From Craspedostauros australis (Eukaryota; Bacillariophyta; Bacillariophyceae; Mastogloiales; Achnanthaceae), in contig JAMXDE010000003.1 of NCBI GenBank assembly GCA_026770025.1, positions 248,001 to 312,000 of the forward strand: 64,000 nucleotides of DNA. Direction: 5' to 3'. Positions 1 to 64,000 of this stretch are shown here, piece by piece (the first letter of the stretch is position 1; the number at the start of each line of letters is the position of its first letter). The position numbers and the translations under genes are program-made. The notes below the pieces were generated by a model that worked only from the letters and a program-made list of their open reading frames with translations, ran no database searches and was not told the origin of the DNA.

Positions 1-342
1 CATCCAATCAACATCGCAGTACAGTGCAGGAGATCAAGGATGGGACGAGTCGAGTCGAGTCGAGTCGATATGAGTTGATTGGTTTGCATACAAATGATGC
101 GAGCGTGGCGCGTCGCGCAAACATTTGGGTGGAGCGATGGGCATCGACACGAACGAGACGGAGAGGAACGGAATGCATCGAAAACAAAGGCAATGCCAAG
201 CATCCACGGCCATGACCATCGATATCGATAGAAGCAGAATCATCGCGATTGGAATCTAATCGCAAGAGAGAGTAATAGTTCTCGTCGCCACTTGCACCAT
301 CTCCACAGAAGCAGCAACGACGCCAACAAACACAGAACTTAC
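1..342 (-). other. Probable intron of the NusB-like gene running off the window
   Basis: It begins (on the minus strand) with GTAAGTTCTG just after the last seen exon. No acceptor followed by NusB-like coding sequence is visible before position 1. A short GAGTC tandem lies at 46-67. Confidence 0.35.
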
Positions 343-1239
343 TGCACTTTGATGTTCCGATTGCTGCGAAGGACATCGACAGTTTCTTTCACGGCTGCGT
401 AGCTAGGGACGTCCAAAAAGAGGAGTTGGGCTGCACCCACACGAAGCACTGATTGGCACAGCATATCGTTTTCGCGACTCTGAACGGAACGAAAACAATC
501 GAAAATAGTGGCGCAGGTTTGTGTGAGTTGCAGGTTCCCACGTTCTTCTACGCTCAAGCTTGTCTCTCTGTTCCGGACATTCACCTCAATTCCACTGAAG
601 CAGAGGATTATATTGCAAGCGATACCATAGATCACGCAAAAGCCAACAAACGACGACGAGGACAGAGACAGCAACCCGACTGTTGCTCCCACTGCTTGCA
701 CCACCATGCGCACTGACCTTTCGGAATCGGTTGCCTGGTTTGATGAACGACTTGAGAATAGAATCAATCTGACCTTGTCGACGCCCCACCATCGTTAGCA
801 AGAGCCTCGCGAAGGTTTTGTCCCGCGCTTCCAGATCCAAATAGTTCGGGTCGCTTTCTAATCGACGAATGGGAAATGTTGGTCGGTTCTTGTCACTTTC
901 CATCAACGCAAGGCAGGCCACCGACCGTGACGTCGGCCGTTTCTTCTTGCTTCCATCGGAGGATTGGATTGTCTTCGTTTCGCTTGCACTCTCGGCCGCA
1001 CCCAACAGCACGACTTGTCTTGAATTGCGCTCGCATGACGTCGCTGCATGATGTCGGAGCGATGGATGGGCGGCAAAGAGCAACGGCAGAGAAGTTGACG
1101 CCACTACCGACTTGACCAGCGCAGAGATACAAACCGCCATCGGCAGAATCAAGTGTCGCCGTCCACCCCATCCAGAATTGTGTCCGGTCATCGTTGCTGG
1201 TATCCTTGGACTATCACGCCTTCGGCTCGCATTATCCAT
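343..1239 (-). CDS. NusB/RsmB-like domain protein, partial, two exons seen
   Basis: Exon 1 runs from 1239 down to 718 and exon 2 from 565 down to 343. The donor after exon 1 reads AAAG|GTCAGT, the acceptor ends AACAGAG|AGACAAG, and the phase fits. A further donor (GCA|GTAAGT at 342) shows that the gene continues beyond the left edge. Exon 1 holds RDKTFARLLLTMVGRRQGQI followed by DSILKSF. Exon 2 holds a stretch around VLRVGAAQLLFLDVPSYAAV. Both resemble the helical NusB fold, which occurs in the antitermination factor NusB and at the N-terminus of RsmB-type rRNA cytosine methyltransferases. The expected downstream NAVLR motif is not visible. A Met near 1137 starts a hydrophobic stretch (MAVCISALVKSVVAS) that could be a signal or organelle presequence, so the true start is unsure. 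Family assignment is by motif memory only. Confidence 0.5.
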
Positions 1240-1771
1240 TGCTGCTGCTGCTTCTTTCGCTGAATAACCGACCTTCTCTCTGTCGTATTAGGTATCCCTG
1301 TCGTATGATCTATTCTGCTATCATGGATGTCCATCGATTATGTTGCGATCATCACATGGTTGCCACAAGGAAGATCGGTGATGGGAAGCAGGACGGAGAC
1401 GCATCGAAATCGAACAAAAACATGGCGCAGTTTTCGTTGGTGATTGATGTCCGTGACTCGAAGACTGCTTTCGGATCACGAATCTCTGTTGTGGAGATGC
1501 TGTCGGTCGAACCAGTCGGATTCAAAACGCAACAATGATCGGCCATTTCGCTCCTTTCCACAAAACCAACCAATCGGAATGCCAACCAAAGACAACAACA
1601 TCACGATCAACCACGCACGGATGAGAACACTCGGAGCGCTCCAACATGCCGACATTGCTTCGTGACGATACCAGCATGACGCATTCAGCATCACGCATTC
1701 AACATCATGCGGAGTGCCCTGTCTTGCGTTTGACATGACCTCCCAACAGCACGGCATCCACACCAGCAGCC
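1240..1771. other. Intergenic, divergent promoter region
   Basis: It separates the minus-strand NusB-like gene from the plus-strand oxygenase gene. No conserved ORF, repeat or RNA gene was recognised. Confidence 0.4.
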
Positions 1772-2755
1772 ATGATGGCATGCAAGTACCCGCGCGCCTG
1801 CCGCGTATTTATGCACCCACAGATCACTCTGATCGTATTACCATTGCTGGCAGGATGGGTCCATGCCTTCCCGGTTCATCTCGAATGCACGATACCACGG
1901 TGCGGACCGTCCGCACACACTCAACGATCACTCCAGAATAGACAATGCAGTGAACATCGAGTTCGCGATGAGATGATAGCATTTCGGCCGCACGGGCTGG
2001 GTGCCACATCATTGAGGACGGCAACGGAAGTCGCAGGCGAGACAACCATCGAGGACTACCAATCCAGTTGGCAGTACTCCTACTCCAACGAGCGCCAAAG
2101 CAAGACCAACCTCGAGAAATCGGGTGGAATTATCTACCGTCAATCCATCTTCGAAAAGCAAGAGCTGGATGTGATTCAGCAGAGTCTGCAACCATTGATG
2201 AAACGTCTCAACGAAGAGACCGCGTCGACGGTTGCGACCAAACGGATGGGTGCCGCACTGCAGCCGAGCGATCCCGTCGTTCAGTTGCTGCAAACGGGTT
2301 CGATGGCGCAATTCATCAAGCGTCAATGCGGACGAGACTTCATCCTGTCATCGCACCTGCCAGTCGAGGTTCGATCGTACGAAAGGGCAGGAGCAGGGAT
2401 GGCGTGGCATGTTGATGATGTCCTGTACGATCCACCTCAAGTCGAAGCAGTCATCACGTTGGAGAATACCTCCGACTGCGCCACCATGTGGACCATCGAA
2501 GCATCGGGAAGTTCGAGAATCATCAAAGAAGAGAAGAGACAAACGGATCCCAATTCAGTTGTGCTGATTCAGGCAGGCGGGCCGAAACACTGCGTGACTC
2601 CATTGAAGAGAGGGAAGAGGATCATCCTCAAATGTGCGTACGCGGCTTCCGGCGCCACATTCCAGGAGGGCATCCACAATGATCAGTTTGGGAAGACGAA
2701 ACGGTCGCAGACCAAACAATCGCAGAAGCGCGGCGGCAAATCGAAACGCAAATAG
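1772..2755 (+). CDS. 2OG-Fe(II) oxygenase-like protein with plastid-type presequence
   Basis: Single-exon ORF of 327 codons from the first Met. A Met at residue 14 (position 1811) gives a better signal peptide. The C-terminal half has the layout of a 2-oxoglutarate/iron(II) dioxygenase: a metal-binding HxD in MAWHVDDVLY near residue 214, then a distal His and Arg in GGPKHCVTPLKRGKR near residues 273-281, set in beta-rich sequence (VEAVITLENTS; RIILKCAYA). Such enzymes hydroxylate or demethylate substrates using Fe(II), O2 and 2-oxoglutarate. The presequence LIVLPLLAGWVHA-FPVH has Phe just after the likely cleavage site, matching the AF rule of diatom and other secondary red plastids. The tail from about residue 303 is Lys/Arg/Gln-rich. 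Substrate unknown. The fold call is moderate, and plastid location is inferred. Confidence 0.7.
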   Translation: MMACKYPRACRVFMHPQITLIVLPLLAGWVHAFPVHLECTIPRCGPSAHTQRSLQNRQCSEHRVRDEMIAFRPHGLGATSLRTATEVAGETTIEDYQSSWQYSYSNERQSKTNLEKSGGIIYRQSIFEKQELDVIQQSLQPLMKRLNEETASTVATKRMGAALQPSDPVVQLLQTGSMAQFIKRQCGRDFILSSHLPVEVRSYERAGAGMAWHVDDVLYDPPQVEAVITLENTSDCATMWTIEASGSSRIIKEEKRQTDPNSVVLIQAGGPKHCVTPLKRGKRIILKCAYAASGATFQEGIHNDQFGKTKRSQTKQSQKRGGKSKRK

Positions 2756-3478
2756 CAGATGCAACGGCGTGAAAGCTGAGTGCGAGCGCATGTGGTCAAC
2801 CGCCGTTCATTTTGCATATTTGGATTGATTGTCATGCCTACCGACAGATTGCTGCCAGTGATCTGGTCAAGCACAAGCCCCGTTCTATTCCTACCATACC
2901 TCTGCGCGACAAAGGAGCCGCATCGTCACACCGAGTCTATGCCAAGCGTCTGTGCCGAACCGATTCCAAGATCTCGATGGCGCCAAATACGCACACTCTG
3001 CATGTATTTGACCATCCCACAGTGCTAAGTAGATTTTACCCATTTCATTGCTATAGTACAATTCTCAAGTGTATCAATCGAGTACCCTACTCTGCGCGTA
3101 CAAATTTCGCGTTTCACGCTCGATCCTCCCCCTCCCTTTGCTATTTCCGCCTATTGCTCATTGGATTCATGGGGAGAGCTTCATCTGTCGCAACAACACC
3201 ATGCTCCTTCGACTCTCCATTTCCGATGCCACCGCGAACCGCCATTCTTCTGCTCTTACCACTTCTCTTTGATTCATCAGTATCTATTCGATGTTACACC
3301 TGTTGCCGCCATGATCGCATCCGAGCTCCCCATGTCCCCTGAATCCAAACCAGCATGGAGAATAGTCTCAAGAATGTGGTCAGGTGGCATGTGGACTGCG
3401 AGTGTATGTTGTGTGTGTGTATGTATGTATTATATAATGCCAGTATAGAATTTTACTCTTATCGTAGAGCAATGCCCA
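2756..3478. other. Intergenic between convergent genes
   Basis: It holds the 3' sides of the oxygenase gene and the minus-strand gene at 3479. A short GT/GTAT-rich run lies at 3408-3432. Nothing else was recognised. Confidence 0.4.
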
Positions 3479-3976
3479 TTAGATCATATCATCCGTTGCG
3501 ATCTGCTGTCGATCACCTGCCAGAGCGTCTTCGAGTCTGGGATGCAACACAAGACTTGACGGCGATGGCGATGTCAAGGCGGATGTCTTTTGCTGGTCAC
3601 TTCTCGCTGGCAGTGGAAACAGAGTGTTGTAAAATGGTCGGCAATCATCGATGAGCTCTTGGTACATCTCGAAGATGTCGCTGGTGACTGTGTCGTCATT
3701 GGATCCGGACGAGCTCGCCGTTGAGCTGATGACGCTGGCGGTGTCCTTGTCGTCTACCGCGGTCATCGTGAGGATGTTGTGTGCTTGCGTGTTTGCGTAC
3801 TTGCTGGATGCAGGAATTGGATCAACACCTGTGCGGACGGAGAGGGTTGGGATCAAATGGAAGTTGCTGGAGTAGTGGTATGTACACGAGCTGCCGTTGT
3901 CTGGCGTGGATGTGTGGGAGGGATGATGCTGGGGAAGCTTGTGCTGGATCGAACTCGGACGGTGATGGATTGCCAA
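3479..3976 (-). CDS. Hypothetical protein with C-terminal PRLED motif
   Basis: ORF of 165 codons. A Met about 70 residues in (MTAVDDKDTASV) may be the real start. The first half is His/Pro/Ser-rich and low in complexity. The second half is acidic and Ser-rich, with a more ordered stretch around FEMYQELIDDCRPFYNTLFP, and ends in LHPRLEDALAGD plus a short tail. The neighbouring minus-strand gene at 5467-6126 has the same ending arrangement (EEPRLEDSLAAI) and a comparable aromatic stretch before it, so the two look like diverged paralogues. No known domain was recognised. Function unknown. Confidence 0.42.
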   Translation of the reverse strand: MAIHHRPSSIQHKLPQHHPSHTSTPDNGSSCTYHYSSNFHLIPTLSVRTGVDPIPASSKYANTQAHNILTMTAVDDKDTASVISSTASSSGSNDDTVTSDIFEMYQELIDDCRPFYNTLFPLPARSDQQKTSALTSPSPSSLVLHPRLEDALAGDRQQIATDDMI

Positions 3977-3999
3977 CTACGATTTCAGAATAAAATACC

Positions 4000-4458
4000 C
4001 TACGATGCTTTATAATGTATTATAAGTACGAATGGCACGGCCACACTCGTCGAGGGCTGTGACGAGGTGGAGAGAGGCAGTTGGACTGCTCCTGTTGCGT
4101 GCTGTTGTGAGCACATCACGAGAAACACGCTGATGCCAAACAAAACGACTCTTGTGCCCTTGTTCATGAAGAAGTGCTTTTGTTTCAGTATTTCCCGAAA
4201 CTCGAAGTGAGTACTGCCGGACGTGGCAGCGTCGGCATCAATGACGCCAGTGGTTGGTTGTGGACGCTGCCAATCTCCGCTTCTCACCAGTGGTTGCGTT
4301 TCGAGGTGTTTCGCATTTTGGCTGCCTTGGTGTTGATTGTGTGAGGTTTGTGCACTCCTGTTCACATCTGTTGAACTTCGATTTATCATTGCTGAGCAAA
4401 CGTTAAGTCCATAACTGTCAACGCTGAGCAGGCGACGAGCAGATGGGCAGATGGCCAT
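4000..4458 (-). CDS. Possible small single-pass membrane protein
   Basis: ORF of 152 codons. The first 80 residues are polar and featureless. Then FREILKQKHFFMNKGTR leads into one hydrophobic segment (VVLFGISVFLVMC) and a Ser/Thr-rich tail. A short basic stretch plus one membrane segment would suit an organelle inner-membrane subunit, but no family was recognised. It ends only 24 bp from the start of the next minus-strand ORF, so it could equally be an upstream exon or chance reading. Confidence 0.22.
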   Translation of the reverse strand: MAICPSARRLLSVDSYGLNVCSAMINRSSTDVNRSAQTSHNQHQGSQNAKHLETQPLVRSGDWQRPQPTTGVIDADAATSGSTHFEFREILKQKHFFMNKGTRVVLFGISVFLVMCSQQHATGAVQLPLSTSSQPSTSVAVPFVLIIHYKAS

Positions 4459-5466
4459 TTGGCGGCTCCGTGTTTTTGGGCCTTGTTGGAACTCTCGTCA
4501 CAACTTCAATCGTTGATTGCTCAGATCACGATCGCGGAACCACGACTTTGGTGTCATGGGTGTCAAAACGCAAAACTGACGCGAGAAGAATGCAGCAAAC
4601 GAGCACCACACAGAGACGAGGGGGGAGCGAAAGGAGCCATGGGCTCCGAGGACGGCGCAGCGCGTCATGTCGCCAGGCAGCTGTCAGAAACATCCTCTGT
4701 CTTGTTCTTGCTCTCTGGAGGGAGGAGTAGCTCGTACCATACTCGCACGTTGGCACATGTTGCATTCCGCCGACAGGGCAACACCGATCGTTGGGGAGTG
4801 GGAGTACCAAGAGTGTTTACGATAACTACATACGAGGACGACTACAGATACGACTACGAATACGCAGCACTGCAAAGCCACCAACTTTCTCTCGCATGGT
4901 ATGGAACATGCTTGCTGCTCTGCTCTCTCAAGACGTAGCTTGTCGTGATTTCGCGCCTTGTGCTGTGAGACCGAATAGAAGGCCACACTGAATAGTACTA
5001 TGATGTGGTAGGGAGGCAGCGTGGTTGTGATTGTGATGGATGGAGCAAGTGTTCGATGTCACGTCTTCGTGTGGGCATGCCCTTCAACCCAAGCGATGAG
5101 CATGGTTGGTTCCTGCCGTTTCGATGCTTCAGTGAAACAGGACGATGGATTTGACGGAAGGTGCAGAGGTTGGCTGGTGCGATGAGGAGGACTATAGAGA
5201 AAAGGAACCAATGCAGGCTTCAACTACTGTACGTACATCTATGTTATTTGAGTGAGGTCTACTCTACGATAATGGCAACAGCCGAAGCATTGCGAGAGAG
5301 TGCTTCTCTTGTGCGCCTCGTTATCCACTTTCATTTCGGCTTGGTTGCGTCCTTGTCACTTGATTCACCCTTGCCGGTTGGCCTGGGTCAAACTGGGATA
5401 CTGCTCGTGTCGCTGTGCTCTTGATATCCCTATTGCTCCTGTTCGCATGCCAGCTCCAAACCATCA
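4459..5466. other. Intergenic, no gene recognised
   Basis: Short ORFs on both strands overlap without family features. The stretch 4817-4866 is an irregular run of TACGA words (ACATACGAGGAC, ATACGACTACGAATACG), repeated elsewhere in spacers of this window. Confidence 0.35.
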
Positions 5467-6126
5467 TCACGACTCTTGCGGATTGCAGAACTGCCGCTTT
5501 TGCGAGATCGATGAGATCGCCGCCAGAGAATCCTCCAGCCGCGGCTCTTCCCCGTAGAACGGTGACATCGATGACGTCCGCGTTCCAGCTGCCGGAGAAG
5601 TCTGTGGCCTCGTGTGCCCAGTGTACAATGATTGGCAGGCCTGGAATGCGTCTGCGTACTGCCGAAAGAGCGCCACGTCGTCCATCGGGTACGATTGCTG
5701 CGGCGCGATGTACGGATACTGCGATGCTGTCGTCATCAGTGACGTTGGCATCAGGTCCAATGCGGACATTGATGATTGATCCGCCGTGCTGAAAGCAATT
5801 TGGGTGACGGGTGGTGGAGGGAAGTCGTCACTGTAGCATTCATCCGGCTGTGGGTAGTCGAAGTATTGGCCATGATGCTGTTCTTGCTGGTCTTGTTGTT
5901 CGTGGGCTGGCCCCGCCACGAACATGGCATCATCGTGATAGTCATCACCATCGTTGGAATGATCCTCTGAGATTGTCGAAATCATCGAACGGACTGGTGA
6001 CACCACAGGTGCTGTCGCCATCGTCTCCGCCATGCCATCGGCCGCTGTTGGCATCATTGTCATCATTGTCTCTGCTGCTATCGTCGTATTTATCTGTGTC
6101 GAGAGTGATGTGTCCATCGATGTCAA
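5467..6126 (-). CDS. Hypothetical Met/Ser/Gln-rich protein with C-terminal PRLED motif
   Basis: ORF of 219 codons. The N-terminus is Met/Thr-rich. The middle is acidic and His/Gln/Pro-rich (EQQDQQEQHH, FPPPPVTQ) and the last third carries YPMDDVALFRQYADAFQACQ and then EEPRLEDSLAAISSISQ. The PRLED-plus-helix ending matches the gene at 3479-3976. The composition resembles a disordered regulatory protein with one short conserved motif. No DNA-binding or enzymatic domain is visible. Its GT-rich upstream side (6240-6410) may be its promoter and leader. Confidence 0.42.
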   Translation of the reverse strand: MTSMDTSLSTQINTTIAAETMMTMMPTAADGMAETMATAPVVSPVRSMISTISEDHSNDGDDYHDDAMFVAGPAHEQQDQQEQHHGQYFDYPQPDECYSDDFPPPPVTQIAFSTADQSSMSALDLMPTSLMTTASQYPYIAPQQSYPMDDVALFRQYADAFQACQSLYTGHTRPQTSPAAGTRTSSMSPFYGEEPRLEDSLAAISSISQKRQFCNPQES

Positions 6127-8127
6127 AACGAGAGTGGCAATGTGTTGTTTCGAGTCTGAAGCTGAGCTTGAGTGCGTACAAAGACGGAGTCGAGGGGTGA
6201 CAGAGCGTATTGTTCTACTCTACTCTATGTGTTTCCGCGAGTATGCGAATATGTGTGTATGTGCGTTTGAATGTTTGAGTATACGGACGACGACGACGTA
6301 TGCTGTGCTGTGCTGCTGCGACTGTATGCTCGTTTGTGCTTGCGCGCGCTTGTCTGAGGGTGTGTGTGATTGTTGTCGTCGTTGTTGTTGTTGGAGGGAT
6401 AGTCGGATACGAATGGTACGACTATGAGAGCTGTCTGATGCTTTAAAGATTATGAGGTCTGACTGTACGAATGGTGCCACACTTGTACCAGACATAGCAA
6501 CGAGAGTATGGTACACTGTGTCCACATCAAGAGTGCGAAGGTTTGCGAGAGATACTCGATGCTACACACATCATGGTGGGGGCTGTTGCAGGTCGATGGA
6601 AATTGCACATGATGTTTCCATGATGCAACCACGAGCATCGTCAGACACTCTCTCTGTTGTCATTTCTGCTGTTAGTACTACGAGGAAGTATTGGTAACAT
6701 GCGTCACATCACACACTGTCGTCATGCTGGTCGTTGTTGTTGCCTGTGCCACCTGCCACTGCTACAAGCACTCTGCGCTTCGTAGCATGGCAGCGAGTGT
6801 TGACGATCGCGCGATGGACATGGCCTTCGTTGCCGACGTGGTCGTCCATGCGAGGACTGATCCTGAGCGCAGAAACGTAGGCACACAAACACGAACATGC
6901 AAACTGACATACTTGTGATGATGATGGATGTGGCGAGAGAACGCAGCCTTGGCTGTTGTGCGTATGTCGTTCCCTGTATTAGTATGTCGAACAAGATCAA
7001 ACAAGAAGGAGGGAATGCCACTGACGAATTCCCACGTGCGACTGCGCCGTGAGCGGAAGGAAGATGGGAACGTTGTCTTCTTTGCTGGGCGAGTGGCTTG
7101 TGTGGCAGCGAAACGCCGGAAAGCGAAGGAAGGAGGTAGAATCGAAGAAGGAAGGCGACGAGCCTTCTTCGGGTCGGTGAGTGAGGATGATGGGTATGTC
7201 ATCACGGTACGGATACGACTACCGTCGTTGTTGGCACCGGAAGATGTGTGATGTCTGGTGGGCAAGGCGGAGGCCCTCGGGGGTACGTGAGTGAACAAAA
7301 TCGCGCCGTGGTGTCGACCAAACCGCTCCGCGCCAGGTTGCAACCAAAGTGCGTCATCTTGAGCTGTAGAGAATGTGCACCCGGGTATCGGCGAAACATG
7401 GCGCGGGTAGAAAGGAGGAGGTGGTCTTGTCATGCGTCACTTCGTGTGATCATCTGCTCGCATCTCTTGTCTGTCCCTGAAATCGAAAGCGCCGACTTAC
7501 GCACGAGACATTTTGCTGCTGCGAACAATTACGCCGGAGTTTTCAGAGGTACTATGAGCAATTTAGCGTTCCGATCCACTCTCATTGCGAAGCCCATGAC
7601 GCATTTTGTTGTATGCGTGTAGGTATTATGACATGCAGCGTGTTGGTATGTACGGTACAATGCATCCTACAACAAGGACATCGCGTCAGCTGCAAGTGCA
7701 ATGGTTGTGGCCGTTTCCGACCACACGATCGCTTTGCACGATTAGCGTCACATCCCTGTTCTGGTCTTTTCTCACAGTTCACGTTGCGAAAGAGAACGCG
7801 AAGAACATGCAACACCGTCGCCATCATGATCATGATGGTCATCATCGTCATCACCGACCGTCACTTGTTGACCACATGACGAAGTTCCGGCTCCTGTGTG
7901 TCTGCGTTTGCGGTTGTTTGCGCCTTGGGGATGTTCTTGGTGAAGCAGCCCTCGATCAAAATGTGAGCAACCATGGCTGGTCGTGGCGTGCGTCGCATTG
8001 GTCTTGGACGTTAACAAACGAGTCGAATTGGTCAATAATGCTCGCACCCATGCGACATTCATGAGACACACTCCGCAAACGTGGATAGTCCACGACTGAT
8101 GTCGAAAGGGAGAAAGCGCAATCTGGA
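6127..8127. other. Gene-poor spacer left of the Copia insertion
   Basis: The longest open stretch is a minus-strand reading at 6762-7433, Ser/Thr/Arg-rich with no family features. I do not accept it as a gene. TACGA-type words recur at 6408-6422 and 7204-7222. Confidence 0.3.
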
Positions 8128-8132
8128 GACAC

Positions 8133-8266
8133 TGTGATGATCGGGAGACGATACGTGATGTGTTGTGTGTGTGATGATGTGATTATTGTGATTATCTCCG
8201 ATCTGGCAGAGGCTGTGACCATGGGTGTGTGCTGCTGCACCGTCTGTCTGCGACCGTATGCCAACA
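8133..8266 (-). repeat. Downstream LTR of the Copia element
   Basis: 134 bp, identical to 14069-14202. In the plus orientation it begins TGTGATGATCGG and ends GTATGCCAACA. The polypurine tract (seen as C8 on the plus strand) adjoins it at 8267-8274. Confidence 0.95.
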
Positions 8267-8298
8267 CCCCCCCCACGCTGGCGTAGCCAGCGGAAAAG

Positions 8299-11200
8299 TT
8301 ACAAATCCGGGTTGCCGCGGCCGCGTACATAGAATGGCACAAGACGACCCATCACTAGGTCGATATGCCAGAAGTACAGGGCCACAGGCGTCTGTTTCGT
8401 GCAAATGTCGGATGCGTTTAGGTCAGAGGCGACCTCTGGGTAGGTGAGCAGATCCCGCTCAACCCAATCAAGGACTGCGAACTCTCGGATCGCGATGTGA
8501 CGCGAGTTCCGGGTAGGCTGACTGGCAGAAGCCATCAGCCGCGCGCCGCGGTTGTCCTCGAATATCATGGTCGCGTACTGCTGTTTCACGCCAACCTCAT
8601 CAAGAATGGAACGAAGCCAAAGGGCCATGCGGCCAGCATCGCTAGCAGCGACGAATTCTGCCTCAGTGCTGCTCATGGACACGGTAGGCTGCACACGAGT
8701 TTTCCAAGCCACTGCAGCGCCTCCAAAGAGATAGATGATCCCAGTGACGGACCGGCGATGTCGAATGTCAACCCCCCAGTCAGCATCAGTGTAGCCGTAC
8801 AGCGTTGACGCGTCGAGGTGTTGAATGCCAGTAGCATCATGTACATCGTCGTCAGCAGGCGAGAGCCGAGCGGGACGGGGCGCCTGAGGCATATCCACGA
8901 GAGGCTGCACCCTCCAATATGTGACACCGTGATCACGAGTACCGGCAACATATCGCATGAGATACTTGACGCCCTCAAAATGAAGTGCAGCAGGATTGGC
9001 AGAGAATTGTGAGAGCTTCACAACCGGGAAAGAGATGTCAGGTCTGCACGAGATCATTGCCCAGATAAGCTCACCGATTGCTTGTCGATACCGGAAGGTA
9101 AACTGACTCGCCACACTCGCGCGTTCGGCATCAGTCGCTGGAAGCACCGCGTTGTCCAGACTTTTGACGTAGGAGTTGTCCGATCGCATGGGTAGCCGCT
9201 GCGTAGTCTTGAAGTTTTGCCACTCATGACGCTCTAGCATCTTGTTGACATACGAAGTGCAATGGACCTTGATGAAGTCCTGGGTTTGATCGACATCCAG
9301 CCCATTGTAATGTACCATCAGGCCTTGCCTGGTCATGGGCTGGAACAGACTTTTGTCCAGGCGATCGCAGAATGTGTCAAAAACACCCTCGGAGGTGGCC
9401 GCAACCGCGAAGTCATCCACTTGTCGCAGGACGTACACCTTGGACCCTCGAATGCTCCCAGTGTAGAGACATGGCGCGTGGGTAGTGGCCTGAAAGTCCA
9501 TCGCACGAAGTAGTCCGTTGACATGAAGACTCCACAACCTGGGTGCCTCGGGGTGACCTTGCAAGTTCTTGAGAACTGGGATGACAGCGCCACTGGGCAT
9601 GTGCTGACCACGTCGCGTTTCCCACCAGGCGCGATACTGCTCGTCAACACGCATGTAGTACCGTTGTTCGCCAGCTGGGGCTTCCGCAAATGCATTGGTG
9701 ACGTCAGAGCCATAGACTTTGAGTCCTTGAACCGCCGCAATGGCAAGAAGAATGCGCAACTCCGTCAGGTCGGGCGTGGCGGCATAGGTGTGGCCAAAGA
9801 CGCGAGCATGACCGCCTCGAGTGGATCCGTCGCACACGGCGCGAGCCTTCTTGCGATTATTTTCATGGGTTTTTACCACATAGACCCAAACCCAGTTGAA
9901 CACAGCTGCTCCTTCAGGGGGCACGACGGGCTCTCCAAACATCCGTTGCGCATCATACTGATCCAATTGTTTGTACTCAGCTGCACTCCACTCAGGCCAG
10001 TCGTCCTGCTGTAGAAGCTTCCGTCGAGTGAGCTTCACAGGCGCATTAGTGACGCTGGTGGCACGTGCGACTGGACTGATGGACCCGATGATGTCCCTCA
10101 CATTGCGAAGTTGATCAAAGTACATCTGCGGGACACCAGTCTGGGAGAGCGCGTTGCGGACGTCGTCAAACGCGAAGGTGAACACAGCAGACGTGATGTT
10201 GTCGTCGCGCAGCTTGCGGATGCACGCCTTGAGCTGATCCAGGTTGTGCACATCGTGGCCATGAACAGTCTGCAGGTGAGAGTGCCGAAGACGCGATCTC
10301 CACCTTGGTATCCGTGCAGAAGGCTGCCCAGGCCGGCACATGATGAGCACGAGGCGATCTCTTCGCGCGTCGTACCGAAAGTCGAAGCCCAAAGTGACGT
10401 CGGTCCCAGCGATTGCGACAGTCTGGTCGAAGCTGTACCCAAATGGATCATCAGCCATGTCAATATCCACAGTATGGGTGGCATCGGTGGTGGAGCAGGC
10501 CGCAGCGGACGCATGCTGGATGGCACGATCAAGCAGATCTCCAAGAGGGAGCGGCACTCGGCACGCGAGTGGTGGTGTGGCAGAAGCCTTCTTCCCAAGG
10601 CGAGGATATGAAGCAGTCCCCACACGGGCGGCATCGCACTCAACCGCAACTGGCTGCTTAAATCCCAGATCAAAGAGCAGCTGCGGCCCAGGCGGCCGAT
10701 GAGTCGATGAGAAGTGTGCCTCGTCGAACACAATGTTCCCAGCGCGCTTGAACCGGCCAGTGCGGAGATCAAAGTACTCATGCAGTGCCTGTGTGGCGGT
10801 GTGCCCAACGAAGATGCCATCGTAGGTGTGCACGTCGAGCTTGGCAGCAGCCTTCCCAGGCTTCTTGACTGTAACGCGAGACCCAAACACTCGCAAGTGA
10901 GAGAGATCAGGTTGGACGCCATGCTGCCTCTCGTACGGAGTGGTGCGGATGCCCGAGTGGTACAGCCGGTTCTTCAGGTAGACGGCGTGTGCAAGCGCCT
11001 TGGACCAGAAATGTGGTTGCATGCCGGCAGAGTACAAGAGCGCCCGCACCATGGTGCCAAATGTGCGGTTAAGGCGCTCGACCTTGCCGTTCATCCAGGC
11101 GCAGTCGGCTCCGGTGGGCTCAACTGTGTAACCACACTCCATCACCATGGCACGGAATTGATCGGAGCGCGCCAGTTCGCCACCCAAATCAACACGGACT

Positions 11201-12189
11201 GCCCTGTATCCACTGGACCTGCCAAACGACGTGAGCACCTGCCGGACAGCCACGATGGGTGGAGACTTGTCCTTGGTCATGAAGACCCAGACGTACGCCG
11301 TGTACGCATCCACCACAAGAAGGTATGCGCAGTATCCATCCACAGATCGTACCACACGCGAGTCACGCGGACTCTTGCCCTTCAGCCCATACTGCGCATT
11401 GGACGCACGCATGAACCCAAAGTCGACATGGAACCTTGCGCCAGGGACGTTGGCTGTCTGAGTATCATTGGGACCTCGGGCCGCATGTTGGTATCCAGCC
11501 TGGCTGCACGCATCACAGTGCCGTAGTGGGTGCACTGCAGCGATGGCCTCAGGCGGTATACCCGTAGCGCACTTGGAAAGCAAGGGAAGCTGACTCATGC
11601 CAACGTGGCCAAGGCGGAGATGCCAGAGCTCCGACACGAGTGTGGCAGATGCCTTGCGGATGGAAAACACGCACTGAGATGGACCTTGGAAGTAGTACAG
11701 GCCATTGCGCACCACAAGGGGAACCTCGACTTCACCAGTGCTGGACGTGAAGACTACTCGCGCTCCATGGGGTGCGGAGTGCACGAAGAAACCTTGGAAG
11801 TCGTTGTCGGATTGCCCAACGATAGCCTGTGGTGAAACAAGCGTGTCAGCCAAGTGTGGACAGTGGAGCATACGTACAGAGACGCTGCGGTCCTGAGTAC
11901 CATGCAATTGCATGACGCCGGCGCCAGGACACTCCATAGTAGGGGCCGAAGCATTGGCAGCCTCAAGAAGGATGGGCTGCGCAAAGACTTCATAGGCGCG
12001 AAGCATGTCGATGTGCGGCGTGGCACAGACATTGGCACCAGGGTCACACTGCCCATGGTCTTGTTGGCGCCACGCACGTTGTGATACCTGCCGAGTAGAT
12101 GCTGCGAACAGCGTCATGTCAGCACAGGCCACAAATGGCACCAGCTTGGAAGGAGGCTGGTGCGCGTAGGCTGTGGTAAGCGAAGACAC
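8299..12189 (-). mobile_element. Copia Pol ORF (protease, integrase, RT, RNase H)
   Basis: ORF of 1,296 codons. Order of parts: aspartic protease (DPGAN), GAG-pre-integrase with HHCC zinc finger, integrase core of the DDE type, chromodomain-less linker, reverse transcriptase (YGSDVTNAFAEA; QVDD box) and RNase H ending in the Copia signature SSTEAEFVAA. This order defines Ty1/Copia. It reads open from end to end. Confidence 0.93.
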
Positions 12190-12263
12190 CTCTCCATATG
12201 GAGCGCCTACAGGTGTCTCGCATGCACGGGAAACGTTTTTGAGCTGCTCACCAGGACACAGTT

Positions 12264-13934
12264 TTAGTCCTGGCCAGCAAGCACAAAATCCTGCAGCAGC
12301 AGGTCCTCAACGTGCGCAACAACGGCGCCATCGTCGAGGTTGTCGTCATTGCCAAGGTCGGCGTGAGTCAGCCGAAGTGCTCTGGCGAGGGCTCGAGACT
12401 TGTCCTTGGTGTAGGTCTCCTTGAATTTCGCAAGGACCGTGGACGCCAGGGCTGGCTCAGACTCACGGAGCTCGGCAAATGCAAGGTGTCTTGCCCAATT
12501 GAGACAGGACTCAGCCTTGTGTCCTCCACGCCGGCAAGCCGTGCAAAAAGCGTCCTTGTCAGGTTGGTAAAACGCCGATCGCTGGCGTTCACCACGGAAA
12601 CCGCCACCTGCACCTTGTCGAGTGGACGAACGGGTTTGGGCACGGTGCCCAGTGGGGCGAGTAGGCACGGTGGGATCAGAGTGGATGGTCCTGGCCAGTG
12701 CTGACACATGGAGATGGGGCAGCACTCGCTTACCTTGCGGCAGAAGCTCCAGCGAAGTGACCAAGTGCCCAACGTCCAGGCCACTGGCGCGAAGGTCTTC
12801 CAGGAATCGACGCGTCATTTCAACGTCCGTGAAGGTGCGCTTGTGCACGACGGTCTCAGTCTGCTGGTACGCAAGGAGAGCGTCCGCGTAGAGCACGACG
12901 TCACGGAAGTCAGAGTAGGCAGGAGCCTGGCTGACAGTGCGCTCGATGCGCTGGAAGGCATCATGGAGCACCTGGTGCAAGAGCATGTACCCAGACAGGC
13001 GATGGGGCACCACGCCAAAGCACGCCGTGTGATACATCTTGACAGACGGATCGGAGAGGTTGAGGATGCCGTCCTCCTGAAGCTTGCGATTGAGTTGCAC
13101 ACCAGAGCGCATGACGATGGCGCGAGTGGCATTCTTGGGGATGAGCGAGCACCGGGCGTTGAAGTGGGACAATGGCACGAGTGCAATGTTGACACAATCA
13201 GCCTCACCCTGAAACTGGGTGTACCACTTGAGCACATCGGCAGGCTGGTCCACCACGAGCTTGGCCACCCAGCGCTGCCAGTACCCAGTAGCATCCCTGT
13301 CAGGCTCGATAGGAGAGAGCACAGCCTTGTAGGAGAAGTGCGCGAGCGTGGACGGGTTGCCATTGGCGGCAGCATAGGGAAGACCAGACCCAGTGATGTA
13401 GTCTGTAGAATCACCTGGCAGCGGCTCACGGCCCGCGTCTGGGATATCGAGCGGGTGTTCCTCAGTGCCAAGCACGGGGTCCGGAGGCGGCGCAGTCGTG
13501 GCACCAGCAGCAGCGTCAGAAGGGCTGTAGTGACCAGGTAGCGGCGCATCAGCGACGACGTCGGCAGTATCAGCGGTAGGCGCGGCTGGGGGCACCTTCG
13601 GTGGAGGCACGGCGGCCGGCTTGCCATCACGCTTGTACTTGCGCAGGTCGTCACGACTGAGAACATCAACCCAAGACGCAACGTCGGGGTGGTCCTGGTA
13701 GTAGCGCCGGAGTTGGCGGAGTCCGAATTCGCGCGTAACCGAGTTCTTGGGCCAGTTCGCGAAGAAGGCGTCGAACAGCGCATCGTCGAGCTCGAGGAAG
13801 TCCCAGAGGTCCAGCGTGTCTTGAAGGTTGGCGCCGGTGACGAAGTGGCCAGCCCAATGCCAGTTGAGGCGCGCGAAGAGAGACGCGAGACCTTTGAGTT
13901 CCTCAGAATCGAGGTTGTAGGTTTTGGCGGGCAT
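12264..13934 (-). mobile_element. Copia Gag-like ORF
   Basis: ORF of 556 codons forming the first coding part of the element. The N-terminal part is a structural Gag-like region. Near the C-terminus a zinc knuckle, CTACRRGGHKAESC, fits the CCHC nucleic-acid-binding motif of nucleocapsid proteins. A Pro/Ala-rich linker separates the two. It belongs to the element, not to the host. Confidence 0.85.
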
Positions 13935-14068
13935 GATGTGCGAAGAATGGATACGGAAAAGAGAGCGAGGAAGTAGTGGAAAAAAGGAGCTGCGCGGATG
14001 TGGATTTCCAACAACAGCAGAGGGTACAGAGTAGCAGGATGAGCCTTAAAGCTTATTTCCTCATAACC

Positions 14069-14202
14069 TGTGATGATCGGGAGACGATACGTGATGTGTT
14101 GTGTGTGTGATGATGTGATTATTGTGATTATCTCCGATCTGGCAGAGGCTGTGACCATGGGTGTGTGCTGCTGCACCGTCTGTCTGCGACCGTATGCCAA
14201 CA
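14069..14202 (-). repeat. Upstream LTR of the Copia element
   Basis: 134 bp, identical to 8133-8266. It should carry the element's promoter. Its outer edge abuts the GACAC duplication at 14203-14207. Confidence 0.95.
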
Positions 14203-14207
14203 GACAC

Positions 14208-14451
14208 GAATAAATTCTGGGAAGATGGCGCAAAACGCACACCAACAGCGAAACGCACCACAACACGCTGGTAACCCCGGCTGAGTACGACAACGGCAAC
14301 ATCGACAATGGCGGACGGAGTTTTGGAGGAATCATCGGAATGACCGTGACCGGCAACAATCAGGAGACCAGGAGAGCAAGCGAAGTGGCGGCAACCCTAA
14401 TAGCACCTCCAATAGCAAGGCCAATAGGAACAAAAGGAGCAAAGGGTTGAG
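14208..14451. promoter_or_regulatory. Proximal upstream region of the copine gene
   Basis: About 245 bp remain between the Copia target duplication and the copine ATG at 14452, so the retroelement now sits where distal promoter sequence would be. Specific elements were not recognised. Confidence 0.4.
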
Positions 14452-16554
14452 ATGAAGTACAAGTCAAAGGACTTCTCCAAATTCGCGTGGCCATCGCGGC
14501 TGACTGCGCCGATCATCAAGGTCGAGCTCGTCATCCAATGCAAACGCCTCCCCAAGAAGGACCTGCTCAGCCAGGCCGATGCCTTCTGCGTGCTGTGGAG
14601 GGTCCCCAATGGCTACACCCCGCCGATGATCAAGGGCATGCCATCCAACCTGCCCGGCCGCCAGGAGGATGAGATCAACCGGACGGAGACGCAGAACGGC
14701 GTCGCCAATCCGACCTTCAAGACCAAGTTCCCGCTCGACTTCACGTTCAACGAAGAGCAGACCTACATCCTGCGCGTGTACAGCGAAGATCTCAACATGA
14801 TCACGGACCTCAACGAGCACCACTACCTCGGAGGGTGCATCTTCACGCTGGGGCAGCTGCTGGGAGCCAAGGGACGCACGATCCTCAAGCGGTTGGGTCG
14901 GGATAAGTCCTTCCTCGTCATCACGGGAGATGGTGCGTACCATACCACCGCGTGTACTCGTTGTGGTACCACTGCTCGAGGCATAACAGTGCCCTCCACT
15001 CGTATTGGTAGAGTATCCTCCTCTGTTTCATTCCAACTCGCGCGCGTTGCCCATACTGACCACCGCCATCATTCTCCCTCTTCCTCGTTGCCCACCTTGC
15101 CCGTCTTGCCTTGCCTTGCTTGTCTTGCCCAACTTCTCCACTTTTCCTCCTTTCATGCCTCCGACACCGACACCAACCAACGGATGAATGCAGAGATCGT
15201 GGACACGAGAGAAGTGCTGGAATTCAGGTTCTCATGTCAGGACTTGATCAAGCAACAGAGTCTGCTCGACCAATCGAAAGTGCTGGACAAGTCCAATCCG
15301 TACTTCCAGGTGGAGAAGCTGCGCAAGGATGATCAGAGCTGGGAAGTGGTGTGGAAGTCGGAGGTCGTCAAGGATTCGCTGAGCCCCACATGGAAGGTGG
15401 CGCGGTTGCCGTTGCAGCTGCTGTGCAATGGGTTTCGCCGCGATCCCGTCAAGGTCACGATTTGGGATTACGAGAAGCATTCCACACAGCACGATCACAT
15501 GGGATACGTAGAGTCCACAGTCAACGAGCTCGTCGAAAAGGCCAAGGCCAAGATCGATGGCATCCCGGTCTTTCAGGTCATGCGCGAGCGGAGGAAGTGG
15601 TTCGGTGGTTCCAAACCCAAGCCGGTGGGCCTCATGAAGGTCCTCAAGGCCAACGTCCTCACCATCCCATCCATGCTTGAGCATCTCAGCGGCGGTTGCT
15701 CCCTCGACCTCATGATCGGCATCGATTGCAGCATCAACAACGGCACGGGCGTACAAGGCCTGCACCACAGCGCGAGCCATTGGCTGAATGACTACCAAGC
15801 CGGCATCCAGAAGTTCGGCTCCATCATGGAGAACTTCGCACGCGGGCGCCATTCCTCGATGTGGGGATTCGGAGGCAAGGTCGACGGCGAAGACCAGGAC
15901 GTCTTCATGATGGCCGATCGCCTCGTCGAAGCCCGCGAGATGCTCCAGACGTACGACAGCAGCATCGCGAAGAACAAGAAGTTCGCATTGGGCGAAACCG
16001 GCGTCCGGCTGAAGCCGCTGATCGAGGCCACCACGTTCCGTGCCATCCGATCGTGCAAGAACCGGCAGAGCTACACCATACTGTGCGTCTTCACCACCGG
16101 CAGCATCACGGACCTCCAGGAATCCATCGATCTCATTTGCGCCGCTGCGGAGGACGCCCCGCTGTCCATCGTTATCATCGGCGTGGGCAACCGCGACTTT
16201 TCCGCGATCGAACGCGCCTGCACCAACGAGAAGGGTCCCATGCGGGATTCTCGCAACGTCCCGATCGCTCGTGACATCGTCCACTTTGTGAGCTTCAAAC
16301 GATTTGCCGGCAACGCCAGCGAGGTGGTGGCGGACGGATTGAAGGACATACCCGAACAATTCGTGCAGTACTTCGTGACGAATGGGACGAAGCCCAATCC
16401 GGTGATCCCGCCGCCGGACTTGAATCGCAAGCCACGGTCGTCCAGCCCAAAGAAGACACCGAAGCAGCACAAGAAGGATAAGGCCAAGGCCGCGGCGCGC
16501 GAAGCCAAGAATAGGCGCCGGGCCTTGCTGCGAGATACATCGACGTATCTGTAG
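14452..16554 (+). CDS. Copine (two C2 domains plus VWA/copine domain)
   Basis: Two exons, 14452-14932 and 15194-16554, give 613 residues. Copines bind phospholipid membranes in a Ca2+-dependent way through tandem C2 domains and recruit partners through a VWA-like domain. C2A spans about residues 20-160 and C2B about 165-300 (DKSNPYFQVEKL; DSLSPTWK; VTIWDYEKHSTQHDHMGY). The copine domain follows: LMIGIDCSINNGTG is the MIDAS-like loop, with LKPLIEATTFRAI, SYTILCVFTTGSI and the ending DIPEQFVQYF. The C-terminal tail is Lys/Arg-rich, which is unusual and may aid membrane or nucleic-acid contact. Intron junctions are GATG|GTGCGT and ATGCAG|AGATC. The donor and acceptor join ITGD to EIVD, as expected inside the C2A-C2B link. 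Start chosen as the first Met of the open frame. Confidence 0.94.
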   Translation: MKYKSKDFSKFAWPSRLTAPIIKVELVIQCKRLPKKDLLSQADAFCVLWRVPNGYTPPMIKGMPSNLPGRQEDEINRTETQNGVANPTFKTKFPLDFTFNEEQTYILRVYSEDLNMITDLNEHHYLGGCIFTLGQLLGAKGRTILKRLGRDKSFLVITGDGAYHTTACTRCGTTARGITVPSTRIGRVSSSVSFQLARVAHTDHRHHSPSSSLPTLPVLPCLACLAQLLHFSSFHASDTDTNQRMNAEIVDTREVLEFRFSCQDLIKQQSLLDQSKVLDKSNPYFQVEKLRKDDQSWEVVWKSEVVKDSLSPTWKVARLPLQLLCNGFRRDPVKVTIWDYEKHSTQHDHMGYVESTVNELVEKAKAKIDGIPVFQVMRERRKWFGGSKPKPVGLMKVLKANVLTIPSMLEHLSGGCSLDLMIGIDCSINNGTGVQGLHHSASHWLNDYQAGIQKFGSIMENFARGRHSSMWGFGGKVDGEDQDVFMMADRLVEAREMLQTYDSSIAKNKKFALGETGVRLKPLIEATTFRAIRSCKNRQSYTILCVFTTGSITDLQESIDLICAAAEDAPLSIVIIGVGNRDFSAIERACTNEKGPMRDSRNVPIARDIVHFVSFKRFAGNASEVVADGLKDIPEQFVQYFVTNGTKPNPVIPPPDLNRKPRSSSPKKTPKQHKKDKAKAAAREAKNRRRALLRDTSTYL
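14933..15193 (+). other. Copine intron 1, 261 bp, length divisible by 3 and without stop
   Basis: It begins GTGCGTAC and ends AATGCAG after a pyrimidine-rich stretch near 15065-15165. It is open in the exon frame for 87 codons, so retention would not truncate the protein. Splicing is inferred from the seamless C2 reading across the junction. Confidence 0.85.
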
Positions 16555-16863
16555 ACACCTACGAATACAAGTGCGACTGCGAGTACGAGCACAAATGTCG
16601 GTAAGCAGGAACGGAAGTGCCATGTACCTTGCAAATCATTTGCATGGTATGTACATCCAACTGGACAATGGAACGAGCAGCCACACGTTGCTGCGAAAAG
16701 ACAACATTAATCATAGATAGAGATGCAGATGCAAGCAACCATTGAACGTGCTGCACTGTTGGGGCGTCTTCTATTGTATTTCGTTGGAATGCTGTTGTTG
16801 GTTCATGGAGCGTGATGTTATGGTATCACTGTACGACTATACCAATGCATACCAACGCTCTCC
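16555..16863. other. Convergent 3' region
   Basis: Spacer between the ends of the copine gene and the minus-strand tail-anchored gene. It opens with TACGA/GAGTA words (16560-16592) like those in other spacers. No hairpin terminator or further gene was seen. Confidence 0.4.
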
Positions 16864-19389
16864 TTAGGCTTGTGCCTCCTGTTTTCGCTTATTCTTTTTC
16901 CGTCCCATCGACATGGAGACGAGCACACCGAAGGTCGCCAGGAGGCCTGTTTGCACCAATTTGACCACGCCAGAATCATCATTGTTCACCAAGTACTCTG
17001 TCAGCGGATCAAGTTTGTCATCATTCGTTTCTGAATCATCCTTGGGTTGCTGCTTGTTGACCGCCTTGAGCTTGCGCTTGGCCTGCATGCGGTCAAACCT
17101 CGTTTTCGCAGTATCCTCGCGTGATTTGACATGCTTCAGGTGATCCAGGCTCGCCTGCGTCGCATCCTTGAATTGGTCGTCAGCAGTAGCGTCATCCGTG
17201 CTGGACGATTCTTTCGTTTCGACCACCGGTGGATCTTTGCAAGCGGCGAGATCCGCTTCGTCGTCGCTTTTCTGTTCCTCACTGGCTTCTTTCACCGTCG
17301 CACCAACCTCTTCCTTTTCTTCGTCTTTCTTCTCTTCGTCGCAACCATCCGCTTGCTGCTTGGCATCATGGATCATCTCTTCGCGACTGCGAATATATTT
17401 CAATCCGCGTCCGGACCGCCGTGCGAATTTGACGGCCTTGGTGATGCGGTCGTTGCGCAACAAGGGCATGGCACATTGCAGCAAGGTGGACACCTCGTGG
17501 CCTTTGTTGACGGCGACGAGGACTTCGTTGCGGTAGAATTCGCAATCGCGCAGGACGTCGGAATTGGAAAAGCAGTGTTGGTTGTCTTCGGTGCGACAGA
17601 TGGAGGTGAAGGATTGGGTTTGGAAGACGGGGTTGGTTGCCATGTTGGGGAGCTGCTCGAGGAAGTCGGCGACGGTTGTTTGGGAGTGAATTCGAAACTC
17701 GGCCTGGATGAATTCGAATTGCCGATTCGCGGGACTGAGGAGCATGACGATGGTGCGGTGCAGAGCGTTGGGGTCGTTGGGTCCACCGATGGAGAAGATT
17801 TCGAACATGGGCAATCCGGCCTCGTCGGCAAAACGAACTGTGCGATTCTTTGAGGAATTCTTGGCTGTCGCAATTTCCTGGGTTTGCGTGGGCGTTGAGA
17901 AGCTTGCGCTCAGGAAGGTGTTATCGTCGCTGTCCACGCTCCCATCACTGCTCATACTGCCCAAGCTGTTGCCGTTGCAGGGGCTGTCTAATCTGCCGCT
18001 GATGATGCTGCTGCCACCGCGAGCCATGCTGTCGGCATGTGTGCCGTTTGAATCGCAGGCATTTTCATTGTTTGCATCATCAATGTCGTCATTGCTTGTA
18101 TGTTTATTGTTTGCATCATCAATGTCCTCATTGCTTGCATGTTCATCATCATCAACGCTTGCTGGCCGTTGCTCCTGCGTGAGTGATGGGTTGCTCTCGC
18201 TGTCGTTCTCAGCCAAGTCCTCGTCTTGGACTAATTGCTGGTCTGCTTCATGTTTTGTTCCCATCTTGACTGGCGTTTTGACAGTCTCTGCGACAGCCGC
18301 ATCCGTTGCCTCGGCCTGCAGGAAGATACTATCTCCCAGCAGCTGATCGAAAGATATGGCTCGGGGCGGCTCCGCAATGATGGGTGGCGCTTCCTGATGC
18401 GACGCAACGCTACTCCTCGAGGTCTCGAAATCGAGCTGTTTCCGAACGGACAGTTTCTCTGTATCCGCAAACGCGGTGGCCGGTGGCTGCACATCGTTGT
18501 TGCTGATCTGATCCACGTCGCACGGCTGCTGTATTCTCGTGCGTCGATGATCGTCGGTGGGCGAGACCGTGACGGCTCGGAAGATATCGGCATCCGGCTG
18601 CGGTTTCGTTTGGACCTGCGGGAGCATGCTGTCGTACTCGGCCCAAGAGGAAGGCGATGCCAGCACGCCGAGACTGTCCGGGGAGTCGACAATCGGATCG
18701 GCATCGCGCGTAGGAACCGGCGCAATCGGCACCGGAGGCAAAGGCGCCGTGGAGGACGACAGCGATGGCAACGCGAAGGCGCTGGGTTTGGCAGGCAGCT
18801 CGCCGTTGTAGGCGTCGCTCTGACGATTGATGTTCTTGTACTCATCCAGCACGACGGGAACCAAACGGCGACCCGGGCTTTTGCTGCTGCTGCGCTGTCG
18901 TCCGAGACTGGCATCATTGTTGTTGTTGCGGAACGGACGGTTGCCTCGCACGCGACCAGCGGCCGTGCTGCCGTTGCTCGATCTCCTGCGCATGGACCGG
19001 CGCAGCTCCTCCCACATGGTGCTGGGCCTGTCGTTGGTGTGCTTCTCTGCGCGCTGAACAGGCACGCTGTTGGTGCTTGGATCCTCCATGGCCTCCTGTT
19101 CTTCGTAGGCATCGAAGTTGGTGATGTACCTGGAGGATGGAGAGGAGGACACAGCAGCAGGATCGGTGGTCGGACTGGAGCTGGAAGTGGAGGTGATGCT
19201 GACGTCGATGAGCCTCCTGGTGGGCGTGTCGTCGCCCTGATCCTCCATCAAACCAGTGGCGCCCGTCGGCGACGCCGTGCCTGCTGCGCTCGCCGCCATG
19301 CTTGTCCCATGCGACGATCCCCTTGCCCTGCCGGAGAAGATCGACCGCCGCCGGCGTCGCGATGAGTGCGATGAGTAAATCGATGGCAT
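16864..19389 (-). CDS. Large tail-anchored protein with an unassigned central domain
   Basis: ORF of 841 codons without introns. Residues 1-500 are Ser/Pro/Asp-rich and probably disordered, with a run of five Arg near the N-terminus and a short internal duplication (DDIDDANN seen twice near residues 420-440). A globular block spans about residues 515-690: it opens with RTVRFADEAGLPMFEIF, has a stretch that could be ubiquitin-like (FRIHSQTTVADFLEQLP) and ends near FARRSGRGLKYIRSREEM. An acidic Glu/Lys-rich coiled stretch follows. One hydrophobic segment near residues 812-828 (LVQTGLLATFGVLVSMSM) and a basic KKNKRK tail make it a candidate tail-anchored protein facing the cytosol from the ER or an organelle outer membrane. 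I do not recognise the central domain. Proteins with VRFADE-like motifs are, from memory, seen in diatoms. Confidence 0.8.
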   Translation of the reverse strand: MPSIYSSHSSRRRRRSIFSGRARGSSHGTSMAASAAGTASPTGATGLMEDQGDDTPTRRLIDVSITSTSSSSPTTDPAAVSSSPSSRYITNFDAYEEQEAMEDPSTNSVPVQRAEKHTNDRPSTMWEELRRSMRRRSSNGSTAAGRVRGNRPFRNNNNDASLGRQRSSSKSPGRRLVPVVLDEYKNINRQSDAYNGELPAKPSAFALPSLSSSTAPLPPVPIAPVPTRDADPIVDSPDSLGVLASPSSWAEYDSMLPQVQTKPQPDADIFRAVTVSPTDDHRRTRIQQPCDVDQISNNDVQPPATAFADTEKLSVRKQLDFETSRSSVASHQEAPPIIAEPPRAISFDQLLGDSIFLQAEATDAAVAETVKTPVKMGTKHEADQQLVQDEDLAENDSESNPSLTQEQRPASVDDDEHASNEDIDDANNKHTSNDDIDDANNENACDSNGTHADSMARGGSSIISGRLDSPCNGNSLGSMSSDGSVDSDDNTFLSASFSTPTQTQEIATAKNSSKNRTVRFADEAGLPMFEIFSIGGPNDPNALHRTIVMLLSPANRQFEFIQAEFRIHSQTTVADFLEQLPNMATNPVFQTQSFTSICRTEDNQHCFSNSDVLRDCEFYRNEVLVAVNKGHEVSTLLQCAMPLLRNDRITKAVKFARRSGRGLKYIRSREEMIHDAKQQADGCDEEKKDEEKEEVGATVKEASEEQKSDDEADLAACKDPPVVETKESSSTDDATADDQFKDATQASLDHLKHVKSREDTAKTRFDRMQAKRKLKAVNKQQPKDDSETNDDKLDPLTEYLVNNDDSGVVKLVQTGLLATFGVLVSMSMGRKKNKRKQEAQA

Positions 19390-20869
19390 TCTGCTTTCTT
19401 GAGTATCAATAGAATCAGTATTGTATCAGTATTGTATCAGTATTGTGATGGCTGCGTGCTCCAATATATGCACTATGCTCCAATATATGATGTATGCTCC
19501 AATAGAGTGCTCCTTCCACGACCGTCCTGGCTTGTCTTGGTCTGCTTGCGTGTATCTCCTCGTCGCTCTGCAGTCACTAGTATATGATGTAATGCTATAT
19601 TGCGAGGACGCTGCTCAAATCGAGTATGCCTCTCTGGCAAACCGAGCGCCTTCGCCCTGGTCACGCAATGAGATCGTCCACGATCGTGGAAGAACGGCAG
19701 CACACCTCTGCCCTCCCCACACACCTCTGTTCGTGCAGACGTCTTCTGCCTCTGTCTTGGTCGTATCCGCACAGGCGACGAATTGGTGCTGTTGCTCGTG
19801 CTTGTGGAATGTCCCTTCTTTCTTGATGCCGTTCTTGCCTCTCTCTCTCTCTCTTTGATGCGTTGCGTTGACTTTGTGGAACCGGCCTCTGCGTCTTTCT
19901 CGATGCGGTCAGCTCTCACTTTCTCTCTCAACATCACTCAAGGATCGTCCCACTCTCGCACCCACACTCTCTCTCTCTCTTGTCCCTCCAACTTGTCCCA
20001 CCAAATGGACAAAGTCTGCTTGCAAACACACGAGAGTTTCAAAATGGGCGTCAAAACAACCAACAACACAATTCAGTACCTGCGCTTCCGGCCACGTTGC
20101 ACAAAAAATTTGGCGGTTACGCTGTGACACGTATTTGCAGTGGACTACCTGCTTGACATTATTGTCGTCAAAAAATGGGGACGCCTGGCGAAGAAAAACT
20201 AGCCTGTCGTCGTGTCGCTTTTGTGTCGTATTGTGACGGTCGTTGTCCAATCATACTACATTATTCATGCTTCTCGACATGACATCAACCAAACACGAGT
20301 TGAAGATAGCCAACCGCAACAGATTCAAACAAAAGAGGGACAACCAGCCAACCACCGACATCCCAAACGAGGACACAGCCGCGCAACGGAGAAGGAAAAG
20401 GAGAAGAGGAAGATGATGATGGCATTGGATTGGATTGATCAACTATGCCATCATGCGCGTGCTTGTAGGTATAATAGATCGTACGAGCTATAGAGTTTAT
20501 GACAGTGTATGGCAGCTCGTACGAGTGCAATAGCGGCCACCCCTCTAGCCCACTCTGTCCTGTTCTGCTGTACTAGGAGCCCCTCGAGCGAGTCGACCTG
20601 CACTTTGAAATGAACCGCCGTGCATTTCTGCTGGGATTTTCAAACTAAGCACATACTTGTAATCCTTGTAGATCTAAACATACGATGATCCATTGAAGTT
20701 CTGCGGTTGGTCCTTTTTCAGGTTTTATGGACCGATGGATGTACATAGTTTTGGGTCTCCTTTGGGTTTCCACCTTTTCCTTACGACTACATGGATCCAA
20801 CACAACCCTTCGATCTTCTTCGATGGCCTTCATCCCAGTCGTACCAGTCGAGGGCTCGGGTTTCAGCGG
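19390..20869. other. Spacer before the first ankyrin copy
   Basis: No convincing gene. CT microsatellite at 19838-19854 and another CT-rich run near 19965-19982. A perfect 10-bp palindrome CTCGTACGAG lies at 20516-20525. Confidence 0.35.
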
Positions 20870-21243
20870 TGTGCGAGACACGACTTTGTTGTGGTGGGGA
20901 CGTGTTTCCTTCCTTCCTTGTTGTTGGTCGCACGCATTTTCGTGCTGGATGGGGACAGAAGGATCCAAACCGCACGAACCAGAGGGGTGTGCGATCAAGA
21001 GAAGGAGGCAAACGCAGGCAACAGCACACACCACTCAACCCCACACTCGAGCACATCAAGAACAGACATCGAAGTGCCACTCATATTCATCACACAGTGC
21101 ATGCTACTCGTACTCATACTAATACAAGCTATTAAAGACACACCATCGATATCTCTGCCAAAGGTATAATTGCTCAGACTGCACACTTCCTCGACAGCCA
21201 ATCCAACATCAATCGTCCAGCAACCATCGACCATCCTGTCAAA
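20870..21243 (+). promoter_or_regulatory. Conserved 5' flank of ankyrin copy A
   Basis: About 370 bp upstream of the ATG are clearly alignable with 29700-30097 and 32260-32707. Shared blocks include CACACACCACTCAACCCCA, CATCACACAGTG, CACCATCGATATCTCTGCCA, GACAGCCAATCCAAC and CATCCT(G/C)TCAAAATGCCGAATGT across the start codon. This probably contains promoter and 5' UTR, and it marks the duplicated unit. Confidence 0.7.
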
Positions 21244-22332
21244 ATGCCGAATGTCACGAAGCAACAACTCCGTGATGCTTCCTTCAGAGGTGACTTGTGT
21301 GTGTTGAAGGAATGGAAGAAGCAGAACACTACACAGACGAAAGGAGTTGATGTCAACAAGGTTACAAACCAGTTTGGTTCCACTCCCCTTCATCTGGCAT
21401 GCTCCAACGGCCACCTGGAGTGTGTGAAATACCTCATCGAATCATGTGAGGCGAACATCAACTGCGAAGACAACTATGGTTGGACTCCCCTTCATTATGC
21501 ATGCTACAACGGCCACCTGGAGTGTGTGGAGTACCTCATCGAATCAGGTGGAGCGAACGTCAACTGCAAAAACAAACAAGGTTACACTCCCCTTCATGAG
21601 GCATGCCACAACGTCAAGCTGAAGTGTGTGAAGTACCTCATCGAATCATGTGGGGCGAATGCCAACTGCAAAAGCAACTATGGTTTCACTCCCCTTCATG
21701 TGGCATGCATGAACGGCAAGCTGGAGTGTGTGAAGTACCTCATCGAATCATGTGGGGCGAATGCCAACTGCAAAAACAACGATGGCCGCACTCCCCTTCA
21801 TCAGGCATGCATGTTCGACCACCTGGAGTGTGTGGAGTACCTCATCGAATCATGTGAGGCGAACATCAACTGCAAAGACAACGGTGGTTCCACTCCCCTT
21901 CATCAGGCTTGTGACAAGGGTCACCTGGAGTGTGTGGAGTACCTCATCGAATCATGTGGGGGGAACATCGACTGCCAAAACAACAATGGCCACACTCCCC
22001 TTCATCTCGCATGCGACAACGACGATCTGGAGTGTATCGAGTCCCTCATCAGAGGACTTTCGCCTTCAGTTCACCCACAACTGCAACAACTGCAGCAACG
22101 CTTACAACAAAACGAGCAAGCAAATGAACAGCCACAAGAACAGTTGGGACAGCAGTTGAAGCGAAAGAAGCAAGAGAATGAACGCAAACACAGCAGCCAC
22201 AAGAGGACCAAAATCAACATTGAAGAAGACAGCTCAGATCCTTCCAAACCGAGAACAGGCCAGACACCATCTTCGTATGTGGACAGGACGACCGACAACA
22301 ACCAACCAAGACAAACGCCGAAGCCCTTATGA
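21244..22332 (+). CDS. Ankyrin-repeat protein, copy A
   Basis: ORF of 362 codons. An N-terminal cap (MPNVTKQQLRDASFRGDL, then VLKEWKKQ) is followed by seven near-perfect ankyrin repeats of 34 residues with framework GxTPLHxACxxGHLEC-V(K/E)YLIESCGAN. Then comes a Gln-rich coiled coil (residues about 280-310) and a basic cluster, QLKRKKQENERKH plus SSHKRTK, that could be a bipartite nuclear signal. Ankyrin repeats bind proteins. The last 36 codons of this frame overlap a different frame that encodes a BTB domain, so the authentic product may be ankyrin-only or, if the frames are joined by an unseen event, ankyrin-BTB. Start is set by the ATG conserved in copies B and C. Confidence 0.85.
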   Translation: MPNVTKQQLRDASFRGDLCVLKEWKKQNTTQTKGVDVNKVTNQFGSTPLHLACSNGHLECVKYLIESCEANINCEDNYGWTPLHYACYNGHLECVEYLIESGGANVNCKNKQGYTPLHEACHNVKLKCVKYLIESCGANANCKSNYGFTPLHVACMNGKLECVKYLIESCGANANCKNNDGRTPLHQACMFDHLECVEYLIESCEANINCKDNGGSTPLHQACDKGHLECVEYLIESCGGNIDCQNNNGHTPLHLACDNDDLECIESLIRGLSPSVHPQLQQLQQRLQQNEQANEQPQEQLGQQLKRKKQENERKHSSHKRTKINIEEDSSDPSKPRTGQTPSSYVDRTTDNNQPRQTPKPL

Positions 22333-23096
22333 TCGCTGTCCCATCCATTGAGACACTGATCGACAAAGGAATCCAACATCACCACACGAATGATGGCACT
22401 GACGACGGTGCAGCCCCCATCCAAACAACCATCCCTCTTCCCAACCTTCAACCAAAACACGTCCGATACGTCCTCCAATGCATCTACACAGCCAAGATAT
22501 CCTTTCATGACAGCGTTCGTGACAACGCTGCTGCTCGCGTCGGCGCTCACACCAGCGCTCACACCAGCGCTCACCACGATACAGATGCCTCTCACCAGCC
22601 AACTCCCACCCTCAATGGACAGCATAATCTGCAACAGCTGATCCTGGTGGCCAACGAGATCGGCTTCTGGCTACTCAAGCTTGTTCTTGAAGCAGAGTTG
22701 GTCCACAAGCATCTCACCAAGGGCACCATGATAGGTGCATTGATATTCGCCGATCAACACAACTGTGTGGTGTTGAAGGATGCAGCAATGAGAATGGCAG
22801 CTGAAAGTGAGAAAGATATGTTCACTCATCTAGATTTAAGCAAACTGATTCTACAACCCCAACTGATGACGGAGATCCAGGTGTTTTGCAGTGGGAGAGC
22901 CGAGAGTGATGGTAATGATGACGAGTGCACTCGTATGTCCATGGTGGAGTTGCACAAGGTCATAGATGAGGACGAGGGTGCAGCACAAGCGGATTCATAC
23001 ATGGATCGGGCGACATTGGTGGACTTCGTCTGCTCTTTGACTACCAAATCATCCAAAATGATTGAGACGGACGGTGCTGCTGAAGAAGAGGAGTGA
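22224..23096 (+). CDS. BTB/POZ domain reading frame downstream of ankyrin copy A
   Basis: The frame is open from just after a TGA at 22221. Its first in-frame ATG is 22329, overlapping the ankyrin stop as ATGA. Upstream of that ATG the same frame encodes the expected BTB beginning (TIFVCGQDDRQ), so the domain starts before the ATG. BTB features: PKHVRYVLQCIYTAKISF, LQQLILVANEIGFWLLKLVL, and the helical end NCVVLKDAAMRMAAESEKDM. A His/Thr tandem insert (AHTSAHTSAHHDTDAS) lies between the two halves of the domain. BTB domains dimerise and many recruit Cullin-3 ligases. The acidic C-terminus ends in AAEEEE. Relation to the ankyrin frame is a -1 shift. No canonical slippery heptamer or GT-AG intron that repairs it was found. 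Confidence 0.7.
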   Translation, partial: RRQLRSFQTENRPDTIFVCGQDDRQQPTKTNAEALMIAVPSIETLIDKGIQHHHTNDGTDDGAAPIQTTIPLPNLQPKHVRYVLQCIYTAKISFHDSVRDNAAARVGAHTSAHTSAHHDTDASHQPTPTLNGQHNLQQLILVANEIGFWLLKLVLEAELVHKHLTKGTMIGALIFADQHNCVVLKDAAMRMAAESEKDMFTHLDLSKLILQPQLMTEIQVFCSGRAESDGNDDECTRMSMVELHKVIDEDEGAAQADSYMDRATLVDFVCSLTTKSSKMIETDGAAEEEE

Positions 23097-23792
23097 AGCG
23101 CCAGACCATGCCATGCCACACCATAACAGCAGTCTTGGAGAAGTGAACGCATGACAGAATTGAGTTGATGGATAAGACTAGTCATCAGAATAGTCATTAG
23201 GACAGTAACTGTGTGAAAGGAGCTGGAGCAACTTGAGATCCAATCATTCAATGGTGCGTCCGGCATGCCTTGACCGTCGCCTTTGGTGATCCACACAACA
23301 TGCTGCCCCATGCACTCCCATGTCGTTCGCAGCACGGTCTGGCTAATCCGCGAGATACGCATGGTCTTCTGTGCATGAATTGCAGAGGATCCCGGTTGGC
23401 GCACGGCACGTTGGCGTGCAGCATCACTGGTCAATATGACATGAAGAAGATGGTTCAGCCACTGTTGTTATTGTCGTGGTCGTCATTGCCGATCATATAG
23501 TATGGTTTCCGCGTTCGTTCGTTCGTTGGTTTCATTGGTGTGGAAGGAGCTGCGTGGGAAACGACGGCGGACCCCGCGGGCATCATGCATGGCTTGTTGG
23601 AATCGAATCCAACTTGATGAAGTGGAGCGTACTGCGACTGTCAGCTTGTTGTTGTTGGTGGTGCTGCAGTTCGTGCATGATGTCACGCAGGGCACAAGCG
23701 TATGCCAGCGGTTGCATGGTTTTCGATAGGTACGGCCGACAAAGATGACGAGCAATGGGAGAAGTTGCCGATGTCATTGCACACGATATCTC
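23097..23792. other. Spacer after copy A
   Basis: 3' flank of copy A. A minus-strand open stretch at 23583-23777 with LRDIMHELQHHQQQQ could be an exon of the uncertain gene to its right, but junctions are not clear. Confidence 0.25.
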
Positions 23793-23996
23793 TCATCTGT
23801 GGATGTGACGAGACAGTGCCTCTGTCTCATCGTTTGCGGTTTGTGGCTGCGACGCACCGCTTCGAGCATCGGCATGAACAGGCGTGCCTGGTTGTGGTGC
23901 GTGTTGTTGCACCTGAGGAATATCTCCGAGCTGATGGCTCTGCAGGTCTCGAAAGAAGTCGCTGCGGCCGATCTCCCGGATGCACCCGTCCAGCAT
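23793..23996 (-). CDS. Possible exon or small protein, minus strand
   Basis: The frame is open from after a TAA near 24034, giving SATEIQHMLDGCIREIGRSD followed by FFRDLQSHQLGD and a Gln/Pro/His-rich tail to the stop at 23793. The first 40 residues look like a genuine amphipathic helical segment, the rest does not. It could be one exon of a minus-strand gene (with 23583-23777) or a short protein starting at MLDG. No family was recognised. Confidence 0.2.
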   Translation of the reverse strand: MLDGCIREIGRSDFFRDLQSHQLGDIPQVQQHAPQPGTPVHADARSGASQPQTANDETEALSRHIHR

Positions 23997-24449
23997 GTGC
24001 TGAATCTCCGTTGCCGACAGCGCATCGGACGTTTATGTGCGTGGATCCTGCTGCTGATGACTTGAATCCAGACCGCACCATGGGCCATGACATGTCTTGC
24101 CATTACAGTTGGTTCTGTTGTTGGCGCTGCCATTGCCCATGTCCCAAGCTCGTCTCTAATCCGGAGCAGTTGGTTTGATATCTTCCTTTCTGATGTCGCT
24201 GAGTGATGCGACAAGTTTGAGATCGCTGTTCATCACTGCTCGTCATTCACCATCGGCATGATCATCATCATCAGCATCATCATCGGCATCATCGTCTCTT
24301 GCCATGGCCGCCTTTGTTGATTCTGGTTGGTGTGCCATATTTGTGCAGCCGCCGCTTGCTTGATTACTTCATTGCTTCGTTGCTTGACAGACAATGTCTC
24401 AGTGTTGGGTGATACCTCCATCAATGCAAACATGGTCATACCATTTCAT

Positions 24450-24484
24450 CTCTCTCTCACTCTCTCTCTCTCTCTCTCTCTCTT
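24450..24484. repeat. TC dinucleotide microsatellite
   Basis: Near-perfect TC run of about 35 bp, interrupted once by CAC. Confidence 0.9.
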
Positions 24485-24730
24485 TGTGTTGAAGTCGTTT
24501 GATGGATCACGACGCAAAATCGAAGATTCGTTGTTTTGGGTGGTGTCAAGAATTTTTGGCGCGTTTGGTGGTATTCGTCTGTCTGCCGTCCGTGCTTCAT
24601 TCAACCAGTACCACACACAAACACCCACAACCAACATCTCGCTGTTGTCTTCATGCAACGCAACTCTGTTCGATGATTGTGAGGGTGATGGCGACCACTC
24701 CAACGATGCCGCATCCCTTCACATTGATAC

Positions 24731-24793
24731 CACAAACACAAACACAAACACCAACACAAACACCAACACCAACACAAACACAAACACAAACAA
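24731..24793. repeat. ACAAAC/ACCAAC microsatellite
   Basis: About 63 bp of CACAAA and CACCAA hexamers, reading as Asn-Thr repeats in one plus frame. Confidence 0.9.
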
Positions 24794-24997
24794 TCAGACA
24801 AGATGATGGCGCATCGACATCCAAGAGGCATTGTGGGAAGGCTCGCCAGTTGCTCCGCATCTTTACCCACTCGTCGTACGACTATGAGTATCGAACCTTC
24901 CATGAGTACGATCTACTCTGGGAGTTGCCACAGCAGGGCGTCCAGCCTGATACTCTGTTCGAACCTTCGTGCGGTCATGAGGTCATGACGATCGAAG

Positions 24998-27900
24998 TTG
25001 CTGGAAGAGGACGGGGTCAGATGGATAGCGGAGAAACAAACGGAGACCAAGCAACCGCAACCGCAACCGCAGCAGGCCGATACAAAATCGAAGGCGAGCA
25101 AGCCCACTGGCGTTGCCAAAGAAGCCAGAGCAGCCGCAAAATCAGGTGGTCGTGCGAGTGTCAGCACAGATACACCGAGCAGCGCCAATAGAAGTGCAGC
25201 CAAAGATGCGAAAGCTTCGGCTGTGAAACGATCACATGCGAAGAGTCTGGACATGCTCGACATGCAAGCTCACGAGATGTCATTCAGCTCCCTTGATCCC
25301 AGCAAGTTCAACACCAACAAATCGATACCGGCCATAAACACCCCAGATGGACTCAGCTTCGCCACAGTCCCAGCACTCGGCGCGACCCATGAACGGATCA
25401 ACCAAGACAAGACGAAGGTTGCCCAGAGTTGGAGACGTAGGCCAAGGCCACAACCGAATTCCAACGGAACGACCAGCAGCGACAAATCGAGGAGCAAGAG
25501 TTTGGAATCCTTGAAATTCTTGAAGGACGGACACAACATGCCAGGCACAACATACACATCAGACACACCAGGCGCGATGAGTGCAGCCAGCATCCCGGAT
25601 CTATCTCGAGTTGCAAGATCGAAGAAGTCACGCAGCAAGAGCCTGGAGTCACTGTCCAATCTGCCAAGTCTCCACGACGACGATGATGGCAGCGTCGATG
25701 TTGCGACAAGTGCTGCTGCAACGAACGGTGGGAGAAGCTCTGTGGTCCCTGTCACGCCTGGAGGTCAGAGCGCGGCATCTACACCAGCCCCCTTCCCCTT
25801 CAGCCACACACATGAATAGAGACAACAATCTTCATTGTTGAACAAGCGCAGGTCGACGTCAGAAAGCATCCTCAAGGCCAAACAATCATCATGACGTGAA
25901 GTGTCGTCAACAAATCCCGGCAAATCGATGCAACGACCATCTCTCGAATCTCGACCATCGCAATTGGCTGATCTTGCCTTGACCAAAGCATCCGCAAAGG
26001 CACCATCATCGTCGCCATCATTAACACAGTCCAAATCCAAACTCAATCTTCAACGATTCGAACGCGAGCGCGAACAAGGAGGTGTCTCGACCGCACCCCA
26101 AGCCTCATCCAGTCCTGGAGCCTTGAGTTTGGGAATCGAATTGAAATCGAGCAAGAAGGACCAGGTGGCTCCTTCTCGCAACAGATCCGCACGCAGTTCG
26201 TTGCGCCCAAGCGAAGACTCAAAGCAACGACGTTCACGCGGACGAAGCACGGGTGGTCTGTGTGATGAGAAGCGATCAAGGAAAGGATCTCCAAGGTGCT
26301 TGGCAATGGGCCCCGACATCACCACTCCAGCAAAACAAGAGACGTGTCATCACCATCGCCATTGATATTACCATCGATATCACCATCGCCACGGCATTGG
26401 CGGAGAAGCGCACAGCACACCAGTGGCAAGCTGCACTCGACATCGTCAAGATCAAAGAGTGTGGAGCATTCGACATCATTGCGTCATCGTCGTGACGGAG
26501 AATTTCACACTTCCTCTTCTGGAAGAAGCCGCCGCTCGCCATCGGCGCGGAGTCGCCGAAAGCCGTCCGATCGCTGTTGTAGAAGAACTGCGCAACTATC
26601 GATGGACTCATCACCATCATCGCAGAGACAACGAACATCTGGCAGTTCGGATGATATGAACGCAGCCTCGCGTTCACGCGAAACCAATTCAAATGCGCAC
26701 TCCGCTGGGACTGGTTTGCAACGGCCCAAGGGCTCACCTTCCCGAAAGCATGCCCGAGGAAGTTCGCGAAGACCAAATCAACGTGGCCGTAGCCAATCGA
26801 CACCACGCGACGAAGATCAGCGAAGGAAGTCCTCCGATGAACGATCACCATCGGCGCGACAACGAAGCAGATCAAGAGGATATCGAAATTACAGCGTCGA
26901 ACGGCACAACAATGAGAGAGATGAAGATGGACGGCATTGCAAACAACAGCATGGCAACAAACGTTCGTCATCACGCAGGCCCTTCAATCAAATCATCGTG
27001 GACGAAGCAGATCGTCGACACGCGATGCTGTCTACCATGAGAAGATATCTGGCACAAAGCCACTGCAACTCACACCAAAGAAAGCGGTCAGGAGCAAGAG
27101 CGCGTCTCAGTACTGCGATCGCTCGATGAATGGTACCAAACTCCCACCCGTGATGCATCACGACACGATGGGATGGAATGAGATGTGTGGGCCGCTCCGT
27201 ACTCGTATCATACTCCTGACGGTGTGGTAGATCCACATCCCTGTATGTAATACACCTACGAATAGACTGTAATGCTCTATAATCTGTATGGTTGGAACAG
27301 TACCGCATGCACTTTATCTGCTCGTGCAATAGAACGCTGTGATGAAGGCACTGGATGTTCCAAGAGATGGAAGGGCTGGGTACTGCTCCCATGCTGCCTC
27401 CGCCTTGTCTACGACTAGTCTGGTCTGCTCTCTGCAGTACAAACGCACACAGGGATGTTGCCAATGTCATTCACGAGCAGATTGGACGTCCGTGGTTCCA
27501 TCCATACTCCGCCATCAGCATCGTTGTTAATTCCTTGCGCAGACAAAGGATGCATGGCAGCACCATTTTCACAAGCCGTGCGGTCGTCGCCGTGCCGCCG
27601 GATTCACACACAGAGCACTCTACTCGAAGTCACACTGCCAAGCAGATTGAAAGCGACAGTGCCGATGCCAGCCGATCCAAGTTTGTGGAAGAGGCGATCT
27701 ACGAAGAACACATGGCGAACAAGGCAGAGGGAAATGGTGAGAAGCCACGAGGAGCATGGTTGCTACGCGATTCCATCGACCGTCCCGTATCGCCCTATTG
27801 TCCTCATCGCTCCAGGAGTTGCACTCCCACCATTGTGCCAAAACTGCAGTCGAGACCCTTGCCAAGTCCCAGGAGGACTGATCACTCGCCGTTGGAGCAA

Positions 27901-28008
27901 CAAATGCCAGGGTCACCATCCATTCCAATCTTCGAAGCGATCAGTGCCAGCGTGGCGGAAGGACAAGAATTGACGAGCCAGCGCAGTCCAAGCATCCAGA
28001 GAGCTTGA
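24998..28008 (+). pseudogene. Disrupted Ser/Arg/Lys-rich locus with SRSKSLESL motifs
   Basis: Several long plus-strand readings follow one another: 24998-25819, 25901-26365 (same frame), 26296-27129 and 27355-28008 (another frame). The first is opened by no ATG (a TGA lies 12 bp upstream). It carries the motif SRSKSLESL twice and a related HAKSLDML. The next has QSKSKLNLQRF and the third SSRSKSVEH, then RS-dipeptide-rich sequence such as RSRSRGYRNYSVE. Two stops separate the first two in one frame. The shared motif across them implies one original gene. It is either a multi-exon RS-like protein whose introns I cannot place or, as I lean, a decaying copy. RS-rich proteins act in splicing or phosphorylation-controlled assembly, but no RRM or kinase domain is visible. 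Confidence 0.35.
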
Positions 28009-29699
28009 CGAGCAAGAGAAGAAATCAACCAACCAACGAACCAACGAACCAACCAGCAACCCCATGCAGAGTGCAAGTACTGTATTGCGGATCATGGTTG
28101 ACACAGAGATCCATTTTGGTACAAGAAGCACACGGCCAGCGATCCATGGCCCATGGATACCGTACACCCACATGTCCTCCTTCGTGGTGCTCCCAACTTC
28201 ATTCGTGAGGTGGATGTTCCTGTCGATCGCCTTGATGGAGCATCGATGCTCTGGAAGTCACGAGCCAAGACGGCGGCGCTCATGCCTCAAGATAGAATGC
28301 GCATGGTATTGTATGTTGGTGGTCCGTGCGGCAGGAACAGTGGAGGCGGCACGGTATCACCTCATCCCAATACGCAATGGGGTGTTGGTTGGATGTTGAG
28401 GACTCTTATTGCCTGTGCGGATGGTGATGGTTGCAATGCGGTGGGATGGCAACCAGCCAAATCCAAATGGGATGGGTCGCGGCCAACAAAGGCAACCAAC
28501 AAACGCAGTCACATCAGTGGCTTCATCGTTGTTCGAGGCATTGGTTCGAACCTCAAGTTGGTGCTTGTGATGGTAGGCGGACGAGCGTCGGTGGTCTTGC
28601 AGATGCCACGATGACGCAAGCAAGCGTGGCCCGTGGTGATGGCAGCTCCCTCTGTCTCTCTGTCTCCAGAGACTTTCACGTTGTTTGCTTCAAATTGATG
28701 TGGTGTTGATTGTGACTGAAGTCGAGTTGTTGGAGGCAGACTCGAGCCGAAAGACCGCTCAGGCCAACAGAAACACTGAACGACCATTTCGAACCACTTG
28801 GGTTTGACCATCAACGATCTCTCGCATTCGTTGTGCTTCGACAAACGTCCACGCAAACATTGATCTTCTTTGGTGGTTTTACTCATAGTCGAATCAGTCG
28901 AAGATTCGGGCTAATCCATAGTCACATAGCTTTTGTCTGCGTTGGGTGGTAGGTTTACTAGCACCTCCAAGCTTGCCTTGGATCATCCGGCTCGATCCCT
29001 CCTGGCCAAGTTCGTCTCTGGTCTCTGCCTCGGCTGTTTGCGTTGGTGTTGACTGATTCGATCATGGTTGGAGGGAGAGCGCTGGAATCCCCAAAGGGCG
29101 GGAAGGTGGGTTAAAAATTTTGAAGCGTTGGAGGAAGCGTCTTTCGAAGCGAAGGTGTGACAATTCTGTTGTCTTTTCCAAATTGTGGGTGCTTCGACCG
29201 TCGCTGTTCCGTCGCTTCTCTGCTTTGTTGTTTACTCTCTCTTTCTTCTTTCTTTCTGTTTTGGACTCCTCGATCCTTCGCGTTTGGCCTCCTTTGTTTC
29301 TCATTTGCTCGGAGCGGGTCTTAATCTTGCTTCACTATCCGATTGCATCTCTTCTGGCGGGTTTGTAATGCTACTCAAGATAGTGCATTCCGTGTTCCCG
29401 AATTTTTGCTTGTGTTTCGGTTTTGTCGTCGCAGTCGTCCATTTTGTGAGCTCCGCATTGCCATCAGATGGCCGTTGTCGCACATGGTTTGAATTGTCAT
29501 TACTTAAGCGATCAGCCCATGTGTGGCCGTTATAACCGTTGTGTCGGGTCTCTGTTGGGGAGTCGTGCGTACGACTTGCATTCCCGCTGCGTTCCCGTCT
29601 TCTTCCTGCGGGTGGTGCCCTGGAGTCGTATGGGTCGTCTGTATCAACCAGTCAATTATGTCCAGAAGTGACCCGGTTTTCGAAGACCCACAAAACAGA
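28009..29699. other. Spacer between the RS-rich locus and ankyrin copy B
   Basis: AACCAACGAACC tandem at 28026-28060. Open stretches at 28153-28614 and 29185-29535 have no family features. The final 200 bp are T-rich and lead into the duplicated 5' flank. Confidence 0.3.
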
Positions 29700-30097
29700 A
29701 CTCTGTAATTCTTGGGCCGCGTTTCCTTCGTTCCTTGTTGTCTGTGTGCATTTCCGTGATGGATGAGGACAGAAGGATCCAAACCACACAAACCAGAGAG
29801 GGGTGCGATCAAGAGAAGGAGGCAAACACGATGATGCTTGTGCGCAAAGAGAGAAAGAGAGGACATGTGCGAACAAGACAACACACACCACTCAACCCCA
29901 TACTCGAGCACATCAACAACAGACATCGAATTGCCACTCATATTCATCACACAGTGTATGGTACTCATACTAATACAAGCTATTGAAGACACACCATCGA
30001 TATCTCTGCCATAGGTGTAATAGCTCAGACTGCACACTTCCGTGACAGCCAATCCAACGCTAATCGTCCAACATCAACCATCGACCATCCTCTCAAA
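29700..30097 (+). promoter_or_regulatory. Conserved 5' flank of ankyrin copy B
   Basis: Aligns by eye with 20870-21243 and 32260-32707, including CACCATCGATATCTCTGCCA and GACAGCCAATCCAAC. Relative to A it has an extra block AAAGAGAGAAAGAGAGGACAT that copy C also has, so B and C flanks are closer to each other here. Confidence 0.7.
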
Positions 30098-31036
30098 ATG
30101 CCGAATGTTACGTACGAACGACTCCGTTATGCTGTCATAACAGGTGACTTGTCGGTGTTGAAGGAATGGAAGAAGCAGATCCAGACACAGTATTATGGAG
30201 TTGATGTCAACAAGGTCACAGACACTGGTGGGCAGACTCCCCTTCATCTGGCATGCATGTATGGCCAGCTGGAGTGTATGAAGTACCTCATCCAATCATG
30301 TGAAGCAAACATCAACAGCAAAGACAGGGATGGCTCCACTCCCCTTCATCAGGCATGCTACAGCGGCCGCCTGGAGTGTGTGAAGTACCTTGTTGAATCA
30401 TGTGAAGCAAACATCAACTTGAAAACCGACAATGGTTGGACTCTCCTTCATCGGGCATGCTCCAACGGCAAGCTGAAGTGTGTGAAGTACCTCATCGAAT
30501 CATGTGAAGCGAACATCAACTGCAGAACCAACTATGGTTACACTCCCCTTCAGGTGGCATGCGAGAACGGCCACCTGGAGTGTGTGAAATACCTCATTGA
30601 ATCATGTGAAGCGAACATCAACAGCAAAAACTGGAAGGGTTTCACCCTCCTTCATCAGGCATGCTGCGAAGGCCACCTGGAGTGTGTGAAGTACCTCATC
30701 AAATCATGTGGGGCGAATATCAACAGCAAAGACAACGATGGTTTCACTCCCCTTCATCGGGCATGCAAGAACGGCCACCTGGAGTGTGTGAAGTACCTCA
30801 TCGAATCATGTGGGGCGAATATCAATGGCAAAGACAACAATGGTTTCACTCCCCTTCATTACGCATGCTGCTGGGGCCGGCTGGAGTGTATCAAGTACCT
30901 CATCGAATCATGTGGGGCGAATATCGACTGCAAAACCAACGATGGTTGGACTCCCCTTCATTGGGCACGCTGCAACGGCAACCTGGAGTGTGCGAAGTAC
31001 CTCATCGAATCATGTGGGGCCGATACCGACATCTGA
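30098..31036 (+). CDS. Ankyrin-repeat protein, copy B (no BTB)
   Basis: ORF of 312 codons. The conserved cap MPNVTYERLRYAVITGDL, then VLKEWKKQ, precedes eight 34-residue ankyrin repeats. The reading stops a few residues into the ninth linker (SCGADTDI). No coiled coil or BTB follows, and sequence resemblance to copies A and C ends soon after the stop. It is therefore either a free-standing ankyrin protein or a 3'-truncated member. Repeat codons are strongly conserved with A and C, including silent positions, while residues after TPLH and after AC vary. The ATG context TCAAAATGCCGAATGT is the same in all copies. Confidence 0.82.
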   Translation: MPNVTYERLRYAVITGDLSVLKEWKKQIQTQYYGVDVNKVTDTGGQTPLHLACMYGQLECMKYLIQSCEANINSKDRDGSTPLHQACYSGRLECVKYLVESCEANINLKTDNGWTLLHRACSNGKLKCVKYLIESCEANINCRTNYGYTPLQVACENGHLECVKYLIESCEANINSKNWKGFTLLHQACCEGHLECVKYLIKSCGANINSKDNDGFTPLHRACKNGHLECVKYLIESCGANINGKDNNGFTPLHYACCWGRLECIKYLIESCGANIDCKTNDGWTPLHWARCNGNLECAKYLIESCGADTDI

Positions 31037-32259
31037 AACAACGACAACGAAACACCCCCTCGAGTAGATCGATGGTGCATCTCATAATTGGCAACGTAGG
31101 ATCCTATTCAGGCGTCGATAGTGCAATGGTATCCAACGGTGTTGATGGTGAAGTTGTGGCAGGTTCGGTGTCATGTTGATGCCTCGTGTTGTTGGTGATT
31201 TGGCTCTGTTGTGTGCTTTCTCCCTTGTGTGTGTGTTGTGTCAAGCAGCACAGCGTTGGTGGAGGCATCTCTTCACGTCCACGTGCACAGCAACAGAAAT
31301 ACTTGCGAATACCACACAATCTAAGATTCTAAAATGTAATGTAATGGAGCACAGTGACCTATCCTATGGTACACAAATATAATATGATTTAATGCTAAGC
31401 CGAGTTTGTTAGTACAAGTCCTGCGTAGCCTGCTTTGCTCCCCTTGGACAAGGGACGCCATGGTCATATGCTGAACTGTTGGCATGGTGCGGAAAGAAAC
31501 TGGTGGCGGTAGTGTTGTTTTCCTTGTTGTTTCTTGTGTTGTGATTCGAGTGCTTGCAGGTTCATTGACACCGAAGTAAGAAGTTGAGAGGAGAGCAGAT
31601 GAACAACAGCCAGAAGCCAACAATGGCTGTTGGCGATGACAAGCAGAGAGGAGGTCCAAACAAACAGGCAGGGAATAGACCTGAAGCGAGGACAAGGCTG
31701 TACTATTGATTGGGCATTTGAAGGGAAGGCAGTGTGTGCTGATTGGGACTTGGACGATTCTCAACGTCACGGACCACGAACGACGGCAGAACCGAGAACA
31801 AGGCAGTGTCAAAGTCAAGCTGGGGGTCAAGATCTGGATTACCCATCAACCCACAACTCTTGATTTCAGCAACTGATCCACGGTCCAGACGAAGCAGCAG
31901 CCTCATCATGCCTACCACCACTGTGCAATCCTCAACATTTCTTCGAAACCAACCGCCTCACCCACACAAAATGTGAGTCTGTCGATGATGGGCACGACTG
32001 GAAATCAAGCTTTAGCACGACTGGCGATTGCGAATCCAAGTTGGCCCTCCACGTCCGCATGCTCAACGTTTCTAGTTGTAGACTAATGCGAAAACTGTAT
32101 TCGTTGTAACTACAGGTTCCAGGAGCTTGTAACTTCACCCAGATACTCTCTACACCATAATAGGATGATCTAAATGCTTGAGTTAAAGATCGGCACAAAC
32201 TTACGTGCGAACCCTGGATGGGGTCGTATGCCGGTCATTGGAATGATCCCACACTGTCG
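31037..32259. other. Spacer between copies B and C
   Basis: No BTB remnant was recognised in the first 500 bp after copy B. No other gene was supported. It ends where the copy C 5' flank begins. Confidence 0.35.
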
Positions 32260-32707
32260 TGTTCGGAGCGTGTTTCCTTCCTTCTTCCTTTCTTGTTGTC
32301 CATTCTCGTTTTCATGATGGATGGGAACAGAAGGATTTGAACCAGAACCAGAGGGGTGCGATCAAGGGAAGGAGGCACACACAGACAAGCCACACGAACC
32401 AAAGGGGCGCGATCAAGAGGAGGCAAACATAAAGATACTGGTGCACAAAGAGAGAAAGGGAAGACCATGCGAACAAACCAACCACACACACCACTCAACA
32501 CCATGCTCGAGCACATCAACTGCAGGCGCCGAATTGCCAAGCATTCTCATCACACAGTGAATGGCACCCATAATAATTCAAGCCGTTGCATACACCACCA
32601 TCGATACCTCTGCCATAGATAGCTCCAACTGCACACTTCCTTGACAGCCAATCCAACGTCAACCGTCCAACGTCAATCGTCCAGCAACCATCCACCATCC
32701 TCTCAAA
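32260..32707 (+). promoter_or_regulatory. Conserved 5' flank of ankyrin copy C
   Basis: Homologous to the flanks of A and B. It contains an internal near-duplication of the GAACCAGAGGGGTGCGATCAAG block (about 32345-32375 and 32396-32418) and a doubled CCAACGTCAA(C/T)CGTCCA block just before the gene. Confidence 0.7.
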
Positions 32708-33967
32708 ATGCCGAATGTTTCCAACCAGCAACTCTTTGCTGCTACCTGTGCAGGTCACTTGTGGGTGTTGAAGGAATGGAAGAAGCAGAACACTACGCAG
32801 AATGAAGTATTTGATGTCAACTGCAAAGACAGCGATGGTTGGACTCTCCTTCATCGGGCATGCTACAACGGCCACCTGGAGTGCGTGAAGTACCTCATCG
32901 AATCATGCAAGGCCAACGCCAACCGCAAAAACAAAGGTTCCACTCCCCTCCATCGGGCATGCTGCGAAGGCCACCTGGAGTGCGTGAAGTACCTCATCGA
33001 ATCATGCGGGGCCGACGCCAACCGCAAAAACATCAATGGTTCCACTCCCCTCCATTGGGCATGCTGCGAAGGCCACCTGGAGTGTGTGAAGTACCTCATC
33101 GAATCATGCAAGGCCGACGCCAACTGCCAAAACAACAAAGGTTCCACTCCCCTTCATCGGGCATGCTGCGAAGGCCACCTGGAGTGTGTGAAGTACCTCA
33201 TCGAATCATGCAAGGCTGACGCCAACTGCCAAAACAACAATGGTTCCACTCCCCTCCATTGGGCATGCTACGAAGGTCACCTGGAGTGTGTGAAGTACCT
33301 CATCGAATCATACGGGGCGGACACCAACTGGAGCAACAACAATGGTGACACTCCCCTCCATGAGGCATGCTGCAAAGGTCACCTGGAGTGTGTGAAGTAC
33401 CTCATCGAGTCATGCAAGGTTGACGCCAACTGCCAAAACAACAATGGTTTCACTCCCCTCCATGATGCATGCTACGAAGGTCACCTGGAGTGTGTGAAGT
33501 ACCTCATCAATTCATGTGGGGCGATCATCAACTGCCAAAACAACGGTGGTTCCACTCCCCTTCATCAGGCATGTGACAAGGGTCACCTGGAGTGTGTGAA
33601 GTACCTCATCGAATCAGGTGCGGCCAACATCAACTGCCAAAGTACCCATGGTTCCACTCCCCTTCATAAGGCATGCTCCAACGGCCACCTGGAGTGTGTC
33701 GAGTACCTCGTTGCATCAGCCAATGCCAACATCAACATCCAAAACAACAACAACAAAACGCCCCTCCATATGATCGACGCAACACTTCAATTCAAGATGA
33801 TAAGCCATCTCAATCATCTGAGTCACTGCAACTCACAGCAGCAGCAGCAGTTGAATCAGAAGGAGCAGGAGAACGACCAACTGAAGCAGCAGTTGGAACA
33901 GCAGAAGGAAGAAATGCAGCGCATGCTCTCGACAAGTCAACGGGAGGACGAACAACTGAAACTTTAG
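32708..33967 (+). CDS. Ankyrin-repeat protein, copy C
   Basis: ORF of 419 codons: cap (MPNVSNQQLFAATCAGHL), about ten 34-residue ankyrin repeats, the most regular array in the family, then a Gln/Glu-rich coiled coil (QQQQQLNQKEQENDQLKQQL and following). It ends at a TAG at 33965. Directly after that TAG the same frame goes on through KQHLKISINQDRRAAL into a BTB domain. Read-through would therefore yield an ankyrin-coiled coil-BTB protein, as the layout of copy A predicts. Whether TAG is a plain mutation or is tolerated cannot be told here. Position 7 of each repeat after TPLH is Arg, Trp, Glu, Asp, Gln or Lys in turn. Confidence 0.85.
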   Translation: MPNVSNQQLFAATCAGHLWVLKEWKKQNTTQNEVFDVNCKDSDGWTLLHRACYNGHLECVKYLIESCKANANRKNKGSTPLHRACCEGHLECVKYLIESCGADANRKNINGSTPLHWACCEGHLECVKYLIESCKADANCQNNKGSTPLHRACCEGHLECVKYLIESCKADANCQNNNGSTPLHWACYEGHLECVKYLIESYGADTNWSNNNGDTPLHEACCKGHLECVKYLIESCKVDANCQNNNGFTPLHDACYEGHLECVKYLINSCGAIINCQNNGGSTPLHQACDKGHLECVKYLIESGAANINCQSTHGSTPLHKACSNGHLECVEYLVASANANINIQNNNNKTPLHMIDATLQFKMISHLNHLSHCNSQQQQQLNQKEQENDQLKQQLEQQKEEMQRMLSTSQREDEQLKL

Positions 33968-35160
33968 TTGAAACAACATCTCAAGATCAGCATCAACCAA
34001 GATCGTCGTGCCGCTCTTCGTGCTGAGGCCATCACAGACGTTTCCTTCCTGTACGGACAAGGGGACAGCCAACACGCAATCAAGGCAAACTCCGGAGTCC
34101 TCGTGGTCACTGTCCCATCCATCGAGATATTGAGCAGCTCTGGAATCCAACATCAATGCGCTCACGATGGCGCTCACGATGGCGCTCACGATAGAACTGA
34201 ACCCATCCAAACAACCATCCCTCTTCCCAACTTTCAACCACAACACGTCCGATACGTCCTCCAATGCATCTACACATGTGAGATATCCTTTGACAACAAC
34301 ACTCATGGCGACACTGACGATGATGACACAAATCAGCCAACTCCCACCCTCAATTGACAGGCGTGGGATCATATGGTATCCGAGCCTCGGACGCGGGATG
34401 CGATAGTATCATAGACTCAGAAAGCACTGAAGCCTAGCACTACCGCCCCGGACAACATTCCATTTCAAACCGGACCCTGGAGGAAAGGCATGATAGGTTC
34501 AAACTGTCCTGCCTCATCAATAACATCGCCAACATGGATGTACGATCCATACAAACCAAAAAAGGAGAAACTTCAGAGAGCAGAACAAACGCAAAGAAAC
34601 TCAATGAAGCAACATCCATACAAAAACAACTCACAATTTAGTTTCATAGTTACATTGCATTCCTAGGTTACTAGTTGTCGCCAATGAGCCAGGCAGAGTC
34701 CTTGTCCAAAACAGGCAAATCCACTGCTGGGAAACAACAACATGACGATCTGCAACAACTGATCCTTGTGGCCAACGAGTTCGGCTTCTGGCGACTCAAA
34801 CTTGTTCTTGAAGCGGAGTTGGCCCGCAAGCATCTCACCAAGAGCACCGTGATAGATGCATTGATATTCGCTGATCATCACAACTGCTTGGTGTTGAAGG
34901 ATGCAGCAATGAGAATGGCAGCTGAAAATGAGAAAGATATGTTAACCCATCCAGATTTCAGCAAGCTGATTCTGCAACCCCAACTGATGAGAGACATTCA
35001 TGTCCTCCGCGGTGGGGGAGCGGAGAGCGATGGTATTGATGATGAGTACAGTTGTATGTCCATGATGGAGCTGTACAAGGTTGTAGATGAGGATGAGGGT
35101 GCAGCACAAGTGGATTCATACATGGATCGAGCGACATTGGTGGACTTCGTCGCTCTCTGA
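33968..35160 (+). pseudogene. BTB domain of copy C, split by an insertion
   Basis: The N-terminal half (33968-34357) encodes TDVSFLYGQGDSQHAIKA to QCIYTCEISFDN and ends at a TGA where copies A and D have GGA. A 383-bp foreign segment (34361-34743) follows. The C-terminal half (34744-35160) resumes with DDLQQLILVANEFGFWRLKL and runs to DRATLVDFVAL. The two halves differ in frame by exactly what a 383-bp insertion would cause, so the rest is collinear with copies A and D. With the upstream TAG, the internal TGA and the insertion, this copy cannot make a normal BTB domain. The C-terminal half could in principle be translated alone from an ATG in the insert, but I consider it dead. Confidence 0.75.
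34361..34743. mobile_element. 383-bp insertion of uncertain origin within copy C
   Basis: The segment is absent from copies A and D at the matching site (…AATGGACAG/GACGATCTG…). Near its left end TGGTATCCGAGCC resembles the tRNA-iMet primer-binding site used by many Copia elements, which hints at a retroelement remnant. No clear target duplication or LTR was found. Origin unproven. Confidence 0.5.
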
Positions 35161-36713
35161 GAACCAACTCTATGAGAACCAATTGATCCAAAGCGATTGA
35201 GGTGGACGGCACTGCTGGGGAAGAGGAGTGGAGCAGTTCACTCCAGCAACGGCGCTTGAGGAGTGAACGCATCATGCAGTGGAGTAACGCAGATGACAAA
35301 GTCTGAGCAATATGGTATCAATTAGATATTCTCTATGTTGTTTTATCAAGAGAGCCTTTAGACTCGTTGATAGTGGGACCTATACGAGTAGTCGCGGTGC
35401 AGTCATAGTGCAAGGAGATGACGAGTGATCAATCCAATGCCGCATCGCACATGTCGAGTCTTGCACCGATTCAACACCAACGCCCGTGTTGAGTGAAAAG
35501 ATGAAAGTTGGTTTGCACGTGCTGAAGAGAGTGCCGCAAGCGGAACGACCACGGCATCCAACAATCACTCGATCATTGTCAAGTTCAGTTGTGCGGCGTT
35601 ATTATGTGATGGAGAGACGAGATGGCTGTGAATGTGAGTGAGAGTGTGAATGTAGGCGGGCAAGGAGCATGGAGTATGAGTGCGGTGGGGCCTCCGCCGG
35701 GTTCACATTCATATTCGTTGCCTTCACCATTGGGGCCTTGTGATACGCGAGCGTTTGCTCTGTTGTTCGGGCCAGCCATTGGGGCAGCAGATGAGCCAAG
35801 CAACGAAGCTTGAACCATGCGCCTCGCCAATTGCGCTTTGGTCATGCTTGATGCGATCGCTCGCCTCCGACGGAGTACGCGAGGCTTGATGCGGCCCAAC
35901 CACTTGGCTGGGTTGGCGACTGCCCCGGCATCCAAAGAAATGCGTCTCGTGCACAGCGCATTGGTGCCATGTGATGCTTCGCTGCCAAGCCATTGCTTTC
36001 CGCACCTCAGGACGAATTCGCCGCAGAGTGAGAGTCTTGCTCAGTGCTCCAGCTTGACAACTTGGGGATTGGCATCATCTGTCGAAAGATACGCGGAACC
36101 GAAGTCGAAGCCAAGAGATCGCGCACGTCGCCCACAAGGCGCGTGGTCCGACCTCAGCTCTCTCGTCCATCATCCGCACTTTTCCGCGCAACGTGTGTGT
36201 CTGACTTGTTCAGGCGGCGTAATTGAAGCAGCGAAGACCGCGCTCATCATCTCGGAGGTGTTTGTACCAATAGTTGTGATTGTACGAGTTGAGGGAAGTG
36301 TGCTCGTACGAGTATCGTGGTGGTCGGAAACCATGGTACACATAGCCTGTTGTGTTGTGGTGAGCGCGTCTCTTGACTGTTGTTGGCGATGCCTCCCACT
36401 TCCACGATCTTCTGTTTCTTGGATTCCTGTTCTCATTTGTTGATGCGAAGGTCATCCGTGTTTGTGTGGTTGTGACATGTATAGCTAAATGTAAAATACG
36501 AAACATCAATACGCATTCATTTGATATCAAAATCACAATTTACAAAGGTTGACAAGTTCGGCACGATGTCAGCACATGATTCCGGCGGCAAAGACACAAC
36601 AGTGAGATCCACAACGACAACAACGATCCTGCCAATCCACCCCACACACTCCTGCACCTGCAGGGGTTCCCCAAGACCGAGCCCATTGGCAGCCATCGAC
36701 CATCGCCACAGCG
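35161..36713. other. Spacer between copy C and the sulfotransferase-like gene
   Basis: The first 180 bp are the copy C 3' flank, also found inverted at 62822-63045. The palindrome CTCGTACGAG at 36303-36312 is the same 10-mer as at 20516. No gene was supported. Confidence 0.35.
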
Positions 36714-38426
36714 ATGGCTGGTGATGAGAGGCTGTGGAACAGATCTGCTTGTGATGGGAGGAAGGGGAGAAGTCGTGAAGGTGGAGGGAGAAATGCAAGA
36801 AAGGATGGAACATCACGCAAGAAAGCACCCTTGAGGATCTTTCGTGTGACTGCTGTTGCTGCGGCAGCTGCTGCGACTGTTGCCAGCATCATCATCGTGC
36901 TGACATGGACGACGTTTGTCACCTTGAAGGGCCTGCATGAGGTGGACTTATCTGCGCCGACACATCCATCTCACTTTGGTGCCTCTGGTGATGACGATGT
37001 CACAAGCAAGAGCATTGGCGGTGTGTCTGGGGAACAATCCTGGGATCATGTGGAGGATCATGTGAAGGATGATGAGAAAGGCATCATGAGAAATGACAGC
37101 CACCAAGACAACCACCAAGATGACCAGCCGTACCAAAAGCAGCAGCAGGTGAAGACACCACGCCTCATCATCCACGTCGGACCATCGAAGACGGCCACCA
37201 CCACTGTGCAGCTGGATCTCGCGGAGCTGATGGATGGCACTCTCATGAGCGACAACTATCTGTACTTCGGACGTCACAGTTTCGATTGGTCCTACAAGGG
37301 CCGCAGCATGGAGCCTCTGCACCGAATCTGGGACAAGAAGTGCATGATCGATGCTTACGGCACCTTCCTCAAAAAGAAGAGGAACAAGCAACATCAGCAA
37401 CAGCAAGCGCAGAAGCCACCCGCGACACGCAAGACACGGAAATCGCACCCACCGACCCCCAAATGCCTGTGGGAAACGAGGAGACTGCTGGATGAGCTGA
37501 GAGAGGATGGCATGTCCTTGATCATGAGCGACGAAGCGTACTCATTCTCCCAGCGGTTCCGCGACTCCGGCATCTACAATCCGGAGTTCTTTGAACATCT
37601 TCGGGATCTGCTGGAAGGATGGGATGTCACCCCGCTGGCGACGTACCGCCGCGTCTTCGAATGGTTCCTCAGCAGCACGAAGGAGGCCAACGCGAAAGCG
37701 ACGAAGGGTGTGGACGGCAAGGCCACCTTGTGGCCCAATCAAGGCGGGACGTCCACGATTCCGACCTGGGGGTTGATCCGTCTTTGGGCAGGTGACAGCG
37801 CAAGCCATTATCGACAATTCGGACATACGAGAACCAAGACCAACAAGTACACCTTCATCGATGGATCCATCCTTGCGTGGCAACCGCACGGCTTCACCGT
37901 CCGTCTGCTCAATATCCACAGACGGCGGCACATCACACAGCAGCTCCTGTGCGAGGTGATTCAGGATGCGCCCAATTCATGCCGGCACTTGGAGCAGAAG
38001 ACGAGCGGACTCGTCGCCAACAATAACGGCATGGCATGGTTCCTTTACAATCAGATCGTCTTTGCGGCGGCCGGCCGCGGGTTGATCACGGAGGATATGC
38101 AACGCAACCAAACAAGAGTTTCGATGACGAACGAGCTGATGCGGTATCATCGCGACGTGCTGAACAAGACGCTGGTGGATCTGCCGTTGGCGTGTCCCAC
38201 GGATGAAGAGCTGAAGGACTTTCTCAACATTTCTCTCACAGTTGAGCAAACCTGGATGCCGGAGTGGTACGCATTGCCAGAGGGCGAGGCAGCGCATCGT
38301 TCGGCATTCCAGAAGACCGCATATCAAGAGAGATCGTTCTGCAACATTGATGTCGACCCCTTGCTCGCAGGAACAGCGTCATGGGATGAAGTATTGGTCA
38401 AGATGAGGGATGCAACATGGGTGTGA
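36714..38426 (+). CDS. Type II membrane sulfotransferase-like protein
   Basis: Intronless ORF of 570 codons. A short basic N-terminus and one membrane segment near residues 43-68 (an Ala-rich run, then VASIIIVLTWTTFV) suggest a Golgi type II protein. After an acidic, Gln/His-rich stem, LIIHVGPSKTATTTVQLDL near residue 145 matches the 5'-phosphosulfate loop of sulfotransferases (GPxKTxTT), which use PAPS to sulfate sugars or proteins. TPLATYRRVFEWFLSS near residue 310 would be the 3'-phosphate-binding region. The insertion with KKKRNKQHQQQQAQK near residue 220 is low in complexity. Sequence between the motifs is unlike any subfamily I know. The next plus-strand gene is also a type II membrane, glycan-type enzyme. 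The specific acceptor is unknown. Confidence 0.6.
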   Translation: MAGDERLWNRSACDGRKGRSREGGGRNARKDGTSRKKAPLRIFRVTAVAAAAAATVASIIIVLTWTTFVTLKGLHEVDLSAPTHPSHFGASGDDDVTSKSIGGVSGEQSWDHVEDHVKDDEKGIMRNDSHQDNHQDDQPYQKQQQVKTPRLIIHVGPSKTATTTVQLDLAELMDGTLMSDNYLYFGRHSFDWSYKGRSMEPLHRIWDKKCMIDAYGTFLKKKRNKQHQQQQAQKPPATRKTRKSHPPTPKCLWETRRLLDELREDGMSLIMSDEAYSFSQRFRDSGIYNPEFFEHLRDLLEGWDVTPLATYRRVFEWFLSSTKEANAKATKGVDGKATLWPNQGGTSTIPTWGLIRLWAGDSASHYRQFGHTRTKTNKYTFIDGSILAWQPHGFTVRLLNIHRRRHITQQLLCEVIQDAPNSCRHLEQKTSGLVANNNGMAWFLYNQIVFAAAGRGLITEDMQRNQTRVSMTNELMRYHRDVLNKTLVDLPLACPTDEELKDFLNISLTVEQTWMPEWYALPEGEAAHRSAFQKTAYQERSFCNIDVDPLLAGTASWDEVLVKMRDATWV

Positions 38427-39167
38427 AGCATGCATGTGTGGTATGCATTGGCGCGCATGGTGTTGGTGGGAAGGGATGGCGAGGATGCTCTCCGTGAACA
38501 AACATCAAAGCGACGTAAAAAGGGCGATATGCTCGCTTCAGATCTCAACGCGTTGGTTGCCTATTCAGTCATCAACGATAGTTGCGTACTATTATATGTC
38601 CTCTGGAAACAGCAACGTTTCATTCCATGGTTGAATTTATTCATCAGCGGGTAGTTGTTGTATGACAGATCTGCAGTATGTTGGGGTTATGCTTCTCCTT
38701 GTGATTGCATTGTTGCGTTGTGGCAAGAAAACCGCGCTGCCGTTCCATGGTCATACTATTGTCGTGACAGGATGGCAAGAGGGCAGTATTTGAGCGTGTG
38801 CCAGCGAATCGGATGAGGCGTTGCGGGAAAATTGGACCAGTCACGACCACAGAGGTCACACGTGAAAGTGATTATCAACGGTCGCATTGGCGAACGCAAA
38901 ACGAGAAAACGCAACAGACAGACCTCATAGCTGCACCCAGCTGCACTCTCCCATTCTTGGACGTTGCAGACAGAGGAACAACTCCTTCATCACGCTCTCC
39001 TATACCAGACCACCCTCCTCAACAGACACAAGAGAGCCACTCGGGCACTCAAGCAATCATCGAAGTAGTCATTGGACAAGTCATCGAAATATTCATTGAA
39101 GTGGCCATCGAAGCAACCGATCGAGCGTTCACCCCAGTTAACCAAGCGACCGTTGAATCAAGCAATC
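38427..39167. other. Spacer and upstream region of the glycosyltransferase-like gene
   Basis: No independent gene recognised. An alternative upstream ATG for the next gene lies at 39072. Confidence 0.35.
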
Positions 39168-40451
39168 ATGGCGCCAGCATCAACAGCAGCAGCCCCGCAG
39201 AGATCCGGCCGCTTTTGGTTCTTTGTGGCCGTGATGGGAGGCTTCCTCCTCTCATCGCACTCGCAACAGAACATGCTCAATGTCGCATTACAAACAGCAA
39301 TGGAGACATACTCATCCAGTGGCTTTCAGTCCGTCGCGGCAGAAGAAAGGGAAGAAGTCGACGAGGTCGTGCAAGTGCAAGTGGAAGAGGCCAACGTGGA
39401 AGAATCCAACGTGGAGGAACAAGCCAACGTGGGAGGACAAGCCAACGTGGAAGAAGCCACCACGGAAGAAAGCGACAATCCAATCGACACCACCCTCATC
39501 ATCATCACCTCGCTGATTCCCACGCATCCATCGTTGCACATCATCAACCAAACCATCGCGTCGCTTCAACTCTTGCAAGGCCTGCCCAGAAACTCGCCAT
39601 TGTTCATTGCCATTGACAAACCGTTGGAGGAGAAGCAGCCGGGAGACCTCGATCGGTTGCGACAGTACATCGACAACCTCAATCGGACGTACGGCGTTCT
39701 CGATCACGTCACGCTCATCGAGGCGACGGAACACGTCGGCATCTCGGGCAACATCAAGCAGGCGCTCGATCGGGTACAGACCAAGTACCTCTACGTGATT
39801 CAGCATGATTTTGCGTTCGCCCGACCTATCAACCACACAGGGACGATTCAGGCCATGGAGCAGTATCCCAAAGACATGCGCATCGTGCGTTTCAACAAAC
39901 GTTCCAACTTCCCGGCCGGAGTGGACAAGGGAGATTGCTTCGCGATGGAGACGCCTGTGGACAACGCCAACGGATTGCATTTCACCAAAACGCAGGGGTG
40001 GTCGGATAAGTGAGTCATGTCGTATGAATCTGCATTTTTATGCATGTGCACGGTGGATGTGGACGTGAATAACTGGATGCACCGTGGATGCAACTCAGTT
40101 GCCAAGGTGGGACTACAATGGTTGCGACTTTCAATGGGCGGATTTTCTTCATTGCATCTCACAACAATCCTTTCCTCATGTCTCGCTATTCGCATCAATG
40201 TCGCTATTCGAACCTGCAGCAATCATCTCACCACGAAAGAATACTACGGGGACGCATTCGGTTTCTTCTACAAATTCTTCTCTGATAAGGGCAAAAAGAT
40301 CAACTATGGAAGACCGATGGAGTGGGTGATGATGCCAGTGGCGGCAGACAATTGCACCGTGTGGGGACCGCATCTGTATGGTGCGAAGGGAGAACCACCG
40401 ACTCTCCTGCATCTCGACGGTCGCAATACGCAGCAGTCAGAGGGACGATAG
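39168..40451 (+). CDS. Type II membrane glycosyltransferase-like protein, two exons
   Basis: Exons 39168-40009 and 40220-40451 give 357 residues. The donor GATAA|GTGAGT and acceptor CCTGCAG|CAATC join to read WSDNNHLTTKEYY, and the 210-bp intron holds an immediate stop, so splicing is needed. I chose the Met at 39168 because it sits directly before a signal anchor (FWFFVAVMGGFLLSS); 39072 is possible. An acidic stem with NVEE-type repeats follows, then a GT-A-like core: TTLIIITSLIPTHPS, IASLQLLQGL, and TKYLYVIQHDFAF, where HDF may replace the usual DxD metal motif. It ends with NCTVWGPHLYGAKG. It probably transfers a sugar in the Golgi. Family and sugar are unknown. Confidence 0.6.
40010..40219 (+). 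other. Intron of the glycosyltransferase-like gene
   Basis: 210 bp, starts GTGAGTCATG and ends ACCTGCAG. It contains TGA as the second in-frame codon, so retention would truncate the protein. Confidence 0.8.
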
Positions 40452-41174
40452 AGCACCACTGATTACGGATATGCGCATCCAAAAGGAAACGGAACGATGC
40501 GGTCCAACAACAGTCAGCTTGGAGGTTGTGCGCAAGCATGCACCAATCGCCTCTCATGGTGTCTGATGAGGACGGCCTCGGCCACTACGAGCTACGCGTG
40601 CATGATATGACCGCCCGCACATATACGCCCATGATGACTCTTGAATCATGGAGGGAGACACAACGATGGTTGGGCTCAATGACGACGGCAAATCAAGGCA
40701 TCATCGCTGCCAGCAATTCCTGCGAGGCGTAATCGAGAATGGAATCCAAGTTTCGGTGGAGCATGGCCGATTGGATTGCTCCGATGGTGCGTCCAAAGAT
40801 GCATGAAACTGTGGCTGTTGCGAACGACCACCCCAATTGGGAGTTGTTCGCACATAATAATATACTATTAATATATTTTATGTATGTGCTCGGTCATCAA
40901 GTCGAAGCGCAAACGCAACGATCGTCGCCGCGAGACAATCTCAGTTGTGGATACCTCCACGTCCAGTTTTGAACGACTCTGGTGCAGACCGCTACGTTTC
41001 AACCCAATCAGGAAGCACCTCACAAAGTCCGCAACCAGCGGCGGTTCTTCACAGAACAACCGAATACTCACTCAAGATACATTCAACAAGGAAGTTGAAA
41101 CCGAAATAGCGGCTAATACATATTTATTCACAGACACTAGTATCATCGAGTGAGGCGGATGCGGATGCAACGAC
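40452..41174. other. Spacer between convergent genes
   Basis: AT-rich patch at 40855-40880. No gene was recognised. It holds the 3' UTRs of the glycosyltransferase-like gene and the pyrophosphatase. Confidence 0.35.
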
Positions 41175-43673
41175 CTACGCGAGCTTGAAGACACCGGAAC
41201 CGTTGTTGATGGCGTAGAAGGTATCGGCGAACACCAAGGAAAGGACAGCCATCAGCTTCATCACAATGTTGAGGGCTGGTCCGGAAGTATCCTTGAATGG
41301 ATCTCCAACAGTGTCGCCAACAACGGCGGCCTTGTGGATGTCGGATCCCTTTCCTTTCAGTTCGGAGTCCGGGGACTGCTTCTCGATGTACTTCTTCGCG
41401 TTGTCCCACGCACCTCCGGAGTTGGACATGGAGATGGCCAATTGGACGGAGGCGATGAGGGAACCGACGAGGAGTCCGGAGACGGCGGTGACACCGAAGA
41501 AGATACCGGTGAGGAGCGGGGTGAAGATGACCATGGCGCCTGGTGGGACCATCTCCTTGAGGGAGGCGTTGGTGGAGATGGCGATGCAGGCATCGTAGTC
41601 TGGGCGCTCGGTTGGGTTCTCGTCCAACAAGTGTGGCTTCTCGTCGAATTGACGCTGGACCTCCATGACCATCTCCATGGCGGCAAGACCGACGGACTTC
41701 ATGGTCATGGCGGCGAAGGCGAATGGGATCATTCCTCCGCAGATCAGGAAGGCGAAGGTGAGTGGCTCGAGCATGTTGACACCGTTAGCGAAGAGGGCAT
41801 CCTCAGAGGAGTGACGGATACGGGTGACGAAGGCACCGAAGAGGGCAAGGGAGACGAGGGCGGCAGATCCGATGGCGAATCCCTTTCCGATGGCAGCGGT
41901 GGTGTTTCCGGCGGCATCGAGGGCATCAGTCTTTTCGCGGACGCTTGGGTGGAGCTCGGCCATCTCGGCGATTCCTGTAGAGCGGAAAAAGCGCCACGAA
42001 GGTGTTCGTTATTGTAGTTGCAGTAGATCGCGGATACGCCATTGGCAAACACGGCCACCGAGAGAATTGCGTTTCGAATTGCCGACGAGGCAGAAGGAAT
42101 AGATGCGAGGAATGGTGAGCGTTCTGACACGAGCGATACCATTGCGGTCTGTGCATAAGCGCACGCACGCAAAACGAGTCGATCCGCCGAAACCAACAGA
42201 AACAGCAATCGTGAACGTACCTCCGGCATTGTCACAGACTGGTCCGTAAACATCGATGGTCAATCCAGTGGCGAGGTTGGAGAGGAAGCCGATGGCGGCG
42301 AGGGCAACTCCGTACATGTCGCACAAGTCGAAGGCGGCGTAGATGACAAGGGCCAGGACAAGGACTGGGATGATGGCGGACTTGAATCCGAGGGCGATTC
42401 CGTAGATCATGTTGGTGGCGGCGCCGGTCTTGCAGCTGTTGGCGACCTCGCGGACTGGGGCGTAGGAGTGGGAAGTGTAGTACTCGGTGACGAGTCCGAT
42501 GATGAGGCCTCCGAATGCACCCATGATGACGCAGGAAGCAGCCTGGATTGGATTAAGGGTGAGGACCTTGGTTCCGACGACAGCCTGGAGCTCGAACTCG
42601 TCTGGGAGGAAGTGCTTGGCGGCGAGGATGACGGCTGGGACCATGACGACGGTAGTGCTGATGAGCTGGACCTTGAGGGCGCTCTCGACGTCGGACTCGG
42701 CCTTGACGGGCTTGATGTGGGTGGCGATGAAGGAGCAGAGGAGGCAGACGAAGATACCGACGGCGGAGACGATAATTGGGAAGACCATACCGTCCCATCC
42801 GGCGGAGCTCTGTCCGATGCTGCTTCCGATGACGAGAGCGGCGCAAGTGGACTCGGCGAAGGATCCGAAGAGATCGGATCCCATACCGGCGACATCTCCG
42901 ACGTTGTCACCGACGTTGTCGGCGATGGTGGCTGGGTTGCGTGGATCATCCTCTGGGATTCCGTGGACGACCTTTCCGACCAAATCGGCTCCGACATCGG
43001 CGGCCTTGGTGTAGATACCACCACCGACACGTCCGAACATGGCAATGACGGATCCTCCGAGACCGTATCCGGTGATGCACTCAGTGAGGTAGAGCCAGTC
43101 GGCTGGTTCGGAGTACTTGATGCGGAAGAGGAGGAGGGTTCCGTAGAGCATGATCATTCCAAGACCGCAGAGGGCGAATCCCATGACGGCTCCGGCGCGG
43201 AAGGCGGTGTTGAAGCAGGCGGTCCATCCTGGCTGCTGGGCAGAGACGGTGGTGCGGACGTTGGAGTAGACGGCGACCTTCATGCCCAAGTATCCACTGG
43301 CCATGGAGGTGAAGGCACCGAGAAGGAAGCTGACGGCGGTGAAGGAACCCTGGACGACGTCGGAGGAGCCCCAGGACACGAGAGCGAGGATGATGACAGC
43401 GAAGACGATGACGAACCAGAAGCAGACGGTGTACTCGGCGCGGAGGAAGGATTCGGCTCCCTCGTAGATGGCCTCGTAAATCTCATTGAGACGAGTGGTG
43501 GTGGTCTCATCGTCTCCGTTGGAGAGAAGGCCGGATTCTTCTCCCTCGGGTCCTCCTCCGGAGCGGATTGGGATCTTGGAGATGATATGGAACTGTGCGA
43601 GGGCCCAAAGCAGGGCGACCACGCTAGCTGCGACGATCAGCACAGTGGCTGGTGACTGTGATCCCAATGTCAT
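41175..43673 (-). CDS. K+-dependent H+-translocating inorganic pyrophosphatase
   Basis: Exon 1 runs from 43673 down to 42221 and exon 2 from 41974 down to 41175 (750 residues). Junctions GGAG|GTACGT and CTACAG|GAATC restore [14 protein letters not shown]. The enzyme hydrolyses pyrophosphate and pumps protons into vacuoles or acidocalcisomes. Hallmarks: [40 protein letters not shown], and near the C-terminus [28 protein letters not shown] carries Ala where K+-independent enzymes have Lys, which places it in the K+-dependent type I group. About 16 hydrophobic segments are visible, the usual number. I chose the Met at 43673 ([17 protein letters not shown]); 43775 would add 34 Thr/Asn-rich residues. 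Codons are strongly biased (GGA, TCC, ACC, AAG), as in a highly expressed gene. Confidence 0.97.
41975..42220 (-). other. Intron of the proton pyrophosphatase gene
   Basis: 246 bp, minus-strand GTACGTTCAC to TCCGCTCTACAG. The flanking exons join in phase within a conserved block. Confidence 0.9.
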
Positions 43674-44416
43674 GGTTGTTGCAATACCAATTGCGGTTTT
43701 GTTAGTTTTGTTGGTGGTGTCGGTTGTTGTTGGTTGGTCAGGTGTGATGACGAACATTGGTGTCGCATTGATCATGAATTGGGCACATTCGACGATGTGC
43801 GCGATTGTGCATGTGTCCCATCATGCGTGTCACATTTTGTGATTCATGGTTCGTCGTTTCGGAAGCAGAAATGAGCCAATTTGACGAGGGGTTGATGATG
43901 ACGACAATAATGACGGTTGAGGATTACGGCGGTGCATGATTGGACGACGCAGAGTGCATTGTATTGTATTGCATCGTATTGTATGCATGACATTGCGTTT
44001 GTGTTGCATCGGATCGTGTGAATAGACGATGCGAATGTATGCGACGACCGTTGGATTGGATTTGCAATGCGGGTCGACGGAAGATCCGATATGGTGAATG
44101 TATTTCGGCACATGGATGAGTTGAGATGAAGGTGTACGGAGGCAGAAGTGAATCATGGACAGAGCAGCGGATACATTGAATTGCGTGATGGCGTGGCCGT
44201 TGGTATGTGCGAGTGACGAGGGATTGGGCAAGAGAGTTGAGGTGAGAAAGATAGATATCATTTTTGCGATGTTGCGTAACTGTGGCTTCTCGGCTTCGCT
44301 TCGGCAATGACGATCGTCATGATGGCCACGCTGCTCTGATCCATGGCTTGATGCATCTGTTGATCCATGCATGAACGAATGAACGAATGAACGGATGACG
44401 ACCATTGTTGCATGCG
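43674..44416. other. Upstream region of the pyrophosphatase gene
   Basis: Contains leader sequence and a run of TGTATTG/TGCAT words at 43955-43990. ATGAACGA tandem at 44369-44393. No separate gene was recognised. Confidence 0.35.
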
Positions 44417-44633
44417 CTACGGAGCGTTGCTGCGCCGCGACAAATGACAGTTGGCATTGACACGACAGGCGTCAAGAGAGCGATAATGACGACGGCGCCA
44501 TGGTCGAGATCCACGATCCGTCTTTGGCGCGTCCGTTTCCGCCCAGTTGACACCACCGCCGTTGCTGGTGCTCAACATGGTCTGCGGCGAGCTCTTTTCT
44601 CGCAAAAGGGGGAGACGCGAGAGGACACGTACC

Positions 44634-44854
44634 ATTCCGAGGATCATGGTGGCAGGTTGAGTTGTGCTCGAAGTCGAGTTTGTGAGGATTGACGTAAGAC
44701 CGATCTCTGCAGTGTGGATGGATACGGAAGGTGCTGCCAATGCAAATGCGGTGGTTGCTGCATTTGCCTCCTCGCAATCCGCAAAGGAAGATCCGTCGGA
44801 AGATTGCAGCCAGGGCAGCCAATCAGACAGCGTGGGATGACACGGTGAAGCCAT
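44634..44854 (-). CDS. Possible first exon of an unrecognised gene
   Basis: From the ATG at 44854 the reading MASPCHPTLSDWLPWLQSSD is followed by an Ala/Thr-rich stretch and ends at a strong donor, ATG|GTACGTG, at about 44633. Several acceptors lie downstream (for example GCCGCAG near 44583), and at least two frames stay open beyond them, so the second exon cannot be fixed. No domain was recognised. Confidence 0.25.
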
Positions 44855-46779
44855 GATGCGACCGTTTTTGGTGTGGTTTTCGGTTGGGCTTCGATTTTCC
44901 CTCGCAGGCGTGTGAGCAAGTGTGTGCGCGTGTGTTCTGGGAGCAGGGGAAATAGTCGTCGCTCAAAAAAAAAGGCTGTTTTTATGCACTTGTTCACGAG
45001 CATTTCCCCGCATCAGACTGATACGACCAATGCTGTCAGGACGATGCAAAAAACACGCAAGTGGTATCGATAGTACTCCAATGGGAGTTGTTGTTGGCGT
45101 TTGTGCTCCTTGGTTTTGGTGGCGCCTACTGTGGTCGTTTGGTTCTGCGTTGGTTTCTGCGTCGTTCATGTCCTTCACACAGCACCGAGTGTTTCTCGGC
45201 GTTGGACCCGCTTTCGTTGTCATCCGACGGGCGCGACACCCACAGTCATGCATTCGGTGTCTCTGTTCCATGCACGCAAATCGCCAACACAAATAGAGGA
45301 ATCACCTGCTCGTGGTTCCTGGTCATCCTTCTGTGAACTCACAAGCGTGCGCTTGCTGTCTCGTTTCTGTGTCATTTGCCGTGCCAGGTTGCAGTCCATT
45401 TTGCGGTGACGACAGTGTCCAGCGAACTTCAAGTAATACTCCTCTCACGCAAACCCTTTGGTCACGAAAAGTGTTCTTCGATTTTGAAGAGGGCGACAAA
45501 GCATGTGTTCTCCGTGGTGCGAGTTTGTCCATCTCAGTGTGCGCCAAATAACACAACACACAACGTGTCACGAGAGCAGCACCACACAAACATGCTGCCG
45601 CTGTCGCCACAAAATGGAAGTGAACCGTTGTTGTTGGCGCATTCGTGCATTGTTGCACTGATAGCTACTCCTCTACTCCTACAATACTCTACCCCACCCT
45701 GCTCTGCTCGCACTCTATTCAGGTCACAAACCAGTTGTCATTGATGTAGTGTTTCATTGAGACACTTTCGCACTTGTGTGTTGCAATAGCAAGATGATTG
45801 TCATTCGAATAGCACTGGTATGGTTGCGAGGGTGTGATCATTCGCGTACCACTGCAGAGCACAACGCGGTGTGACTGCGGGCGTTGGCTCTCCTCCGTTT
45901 TGTTCTGCGTGACAGCGCGTACTTCTGCAATCCTCGCGCGCGGTCGATACTGGCGAACAGTGATCAAGATGCCAATGACCAGACACAAGGAGGTTCTGTG
46001 TTAGTCGTACATCGATGCATGCGGATGGTATGACATGGGCGGCGGCGACTGGATCGGAGCTGACACGCGCACGAGAAGTTGGAGAAATCGAGCAAGCCCA
46101 ACCACATCAACATCATCGCGATCTCTTTCTTTCCCTTCCGATCGAAGTTGCGCTTGCATCCATACAAAAATATCACAATGATGTCATGCGCACGAGCATT
46201 GCGGCAACCTGAACAGTTCTCCCTCTTTTCGTGAGAAACACAGCAACGTCAGGTTTGGACAATGGGGAGTCACCACATGCACCATTGGCAGAAGCCGGAT
46301 CAGCATCAACAGGGTCACCACAGCACAAGAGGGTGTTGCGCTTCTGTATTTGTTGCAGCTGTGTCTGCAATGACTGGGTGGAAAGCGCGGACATGTGCAC
46401 TGAAGACGGATCTCCCGTCGTCAAGGCGCAGATGTGGTGACGGTGCGTGATTGAACTGATTGTATTCTCTGTTTTGGTGCAGAACAGCACTTCCATCCAA
46501 ACACCGTTGCGCAAATACCCATCAGTGATGGCGTCATGGGGGAGCAATAAGAGATGCGAACCGGCACTCCATGACCTGTTGCAGAACAGGGCGCGCATCG
46601 TGAATCAACTCTTAGTCTGCGCAATTTCCGCAACGAAACGCCGTCACATGCAGTTGTTTGTCCGGCTTTACGTATTCGCATGTGCGTTTTCGATGTCATG
46701 CGCCTCTCCGCATGTGTGGTTGTCATCGAACGCGCTGCGCAGTGCAGGCTATTTGCATGCGGATGGTGCCAGTACACGT
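44855..46779. other. Gene-poor region
   Basis: Short overlapping ORFs on both strands without family features. A9 run at 44964-44972. Pyrimidine-rich CTACTCCT-type words at 45665-45715. No gene supported. Confidence 0.3.
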
Positions 46780-46839
46780 TCGTTACAACAACATCCTCCA
46801 CACATCATTCCTCGCGCATGCACTGCACATCATGCACAT

Positions 46840-47060
46840 TTTCCGCGCATCCGCGCATGTGTCGACATCTTCCCTGCGATCTGCACATTTCGTGCACAAC
46901 GTCGCATTCGTCAACATTCGTACGCTCATTCGGACATCTGTCAGCATCTTCCCAACGATCTGCACATTTTCCCTGCATCAGCACATTTTCCCTGCATCAG
47001 CACATTTGTCAACATCTTCCCGACGATCTGCACATTCTCTGCACATCCGGGTCGTCTCGC
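46840..47060. repeat. Imperfect repeat of GCACATTTTCCCTGCATCA-type units
   Basis: Units built on CATCTTCCC(A/T)NCGATCTGCACATTT and GCATCAGCACATTTTCCCT recur four or more times. Part of it is the reverse complement of units in the TGCA-rich tract at 47391-47975. Confidence 0.7.
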
Positions 47061-47390
47061 GTTTTGATGCAAAAATATGTCTTTCTCATGTCTTGTGTAA
47101 GTCCGATACGACATGAATCCGATCCCACCTCTTGCCATCACGGTGTCACTTCCACTTTAACTTTTAGTGCTCAAAAGCAATAAACGACAGAGAATCAAAT
47201 AAATTAGTAGTGTTCTTGGCCATTAGATAGCGATTAAATTGAACAGAATTATCCTTTTCGTCGCTTTATGATTCTTTTCAGTGATCAATGATGTTAGTCT
47301 ATGCAGTATTGTCTAGATCTAGACCATTGTTGATGTCACAGTCATGACCGAACAGTGTCGCAGTAATGTCTTGGGAATTGTAGTTGTGCA

Positions 47391-47975
47391 GGGAAAATGC
47401 ATGCGCAGGGGAAAACGCATGCGCAGGGAAAATGCATGCGCAGGGAAAATGCATCTGCAGGGAAAATGCATCTGCAGGGAAAATGCAGTGCATGCGCATG
47501 TTCAGTCGAAGTGCAGTGCATGCGCACGAGCAGGGAAAATGCAGGCGCAGGAAAAGTGCAGTGCATGTGCATGTGCATGCGCAGTCGAAGTGCATGCGCA
47601 GGGAAAATGCAGGCGCTGGAAAAGTGCATGTGCAGTGCAGTGCAGTGCAGTGCATGTGCACGCGCAGTTGAAGTGCATGCGCAGTCGAAGTGCATGTGTA
47701 GTAGTGCATGTGCAGTGCAGTGCATGTGCACGCGCAGTCGAAGCGCATGTGCAGTCGAAGTGCATGTGAAGTGCTTGTGCGCGGAAAGTGCATGTGCATG
47801 AAAAGTGCGTGTGCATCTGCATGTGAAGTGCATGTGCGCGGAAAGTGCAAGTGCAAGTGCATGTGCATGTGCAGTGCAGTACAGTACAGTGCAGCCGAAG
47901 TGCATGCACATGCGCATGTGCACTCGAAGTCCATGTGCAGTGCGCACAACTGCAATGCACATGCGTTGCGCATCT
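47391..47975. repeat. TGCA-rich low-complexity tract
   Basis: About 585 bp made of GTGCAT, GCGCAG, GGGAAAATGC and GTCGAAGTGCAT words in irregular order. Purine-pyrimidine alternation is frequent (TGTGCATGTGCATGCGC), a sequence type prone to left-handed or slipped DNA. Long readings stay open on both strands because stops are rare in these words. They encode only Cys/Ala/Met/His runs and are not genes. Confidence 0.92.
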
Positions 47976-49994
47976 GCCGGACATCCGCTGCACGTGCACT
48001 TTGGCTGCGCTTGCGCATCCACTTTCCATGTGCAATCACGCAGCGATCAGACGCGCGGGGCAACACATGGACAGCAAATTTCACGCCGGCGCAGGTCCGT
48101 CGCACACTGTTGGAGCACATCGATAATCGCGTTTGTTGATGCATCATGACCAACCAGTTTGCGAATGACATTTATGCTTGTGGCGGAAACAAACGCATGC
48201 TTCCATACAAGAATCATTTTACCCTGTCCTCCAGACCTGTGATGCTTTGCTGAAACGAACACGAACTTCAGATGTTGCGCCATTGCTTGGCTGCAAATAG
48301 CGCACACCACTATTCCGTTGTCGAGGAACAAGCCCAAGCGCGAGCGGAGAAGAGCAACACTGCAATTGTCGCAAACATGTTGTCATCATCCTCAGGATAA
48401 GTATGCACAGGACATTGTTCTTTGTTACCACGTCTGTAACAATGGCGTTCTGCATTCACATCCTCCACATCAGGTCTCGCCTTCCATCAGGATGCCAAGT
48501 TGAGGCTGAGAACGGGAATGCCAGAACTTTCTCTGTGTGGTGGAAGGAGAAGAGCATGCTCGTGCTTCACCACACATTCTGACAGTGCTGGGTATGCGGC
48601 AATGGAATGAAACAGCACATTTCTTCGCATGCACCTTGAGTACACAGCGTGACATTGGTGCGCCGCGATGCGTCAGCACCAACCCCAAAACCGATACGCG
48701 GCACCATGAATGCTCATGCTGGCACTCTTCACATTCACATTCTTATCAGAACACAGGCGCTGTACTCCTCCACTCTACTGCACTCCCGCATACTCTGTAT
48801 CTCTCTTCCCTTATGAATACAAGCAAACTTCAGACAACCAGGTGTTCAGTCATGAGTGTATATAGACCACTCCGCCGTCTTCGAATCACAACTGCTCTGT
48901 TCTCCGCATGACGCACTTGAATGCGCAGTTGCTCTGCTTGCAGCAATCCACCACCAATGAGTGCCGTCTGTGTATCGTGCAACAGCAATCGGATTTGCGA
49001 AGAAACGTGCATGGGCGAAGCGACTAAGCGAGAACAATCCAAAAACGCTCTTTGCAAATACGAGTAGAATTGCACACAACCGGCAACTGTTTGTTGGAAC
49101 CGCGAAAACAACACGACTTGAACGTGTCTCGGAAATCGCGATACACAAAGTTGATGGTATCATTGTACAACACATGGAGTAGTCGACATGGTACATGTGA
49201 AGTTCTTACAAAGCACTACACATGATGCCTAACAGATGCAATGGGACTCGTTTTGTAGTGCTGGGAAATACAGGAAAACAATAACAGGAAATGCTGACAT
49301 TTTCCCTACATCCGGGAAAATGTCGTCTATTTCCCCTGCTCCCTGCGTGTTCTTTGTGCGTCAAGATCGCAGTTATGTGCACATGTTGCTGTCGTGTCAT
49401 TCCCCCACCAACGCTCGCCTCACAACCACACAAACAAGACACGACAAAGCACGGCCAGTGCGCTGTCGTGCATTTTGCCTTCCTCTCGAATCTGAGCGCA
49501 GCCTGCGACATATATCTTTTCAGATCCAGCCAATCAGATCATGCTGATGTCACCGTCATTGACACAAGATCCGAAACGAACCAATCCGAAAACGTCTTTG
49601 ATCGTTTCGGTCGGAGTTGTGTCGTTCGACATATTCATGACTCGATCGCAATGTTGAGTTGATCCGTTGAGTCAAGTCTTGCGAACATGGTGGATGGGAT
49701 CAAGTCGTGGCGTCTCTCTTGTTCTGGTTCTTTTGCTCTTCCTTCGTTCGCTGTTGGTGTCTTGTTGTGCTTTTTCTGCTGAGAGAGGGGCGCTTGCTGT
49801 TGTTCTTGTTTGTGCTTGTGCCTCAAGGTGGGGCAGTCCGTGTGAGTACCAGTATCTTCATGTCCTCTCTCTGGGACAAACTCATAATCACAACAACCAG
49901 AGCAACCACAACAACCACAACAAACAACAACCACGCGATCCCAACAACAGCAAAGCAACAAAGCATAACAATCACAGCAACCACAACCAGCACC
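47976..49994. other. Gene-poor region before the LITAF gene
   Basis: No supported gene. A perfect 11-bp inverted repeat lies at 49296-49324. CAACAACCA-type low-complexity sequence at 49887-49990 probably belongs to the 5' UTR of the next gene. Confidence 0.35.
49296..49324. repeat. Inverted repeat (hairpin) GACATTTTCCC / GGGAAAATGTC
   Basis: Two perfect 11-bp arms, 49296-49306 and 49314-49324, with a 7-base loop. The arm word GGGAAAATG also recurs in the 47391-47975 tract. Confidence 0.85.
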
Positions 49995-50462
49995 ATGACC
50001 AAGCGCAACACATCGTACGAAGCCTCCCAACCACCAATCGTCGTTCCCCTGAGCACGATCGCAGTGGATGGCAACCAGAGCACCAGCGCCAATGTCCCAA
50101 CGGCCCCACCGACGCCTTCCGTCCAAGGCTACGCCACGCACAGCCACAACGTCCCAGCCGACGACAGCACCTTCTCCGCCTACAACGACACGGAAGCAAC
50201 CAAGATCGACGGCCGCACGCCCATGTTCCTGATCCGCTGTCCCACTTGCAACCGCGAAAATGTGAGAACGCTGACGAGGACGTATCCCAACGCGGCGACG
50301 TGGGTGTTCGTGGGGATCAGCGCCATCGTCTTCACGCCGCTCTTTTGGGTGCCGTTGGTCATGGATTCGATGAAGCAGACGGATCACTTCTGCCAATCGT
50401 GCGGCGGCAAGGTCGGGACCGTCAAGCCCATGGAGGATTGTTGTGTCAAGGAGATGCATTGA
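49995..50462 (+). CDS. LITAF-domain membrane protein
   Basis: 155 residues from the ATG at 49995, preceded by a CAACAACC-rich leader. A longer open frame upstream is low-complexity and unlikely to be translated. The first 75 residues are Ser/Thr/Pro-rich, with short Pro motifs (PPIVVP, APPTP). The LITAF domain follows: an N-terminal zinc knuckle FLIRCPTCNRENVRT, a hydrophobic membrane-inserted patch WVFVGISAIVFTPLFWVPLV, and the C-terminal knuckle HFCQSCGGKVG. LITAF proteins are monotopic membrane proteins of late endosomes and lysosomes, or of the plasma membrane, and bind zinc and acidic phospholipids. The length fits the family. A short PMEDCC tail could be lipidated. Confidence 0.82.
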   Translation: MTKRNTSYEASQPPIVVPLSTIAVDGNQSTSANVPTAPPTPSVQGYATHSHNVPADDSTFSAYNDTEATKIDGRTPMFLIRCPTCNRENVRTLTRTYPNAATWVFVGISAIVFTPLFWVPLVMDSMKQTDHFCQSCGGKVGTVKPMEDCCVKEMH

Positions 50463-50994
50463 TCGGTGCATCGATGAGCGCGTCGAGCGCTGCATTGGGG
50501 ATGGGTGTTCGCAAGAGGTCGAACCAGATCTCTCCCTGTTGACACCGCATCCGCGCTAGCTTTTGCTCTCAGAGCACACTCAGGTTCCAGCGCGAACACT
50601 AAAAGTAACACTAACACTAACAAGTGTATCAATACATGGCAAACTAATCGACATGCTACTCTGCATTCGGTATTCGTACGAGTAACATTATCATGTCAAA
50701 CAACAACGCCACGTTGCTCACAAGAGCTGACATCGTGAGGTCAACGAAGAGCTTCCAGCTTGAAGCAGCCCGTCAGGTTGGACACAATGACTGTGCTTGT
50801 CCAATGTCTCGCTTGGTGGAATCAATTGCATTCGTTCCCATCTGTCTCTCGTCATCGACGCAATCTCTGGCATTGCTGTCAACGCTGACAGTCCCTTGTG
50901 TGCCGTTGAATCCAGTGACGATTCAGTAGAGTAGAGCAGAGCATGATGGTCACTCTACTTTGCATTACGGGCTTTGCTTACACTAATATCACTA
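50463..50994. other. Convergent 3' region
   Basis: Spacer between the LITAF gene and mevalonate diphosphate decarboxylase. AGTAACACTAACACTAACA tandem at 50605-50623 and TCGTACGAG at 50674-50682. No gene. Confidence 0.4.
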
Positions 50995-52233
50995 TCATTT
51001 CGGTTGGTACGTGTTCATGCCGGTCTGCGGATCCAGATTGGCCTGCGATGCATCCAGCACCTTGGGACCGGGTCCGCTCCTGGTGAAGTACATCATCTTG
51101 ACATCCTGCGCATGCGGCGTGCGCCCCGTCTTGTCCGTCTCTGCCAACAACGTCGCATCCAGCACGTGCGACTGGATCTTGGCATAGTACTCGGCATTGT
51201 TCATGTACTGCTCGCCGAACGCCGGGTAGTAGTGCAGCATGAGGGCGCCGAGCTCGACGCTGTACTCGTCGAGGGTGTAAAGGACGGCGTTTGGACCAGC
51301 GTCGAAGGTGTAAGCCGCGCGGGTCTGGTTGGCCCATTTGTTGTAGGCGTGCACGATGCGGATGACGGATTTGGAGACGTCGTTCATGTAGAAGATGGGA
51401 GGGTAGGTATCGAGACACACGGCGTGGAAGGAGTTGGAATCGGCCATGGTCAATGCGCCGAACTTGTCAAAATCCTTGCCGAGGTAGGCCGCTTCGATCT
51501 GCTGCATGCGCTGCGGCACGACGTGCTGGATGCGGTGGTGCAGGAGGGTCGAAGTCGCGACGCTGGTGCTCATGCCGGCCGTGCTGGACGTGTCCTTCTT
51601 GGCGTCGCTGACGACGAGGATGAGCGCGCGCAGGTTGAGCCAGTGATGTTCGTCGGCGATCTGCTGCGCCAACGAGTTGCTCCAGGTGCCGTGTCCTTCC
51701 AGACCCTTGGCATCGCCCGCACGCCATGCCACGAAACCGCCCAGCAACGATCGGCAGGCGCTGCCGGATCCCTGCCTGGCGATGGAGGTGAGCTGGTTGG
51801 GGTACGCCTCCTTGGCCTCGAAGAGCTCGGCGAGGGCCGCGACCAATGCCGCGTACCCTGCCGCGCTGCTTGCCAAGCCGGCCGCGGTGGGGAAGGTGTT
51901 GTAGGAGGAGATGTGCACGTGGCATCCCTCCCACTTGGATGGCTGGGCGGCCAGGGCCTTGACCTGATCCACGCAGGCACGAAAGCGCTTGGAAGTGGCG
52001 GCACCCTCCTCCTCCTCGCCGTTGAGCCACAGACGATCGGAGGCGAACTGCTTGGAAGCCGCGGCGGTGGTGACGGCACGCAGATCGTCCTGATCCAACG
52101 TGACGCTCACGCTGTCGTTCGTCGGGGTGTTCCACTTCGCATCGGCCTTGCCCCAGTACTTGATGCAAGCGATGTTGGTCGGCGCCGACACGGTGGCCAT
52201 GTGGATGGGTTCCTTCGTGCTGGAGTCCGCCAT
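50995..52233 (-). CDS. MVD: Mevalonate diphosphate decarboxylase
   Basis: Intronless ORF of 412 codons, normal for the family. The enzyme performs the last step of the cytosolic mevalonate pathway: ATP-dependent decarboxylation of mevalonate diphosphate to isopentenyl diphosphate, the precursor of sterols. Diagnostic motifs: APTNIACIKYWGK near residue 18, NTFPTAAGLASSAAGYAALV near 110 (GHMP-kinase ATP loop), ARQGSGSACRSLLGGFVAW near 150, and DAGPNAVLYT near 315, whose Asp is the catalytic base. The ATG at 52233 lies just upstream of the conserved block, and a second Met (residue 12) is possible. The neighbouring ABC gene is divergent, with about 460 bp between starts. Confidence 0.97.
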   Translation of the reverse strand: MADSSTKEPIHMATVSAPTNIACIKYWGKADAKWNTPTNDSVSVTLDQDDLRAVTTAAASKQFASDRLWLNGEEEEGAATSKRFRACVDQVKALAAQPSKWEGCHVHISSYNTFPTAAGLASSAAGYAALVAALAELFEAKEAYPNQLTSIARQGSGSACRSLLGGFVAWRAGDAKGLEGHGTWSNSLAQQIADEHHWLNLRALILVVSDAKKDTSSTAGMSTSVATSTLLHHRIQHVVPQRMQQIEAAYLGKDFDKFGALTMADSNSFHAVCLDTYPPIFYMNDVSKSVIRIVHAYNKWANQTRAAYTFDAGPNAVLYTLDEYSVELGALMLHYYPAFGEQYMNNAEYYAKIQSHVLDATLLAETDKTGRTPHAQDVKMMYFTRSGPGPKVLDASQANLDPQTGMNTYQPK

Positions 52234-52693
52234 TGTCTTTCAATTATACCTGTAGATGTGAGTGCAAGTGGAACCCGAGTGGAGCGTAACGCAATTATGA
52301 CCTTGGTGCAGACGTTACGGATGTTGCATCCGACAGTCCATGTGTGGAGTGATCGTTGCTTTTCCTTCGCAATCTCCATGGTCACCAACATTCGACGTCG
52401 GCGTTGGCGTTGAGCCACACGGAACGTCATTTTTTGCCCAAAGCGTTCGATTGTCGACCAGAACGACTGCATCGTCCACGATTGAAAGATTCCACGATTC
52501 AGAATTCGCGATCTTTCTCGATCCTGATGCTCTGTCTGCGCACGTGACGCCAAGAACAGAGGCAGTGATGGCAACGGCATGGAGACACACCATGGTACTA
52601 TTATAATCATACCACCATCCGTGTGACTGCTCCAACACTAACTTGCACGTGCCATACGTAAGACCTAACAGTCGAGAACGAAGGGGCAACAGA
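52234..52693. promoter_or_regulatory. Bidirectional upstream region (MVD and ABC transporter)
   Basis: Shared spacer between divergent genes. A TATTATAAT stretch at 52600-52608 is the only AT-rich box noted. No separate ORF was recognised. Confidence 0.4.
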
Positions 52694-55600
52694 ATGCGAC
52701 AGCAAGGGCGCCGCCAGCAACATTCCAACAACGACGATGATGATGATGATGGAAGCGTGCAGCATGAGTTCACATCCTCGCGTCAGCCGCTGGCTGGGGT
52801 GCTGTCCACGATGCTGAGCATCTTCTTGCTCATTCTGGGAACGGCTCTGTTTTGGATGCCCGCGACCACGATCGATTGGGTCTTTGGAGAGATGGCGGAC
52901 GCATGCCATCGTCAATCGCCCGACAGCGCCGGATTGGAGCTCGTCTTCGCGAGATGGCTCGGAGGCACCTTCGTGGCACAGGCCATGTCCACCATGATCC
53001 TCACGTGCCCAGTCCTCTACGAATCCAACTGCTGCGCATCACGAACGCTGTACGATTCTCCGTCGAGACGGGCGTCGGTGGACAAGATGAGGACTTCGCT
53101 GTCGCAGCATTTCATCATGGGTCTCACCATGGTGCTTGTCACGTTGCTGTTGGATCGGGATCCGCCGTGTTCTTCGCGATCGTTGGAGGGATCAACGATG
53201 CAAAATAGTTATGATGACTTCCGCGATGGTTCTGTCCGTACGGGAGATGGAGGTTTTGGCAGCAACAACAACAACAGCAACACCAATAGTGACGATGACA
53301 CGGGATCGTTCCTTCTATTCCAAGGCGGCTGGATTGTTCTGCTCATGGGGTCCATCTTCTTGATCATGTCCTGCATCGGATTGATGATCTCGTACTGGCC
53401 GGTTGTTGACCTTCCATCGTCGCCGTCTTCCGCGCGAGCTATTGTTTTCACCGATCGCACATCTCAGCAAGACGACGCAGCTCCGCTTCTTGGCAACGGC
53501 GTTATTCATGGCTCCGGAGAATCATCTGCAAATGATGATGCCGAACGTGTGGAAACGACCCATGCGGAATCCACGGCGGACTATCATCTCTTGGAATCAA
53601 ATGAAAATGCTGCTGACGGCGAGACCACGCAAGGTCATGATGCGACATCCAGAATACGAGGAACACGGCGCCTGCTCAAACTGGCCGCGCCGCAGATGAT
53701 CTACCTCTACATCGGTTGCATCGTCCTCTTGATCCGACTCCCTTTCTCGCTCAGCATCCCCCACTTCGTCAGCACGACGCTGGGTGCTGTCGCGCGCGGT
53801 GATTTCGATCAGGCGCGCACGGAGATCCTGCTCCTCGTACTGCTGGGTTCCATCGATGCGGTGTTGGATTTCTGGTGCGTCTTCCTGTTTGGATACGCCA
53901 ACCAACGTATCGTGCGCGGCGTGCGCATCGATACATTCCTGGCCATCCTGCGGCAGGATATTGCCTTCTTTGACGTTCACTCGTCTGGAGAATTGGCGTC
54001 GCGATTGAATTCGGATTGCGGAGAGATGGCAGGTGACTTGACGTGGTTCTTTCGATTCAGGTACGTATGTGTGTGTGTGCGTATGCGTGTGCGTGTGTGT
54101 GTGCGTGTGGGGGCGTGGGGGCGTGATGGGGAGAGCTTTGGTTGGCCGTTGACAAGTTGGTACGGGGCGTGGTCGGCAGTGTGAGAGGAAACCCGCAATG
54201 AATGGCACACGCCAACAAGTGACTCACAAAACAGTACTGCAACGCATGCATGCGTACATGTATACTACGTTTGAATGTTTGCCTATCCTGCGCGTTTCGT
54301 GTTGATTACGCATTCATTCATGCACACCCGAACCAAACCCGCAGCATTGAATCGGTGGTGCGGATAACGGGAATCACAGCGTACATGCTCATCCGATGTC
54401 CAACGCTCGGTGGGTGTGCACTGGGCATCATTCCGATCGTCGCTATCGTCAACAAGTACTATGGAAACTGGCTCAGTCGGAATGCCCAAAAGGTTCAGGA
54501 TGCATTGGCCGATGCCAACGCTGTGGCTCAAGAAACCTTCTCATGCGTGCGGACGGTCGTGGCGTTTGCAACAGAGGCCTATGAGGCAGACAAGTACAAG
54601 GAGAAGATAGATCTGCAATACAGACTCAATATCCGACAGGTACGTACGTTGTTCAACACACATGATGGGAGGAAAAGAAGGAATCAAGAGACACGCTTTG
54701 TGACAGTGGATTGAATTCCGTGTAGCCTCACTCAGCACAAGCATACATGTCTCTACATTTTTGTCTCTCTCTCTCTCTCTCCCATTGCCTCACAATGGAT
54801 CTACTGTCCTCTACTGTACTTTGTGTTCGCCACCGCACAGCTCTACATGACGGGATTCTACTACATGGCGATTTCGACATTCCTCGTGAACACAATCGTG
54901 CAAGCGACACTGTTGCTGATTGGTTCCATGCTGATCAAGCGAGGTGAACTTACGAGCGAAATTCTGCTGGCATTCATGCTGTACCAAGGGCAGTTACAGG
55001 TATGAAGAATGATCTCGCGAAGTTGCACTGATTGCAGTGTTGGTGCCAGTGCTATTGCTTGGACTGACGAAGATGGCATTTGTCTCCATGCATCACACGA
55101 GAGATGCAGTCTCCTGTCTGGGTCCATCCAGTTGCTCAAATGCGCCGATCTCCGCTTTGACTCTTGTTCGTAATTACTCACATTTTTGCTGTTGTCGATT
55201 TCTTGTTTGCAGAATGAGATGCTCAATCTGTTCCAGTCATATTCTTCGTTGATCAAGAGCTCCGGTGCAGGTGACAAGGTGTTTGCATTGCTGGATCGCA
55301 AGGCAAAGCCACCGGGGACTGGCAATGAAGCAGTCGCAGCGATCATGGCGGCAACCGAGCCATCCTCAACTGCGTCGCCTGTGGCATCGGTGGCTCAAGA
55401 ATGTTCGCCACCACTCCCCATGTCCATTCGGATAGACGGGGTGCAGTTTGCATATCCAACGAGACCAGATCAGCAAGTGCTGCGAGGTCTTGACTTGAAG
55501 ATCGAAGCCGGCAGCACAGTCGCGTTGGTTGGATCGTCTGGATGTGGTAAGAGTACGATCGTCGGGTTGCTTCAACGTCTTTATGATCCAGCATCTGGGA

Positions 55601-56513
55601 GAATCTTGATCGATAGTCAGATCCTCCAATCCATCGACATCAAGCAACATCGGTGAGTCAAGCGGGTGTTTTTGCTTTCATCAGCGATGAGTGTGATGGA
55701 CATGATCAGAGTGTGTATCTGTACTCGTGTGCTGTTGGGGCTTGTGATGCACGACCTTGCGGCTGAGAGGGAAATGACGCACGTGTTGTTGCCACCTGTT
55801 GCATCGTGCCTCTCTTGACTTTGTTGTTCTCACATGATTCCGTACTCTATTTGCCTGTACCTCCTCCATAAATCCTTGCTTGCACGCGCGCACTGCATTC
55901 CTATCATGCCCACTCCATGTATCACACCGCACGCAGCCGACGCATTGGCGTCGTCACGCAAGACCCGGTCCTGTTCACAGGCACCATCTTGTCCAACATT
56001 CTGTACGGCGCCGCATGCGCGGACACCCACGACGAACAATCCGCAATCGCCGCAGCGATCGACGCCGCCAAGATGGCCAACGCGCACACGTTCATCGAAT
56101 CGTTTCCCGACAAGTACGAAACGCAGGTCGGCGAACGCGGACAGCAGCTGAGCGGCGGGCAGAAGCAGCGCATCGCTATTGCCAGAGCCATCGTGCGCAA
56201 GCCTGCTCTGCTGTTGTTGGACGAGGCAACGTCAGCGCTCGATACCGAATCGGAGCAGATCGTGCAGGCGGCGTTGGACACGCTGATCAATGCGGGTGGC
56301 AAATCGTGCATGGCGGCGACGACCACGACCGTCGTGATCGCGCATCGGTTGCGGACGGTTCGCAATGCGGATGCCATCGCGGTTGTGAAGGATGGATGCA
56401 TTGTGGAAGTGGGCAGCCACGATGAGCTGATGAACGTGGATAGCGATGCGTATCGTGGCCATTACAAAGTGATGGTAGACAAGTCGATGGGTGGTCGGCT
56501 TGCGGAGGAATGA
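52694..56513 (+). CDS. ABCB-type half transporter, five exons
   Basis: Exons 52694-54060, 54345-54639, 54841-54999, 55213-55652 and 55937-56513 join in phase (945 residues; an ATG at 52643 would add 17). All donors start GT(A/G)(C/T)G or GTATGA. The first ~300 residues are an extra N-terminal region with four or five hydrophobic segments ([35 protein letters not shown]) and an acidic Asn/Asp-rich stretch. The exporter-type membrane domain then starts at [20 protein letters not shown]. The nucleotide-binding domain has Walker [10 protein letters not shown], signature LSGGQKQR, Walker [14 protein letters not shown] and an H-loop in VVIAHRL. Layout recalls TAP-type half transporters, which act as dimers in ER, lysosomal or mitochondrial membranes. 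Substrate unknown. Confidence 0.93.
54061..54344 (+). other. ABC transporter intron 1 with GT/GC-rich run
   Basis: 284 bp, GTACGTATG to ACCCGCAG. A GTGTGTGCGT microsatellite fills its first 60 bp. Confidence 0.85.
54640..54840 (+). other. ABC transporter intron 2
   Basis: 201 bp, GTACGTACG to CACCGCACAG. It carries a CT microsatellite at 54763-54781 in the pyrimidine-tract position. Confidence 0.88.
55000..55212 (+). other. ABC transporter intron 3
   Basis: 213 bp, GTATGAAGA to CTTGTTTGCAG. The exons join as [11 protein letters not shown]. Confidence 0.88.
55653..55936 (+). other. ABC transporter intron 4
   Basis: 284 bp, GTGAGTCAAG to CGCACGCAG. It splits an Arg codon just before [11 protein letters not shown] in the nucleotide-binding domain. 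Confidence 0.85.
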
Positions 56514-56875
56514 ATGGGTGGGTGGACGAGGAGAATACATGGAGTAAGTGACGTTGATCGGAGCCCACCAGTTTGTCGACGTCCCGCCAAGACTGACACC
56601 ATACTCATTGGTGGCACTAAATCTCACCTACGGATATCCAATACGGCAGCCTCTTAGAATCGATCGTTCAACAGCATTTGAATACCATGTTAAGATTCTG
56701 TTGGGTCGTTTGCTCTTGCACTTGAGCAACGATGTCTATTTACAAAATACTTGTACTCGTGTGGAGTCTGTATTCGTCAGATCGTCCGTGTACCACGAGA
56801 GTATTCCTTGTTTCTTGACTACGCGAATCGAAATCGATCAACCAGCACCTTCCGCATCACACGATCGCCGCCATG
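56514..56875. other. Convergent 3' region
   Basis: Between the ABC transporter and hydroxylase ends. No gene or obvious repeat. Confidence 0.4.
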
Positions 56876-57745
56876 CTACAGCGCCTTCCCATACGCCTGC
56901 GGACCTTCGTATTCCGCAAAGGTCCTCACGAGATGATCGTACCACATGCAATACTGCGCGTAGTTGACGGTGAACTTGCGATGATGCATCTCGTGGTTGC
57001 CGACGCTGTACTGCAGACCCAGGATATTCCATTGCACTTCGAACGGCGAATGATTGAGCATGGCCAAGGCGGCATGCAGGTTGAAGAAGAAGAAGATCGT
57101 GATGGCGTGCGCACCTGCCAAATGCACGCCGGCCAACACCGCGGTCCACGTGCAGAGGATGCCCACGAAGTGCTCGATGGGATGCTCGTTGCCGGCGTCG
57201 AGGTAACCGCGCGTCGGGAAGTGCTGTCGATGATGGTGCTTGTGCACGAGGGGGTAGCACCACGGCATGTGCATGAGATGATGCAGCGGGGCGTAGCACA
57301 TGTCGAGGACGACGAATATGATGTAGAGGGCCACGCAGGTGTTGACGATGCCGATCTGCGACGCGTCCTTGTTGACGTCGGGCGACGTCCAGAGGTAGTG
57401 GCACAGCCGCTGCACGAAGACCCATTCGTGGACGGCGTTGATGGTGAGGAAGACGATGGACTGGGTGTCGAGCGCGACGTAGCGCACCGGCTTGTCGGCC
57501 GTTCTGGTGGGCAGGAGCCTGGCGCCGCTGGACTCCACCAGCAGCACCACCAGATGATCGTAGAAGGCAATGGCGCCGCGGATGCCAAGGCCTGCGAGGC
57601 ACCAGACTGGCCACTGCAGCTGCCATGGATTGATGAGCTCCGTGTGGAACCAGCAGATGTACAGCACCGCCAGAGTCGTGGCAGTGTCCAGCACAGCGCT
57701 CTGTATCTGCTGTGTCCTTCGCTTTCCACCGATCTTTTCCACCAT
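56876..57745 (-). CDS. Fatty acid hydroxylase / sterol desaturase family enzyme
   Basis: 289 residues from the Met at 57745 (GCAACCATGG context); an upstream Met at 57838 would add a basic stretch. The family uses a di-iron centre held by His boxes to hydroxylate or desaturate lipids in the ER membrane. The boxes are present in order: HHLMH near residue 157, HKHHHRQH near residue 170, and HEMHH near residue 250 with the typical following KFTVNY. Four hydrophobic stretches flank them (for example YIIFVVLDMCYAPL; HAITIFFFFNLHAALAM). A C-terminal GKAL tail shows no obvious retrieval signal. It could act on sterols, sphingoid bases or fatty acids; the sequence alone does not decide. Confidence 0.87.
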   Translation of the reverse strand: MVEKIGGKRRTQQIQSAVLDTATTLAVLYICWFHTELINPWQLQWPVWCLAGLGIRGAIAFYDHLVVLLVESSGARLLPTRTADKPVRYVALDTQSIVFLTINAVHEWVFVQRLCHYLWTSPDVNKDASQIGIVNTCVALYIIFVVLDMCYAPLHHLMHMPWCYPLVHKHHHRQHFPTRGYLDAGNEHPIEHFVGILCTWTAVLAGVHLAGAHAITIFFFFNLHAALAMLNHSPFEVQWNILGLQYSVGNHEMHHRKFTVNYAQYCMWYDHLVRTFAEYEGPQAYGKAL

Positions 57746-58810
57746 GGTTGCGTCGCCTCCGTTGCTTTGCTTCCTTCCTTCCTTCCTTCTCTGCTTGTTG
57801 GCTTTTGTTTGCGAGTGAACGTAACGCCTTCCACTCAACTTAACTCAACTTCACTCAATTCAATTCAATTCGATGCAACCCAGTGGAATGCAACGTATGG
57901 CAATGCGATGCAGCTCAATCGGACGATACCCAACAGAACATACAACATGCACGGAACTGCCTCCACACGAATCAGTGAAGGCGCCAACCGTCGCCTCCTG
58001 CTTCTCTTTTGTTGTGCGAGCGTGACAACCCAATGCGAATCAACGCGCGTCCTGAGTCGGTTTCTTCTTCGTTCATTGTGTTGTCGCAATATGACTCATT
58101 CGACTCAACTCAATCATTGCGCTCACAATTTGGTTTTGTTGAATTGCTTCGCTGTCTTCATCGTCGTTGTTCATGCTGTTGTTACTGGACTGCGATCATG
58201 GACGGCGCGACCTTCATGCAGAGTTGCTCCCCGGAGTCCGGACGAGAATGTGATGAATGCGATGAATATGTTCTTTTTATGAATTAACATTGCTGCAATA
58301 CTTGTAGCAACTGCCTTGTATTATGATACTTTGTCTGATGCAATGATGATATCGATACTCCGCTCTGATTCTTTACATGTTACTGGCGGCGTGAAGGGCC
58401 TTCGGCGATGCGCGATGATTGGATTACATGGGTTGTGCATGGCATGTTCAAATTCTCGACTGTGCTCACAACAAGTTGAGCAAATGAGCGAGAAGGATTT
58501 GTGACGGATAGCACGTGCGTTCCACTGCGATGCCATATGACGCCGGAAGCTGCCGCTTAATTTCTGTATCTGCGACGACTCTTACCAAGTTTGGGAGTCT
58601 GTCGATGTGCAGGGCGACGATTTCGAGAAGTGGGGATCGATGTGAGGAGGAGAACGGTGAGCAATCTGTTCATGTGCCAACCAATGAATGCAAGCGACAT
58701 CCATTTGCAATTGTGCATCAGTGAATACAAGAGAGAGTCGGACACGCAATTGCGGCTTGCTGTGGTATAAATACAATGCGCGACAATGATGAGTATGGCA
58801 TGGTACGTAC
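57746..58810. other. Upstream of the hydroxylase and 3' part of the Ser/Pro-protein gene
   Basis: CTTC tetramers at 57773-57788 and ACTCAACT/AATTC pentamer-type tandem at 57834-57872. The last exon of the minus-strand secreted protein must lie here. An open minus stretch at 58321-58536 with FSLICSTCCEHSREF is one candidate, but the acceptor is not certain. Confidence 0.3.
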
Positions 58811-59725
58811 CTTGGCGGACTTGGCGCTCTTGGCAGACTTGGCGCTCTCCGTCGGCGCCGATGTCGGTGTGGATGTCGGCATCGATGTTGGCATTGCCGT
58901 CGGCACCGCCGTTGGTGACGCGCTGGGCACCATGGATGGCGACATCGATGCCGTCGGCTGGTTGGACGGCGACGCGGACGGCGCCATGGAGGGCGAGATA
59001 CTCTGCGTCGGCGATTGCGAGGGAGAGCTGGACGGACTCGCGGATGGGGTCTGCGAGGGCGACACGGACGGCGTCATGGACGGGGCATTCGAGGGACTGA
59101 CCGACGGCACCTGTGACGGCGACGCGGACGGAGTCATGGAAGGAACCTGCGACGGGCTGACGGATGGCACCTGCGAGGGAGACGCCGACGGGGTCACGGA
59201 CGGAGATGCGGACGGCGATACGGACGGAGCCATGGATGGAGCCATACTGGCTGTGGGGTTTGCGGAAGGGGAGGCTGACGGGGCTTGCGATGGGGAAATG
59301 CTGGCCGTCGGGTTGAGGGAAGGAGACGACGAGGGGCTCATCGTCGGTTGGTCTGTCGGCTGGGAAGTTGGCACGGCTGTCGGTTCGGGAGCGGAATCGG
59401 CCTTTGACGATTTGGACGATTTGGACGATGCGGCGGCTGTCGCTGCGGTTGTGGCTGCGGTTGTCGCTGCAGTTGTCGCTGCTGTTGTGGCTGCTGTTGT
59501 GGTTGCGGCTGCGGAAGACGCCTTCTTCTGCCGACGACGGGACACGATGACGCCTGCCGTATCGTCCAATTCGCCTTCGTCAGGGCTGCTGGACGAACTC
59601 TGCTGCTTCGATCCTTTCTGTTTCTTTGATCCGCTCTTGCTCCAATCGATCGCATCCACTGGATGCTGGATGATGGTGGCGGCCGCCACGAGGACGAGCA
59701 GGAGTGTGGATGTGCTCAGCTTCAT
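58811..59725 (-). CDS. Secreted Ser/Pro-repeat protein with spaced lysines, first exon
   Basis: First exon of 305 codons from MKLSTSTLLLVLVAAATII, a clear signal peptide with likely cut near VDA|IDW. Open reading also exists upstream but lacks sense. After the signal: a Lys/Ser segment (WSKSGSKKQKGSKQQSSSSS), an acidic patch, a basic SRRRQKK, an Ala/Thr run, SSKSSKSSK, then about 170 residues of SPSxxPSxSPS and PTxxPT repeats, and finally SAKSAKSAKSAK. The exon ends at a strong donor AAG|GTACGTACC, so the C-terminus lies in a downstream exon not placed. Such Ser/Pro and PTSxPT repeats occur in walls of diatoms and brown algae. Lysines every third residue resemble the KxxK clusters of silaffin-type silica proteins. 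A role in cell wall or adhesion is inferred. Confidence 0.72.
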
Positions 59726-62700
59726 GGTGTTCTTGTGCTGCTGCTGGTGGGTTGTTGGTGATGCTTGTTGACTGCTGCTGATGCCTTCGCGATGGTGGCC
59801 GTGTGATTTTGTGGCAAATTGAAGCACTTGTCTTCTTTGGAAGGAAGGTGTGTTGCTGTTGCTGTTGCTGTTGCGAGCATCGCTGTACTCCTCCTCGTTC
59901 TCGTGCGAGTGGTAGCTGTTGTGGCTGATTGCGGTGCGTTGTTGGATCCAAAGAACGAAAACAGAAAACGAGGTCAACAGGAGATGGAGTTGGATGAACG
60001 GAAAATTTGGAGATGAGTTCGCGCTCGATGTTTCGCACATCTGCCACGAGCTTTCGCCTCCGAACACGAGCTTCGGAAAATCAATGACTGTCGTTGGCAC
60101 GTGCAATTTGATGATGTCTCGGAGCAAAAGTGACGCTATCATCACGGTGTGGACAAAATACATAACCGCAGCGCAGTCTTGGGCCAAGTTGTAGCACGAC
60201 GTTGACAGAGGGATTGTGGTTAGGGTGTCTGTCCGTTATGACATCAAACAATCCAACCGCTCTCTAACTCTCATGACCAAATGACACGCAAGAATTGGAA
60301 CTGTCGCGGTGGCGATGATCAAAGCGAATTGATTGTCGGATGTGGTGGTGTTTGGGTTCCCATTCATTGTGGAGTGTCTGCCTCTGCGCTAGCGAGCAGA
60401 GGATGAGCAGCTCGTACAAGCAAGTTCCAACAACAACGACGATGATAGCGACCATGATTAACAGGTATGCCAACGATGGTGGAGGAGGTGGAGGAAGCGA
60501 CAGTGTCGCGAGAAGACGAATGGAAGAGGAAGCGGTCATACCGGAGGGGAAAGAGCGTGTTGGCAATCGTTTTTCATTTTCGCCATTCTGTTCGCGACAA
60601 GATCTATGGTCGTACAGACACGCACACGCGTGATGGAGACAGACACGATGGGAATGAAGATGACCAGAGCCTCTACAATCTCGATCGTCCAAACATGGGT
60701 TGATGACCATCAGACATGCAGCGAAGCGACAGCAACGATCATTCATCGTTTCGTGACAACCGCTAACCGAGAACGTGCTACGACCAAGTACGACTCAAAC
60801 AATTAACGATCCGAGGAACATCGTCAAAGGCCCAATAATCTCGCGTGACAAGATGACATACGCCGGTGAAGCATTTATTATTGCACGTGCAACGGAAACT
60901 CCACATTTTCCACTTTCCGTTCATTCGTTTCGTGGGCCACAGAGCACAAGCATGAGCAGATCCCATGAGTGCGAGAATAAGTGTGAGCATGCGCGTTGCT
61001 TGACGATAGCCATGGCGATGCCGATGGCGATGATCGAACCAGAGATACAGGCTAACCGCTCTCTTGCCTTTCCTGGTGATGTCGGTTGCGTTGGGCGGAG
61101 GAGACAGAAGAAGAGCGAGGGAGAAGGATGAAGAGGCGGCAATGTGCGTAGTGATGGTTTCATGGGCACCATGTCACACCCGCACGAACAACGCTTGCTT
61201 TGTGAGGTCGAGAGGGATACTGCCGAGGCTCGTTTGGTCCTTGGCTTTGTTCATTCTCTTGTGGTGAGAGGCTTTCTCATCATCGACGCTTGTGCCCTTG
61301 GCCCAGTAGGATGTATGTGGATCATCGTAGCACGTGCTGATGGTCTTGGGCCTCCGACATCGCGCGGGAGCGCAGACGATGTGCCATGACTCTTTGTGCC
61401 CTGAGTGTGAAGGGATGCCGCAACGTGACGCTGTGGCTGTGTGCGATGCGTGGGTCGTGCCACGCTCGGGACAAGGATGCAAAGTTCAACGGCAAATCGG
61501 ATGAGGAGGCGCATGATCGGCATCCACGAGCGCGAACGAGGAGGATGAAGGGAGACAGAGAGAGAGAGAGAGAGGGACAACTCTTTCCGACGCGAGGAAG
61601 GAGGACAAGGTGCTTGCCAGTACTCGCAGGTCGTATCAAAGTATGTCTGCTGCACCTTCGCTCTCAGTCTCTCTTGGGTCTTGTCGCATGCACAGCGTGA
61701 GTAGTGTACGAGCCACTTCACATGAGAGGATGACATGTCACTGCGAGCAAAAAGAGTGCGGCGTGGTTGAGGTAGTTGGGTCCTTGGTTCTCATCGATCA
61801 TGGCCAGCGTTCTCGATTTGGTGTCATGTTCGCATCGTCCCGGGTTCTTGATCCCTGTTCTGTTCAGGGAGAGCAAAAGATACCTCTCTCGTCGAAGAAG
61901 AACTTGGTACAACAGAATTGGTGGCGAGGGTGCAGATGAAGATGATGCCGCACCATCGCTTCAAGGGATGAACAACAAACAAAATGAGCGTGCCTAACAC
62001 CATCATCATCGTCATTTCGAGATCGAACACCGCCATAGCCACTATCATAAAGAGCGTTTCGCCGATGCGGCGGTGGCGAAGCGGGCGACCCCTCGCCTCC
62101 TCTCCATCGTCGATGCCTCCACGTGCGCCAATTGCCGTTCCCTGGAACTCGTGACGGCATTGTTGGCCCCTGGCGAGGAGCAGAGACAGCAACAGAGGAA
62201 ACGCTTTGACTCACGTCTTCGTGCCAACACAAGGAAGCGGAGCGGAATCGTTCCCTGGAGCACAAAGATGAGAAAACGTGCAAAGAACAATGAGGGCGGC
62301 GTACGGATAGCCCAACGCCGCAGCCGGCTCGGAACGAGCAGCTCCACCGCACGTATCTCGATCGTACAAGAGGGGCGTCACAAGAAGGAGAGCCATCTCT
62401 GCGGGTTAGTGCTCTCTTGTCGGTCTCAGACGTGGTGGCCACCAAATCCTCCTCTCGCATGTGTGCGTGTGTGTGTCGCCCAGGTCCTGGATGTCACGAG
62501 TTCCTTGCGATGTCGCGTGTGTTCCTCCTTTGGGCACCGAAACTGGTGTTGGCAGGAACAAGGTGAGAGAAGCACTGCATGATGAGCTCCGCTTCACGGC
62601 GATTCCGCAGCATAATGATTGTATCGTGTTCATTTTGTGATGTGGTGGTGCAGTGCAGTGTGGTGATCAGCTATCGAGATGCTCCATTCCACAAAGTGCG

Positions 62701-62821
62701 CCGCGAATCTTCCCGAGGTATAATAGATGGCATCGAGGATTTGCCGCGACGCGATGCTTCACTCTGATTAGCTCGTGTCGGTTAGTGTCCAATGTAACAG
62801 GTACATGTGAGTCTGAAGGCT
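59726..62821. other. Long spacer with no convincing gene
   Basis: AG microsatellite at 61557-61575. Minus-strand hydrophobic stretches occur at about 60400-60480 (MVAIIVVVVGTCLYELLIL), 61010-61060 (SGSIIAIGIAMAIV) and 61960-62050 (LFMIVAMAVF, then MMMVLGTLILFVV). They might be exons of a membrane protein, but I could not link them with convincing junctions. Confidence 0.3.
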
Positions 62822-64000
62822 CTCCTGATAAAACAATATAGAGAATATCTAATTGATATCTAATTGCTCAGACTGTGTCATCTGCGTTACTCCACTGCAT
62901 GATGAGTTCGCTCTCCAAGCGCCGTTGCCGGAGTGAACTGCTCCACTCCTCTTCCTCCGCAGTGCCGTCCACGTCAATTACTTCGGATCAATTGGTTCTC
63001 ATAGAGTTGGTTCTCAGAGAGCGACGAGGTCCACCAATGTCGCCCGATCCAGGTATGAATCCGCTTGTGTTGTGCCCTCATCCTCATATAACCTTGTGCA
63101 ACTCCACCATGGACATACGACTGTGCTCATCATCAATACCATCACTCTCCGCTCCCCCATTGCAAAACATCTGGATCTCCGTCATCAGTTGGGGTTGTAG
63201 AATCAGTTTGCTTAAATCTAGATGAGTGAACATATCTTTCTCACTTTCAGCTGCCATTCTCATTGCTGCATCCTTCAACACCACACAGTTGTGTTGATCA
63301 GCGAATATCAACGCACCTATCATGGTGTCCTTAGTGAGATGCTTGCGGACCAACTCTGCTTCAAGAACAAGCTTGAGTCGCCAGAAGCCGATCTCGTTGG
63401 CCACCAGGATGAGCTGTTGCAGATCGTCCTGTCCATTGAGGGTGGGAGTTGGCTGGTGAGAGGCATCTGTATCGTGGTGAGCGCTGGTGTGAGCGCTGGT
63501 GTGAGCGCCGACGCGAGCAGCAGCGTTGTCACGAACGCTGTCATGAAAGGATATCTTGGCTGTGTAGATGCATTGGAGGACGTATCGGACGTGTTTTGGT
63601 TGAAGGTTGGGAAGAGGGATGGTTGTTTGGATGGGGGCTGCACCGTCGTCAGTGCCATCATTCGTGTGGTGATGTTGGATTCCTTTGTCGATCAGTGTCT
63701 CAATGGATGGGACAGCGATCATGAGGGCTTCGGTGTTTGTCTTGATTGGTTGTTGTCGGTTGTCCTGTCCACATACGAAGATGGTGTCTGGCCTGTTCTC
63801 GGTTTGGAAGGATCTGAGCTGTCTTCTTCAATGTTGATTTTGGTCCTCTTGTGACTGCTGTGTTTGTGTTCATTCTCTTGCTTCTTTCGCTTCAACTGCT
63901 GTCCCAACTGTTCTTGTGGCTGTTCATTCTCTTGCTCGTTTTGTTGTAAGCGTTGCTGCAGTTGTTGCAGTTGTGGGTGGACTGAAGGCGAAAGTCCTCT
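62822..64000 (-). pseudogene. Inverted, mosaic copy D of the ankyrin-BTB family, cut by the window edge
   Basis: Reading the minus strand from 64000: the coiled-coil part of the ankyrin frame (QLKRKKQENEHKH), the same frame change as in copy A, then a nearly identical BTB domain (63084-63722 from the internal ATG, with LQQLILVANEIGFWRLKLVL). A single-base loss near 63082 turns VIDEDE into VI-stop, removing the acidic C-terminus. From about 63045 to 62822 the sequence stops matching copy A and matches the 3' flank of copy C (CGTCGCTCTCTGAGAACCAA; CAATTAGATATTCTCTATxTTG). The copy is therefore a recombinant of A-like and C-like parts. Its ankyrin part lies beyond the window. Confidence 0.8.

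Follow-up and report, generated by a model that had tools for sequence, protein, structure and literature searches.

Do the ankyrin-BTB genes proposed for Craspedostauros australis form a set of substrate receptors that diversify at their binding surface? The window analysed here, a 64,000-nt stretch of contig JAMXDE010000003.1, contains four related copies: A, B and C on the plus strand and D on the minus strand. Copy A has a 362 aa ankyrin ORF (21244..22332; Pfam Ank_2, 2.9e-84), which includes an N-cap (MPNV...VLKEWKKQ), seven units starting at 21376 and then a Q-rich linker. The ankyrin ORF of copy B (30098..31036, 312 aa; Pfam Ank_4, 1.9e-99) has eight units from 30230, and that of copy C (32708..33967, 419 aa) has ten units from 32837, followed by a predicted long helix, and ends at an in-frame TAG. 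Copy D (62809..64000), which the sequence-only reading had missed, runs past the window end: its linker and BTB/BACK-like part lie inside, its 5' part beyond. The plus-strand copies also share their upstream flanks. The conserved flank of A (20897..21243, plus strand) corresponds to 29714-30097 in B and, in two pieces, to 32255-32707 in C, with 74.7-78.2% identity in blastn and p-distances of 0.121-0.183 in the trimmed alignment.

Tandem 102-bp units occupy 21375-22050 in A, 30236-31016 in B and 32818-33750 in C. Counting of TPLH-type units gave 7, 8 and 10, respectively, as the sequence-only reading had proposed (7, 8 and about 10 repeats); the final unit of each array is degenerate or shortened. 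Pfam Ank, Ank_2 and Ank_4 match all three ankyrin ORFs with E-values from 4e-77 to 2e-120, and the AlphaFold2 model of copy C is an ankyrin solenoid (pLDDT 88.4) with a helix at residues 358-418. The best solved-structure match to this model found by Foldseek is the ankyrin repeats of Espin (E 1.8e-24). Judged by the tandem 33-34-residue units, the Pfam matches and the helix-turn-helix-loop fold of the model, the predicted products of A, B and C are ankyrin repeat proteins. No Pfam match to NACHT or NB-ARC was found on the ankyrin or BTB frames. A unit comprises 34 residues, one more than the 33 of designed ankyrin repeat proteins (DARPins). Across the 22 full units, ten of the 34 positions are invariant, so the framework is indeed nearly unchanged at the residue level. 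Three of the ten invariant positions also use a single codon throughout.

The variable positions are the more informative part of the unit. Residue entropy is highest at position 10 (the residue after TPLH), followed by 13, 3, 5 and 14; positions 10, 13 and 14 lie within helix 1 of the copy C model. Designed ankyrin libraries randomise positions 2, 3, 5, 13, 14 and 33, and the most variable positions of ankyrins at large are given as 2, 3, 5, 13, 14, 17, 32 and 33 in the part of the source consulted (PMC1261162). The family thus resembles DARPins in combining a fixed framework with variability at the six published ligand-contact positions, but differs from them in position 10, which has the top residue entropy here and is not randomised there, according to the same part of that source (PMC1261162). 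The residue after TPLH, which the sequence-only reading had counted among the ligand-facing, library-varied sites, falls outside the published sets. Below, "face" means the six published positions plus position 10, and "rest" the other 27. Among the 1,344,904 possible six-position sets, the published ligand set ranks 560th by pN.

A class codon model fitted to the 22 full units gave omega of 3.11 for the six ligand positions, 9.09 for position 10 and 0.67 for the rest; neutrality at the six (omega = 1) was rejected (p = 8e-8). With a star tree the values were 4.67, 8.47 and 0.73, respectively. The difference between pN of the seven face positions and pS of the rest was 0.19-0.33 in a bootstrap over units. 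The signal keeps its sign inside each of the three genes, and also among the unit pairs with at least 85% identity (26 of 231). A further yardstick is provided by the noncoding upstream flank (0.121 between A and B): at codon bases 1 and 2 of collinear A/B units the face differs at 36 of 84 sites, about 3.5-fold the flank divergence, and the rest at 33 of 324. Third bases of these unit pairs, however, likewise differ more often in face codons (15 of 42) than in the other codons (26 of 162), which speaks against the selection reading. Variation is focused on ligand-facing codons, as claimed; an even spread over codons, set beforehand as the observation speaking against the proposal, was not what we found. 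At single positions the resolution is lower: among 34 tests, only position 10 (p 0.0003) would survive Bonferroni correction as positive, and at position 14 alpha exceeds beta. The fits draw on 22 units and a poorly supported tree, and recombination between units can inflate site tests. Taken as a class, the positions of the binding face fit a pattern of diversifying selection with the scaffold held, while single positions mostly fail correction.

Ordinary repeat turnover could produce a similar picture if relaxed selection lets ankyrin units diverge quickly once they are duplicated, without any recognition repertoire. Accelerated horizontal divergence is described as a universal trait of repeats, in which dN/dS mostly stays below 1 and positive selection acts in part (PMC5120217, as far as consulted), and ligand positions are reported to be where natural ankyrin repeats vary most in any case (PMC1261162, likewise in part). 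In the A/B units, bases 1 and 2 of the non-face codons diverge by 0.102, barely under the noncoding 0.121. However, relaxation alone caps omega at 1, whereas 3.1 and 9.1 were obtained and omega = 1 was rejected, and the excess of the face codons over the flank is not what relaxation would give. We regard turnover alone as a doubtful explanation, though one that deserves some weight.

Hypermutation aimed at the face codons was also considered and judged unlikely. At position 10 the fraction of differing pairs is 0.645 for bases 1 and 2 but 0.255 for base 3, a contrast which a codon-blind mutator would not give. Base 3 of the six ligand positions does differ more often than elsewhere (0.350 vs 0.188), yet their silent pS is not increased (0.160 vs 0.221).

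The link between the ankyrin array and BTB turned out to be the weak point of the proposal. An uninterrupted ankyrin-BTB frame is present in none of the four copies in the window (D lacking its 5' side): the frame is interrupted in A, C and D, and B has no BTB downstream of its ankyrin ORF. In copy A the BTB/BACK-like frame (22224..23096, plus strand) differs from the frame of the ankyrin ORF, whose end it overlaps. A and D share the same frame change within the linker, and where it ends a TGA/ATG overlap is found in both; beyond it, the BTB frames stay open for 290 (A) and 247 (D) codons. The D frame closes at 63087, following a 2-nt gap in comparison with A and C. In copy C the N-terminal half of BTB (33968..34357, plus strand, Pfam BTB) is in frame with the ankyrin ORF but is separated from it by the TAG at 33965-33967 and ends at a TGA (34355-34357). 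About 380 nt of extra DNA follow (34362..34744, boundaries judged by eye), which are found in neither A nor D, have no second copy within the window and contained no inverted repeat above 8 nt in our scan. The C-terminal half of BTB and the BACK-like region of C lie in a further plus-strand ORF (34675..35160), homologous from about 34744. The name ankyrin-BTB gene therefore describes the likely ancestral layout rather than an ORF of any copy in the window. Of the proposed set of substrate receptors, the analysis supports diversification at ligand-facing codons and a family of four or more members that vary in repeat number.

Full ankyrin-BTB proteins could still be made if the frames were joined by hidden splicing or recoding. 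The open BTB frames and the frame change with overlapping TGA/ATG common to A and D would suit this, and a copine gene seems to hold an intron, so splicing probably occurs in the organism. On paper, 51 GT-AG pairs could join the frames in the stretches scanned (25 in A, 19 at the first and 7 at the second break of C), including one pair at the second break of C with a GTGAG donor. However, a GTNNGT donor such as the candidate one of the copine gene (GTGCGT) is missing from all 25 pairs in A, and introns were on this basis judged an unlikely cause of the frame breaks. Two different introns would also have to be spliced from copy C, and B lacks a BTB that could be joined. We consider this explanation quite unlikely.

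Frame changes by a single step are what long-read sequencing errors typically produce, and those observed could have entered the assembly in this way. This is very unlikely, as the same change is present in A and D, the break in C holds extra DNA and the adjacent genes carry ORFs that are long and clean (841, 700 and 570 aa).

Finally, the whole cluster could be dead, with every copy a neutrally drifting pseudogene and the selection signal a memory. The interruption or loss of BTB in every copy agrees with this, as do the substitutions between A and D, which are spread nearly evenly over codon positions (7, 8 and 9; constraint not significant, p 0.08). On the other hand, the ankyrin frames are open over 362, 312 and 419 codons, the 27 non-face positions retain pN (0.120) below pS (0.221), and the three plus-strand copies resemble each other in their upstream flanks. 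A cluster dead in its entirety is in our opinion unlikely.

The domain which had been read as BTB is itself only marginally similar to known BTB sequences and appears very divergent. With the Pfam BTB cut-off of 20.5 bits, the N-half of C passes by 0.2 (20.7), whereas A (15.4) and D (17.3) stay below it. Scores for BACK_BPM_SPOP (19.1-21.1, with 19.4 for A and 21.1 for the C-half ORF of C; cut-off 27.4) and for Pfam BACK (18.0 for C, 12.0 for A; cut-off 20.9) are all sub-threshold, and the evidently unrelated CoV_RPol_N scores 16.2 bits on the C-half of C, below its own cut-off and near the 18.0 of BACK. A sequence search of solved structures with the BTB part matched no BTB chain, and the AlphaFold2 model of the A BTB frame (pLDDT 33.5) was unusable, being too poor for a fold search. 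The C-half has omega of 0.36 between A and C (Fisher p 0.0004), which supports past purifying selection on the C-terminal BTB/BACK-like part between these two lineages. The BTB claim thus survives as an ancestral C-terminal BTB/BACK-like part.

Copies A and D are 97% identical over 914 nt, and D and the tail of C 91% over 282 nt. A-D identity is 0.97 for 22627-22890 and falls to 0.89 afterwards, where the three copies are about equally distant (C-D 0.89, A-C 0.88). This abrupt end of near-identity at about 22890 fits gene conversion or unequal exchange. A mosaic origin of D from A-like and C-like sequences was not borne out, because A, C and D are equidistant past 22890 and A is the odd one out in the final stretch (A-D 0.68, A-C 0.69, C-D 0.91). 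One may speculate that copies with broken BTB serve as a reservoir of silent ankyrin cassettes, whose open arrays stay diverse by recurrent exchange and are converted into one or a few expressed ankyrin-BTB genes elsewhere, which would amount to recombining germline-encoded degradation receptors. The idea agrees with the conversion-like A-D tract, with a BTB that is interrupted or missing throughout and with the differing repeat numbers, but no donor-to-recipient event, transfer direction or intact expressed copy was seen in the window, and we hold the idea to be highly improbable.

Several known systems offer parallels, as far as the consulted parts of the sources describe them. Repeats of fungal NLR (NACHT/ANK) proteins show positive selection at few positions, all but one on the concave ankyrin face (PMC4986451). 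High conservation of repeats, variation in repeat number, positive selection and suggested concerted evolution are common features (PMC4986451), and the mode of evolution in our family matches such arrays in its conserved repeats and class-level positive selection on concave-face positions. Unlike in fungal NLRs, no NOD domain was seen here and the partner is a BTB/BACK-like part, broken in the window; the repeat number (7, 8 and 10) varies between paralogues of one assembly rather than between individuals. Nematode MATH-BTB and F-box adaptors likewise form birth-and-death families, with positive selection in the substrate-binding and not the Cullin-binding part (PMC4334554, citing earlier work). 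Here an ankyrin array takes the place of MATH, BTB is not intact and Cullin binding is putative. Ankyrin repeats and BTB are also combined in one protein, as proposed for the ancestor of this family, in the BTB-ankyrin proteins, among them Btb1-3 of S. pombe, described together with the Cul3 homologue Pcu3 (PMC1257465). Such proteins have no single layout; in ours, 7-10 near-identical repeats precede a very divergent BTB. Work on plant NPR1-like BTB-ankyrin proteins turns up in the same literature. A secretome study of Plasmodiophora brassicae lists 17 ankyrin proteins with a SKP1/BTB/POZ domain (PMC12503489). The protist ankyrin expansion, polymorphic surface residues and BTB association are alike, by description only; those proteins come from a secretome study, whereas no hydrophobic, signal-like N-terminal stretch is visible in the family proteins studied here, which are presumably intracellular. 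A limited check of literature at title and abstract level found no report of diversifying selection on protist ankyrin-BTB genes. A 29-base framework string had no matches in viral and prokaryote contig collections. In viral contigs no pattern matched the A ankyrin ORF, and the single match to the A BTB frame was not confirmed; in prokaryote genome contigs the C ankyrin ORF gave 13, none of them confirmed.

Overall, we favour, with some reservation, the view that the copies are recent paralogues of a birth-and-death family of diversifying ankyrin receptors, ancestrally linked to BTB/BACK, in which the link is now broken. The ancestral protein would have consisted of an N-cap, 7 to 10 ankyrin repeats, a coiled coil, BTB and a BACK-like domain. 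The copies differ in repeat number and, judging by A and D, may have undergone conversion or unequal exchange. The members could have acted together as binding receptors whose BTB/BACK part brought the captured proteins to a complex, for which a Cullin-3 type ubiquitin ligase is the most plausible candidate. Selection would have favoured new binding specificities, with parasites or shifting partners as possible targets. What the window shows is a birth-and-death state: the ankyrin arrays are open, while the BTB connection is broken or lost in all four copies. At present the copies are thus most likely either genes for ankyrin repeats alone or pseudogenes of recent origin.

If expressed members exist, natural selection has diversified an ankyrin array at nearly the positions chosen by protein engineers, with a possible degradation adaptor attached. 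Such members would link repeat evolution of the fungal NLR type with adaptor diversification of the nematode type and would provide binding solutions found by nature, in which position 10 varies in addition to the engineered sites. Even dead copies would be the record of an earlier episode in which selection acted on binding specificity.

The window appears eukaryotic. Three ankyrin genes built of 102-bp tandem units are located on the forward strand: copy A (21244-22332), copy B (30098-31036) and copy C (32708-33967). With (G or N)-x-T-(P or L)-L-(H or Q) as the anchor, the count was seven, eight and ten units, respectively, matching the repeat numbers of the sequence-only reading. A six-frame search with the two halves of A and the beginning of the BTB part of C also detected D, a fourth copy, which lies at the window end on the minus strand; its linker and BTB part are inside the window and its ankyrin part is outside. 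An upstream flank of about 350-450 bp is common to A, B and C (in two pieces in C) and, after trimming, has p-distances of 0.121 to 0.183. In the N-cap (21244-21375 in A, 30098-30229 in B, 32708-32836 in C) dN exceeds dS for A-B (1.55) and B-C (1.74) and does not for A-C (0.82), counts being small in all three pairs.

Other features surround these genes. A copia-type LTR retrotransposon, apparently recent, occupies 8133-14202 on the minus strand. Its 134-nt LTRs (8133-8266 and 14069-14202, TG...CA) are identical and flanked by a 5-bp target duplication (8128-8132 and 14203-14207); the pol ORF (8302-12189) matches RVT_2 (8e-16), and no Pfam match was found for the second ORF (12267-13934). A copine gene with C2 (14452-16551; Pfam Copine 1.7e-29) includes an in-frame stretch, from GTGCGT near 14934 to CAG near 15192, which resembles an unspliced intron. 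At 41178-43775, on the minus strand, two ORFs (Pfam 2e-132 and 4e-98) together span most of the H+-pyrophosphatase profile; an intron or a frame change splits the gene. A complex tandem array of GTGCAT/GCAGGGAAAAT-based units, 6 to 83 bp long, covers 47388-47965.

Ankyrin numbering was applied to the units, with TPLH at positions 6-9 and the 34th residue treated as an insertion (26a). Twenty-two of the 25 units were analysed: the final units of the three genes (A7, B8, C10) were dropped as degenerate or short, and C1 was kept with a one-codon gap. Ligand-contact positions 2, 3, 5, 13, 14 and 33 were taken as a set from PMC1261162, and are therefore independent of the present data; position 10 was chosen in the sequence-only reading from these very data. 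Nei-Gojobori counting over the 22 units gave pN 0.453 and pS 0.160 at the six ligand-contact positions, 0.643 and 0.125 at position 10, and 0.120 and 0.221 at the other 27. By pN, the six rank 560th among 1,344,904 six-position sets. In a class-omega codon model the values are 3.11 (six), 9.09 (position 10) and 0.67 (rest), and imposing omega 1 on the six gives 2dlnL 28.8 (p 8e-8). With a star tree, so that the weakly supported unit tree plays no part, the values are 4.67, 8.47 and 0.73. Taken one gene at a time, A, B and C each show a higher pN at the six than pS, whether pS is measured at the six or elsewhere, and the sign is the same in the 26 of 231 unit pairs with at least 85% identity. 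Single-position tests point to positive selection at 3, 5, 10, 13 and 32 (p < 0.05, uncorrected), of which position 10 alone (p 0.0003) would pass correction for 34 tests; they give no such support at 2, 33 or 14, and alpha exceeds beta at 14.

As a check for codon bias, collinear A/B units were compared with noncoding upstream DNA of the same genes. At the first two bases the seven face codons (the six plus position 10) differ in 36 of 84 cases and the rest in 33 of 324, against 0.121 in the noncoding DNA. Third bases count against a clean picture (15/42 in face codons, 26/162 in the rest), but despite this excess silent change at the six is not elevated (pS 0.160 versus 0.221). These comparisons with noncoding and silent change indicate that change in the ligand face outpaced what is likely the neutral rate, as judged from few units with a weak tree and possible recombination among them. 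The claim that variation is focused on ligand-facing positions is borne out by the class omegas. As a class of positions, the variable face is real and well supported.

In the AlphaFold2 model of C, for which A and B served as the alignment, a long helix follows an ankyrin solenoid (pLDDT 88.4); the model's best Foldseek match among solved structures comes from Espin (ankyrin domain; E 1.8e-24). Helix 1 of this model covers positions 7-14 in the mapped units, with position 10 one turn ahead of 13 and 14; helix geometry suggests that all three share a face.

Sequence exchange has probably shaped A and D as well. The two share 97% identity over 914 nt; in 80-nt bins the A-D value is 0.89-1.00 up to 23010, then 0.78 and 0.51. 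In a three-way comparison with C, A-D identity is 0.97 at 22627-22890; at 22891-23030 the three pairs are about equally distant (A-D 0.89, C-D 0.89, A-C 0.88), and at 23031-23110 A is the odd one out (A-D 0.68, A-C 0.69, C-D 0.91). The identity drop at about 22890 therefore marks the end of a recent tract common to A and D, for which gene conversion or unequal exchange, in either direction, would be the simplest account. Among units, the identities of C3-C4 (96%) and A6-C8 (89%) point to local duplication plus old positional kinship.

The link between the ankyrin and BTB parts is broken or lost in every copy. In A the ankyrin frame stops at a TGA and the BTB frame, open from 22224, is a different one. 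D has the same frame difference, perhaps not an independent observation because it lies inside the shared tract, and near 63087 is 2 nt shorter than A and C. In C both parts share a single frame, with a TAG between them; the BTB part then contains a TGA and an additional stretch of about 380 nt (34362-34744), absent from A and D and with no second copy found in the window. B ends inside unit eight, and no BTB follows. Hidden splicing is an unlikely bridge over the breaks. One candidate intron at the second break of C has a GTGAG donor, and no GTNNGT donor occurs among candidate introns in the scanned stretch of A. At 22329-22332 in A, and at the matching site in D, the terminal TGA of the ankyrin frame and an ATG in the BTB frame overlap as ATGA; this is probably a coincidence, because BTB homology begins upstream of that ATG.

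Only the N-half of the BTB part of C reaches the Pfam BTB cut-off (20.7 bits against 20.5), A and D scoring 15.4 and 17.3 bits. BACK_BPM_SPOP and BACK matches are all below cut-off, and the C-half of C scores 18.0 bits for BACK against 16.2 for an unrelated viral family. The BTB fold is not confirmed, since a sequence search of solved structures found no BTB chain and the model of the BTB frame of A has pLDDT 33.5. Between A and C, omega is 0.36 in the C-half (Fisher p 0.0004) and 0.66 in the N-half, showing that the frame was under constraint between these lineages. Between A and D, this frame has 7, 8 and 9 differences at the three codon positions, and the test for constraint after these two diverged falls short of significance (Fisher p 0.08; 0.077 by simulation, or 0.043 when the frame must also be free of stops). 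Given this and the frame breaks, the copies look like ankyrin-only genes or young pseudogenes. No copy in the window carries ankyrin and BTB in one open frame, so we do not claim Cullin-3 adaptor membership.

According to PMC5120217, repeats within proteins diverge fast in general. The mode of evolution of the present units matches that described for fungal NLR ankyrin arrays, in which repeats are conserved and positive selection acts chiefly on the concave face (PMC4986451). The combination of a diversified binding part with an adaptor domain resembles nematode MATH-BTB and F-box families, for which PMC4334554 reports strong positive selection in substrate-binding, not Cullin-binding, domains. 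It differs from the four largest expanded families of Parachlamydiaceae, F-box and BTB included, for which positive selection is described as unsupported (PMC4209131). BTB-ankyrin proteins joining a Cul3-type ligase are reported in S. pombe (PMC1257465), and SKP1/BTB/POZ on 17 ankyrin proteins in Plasmodiophora brassicae (PMC12503489). A receptor repertoire is a plausible reading of this family, but it depends on a BTB part that is either interrupted or missing in all copies in the window.
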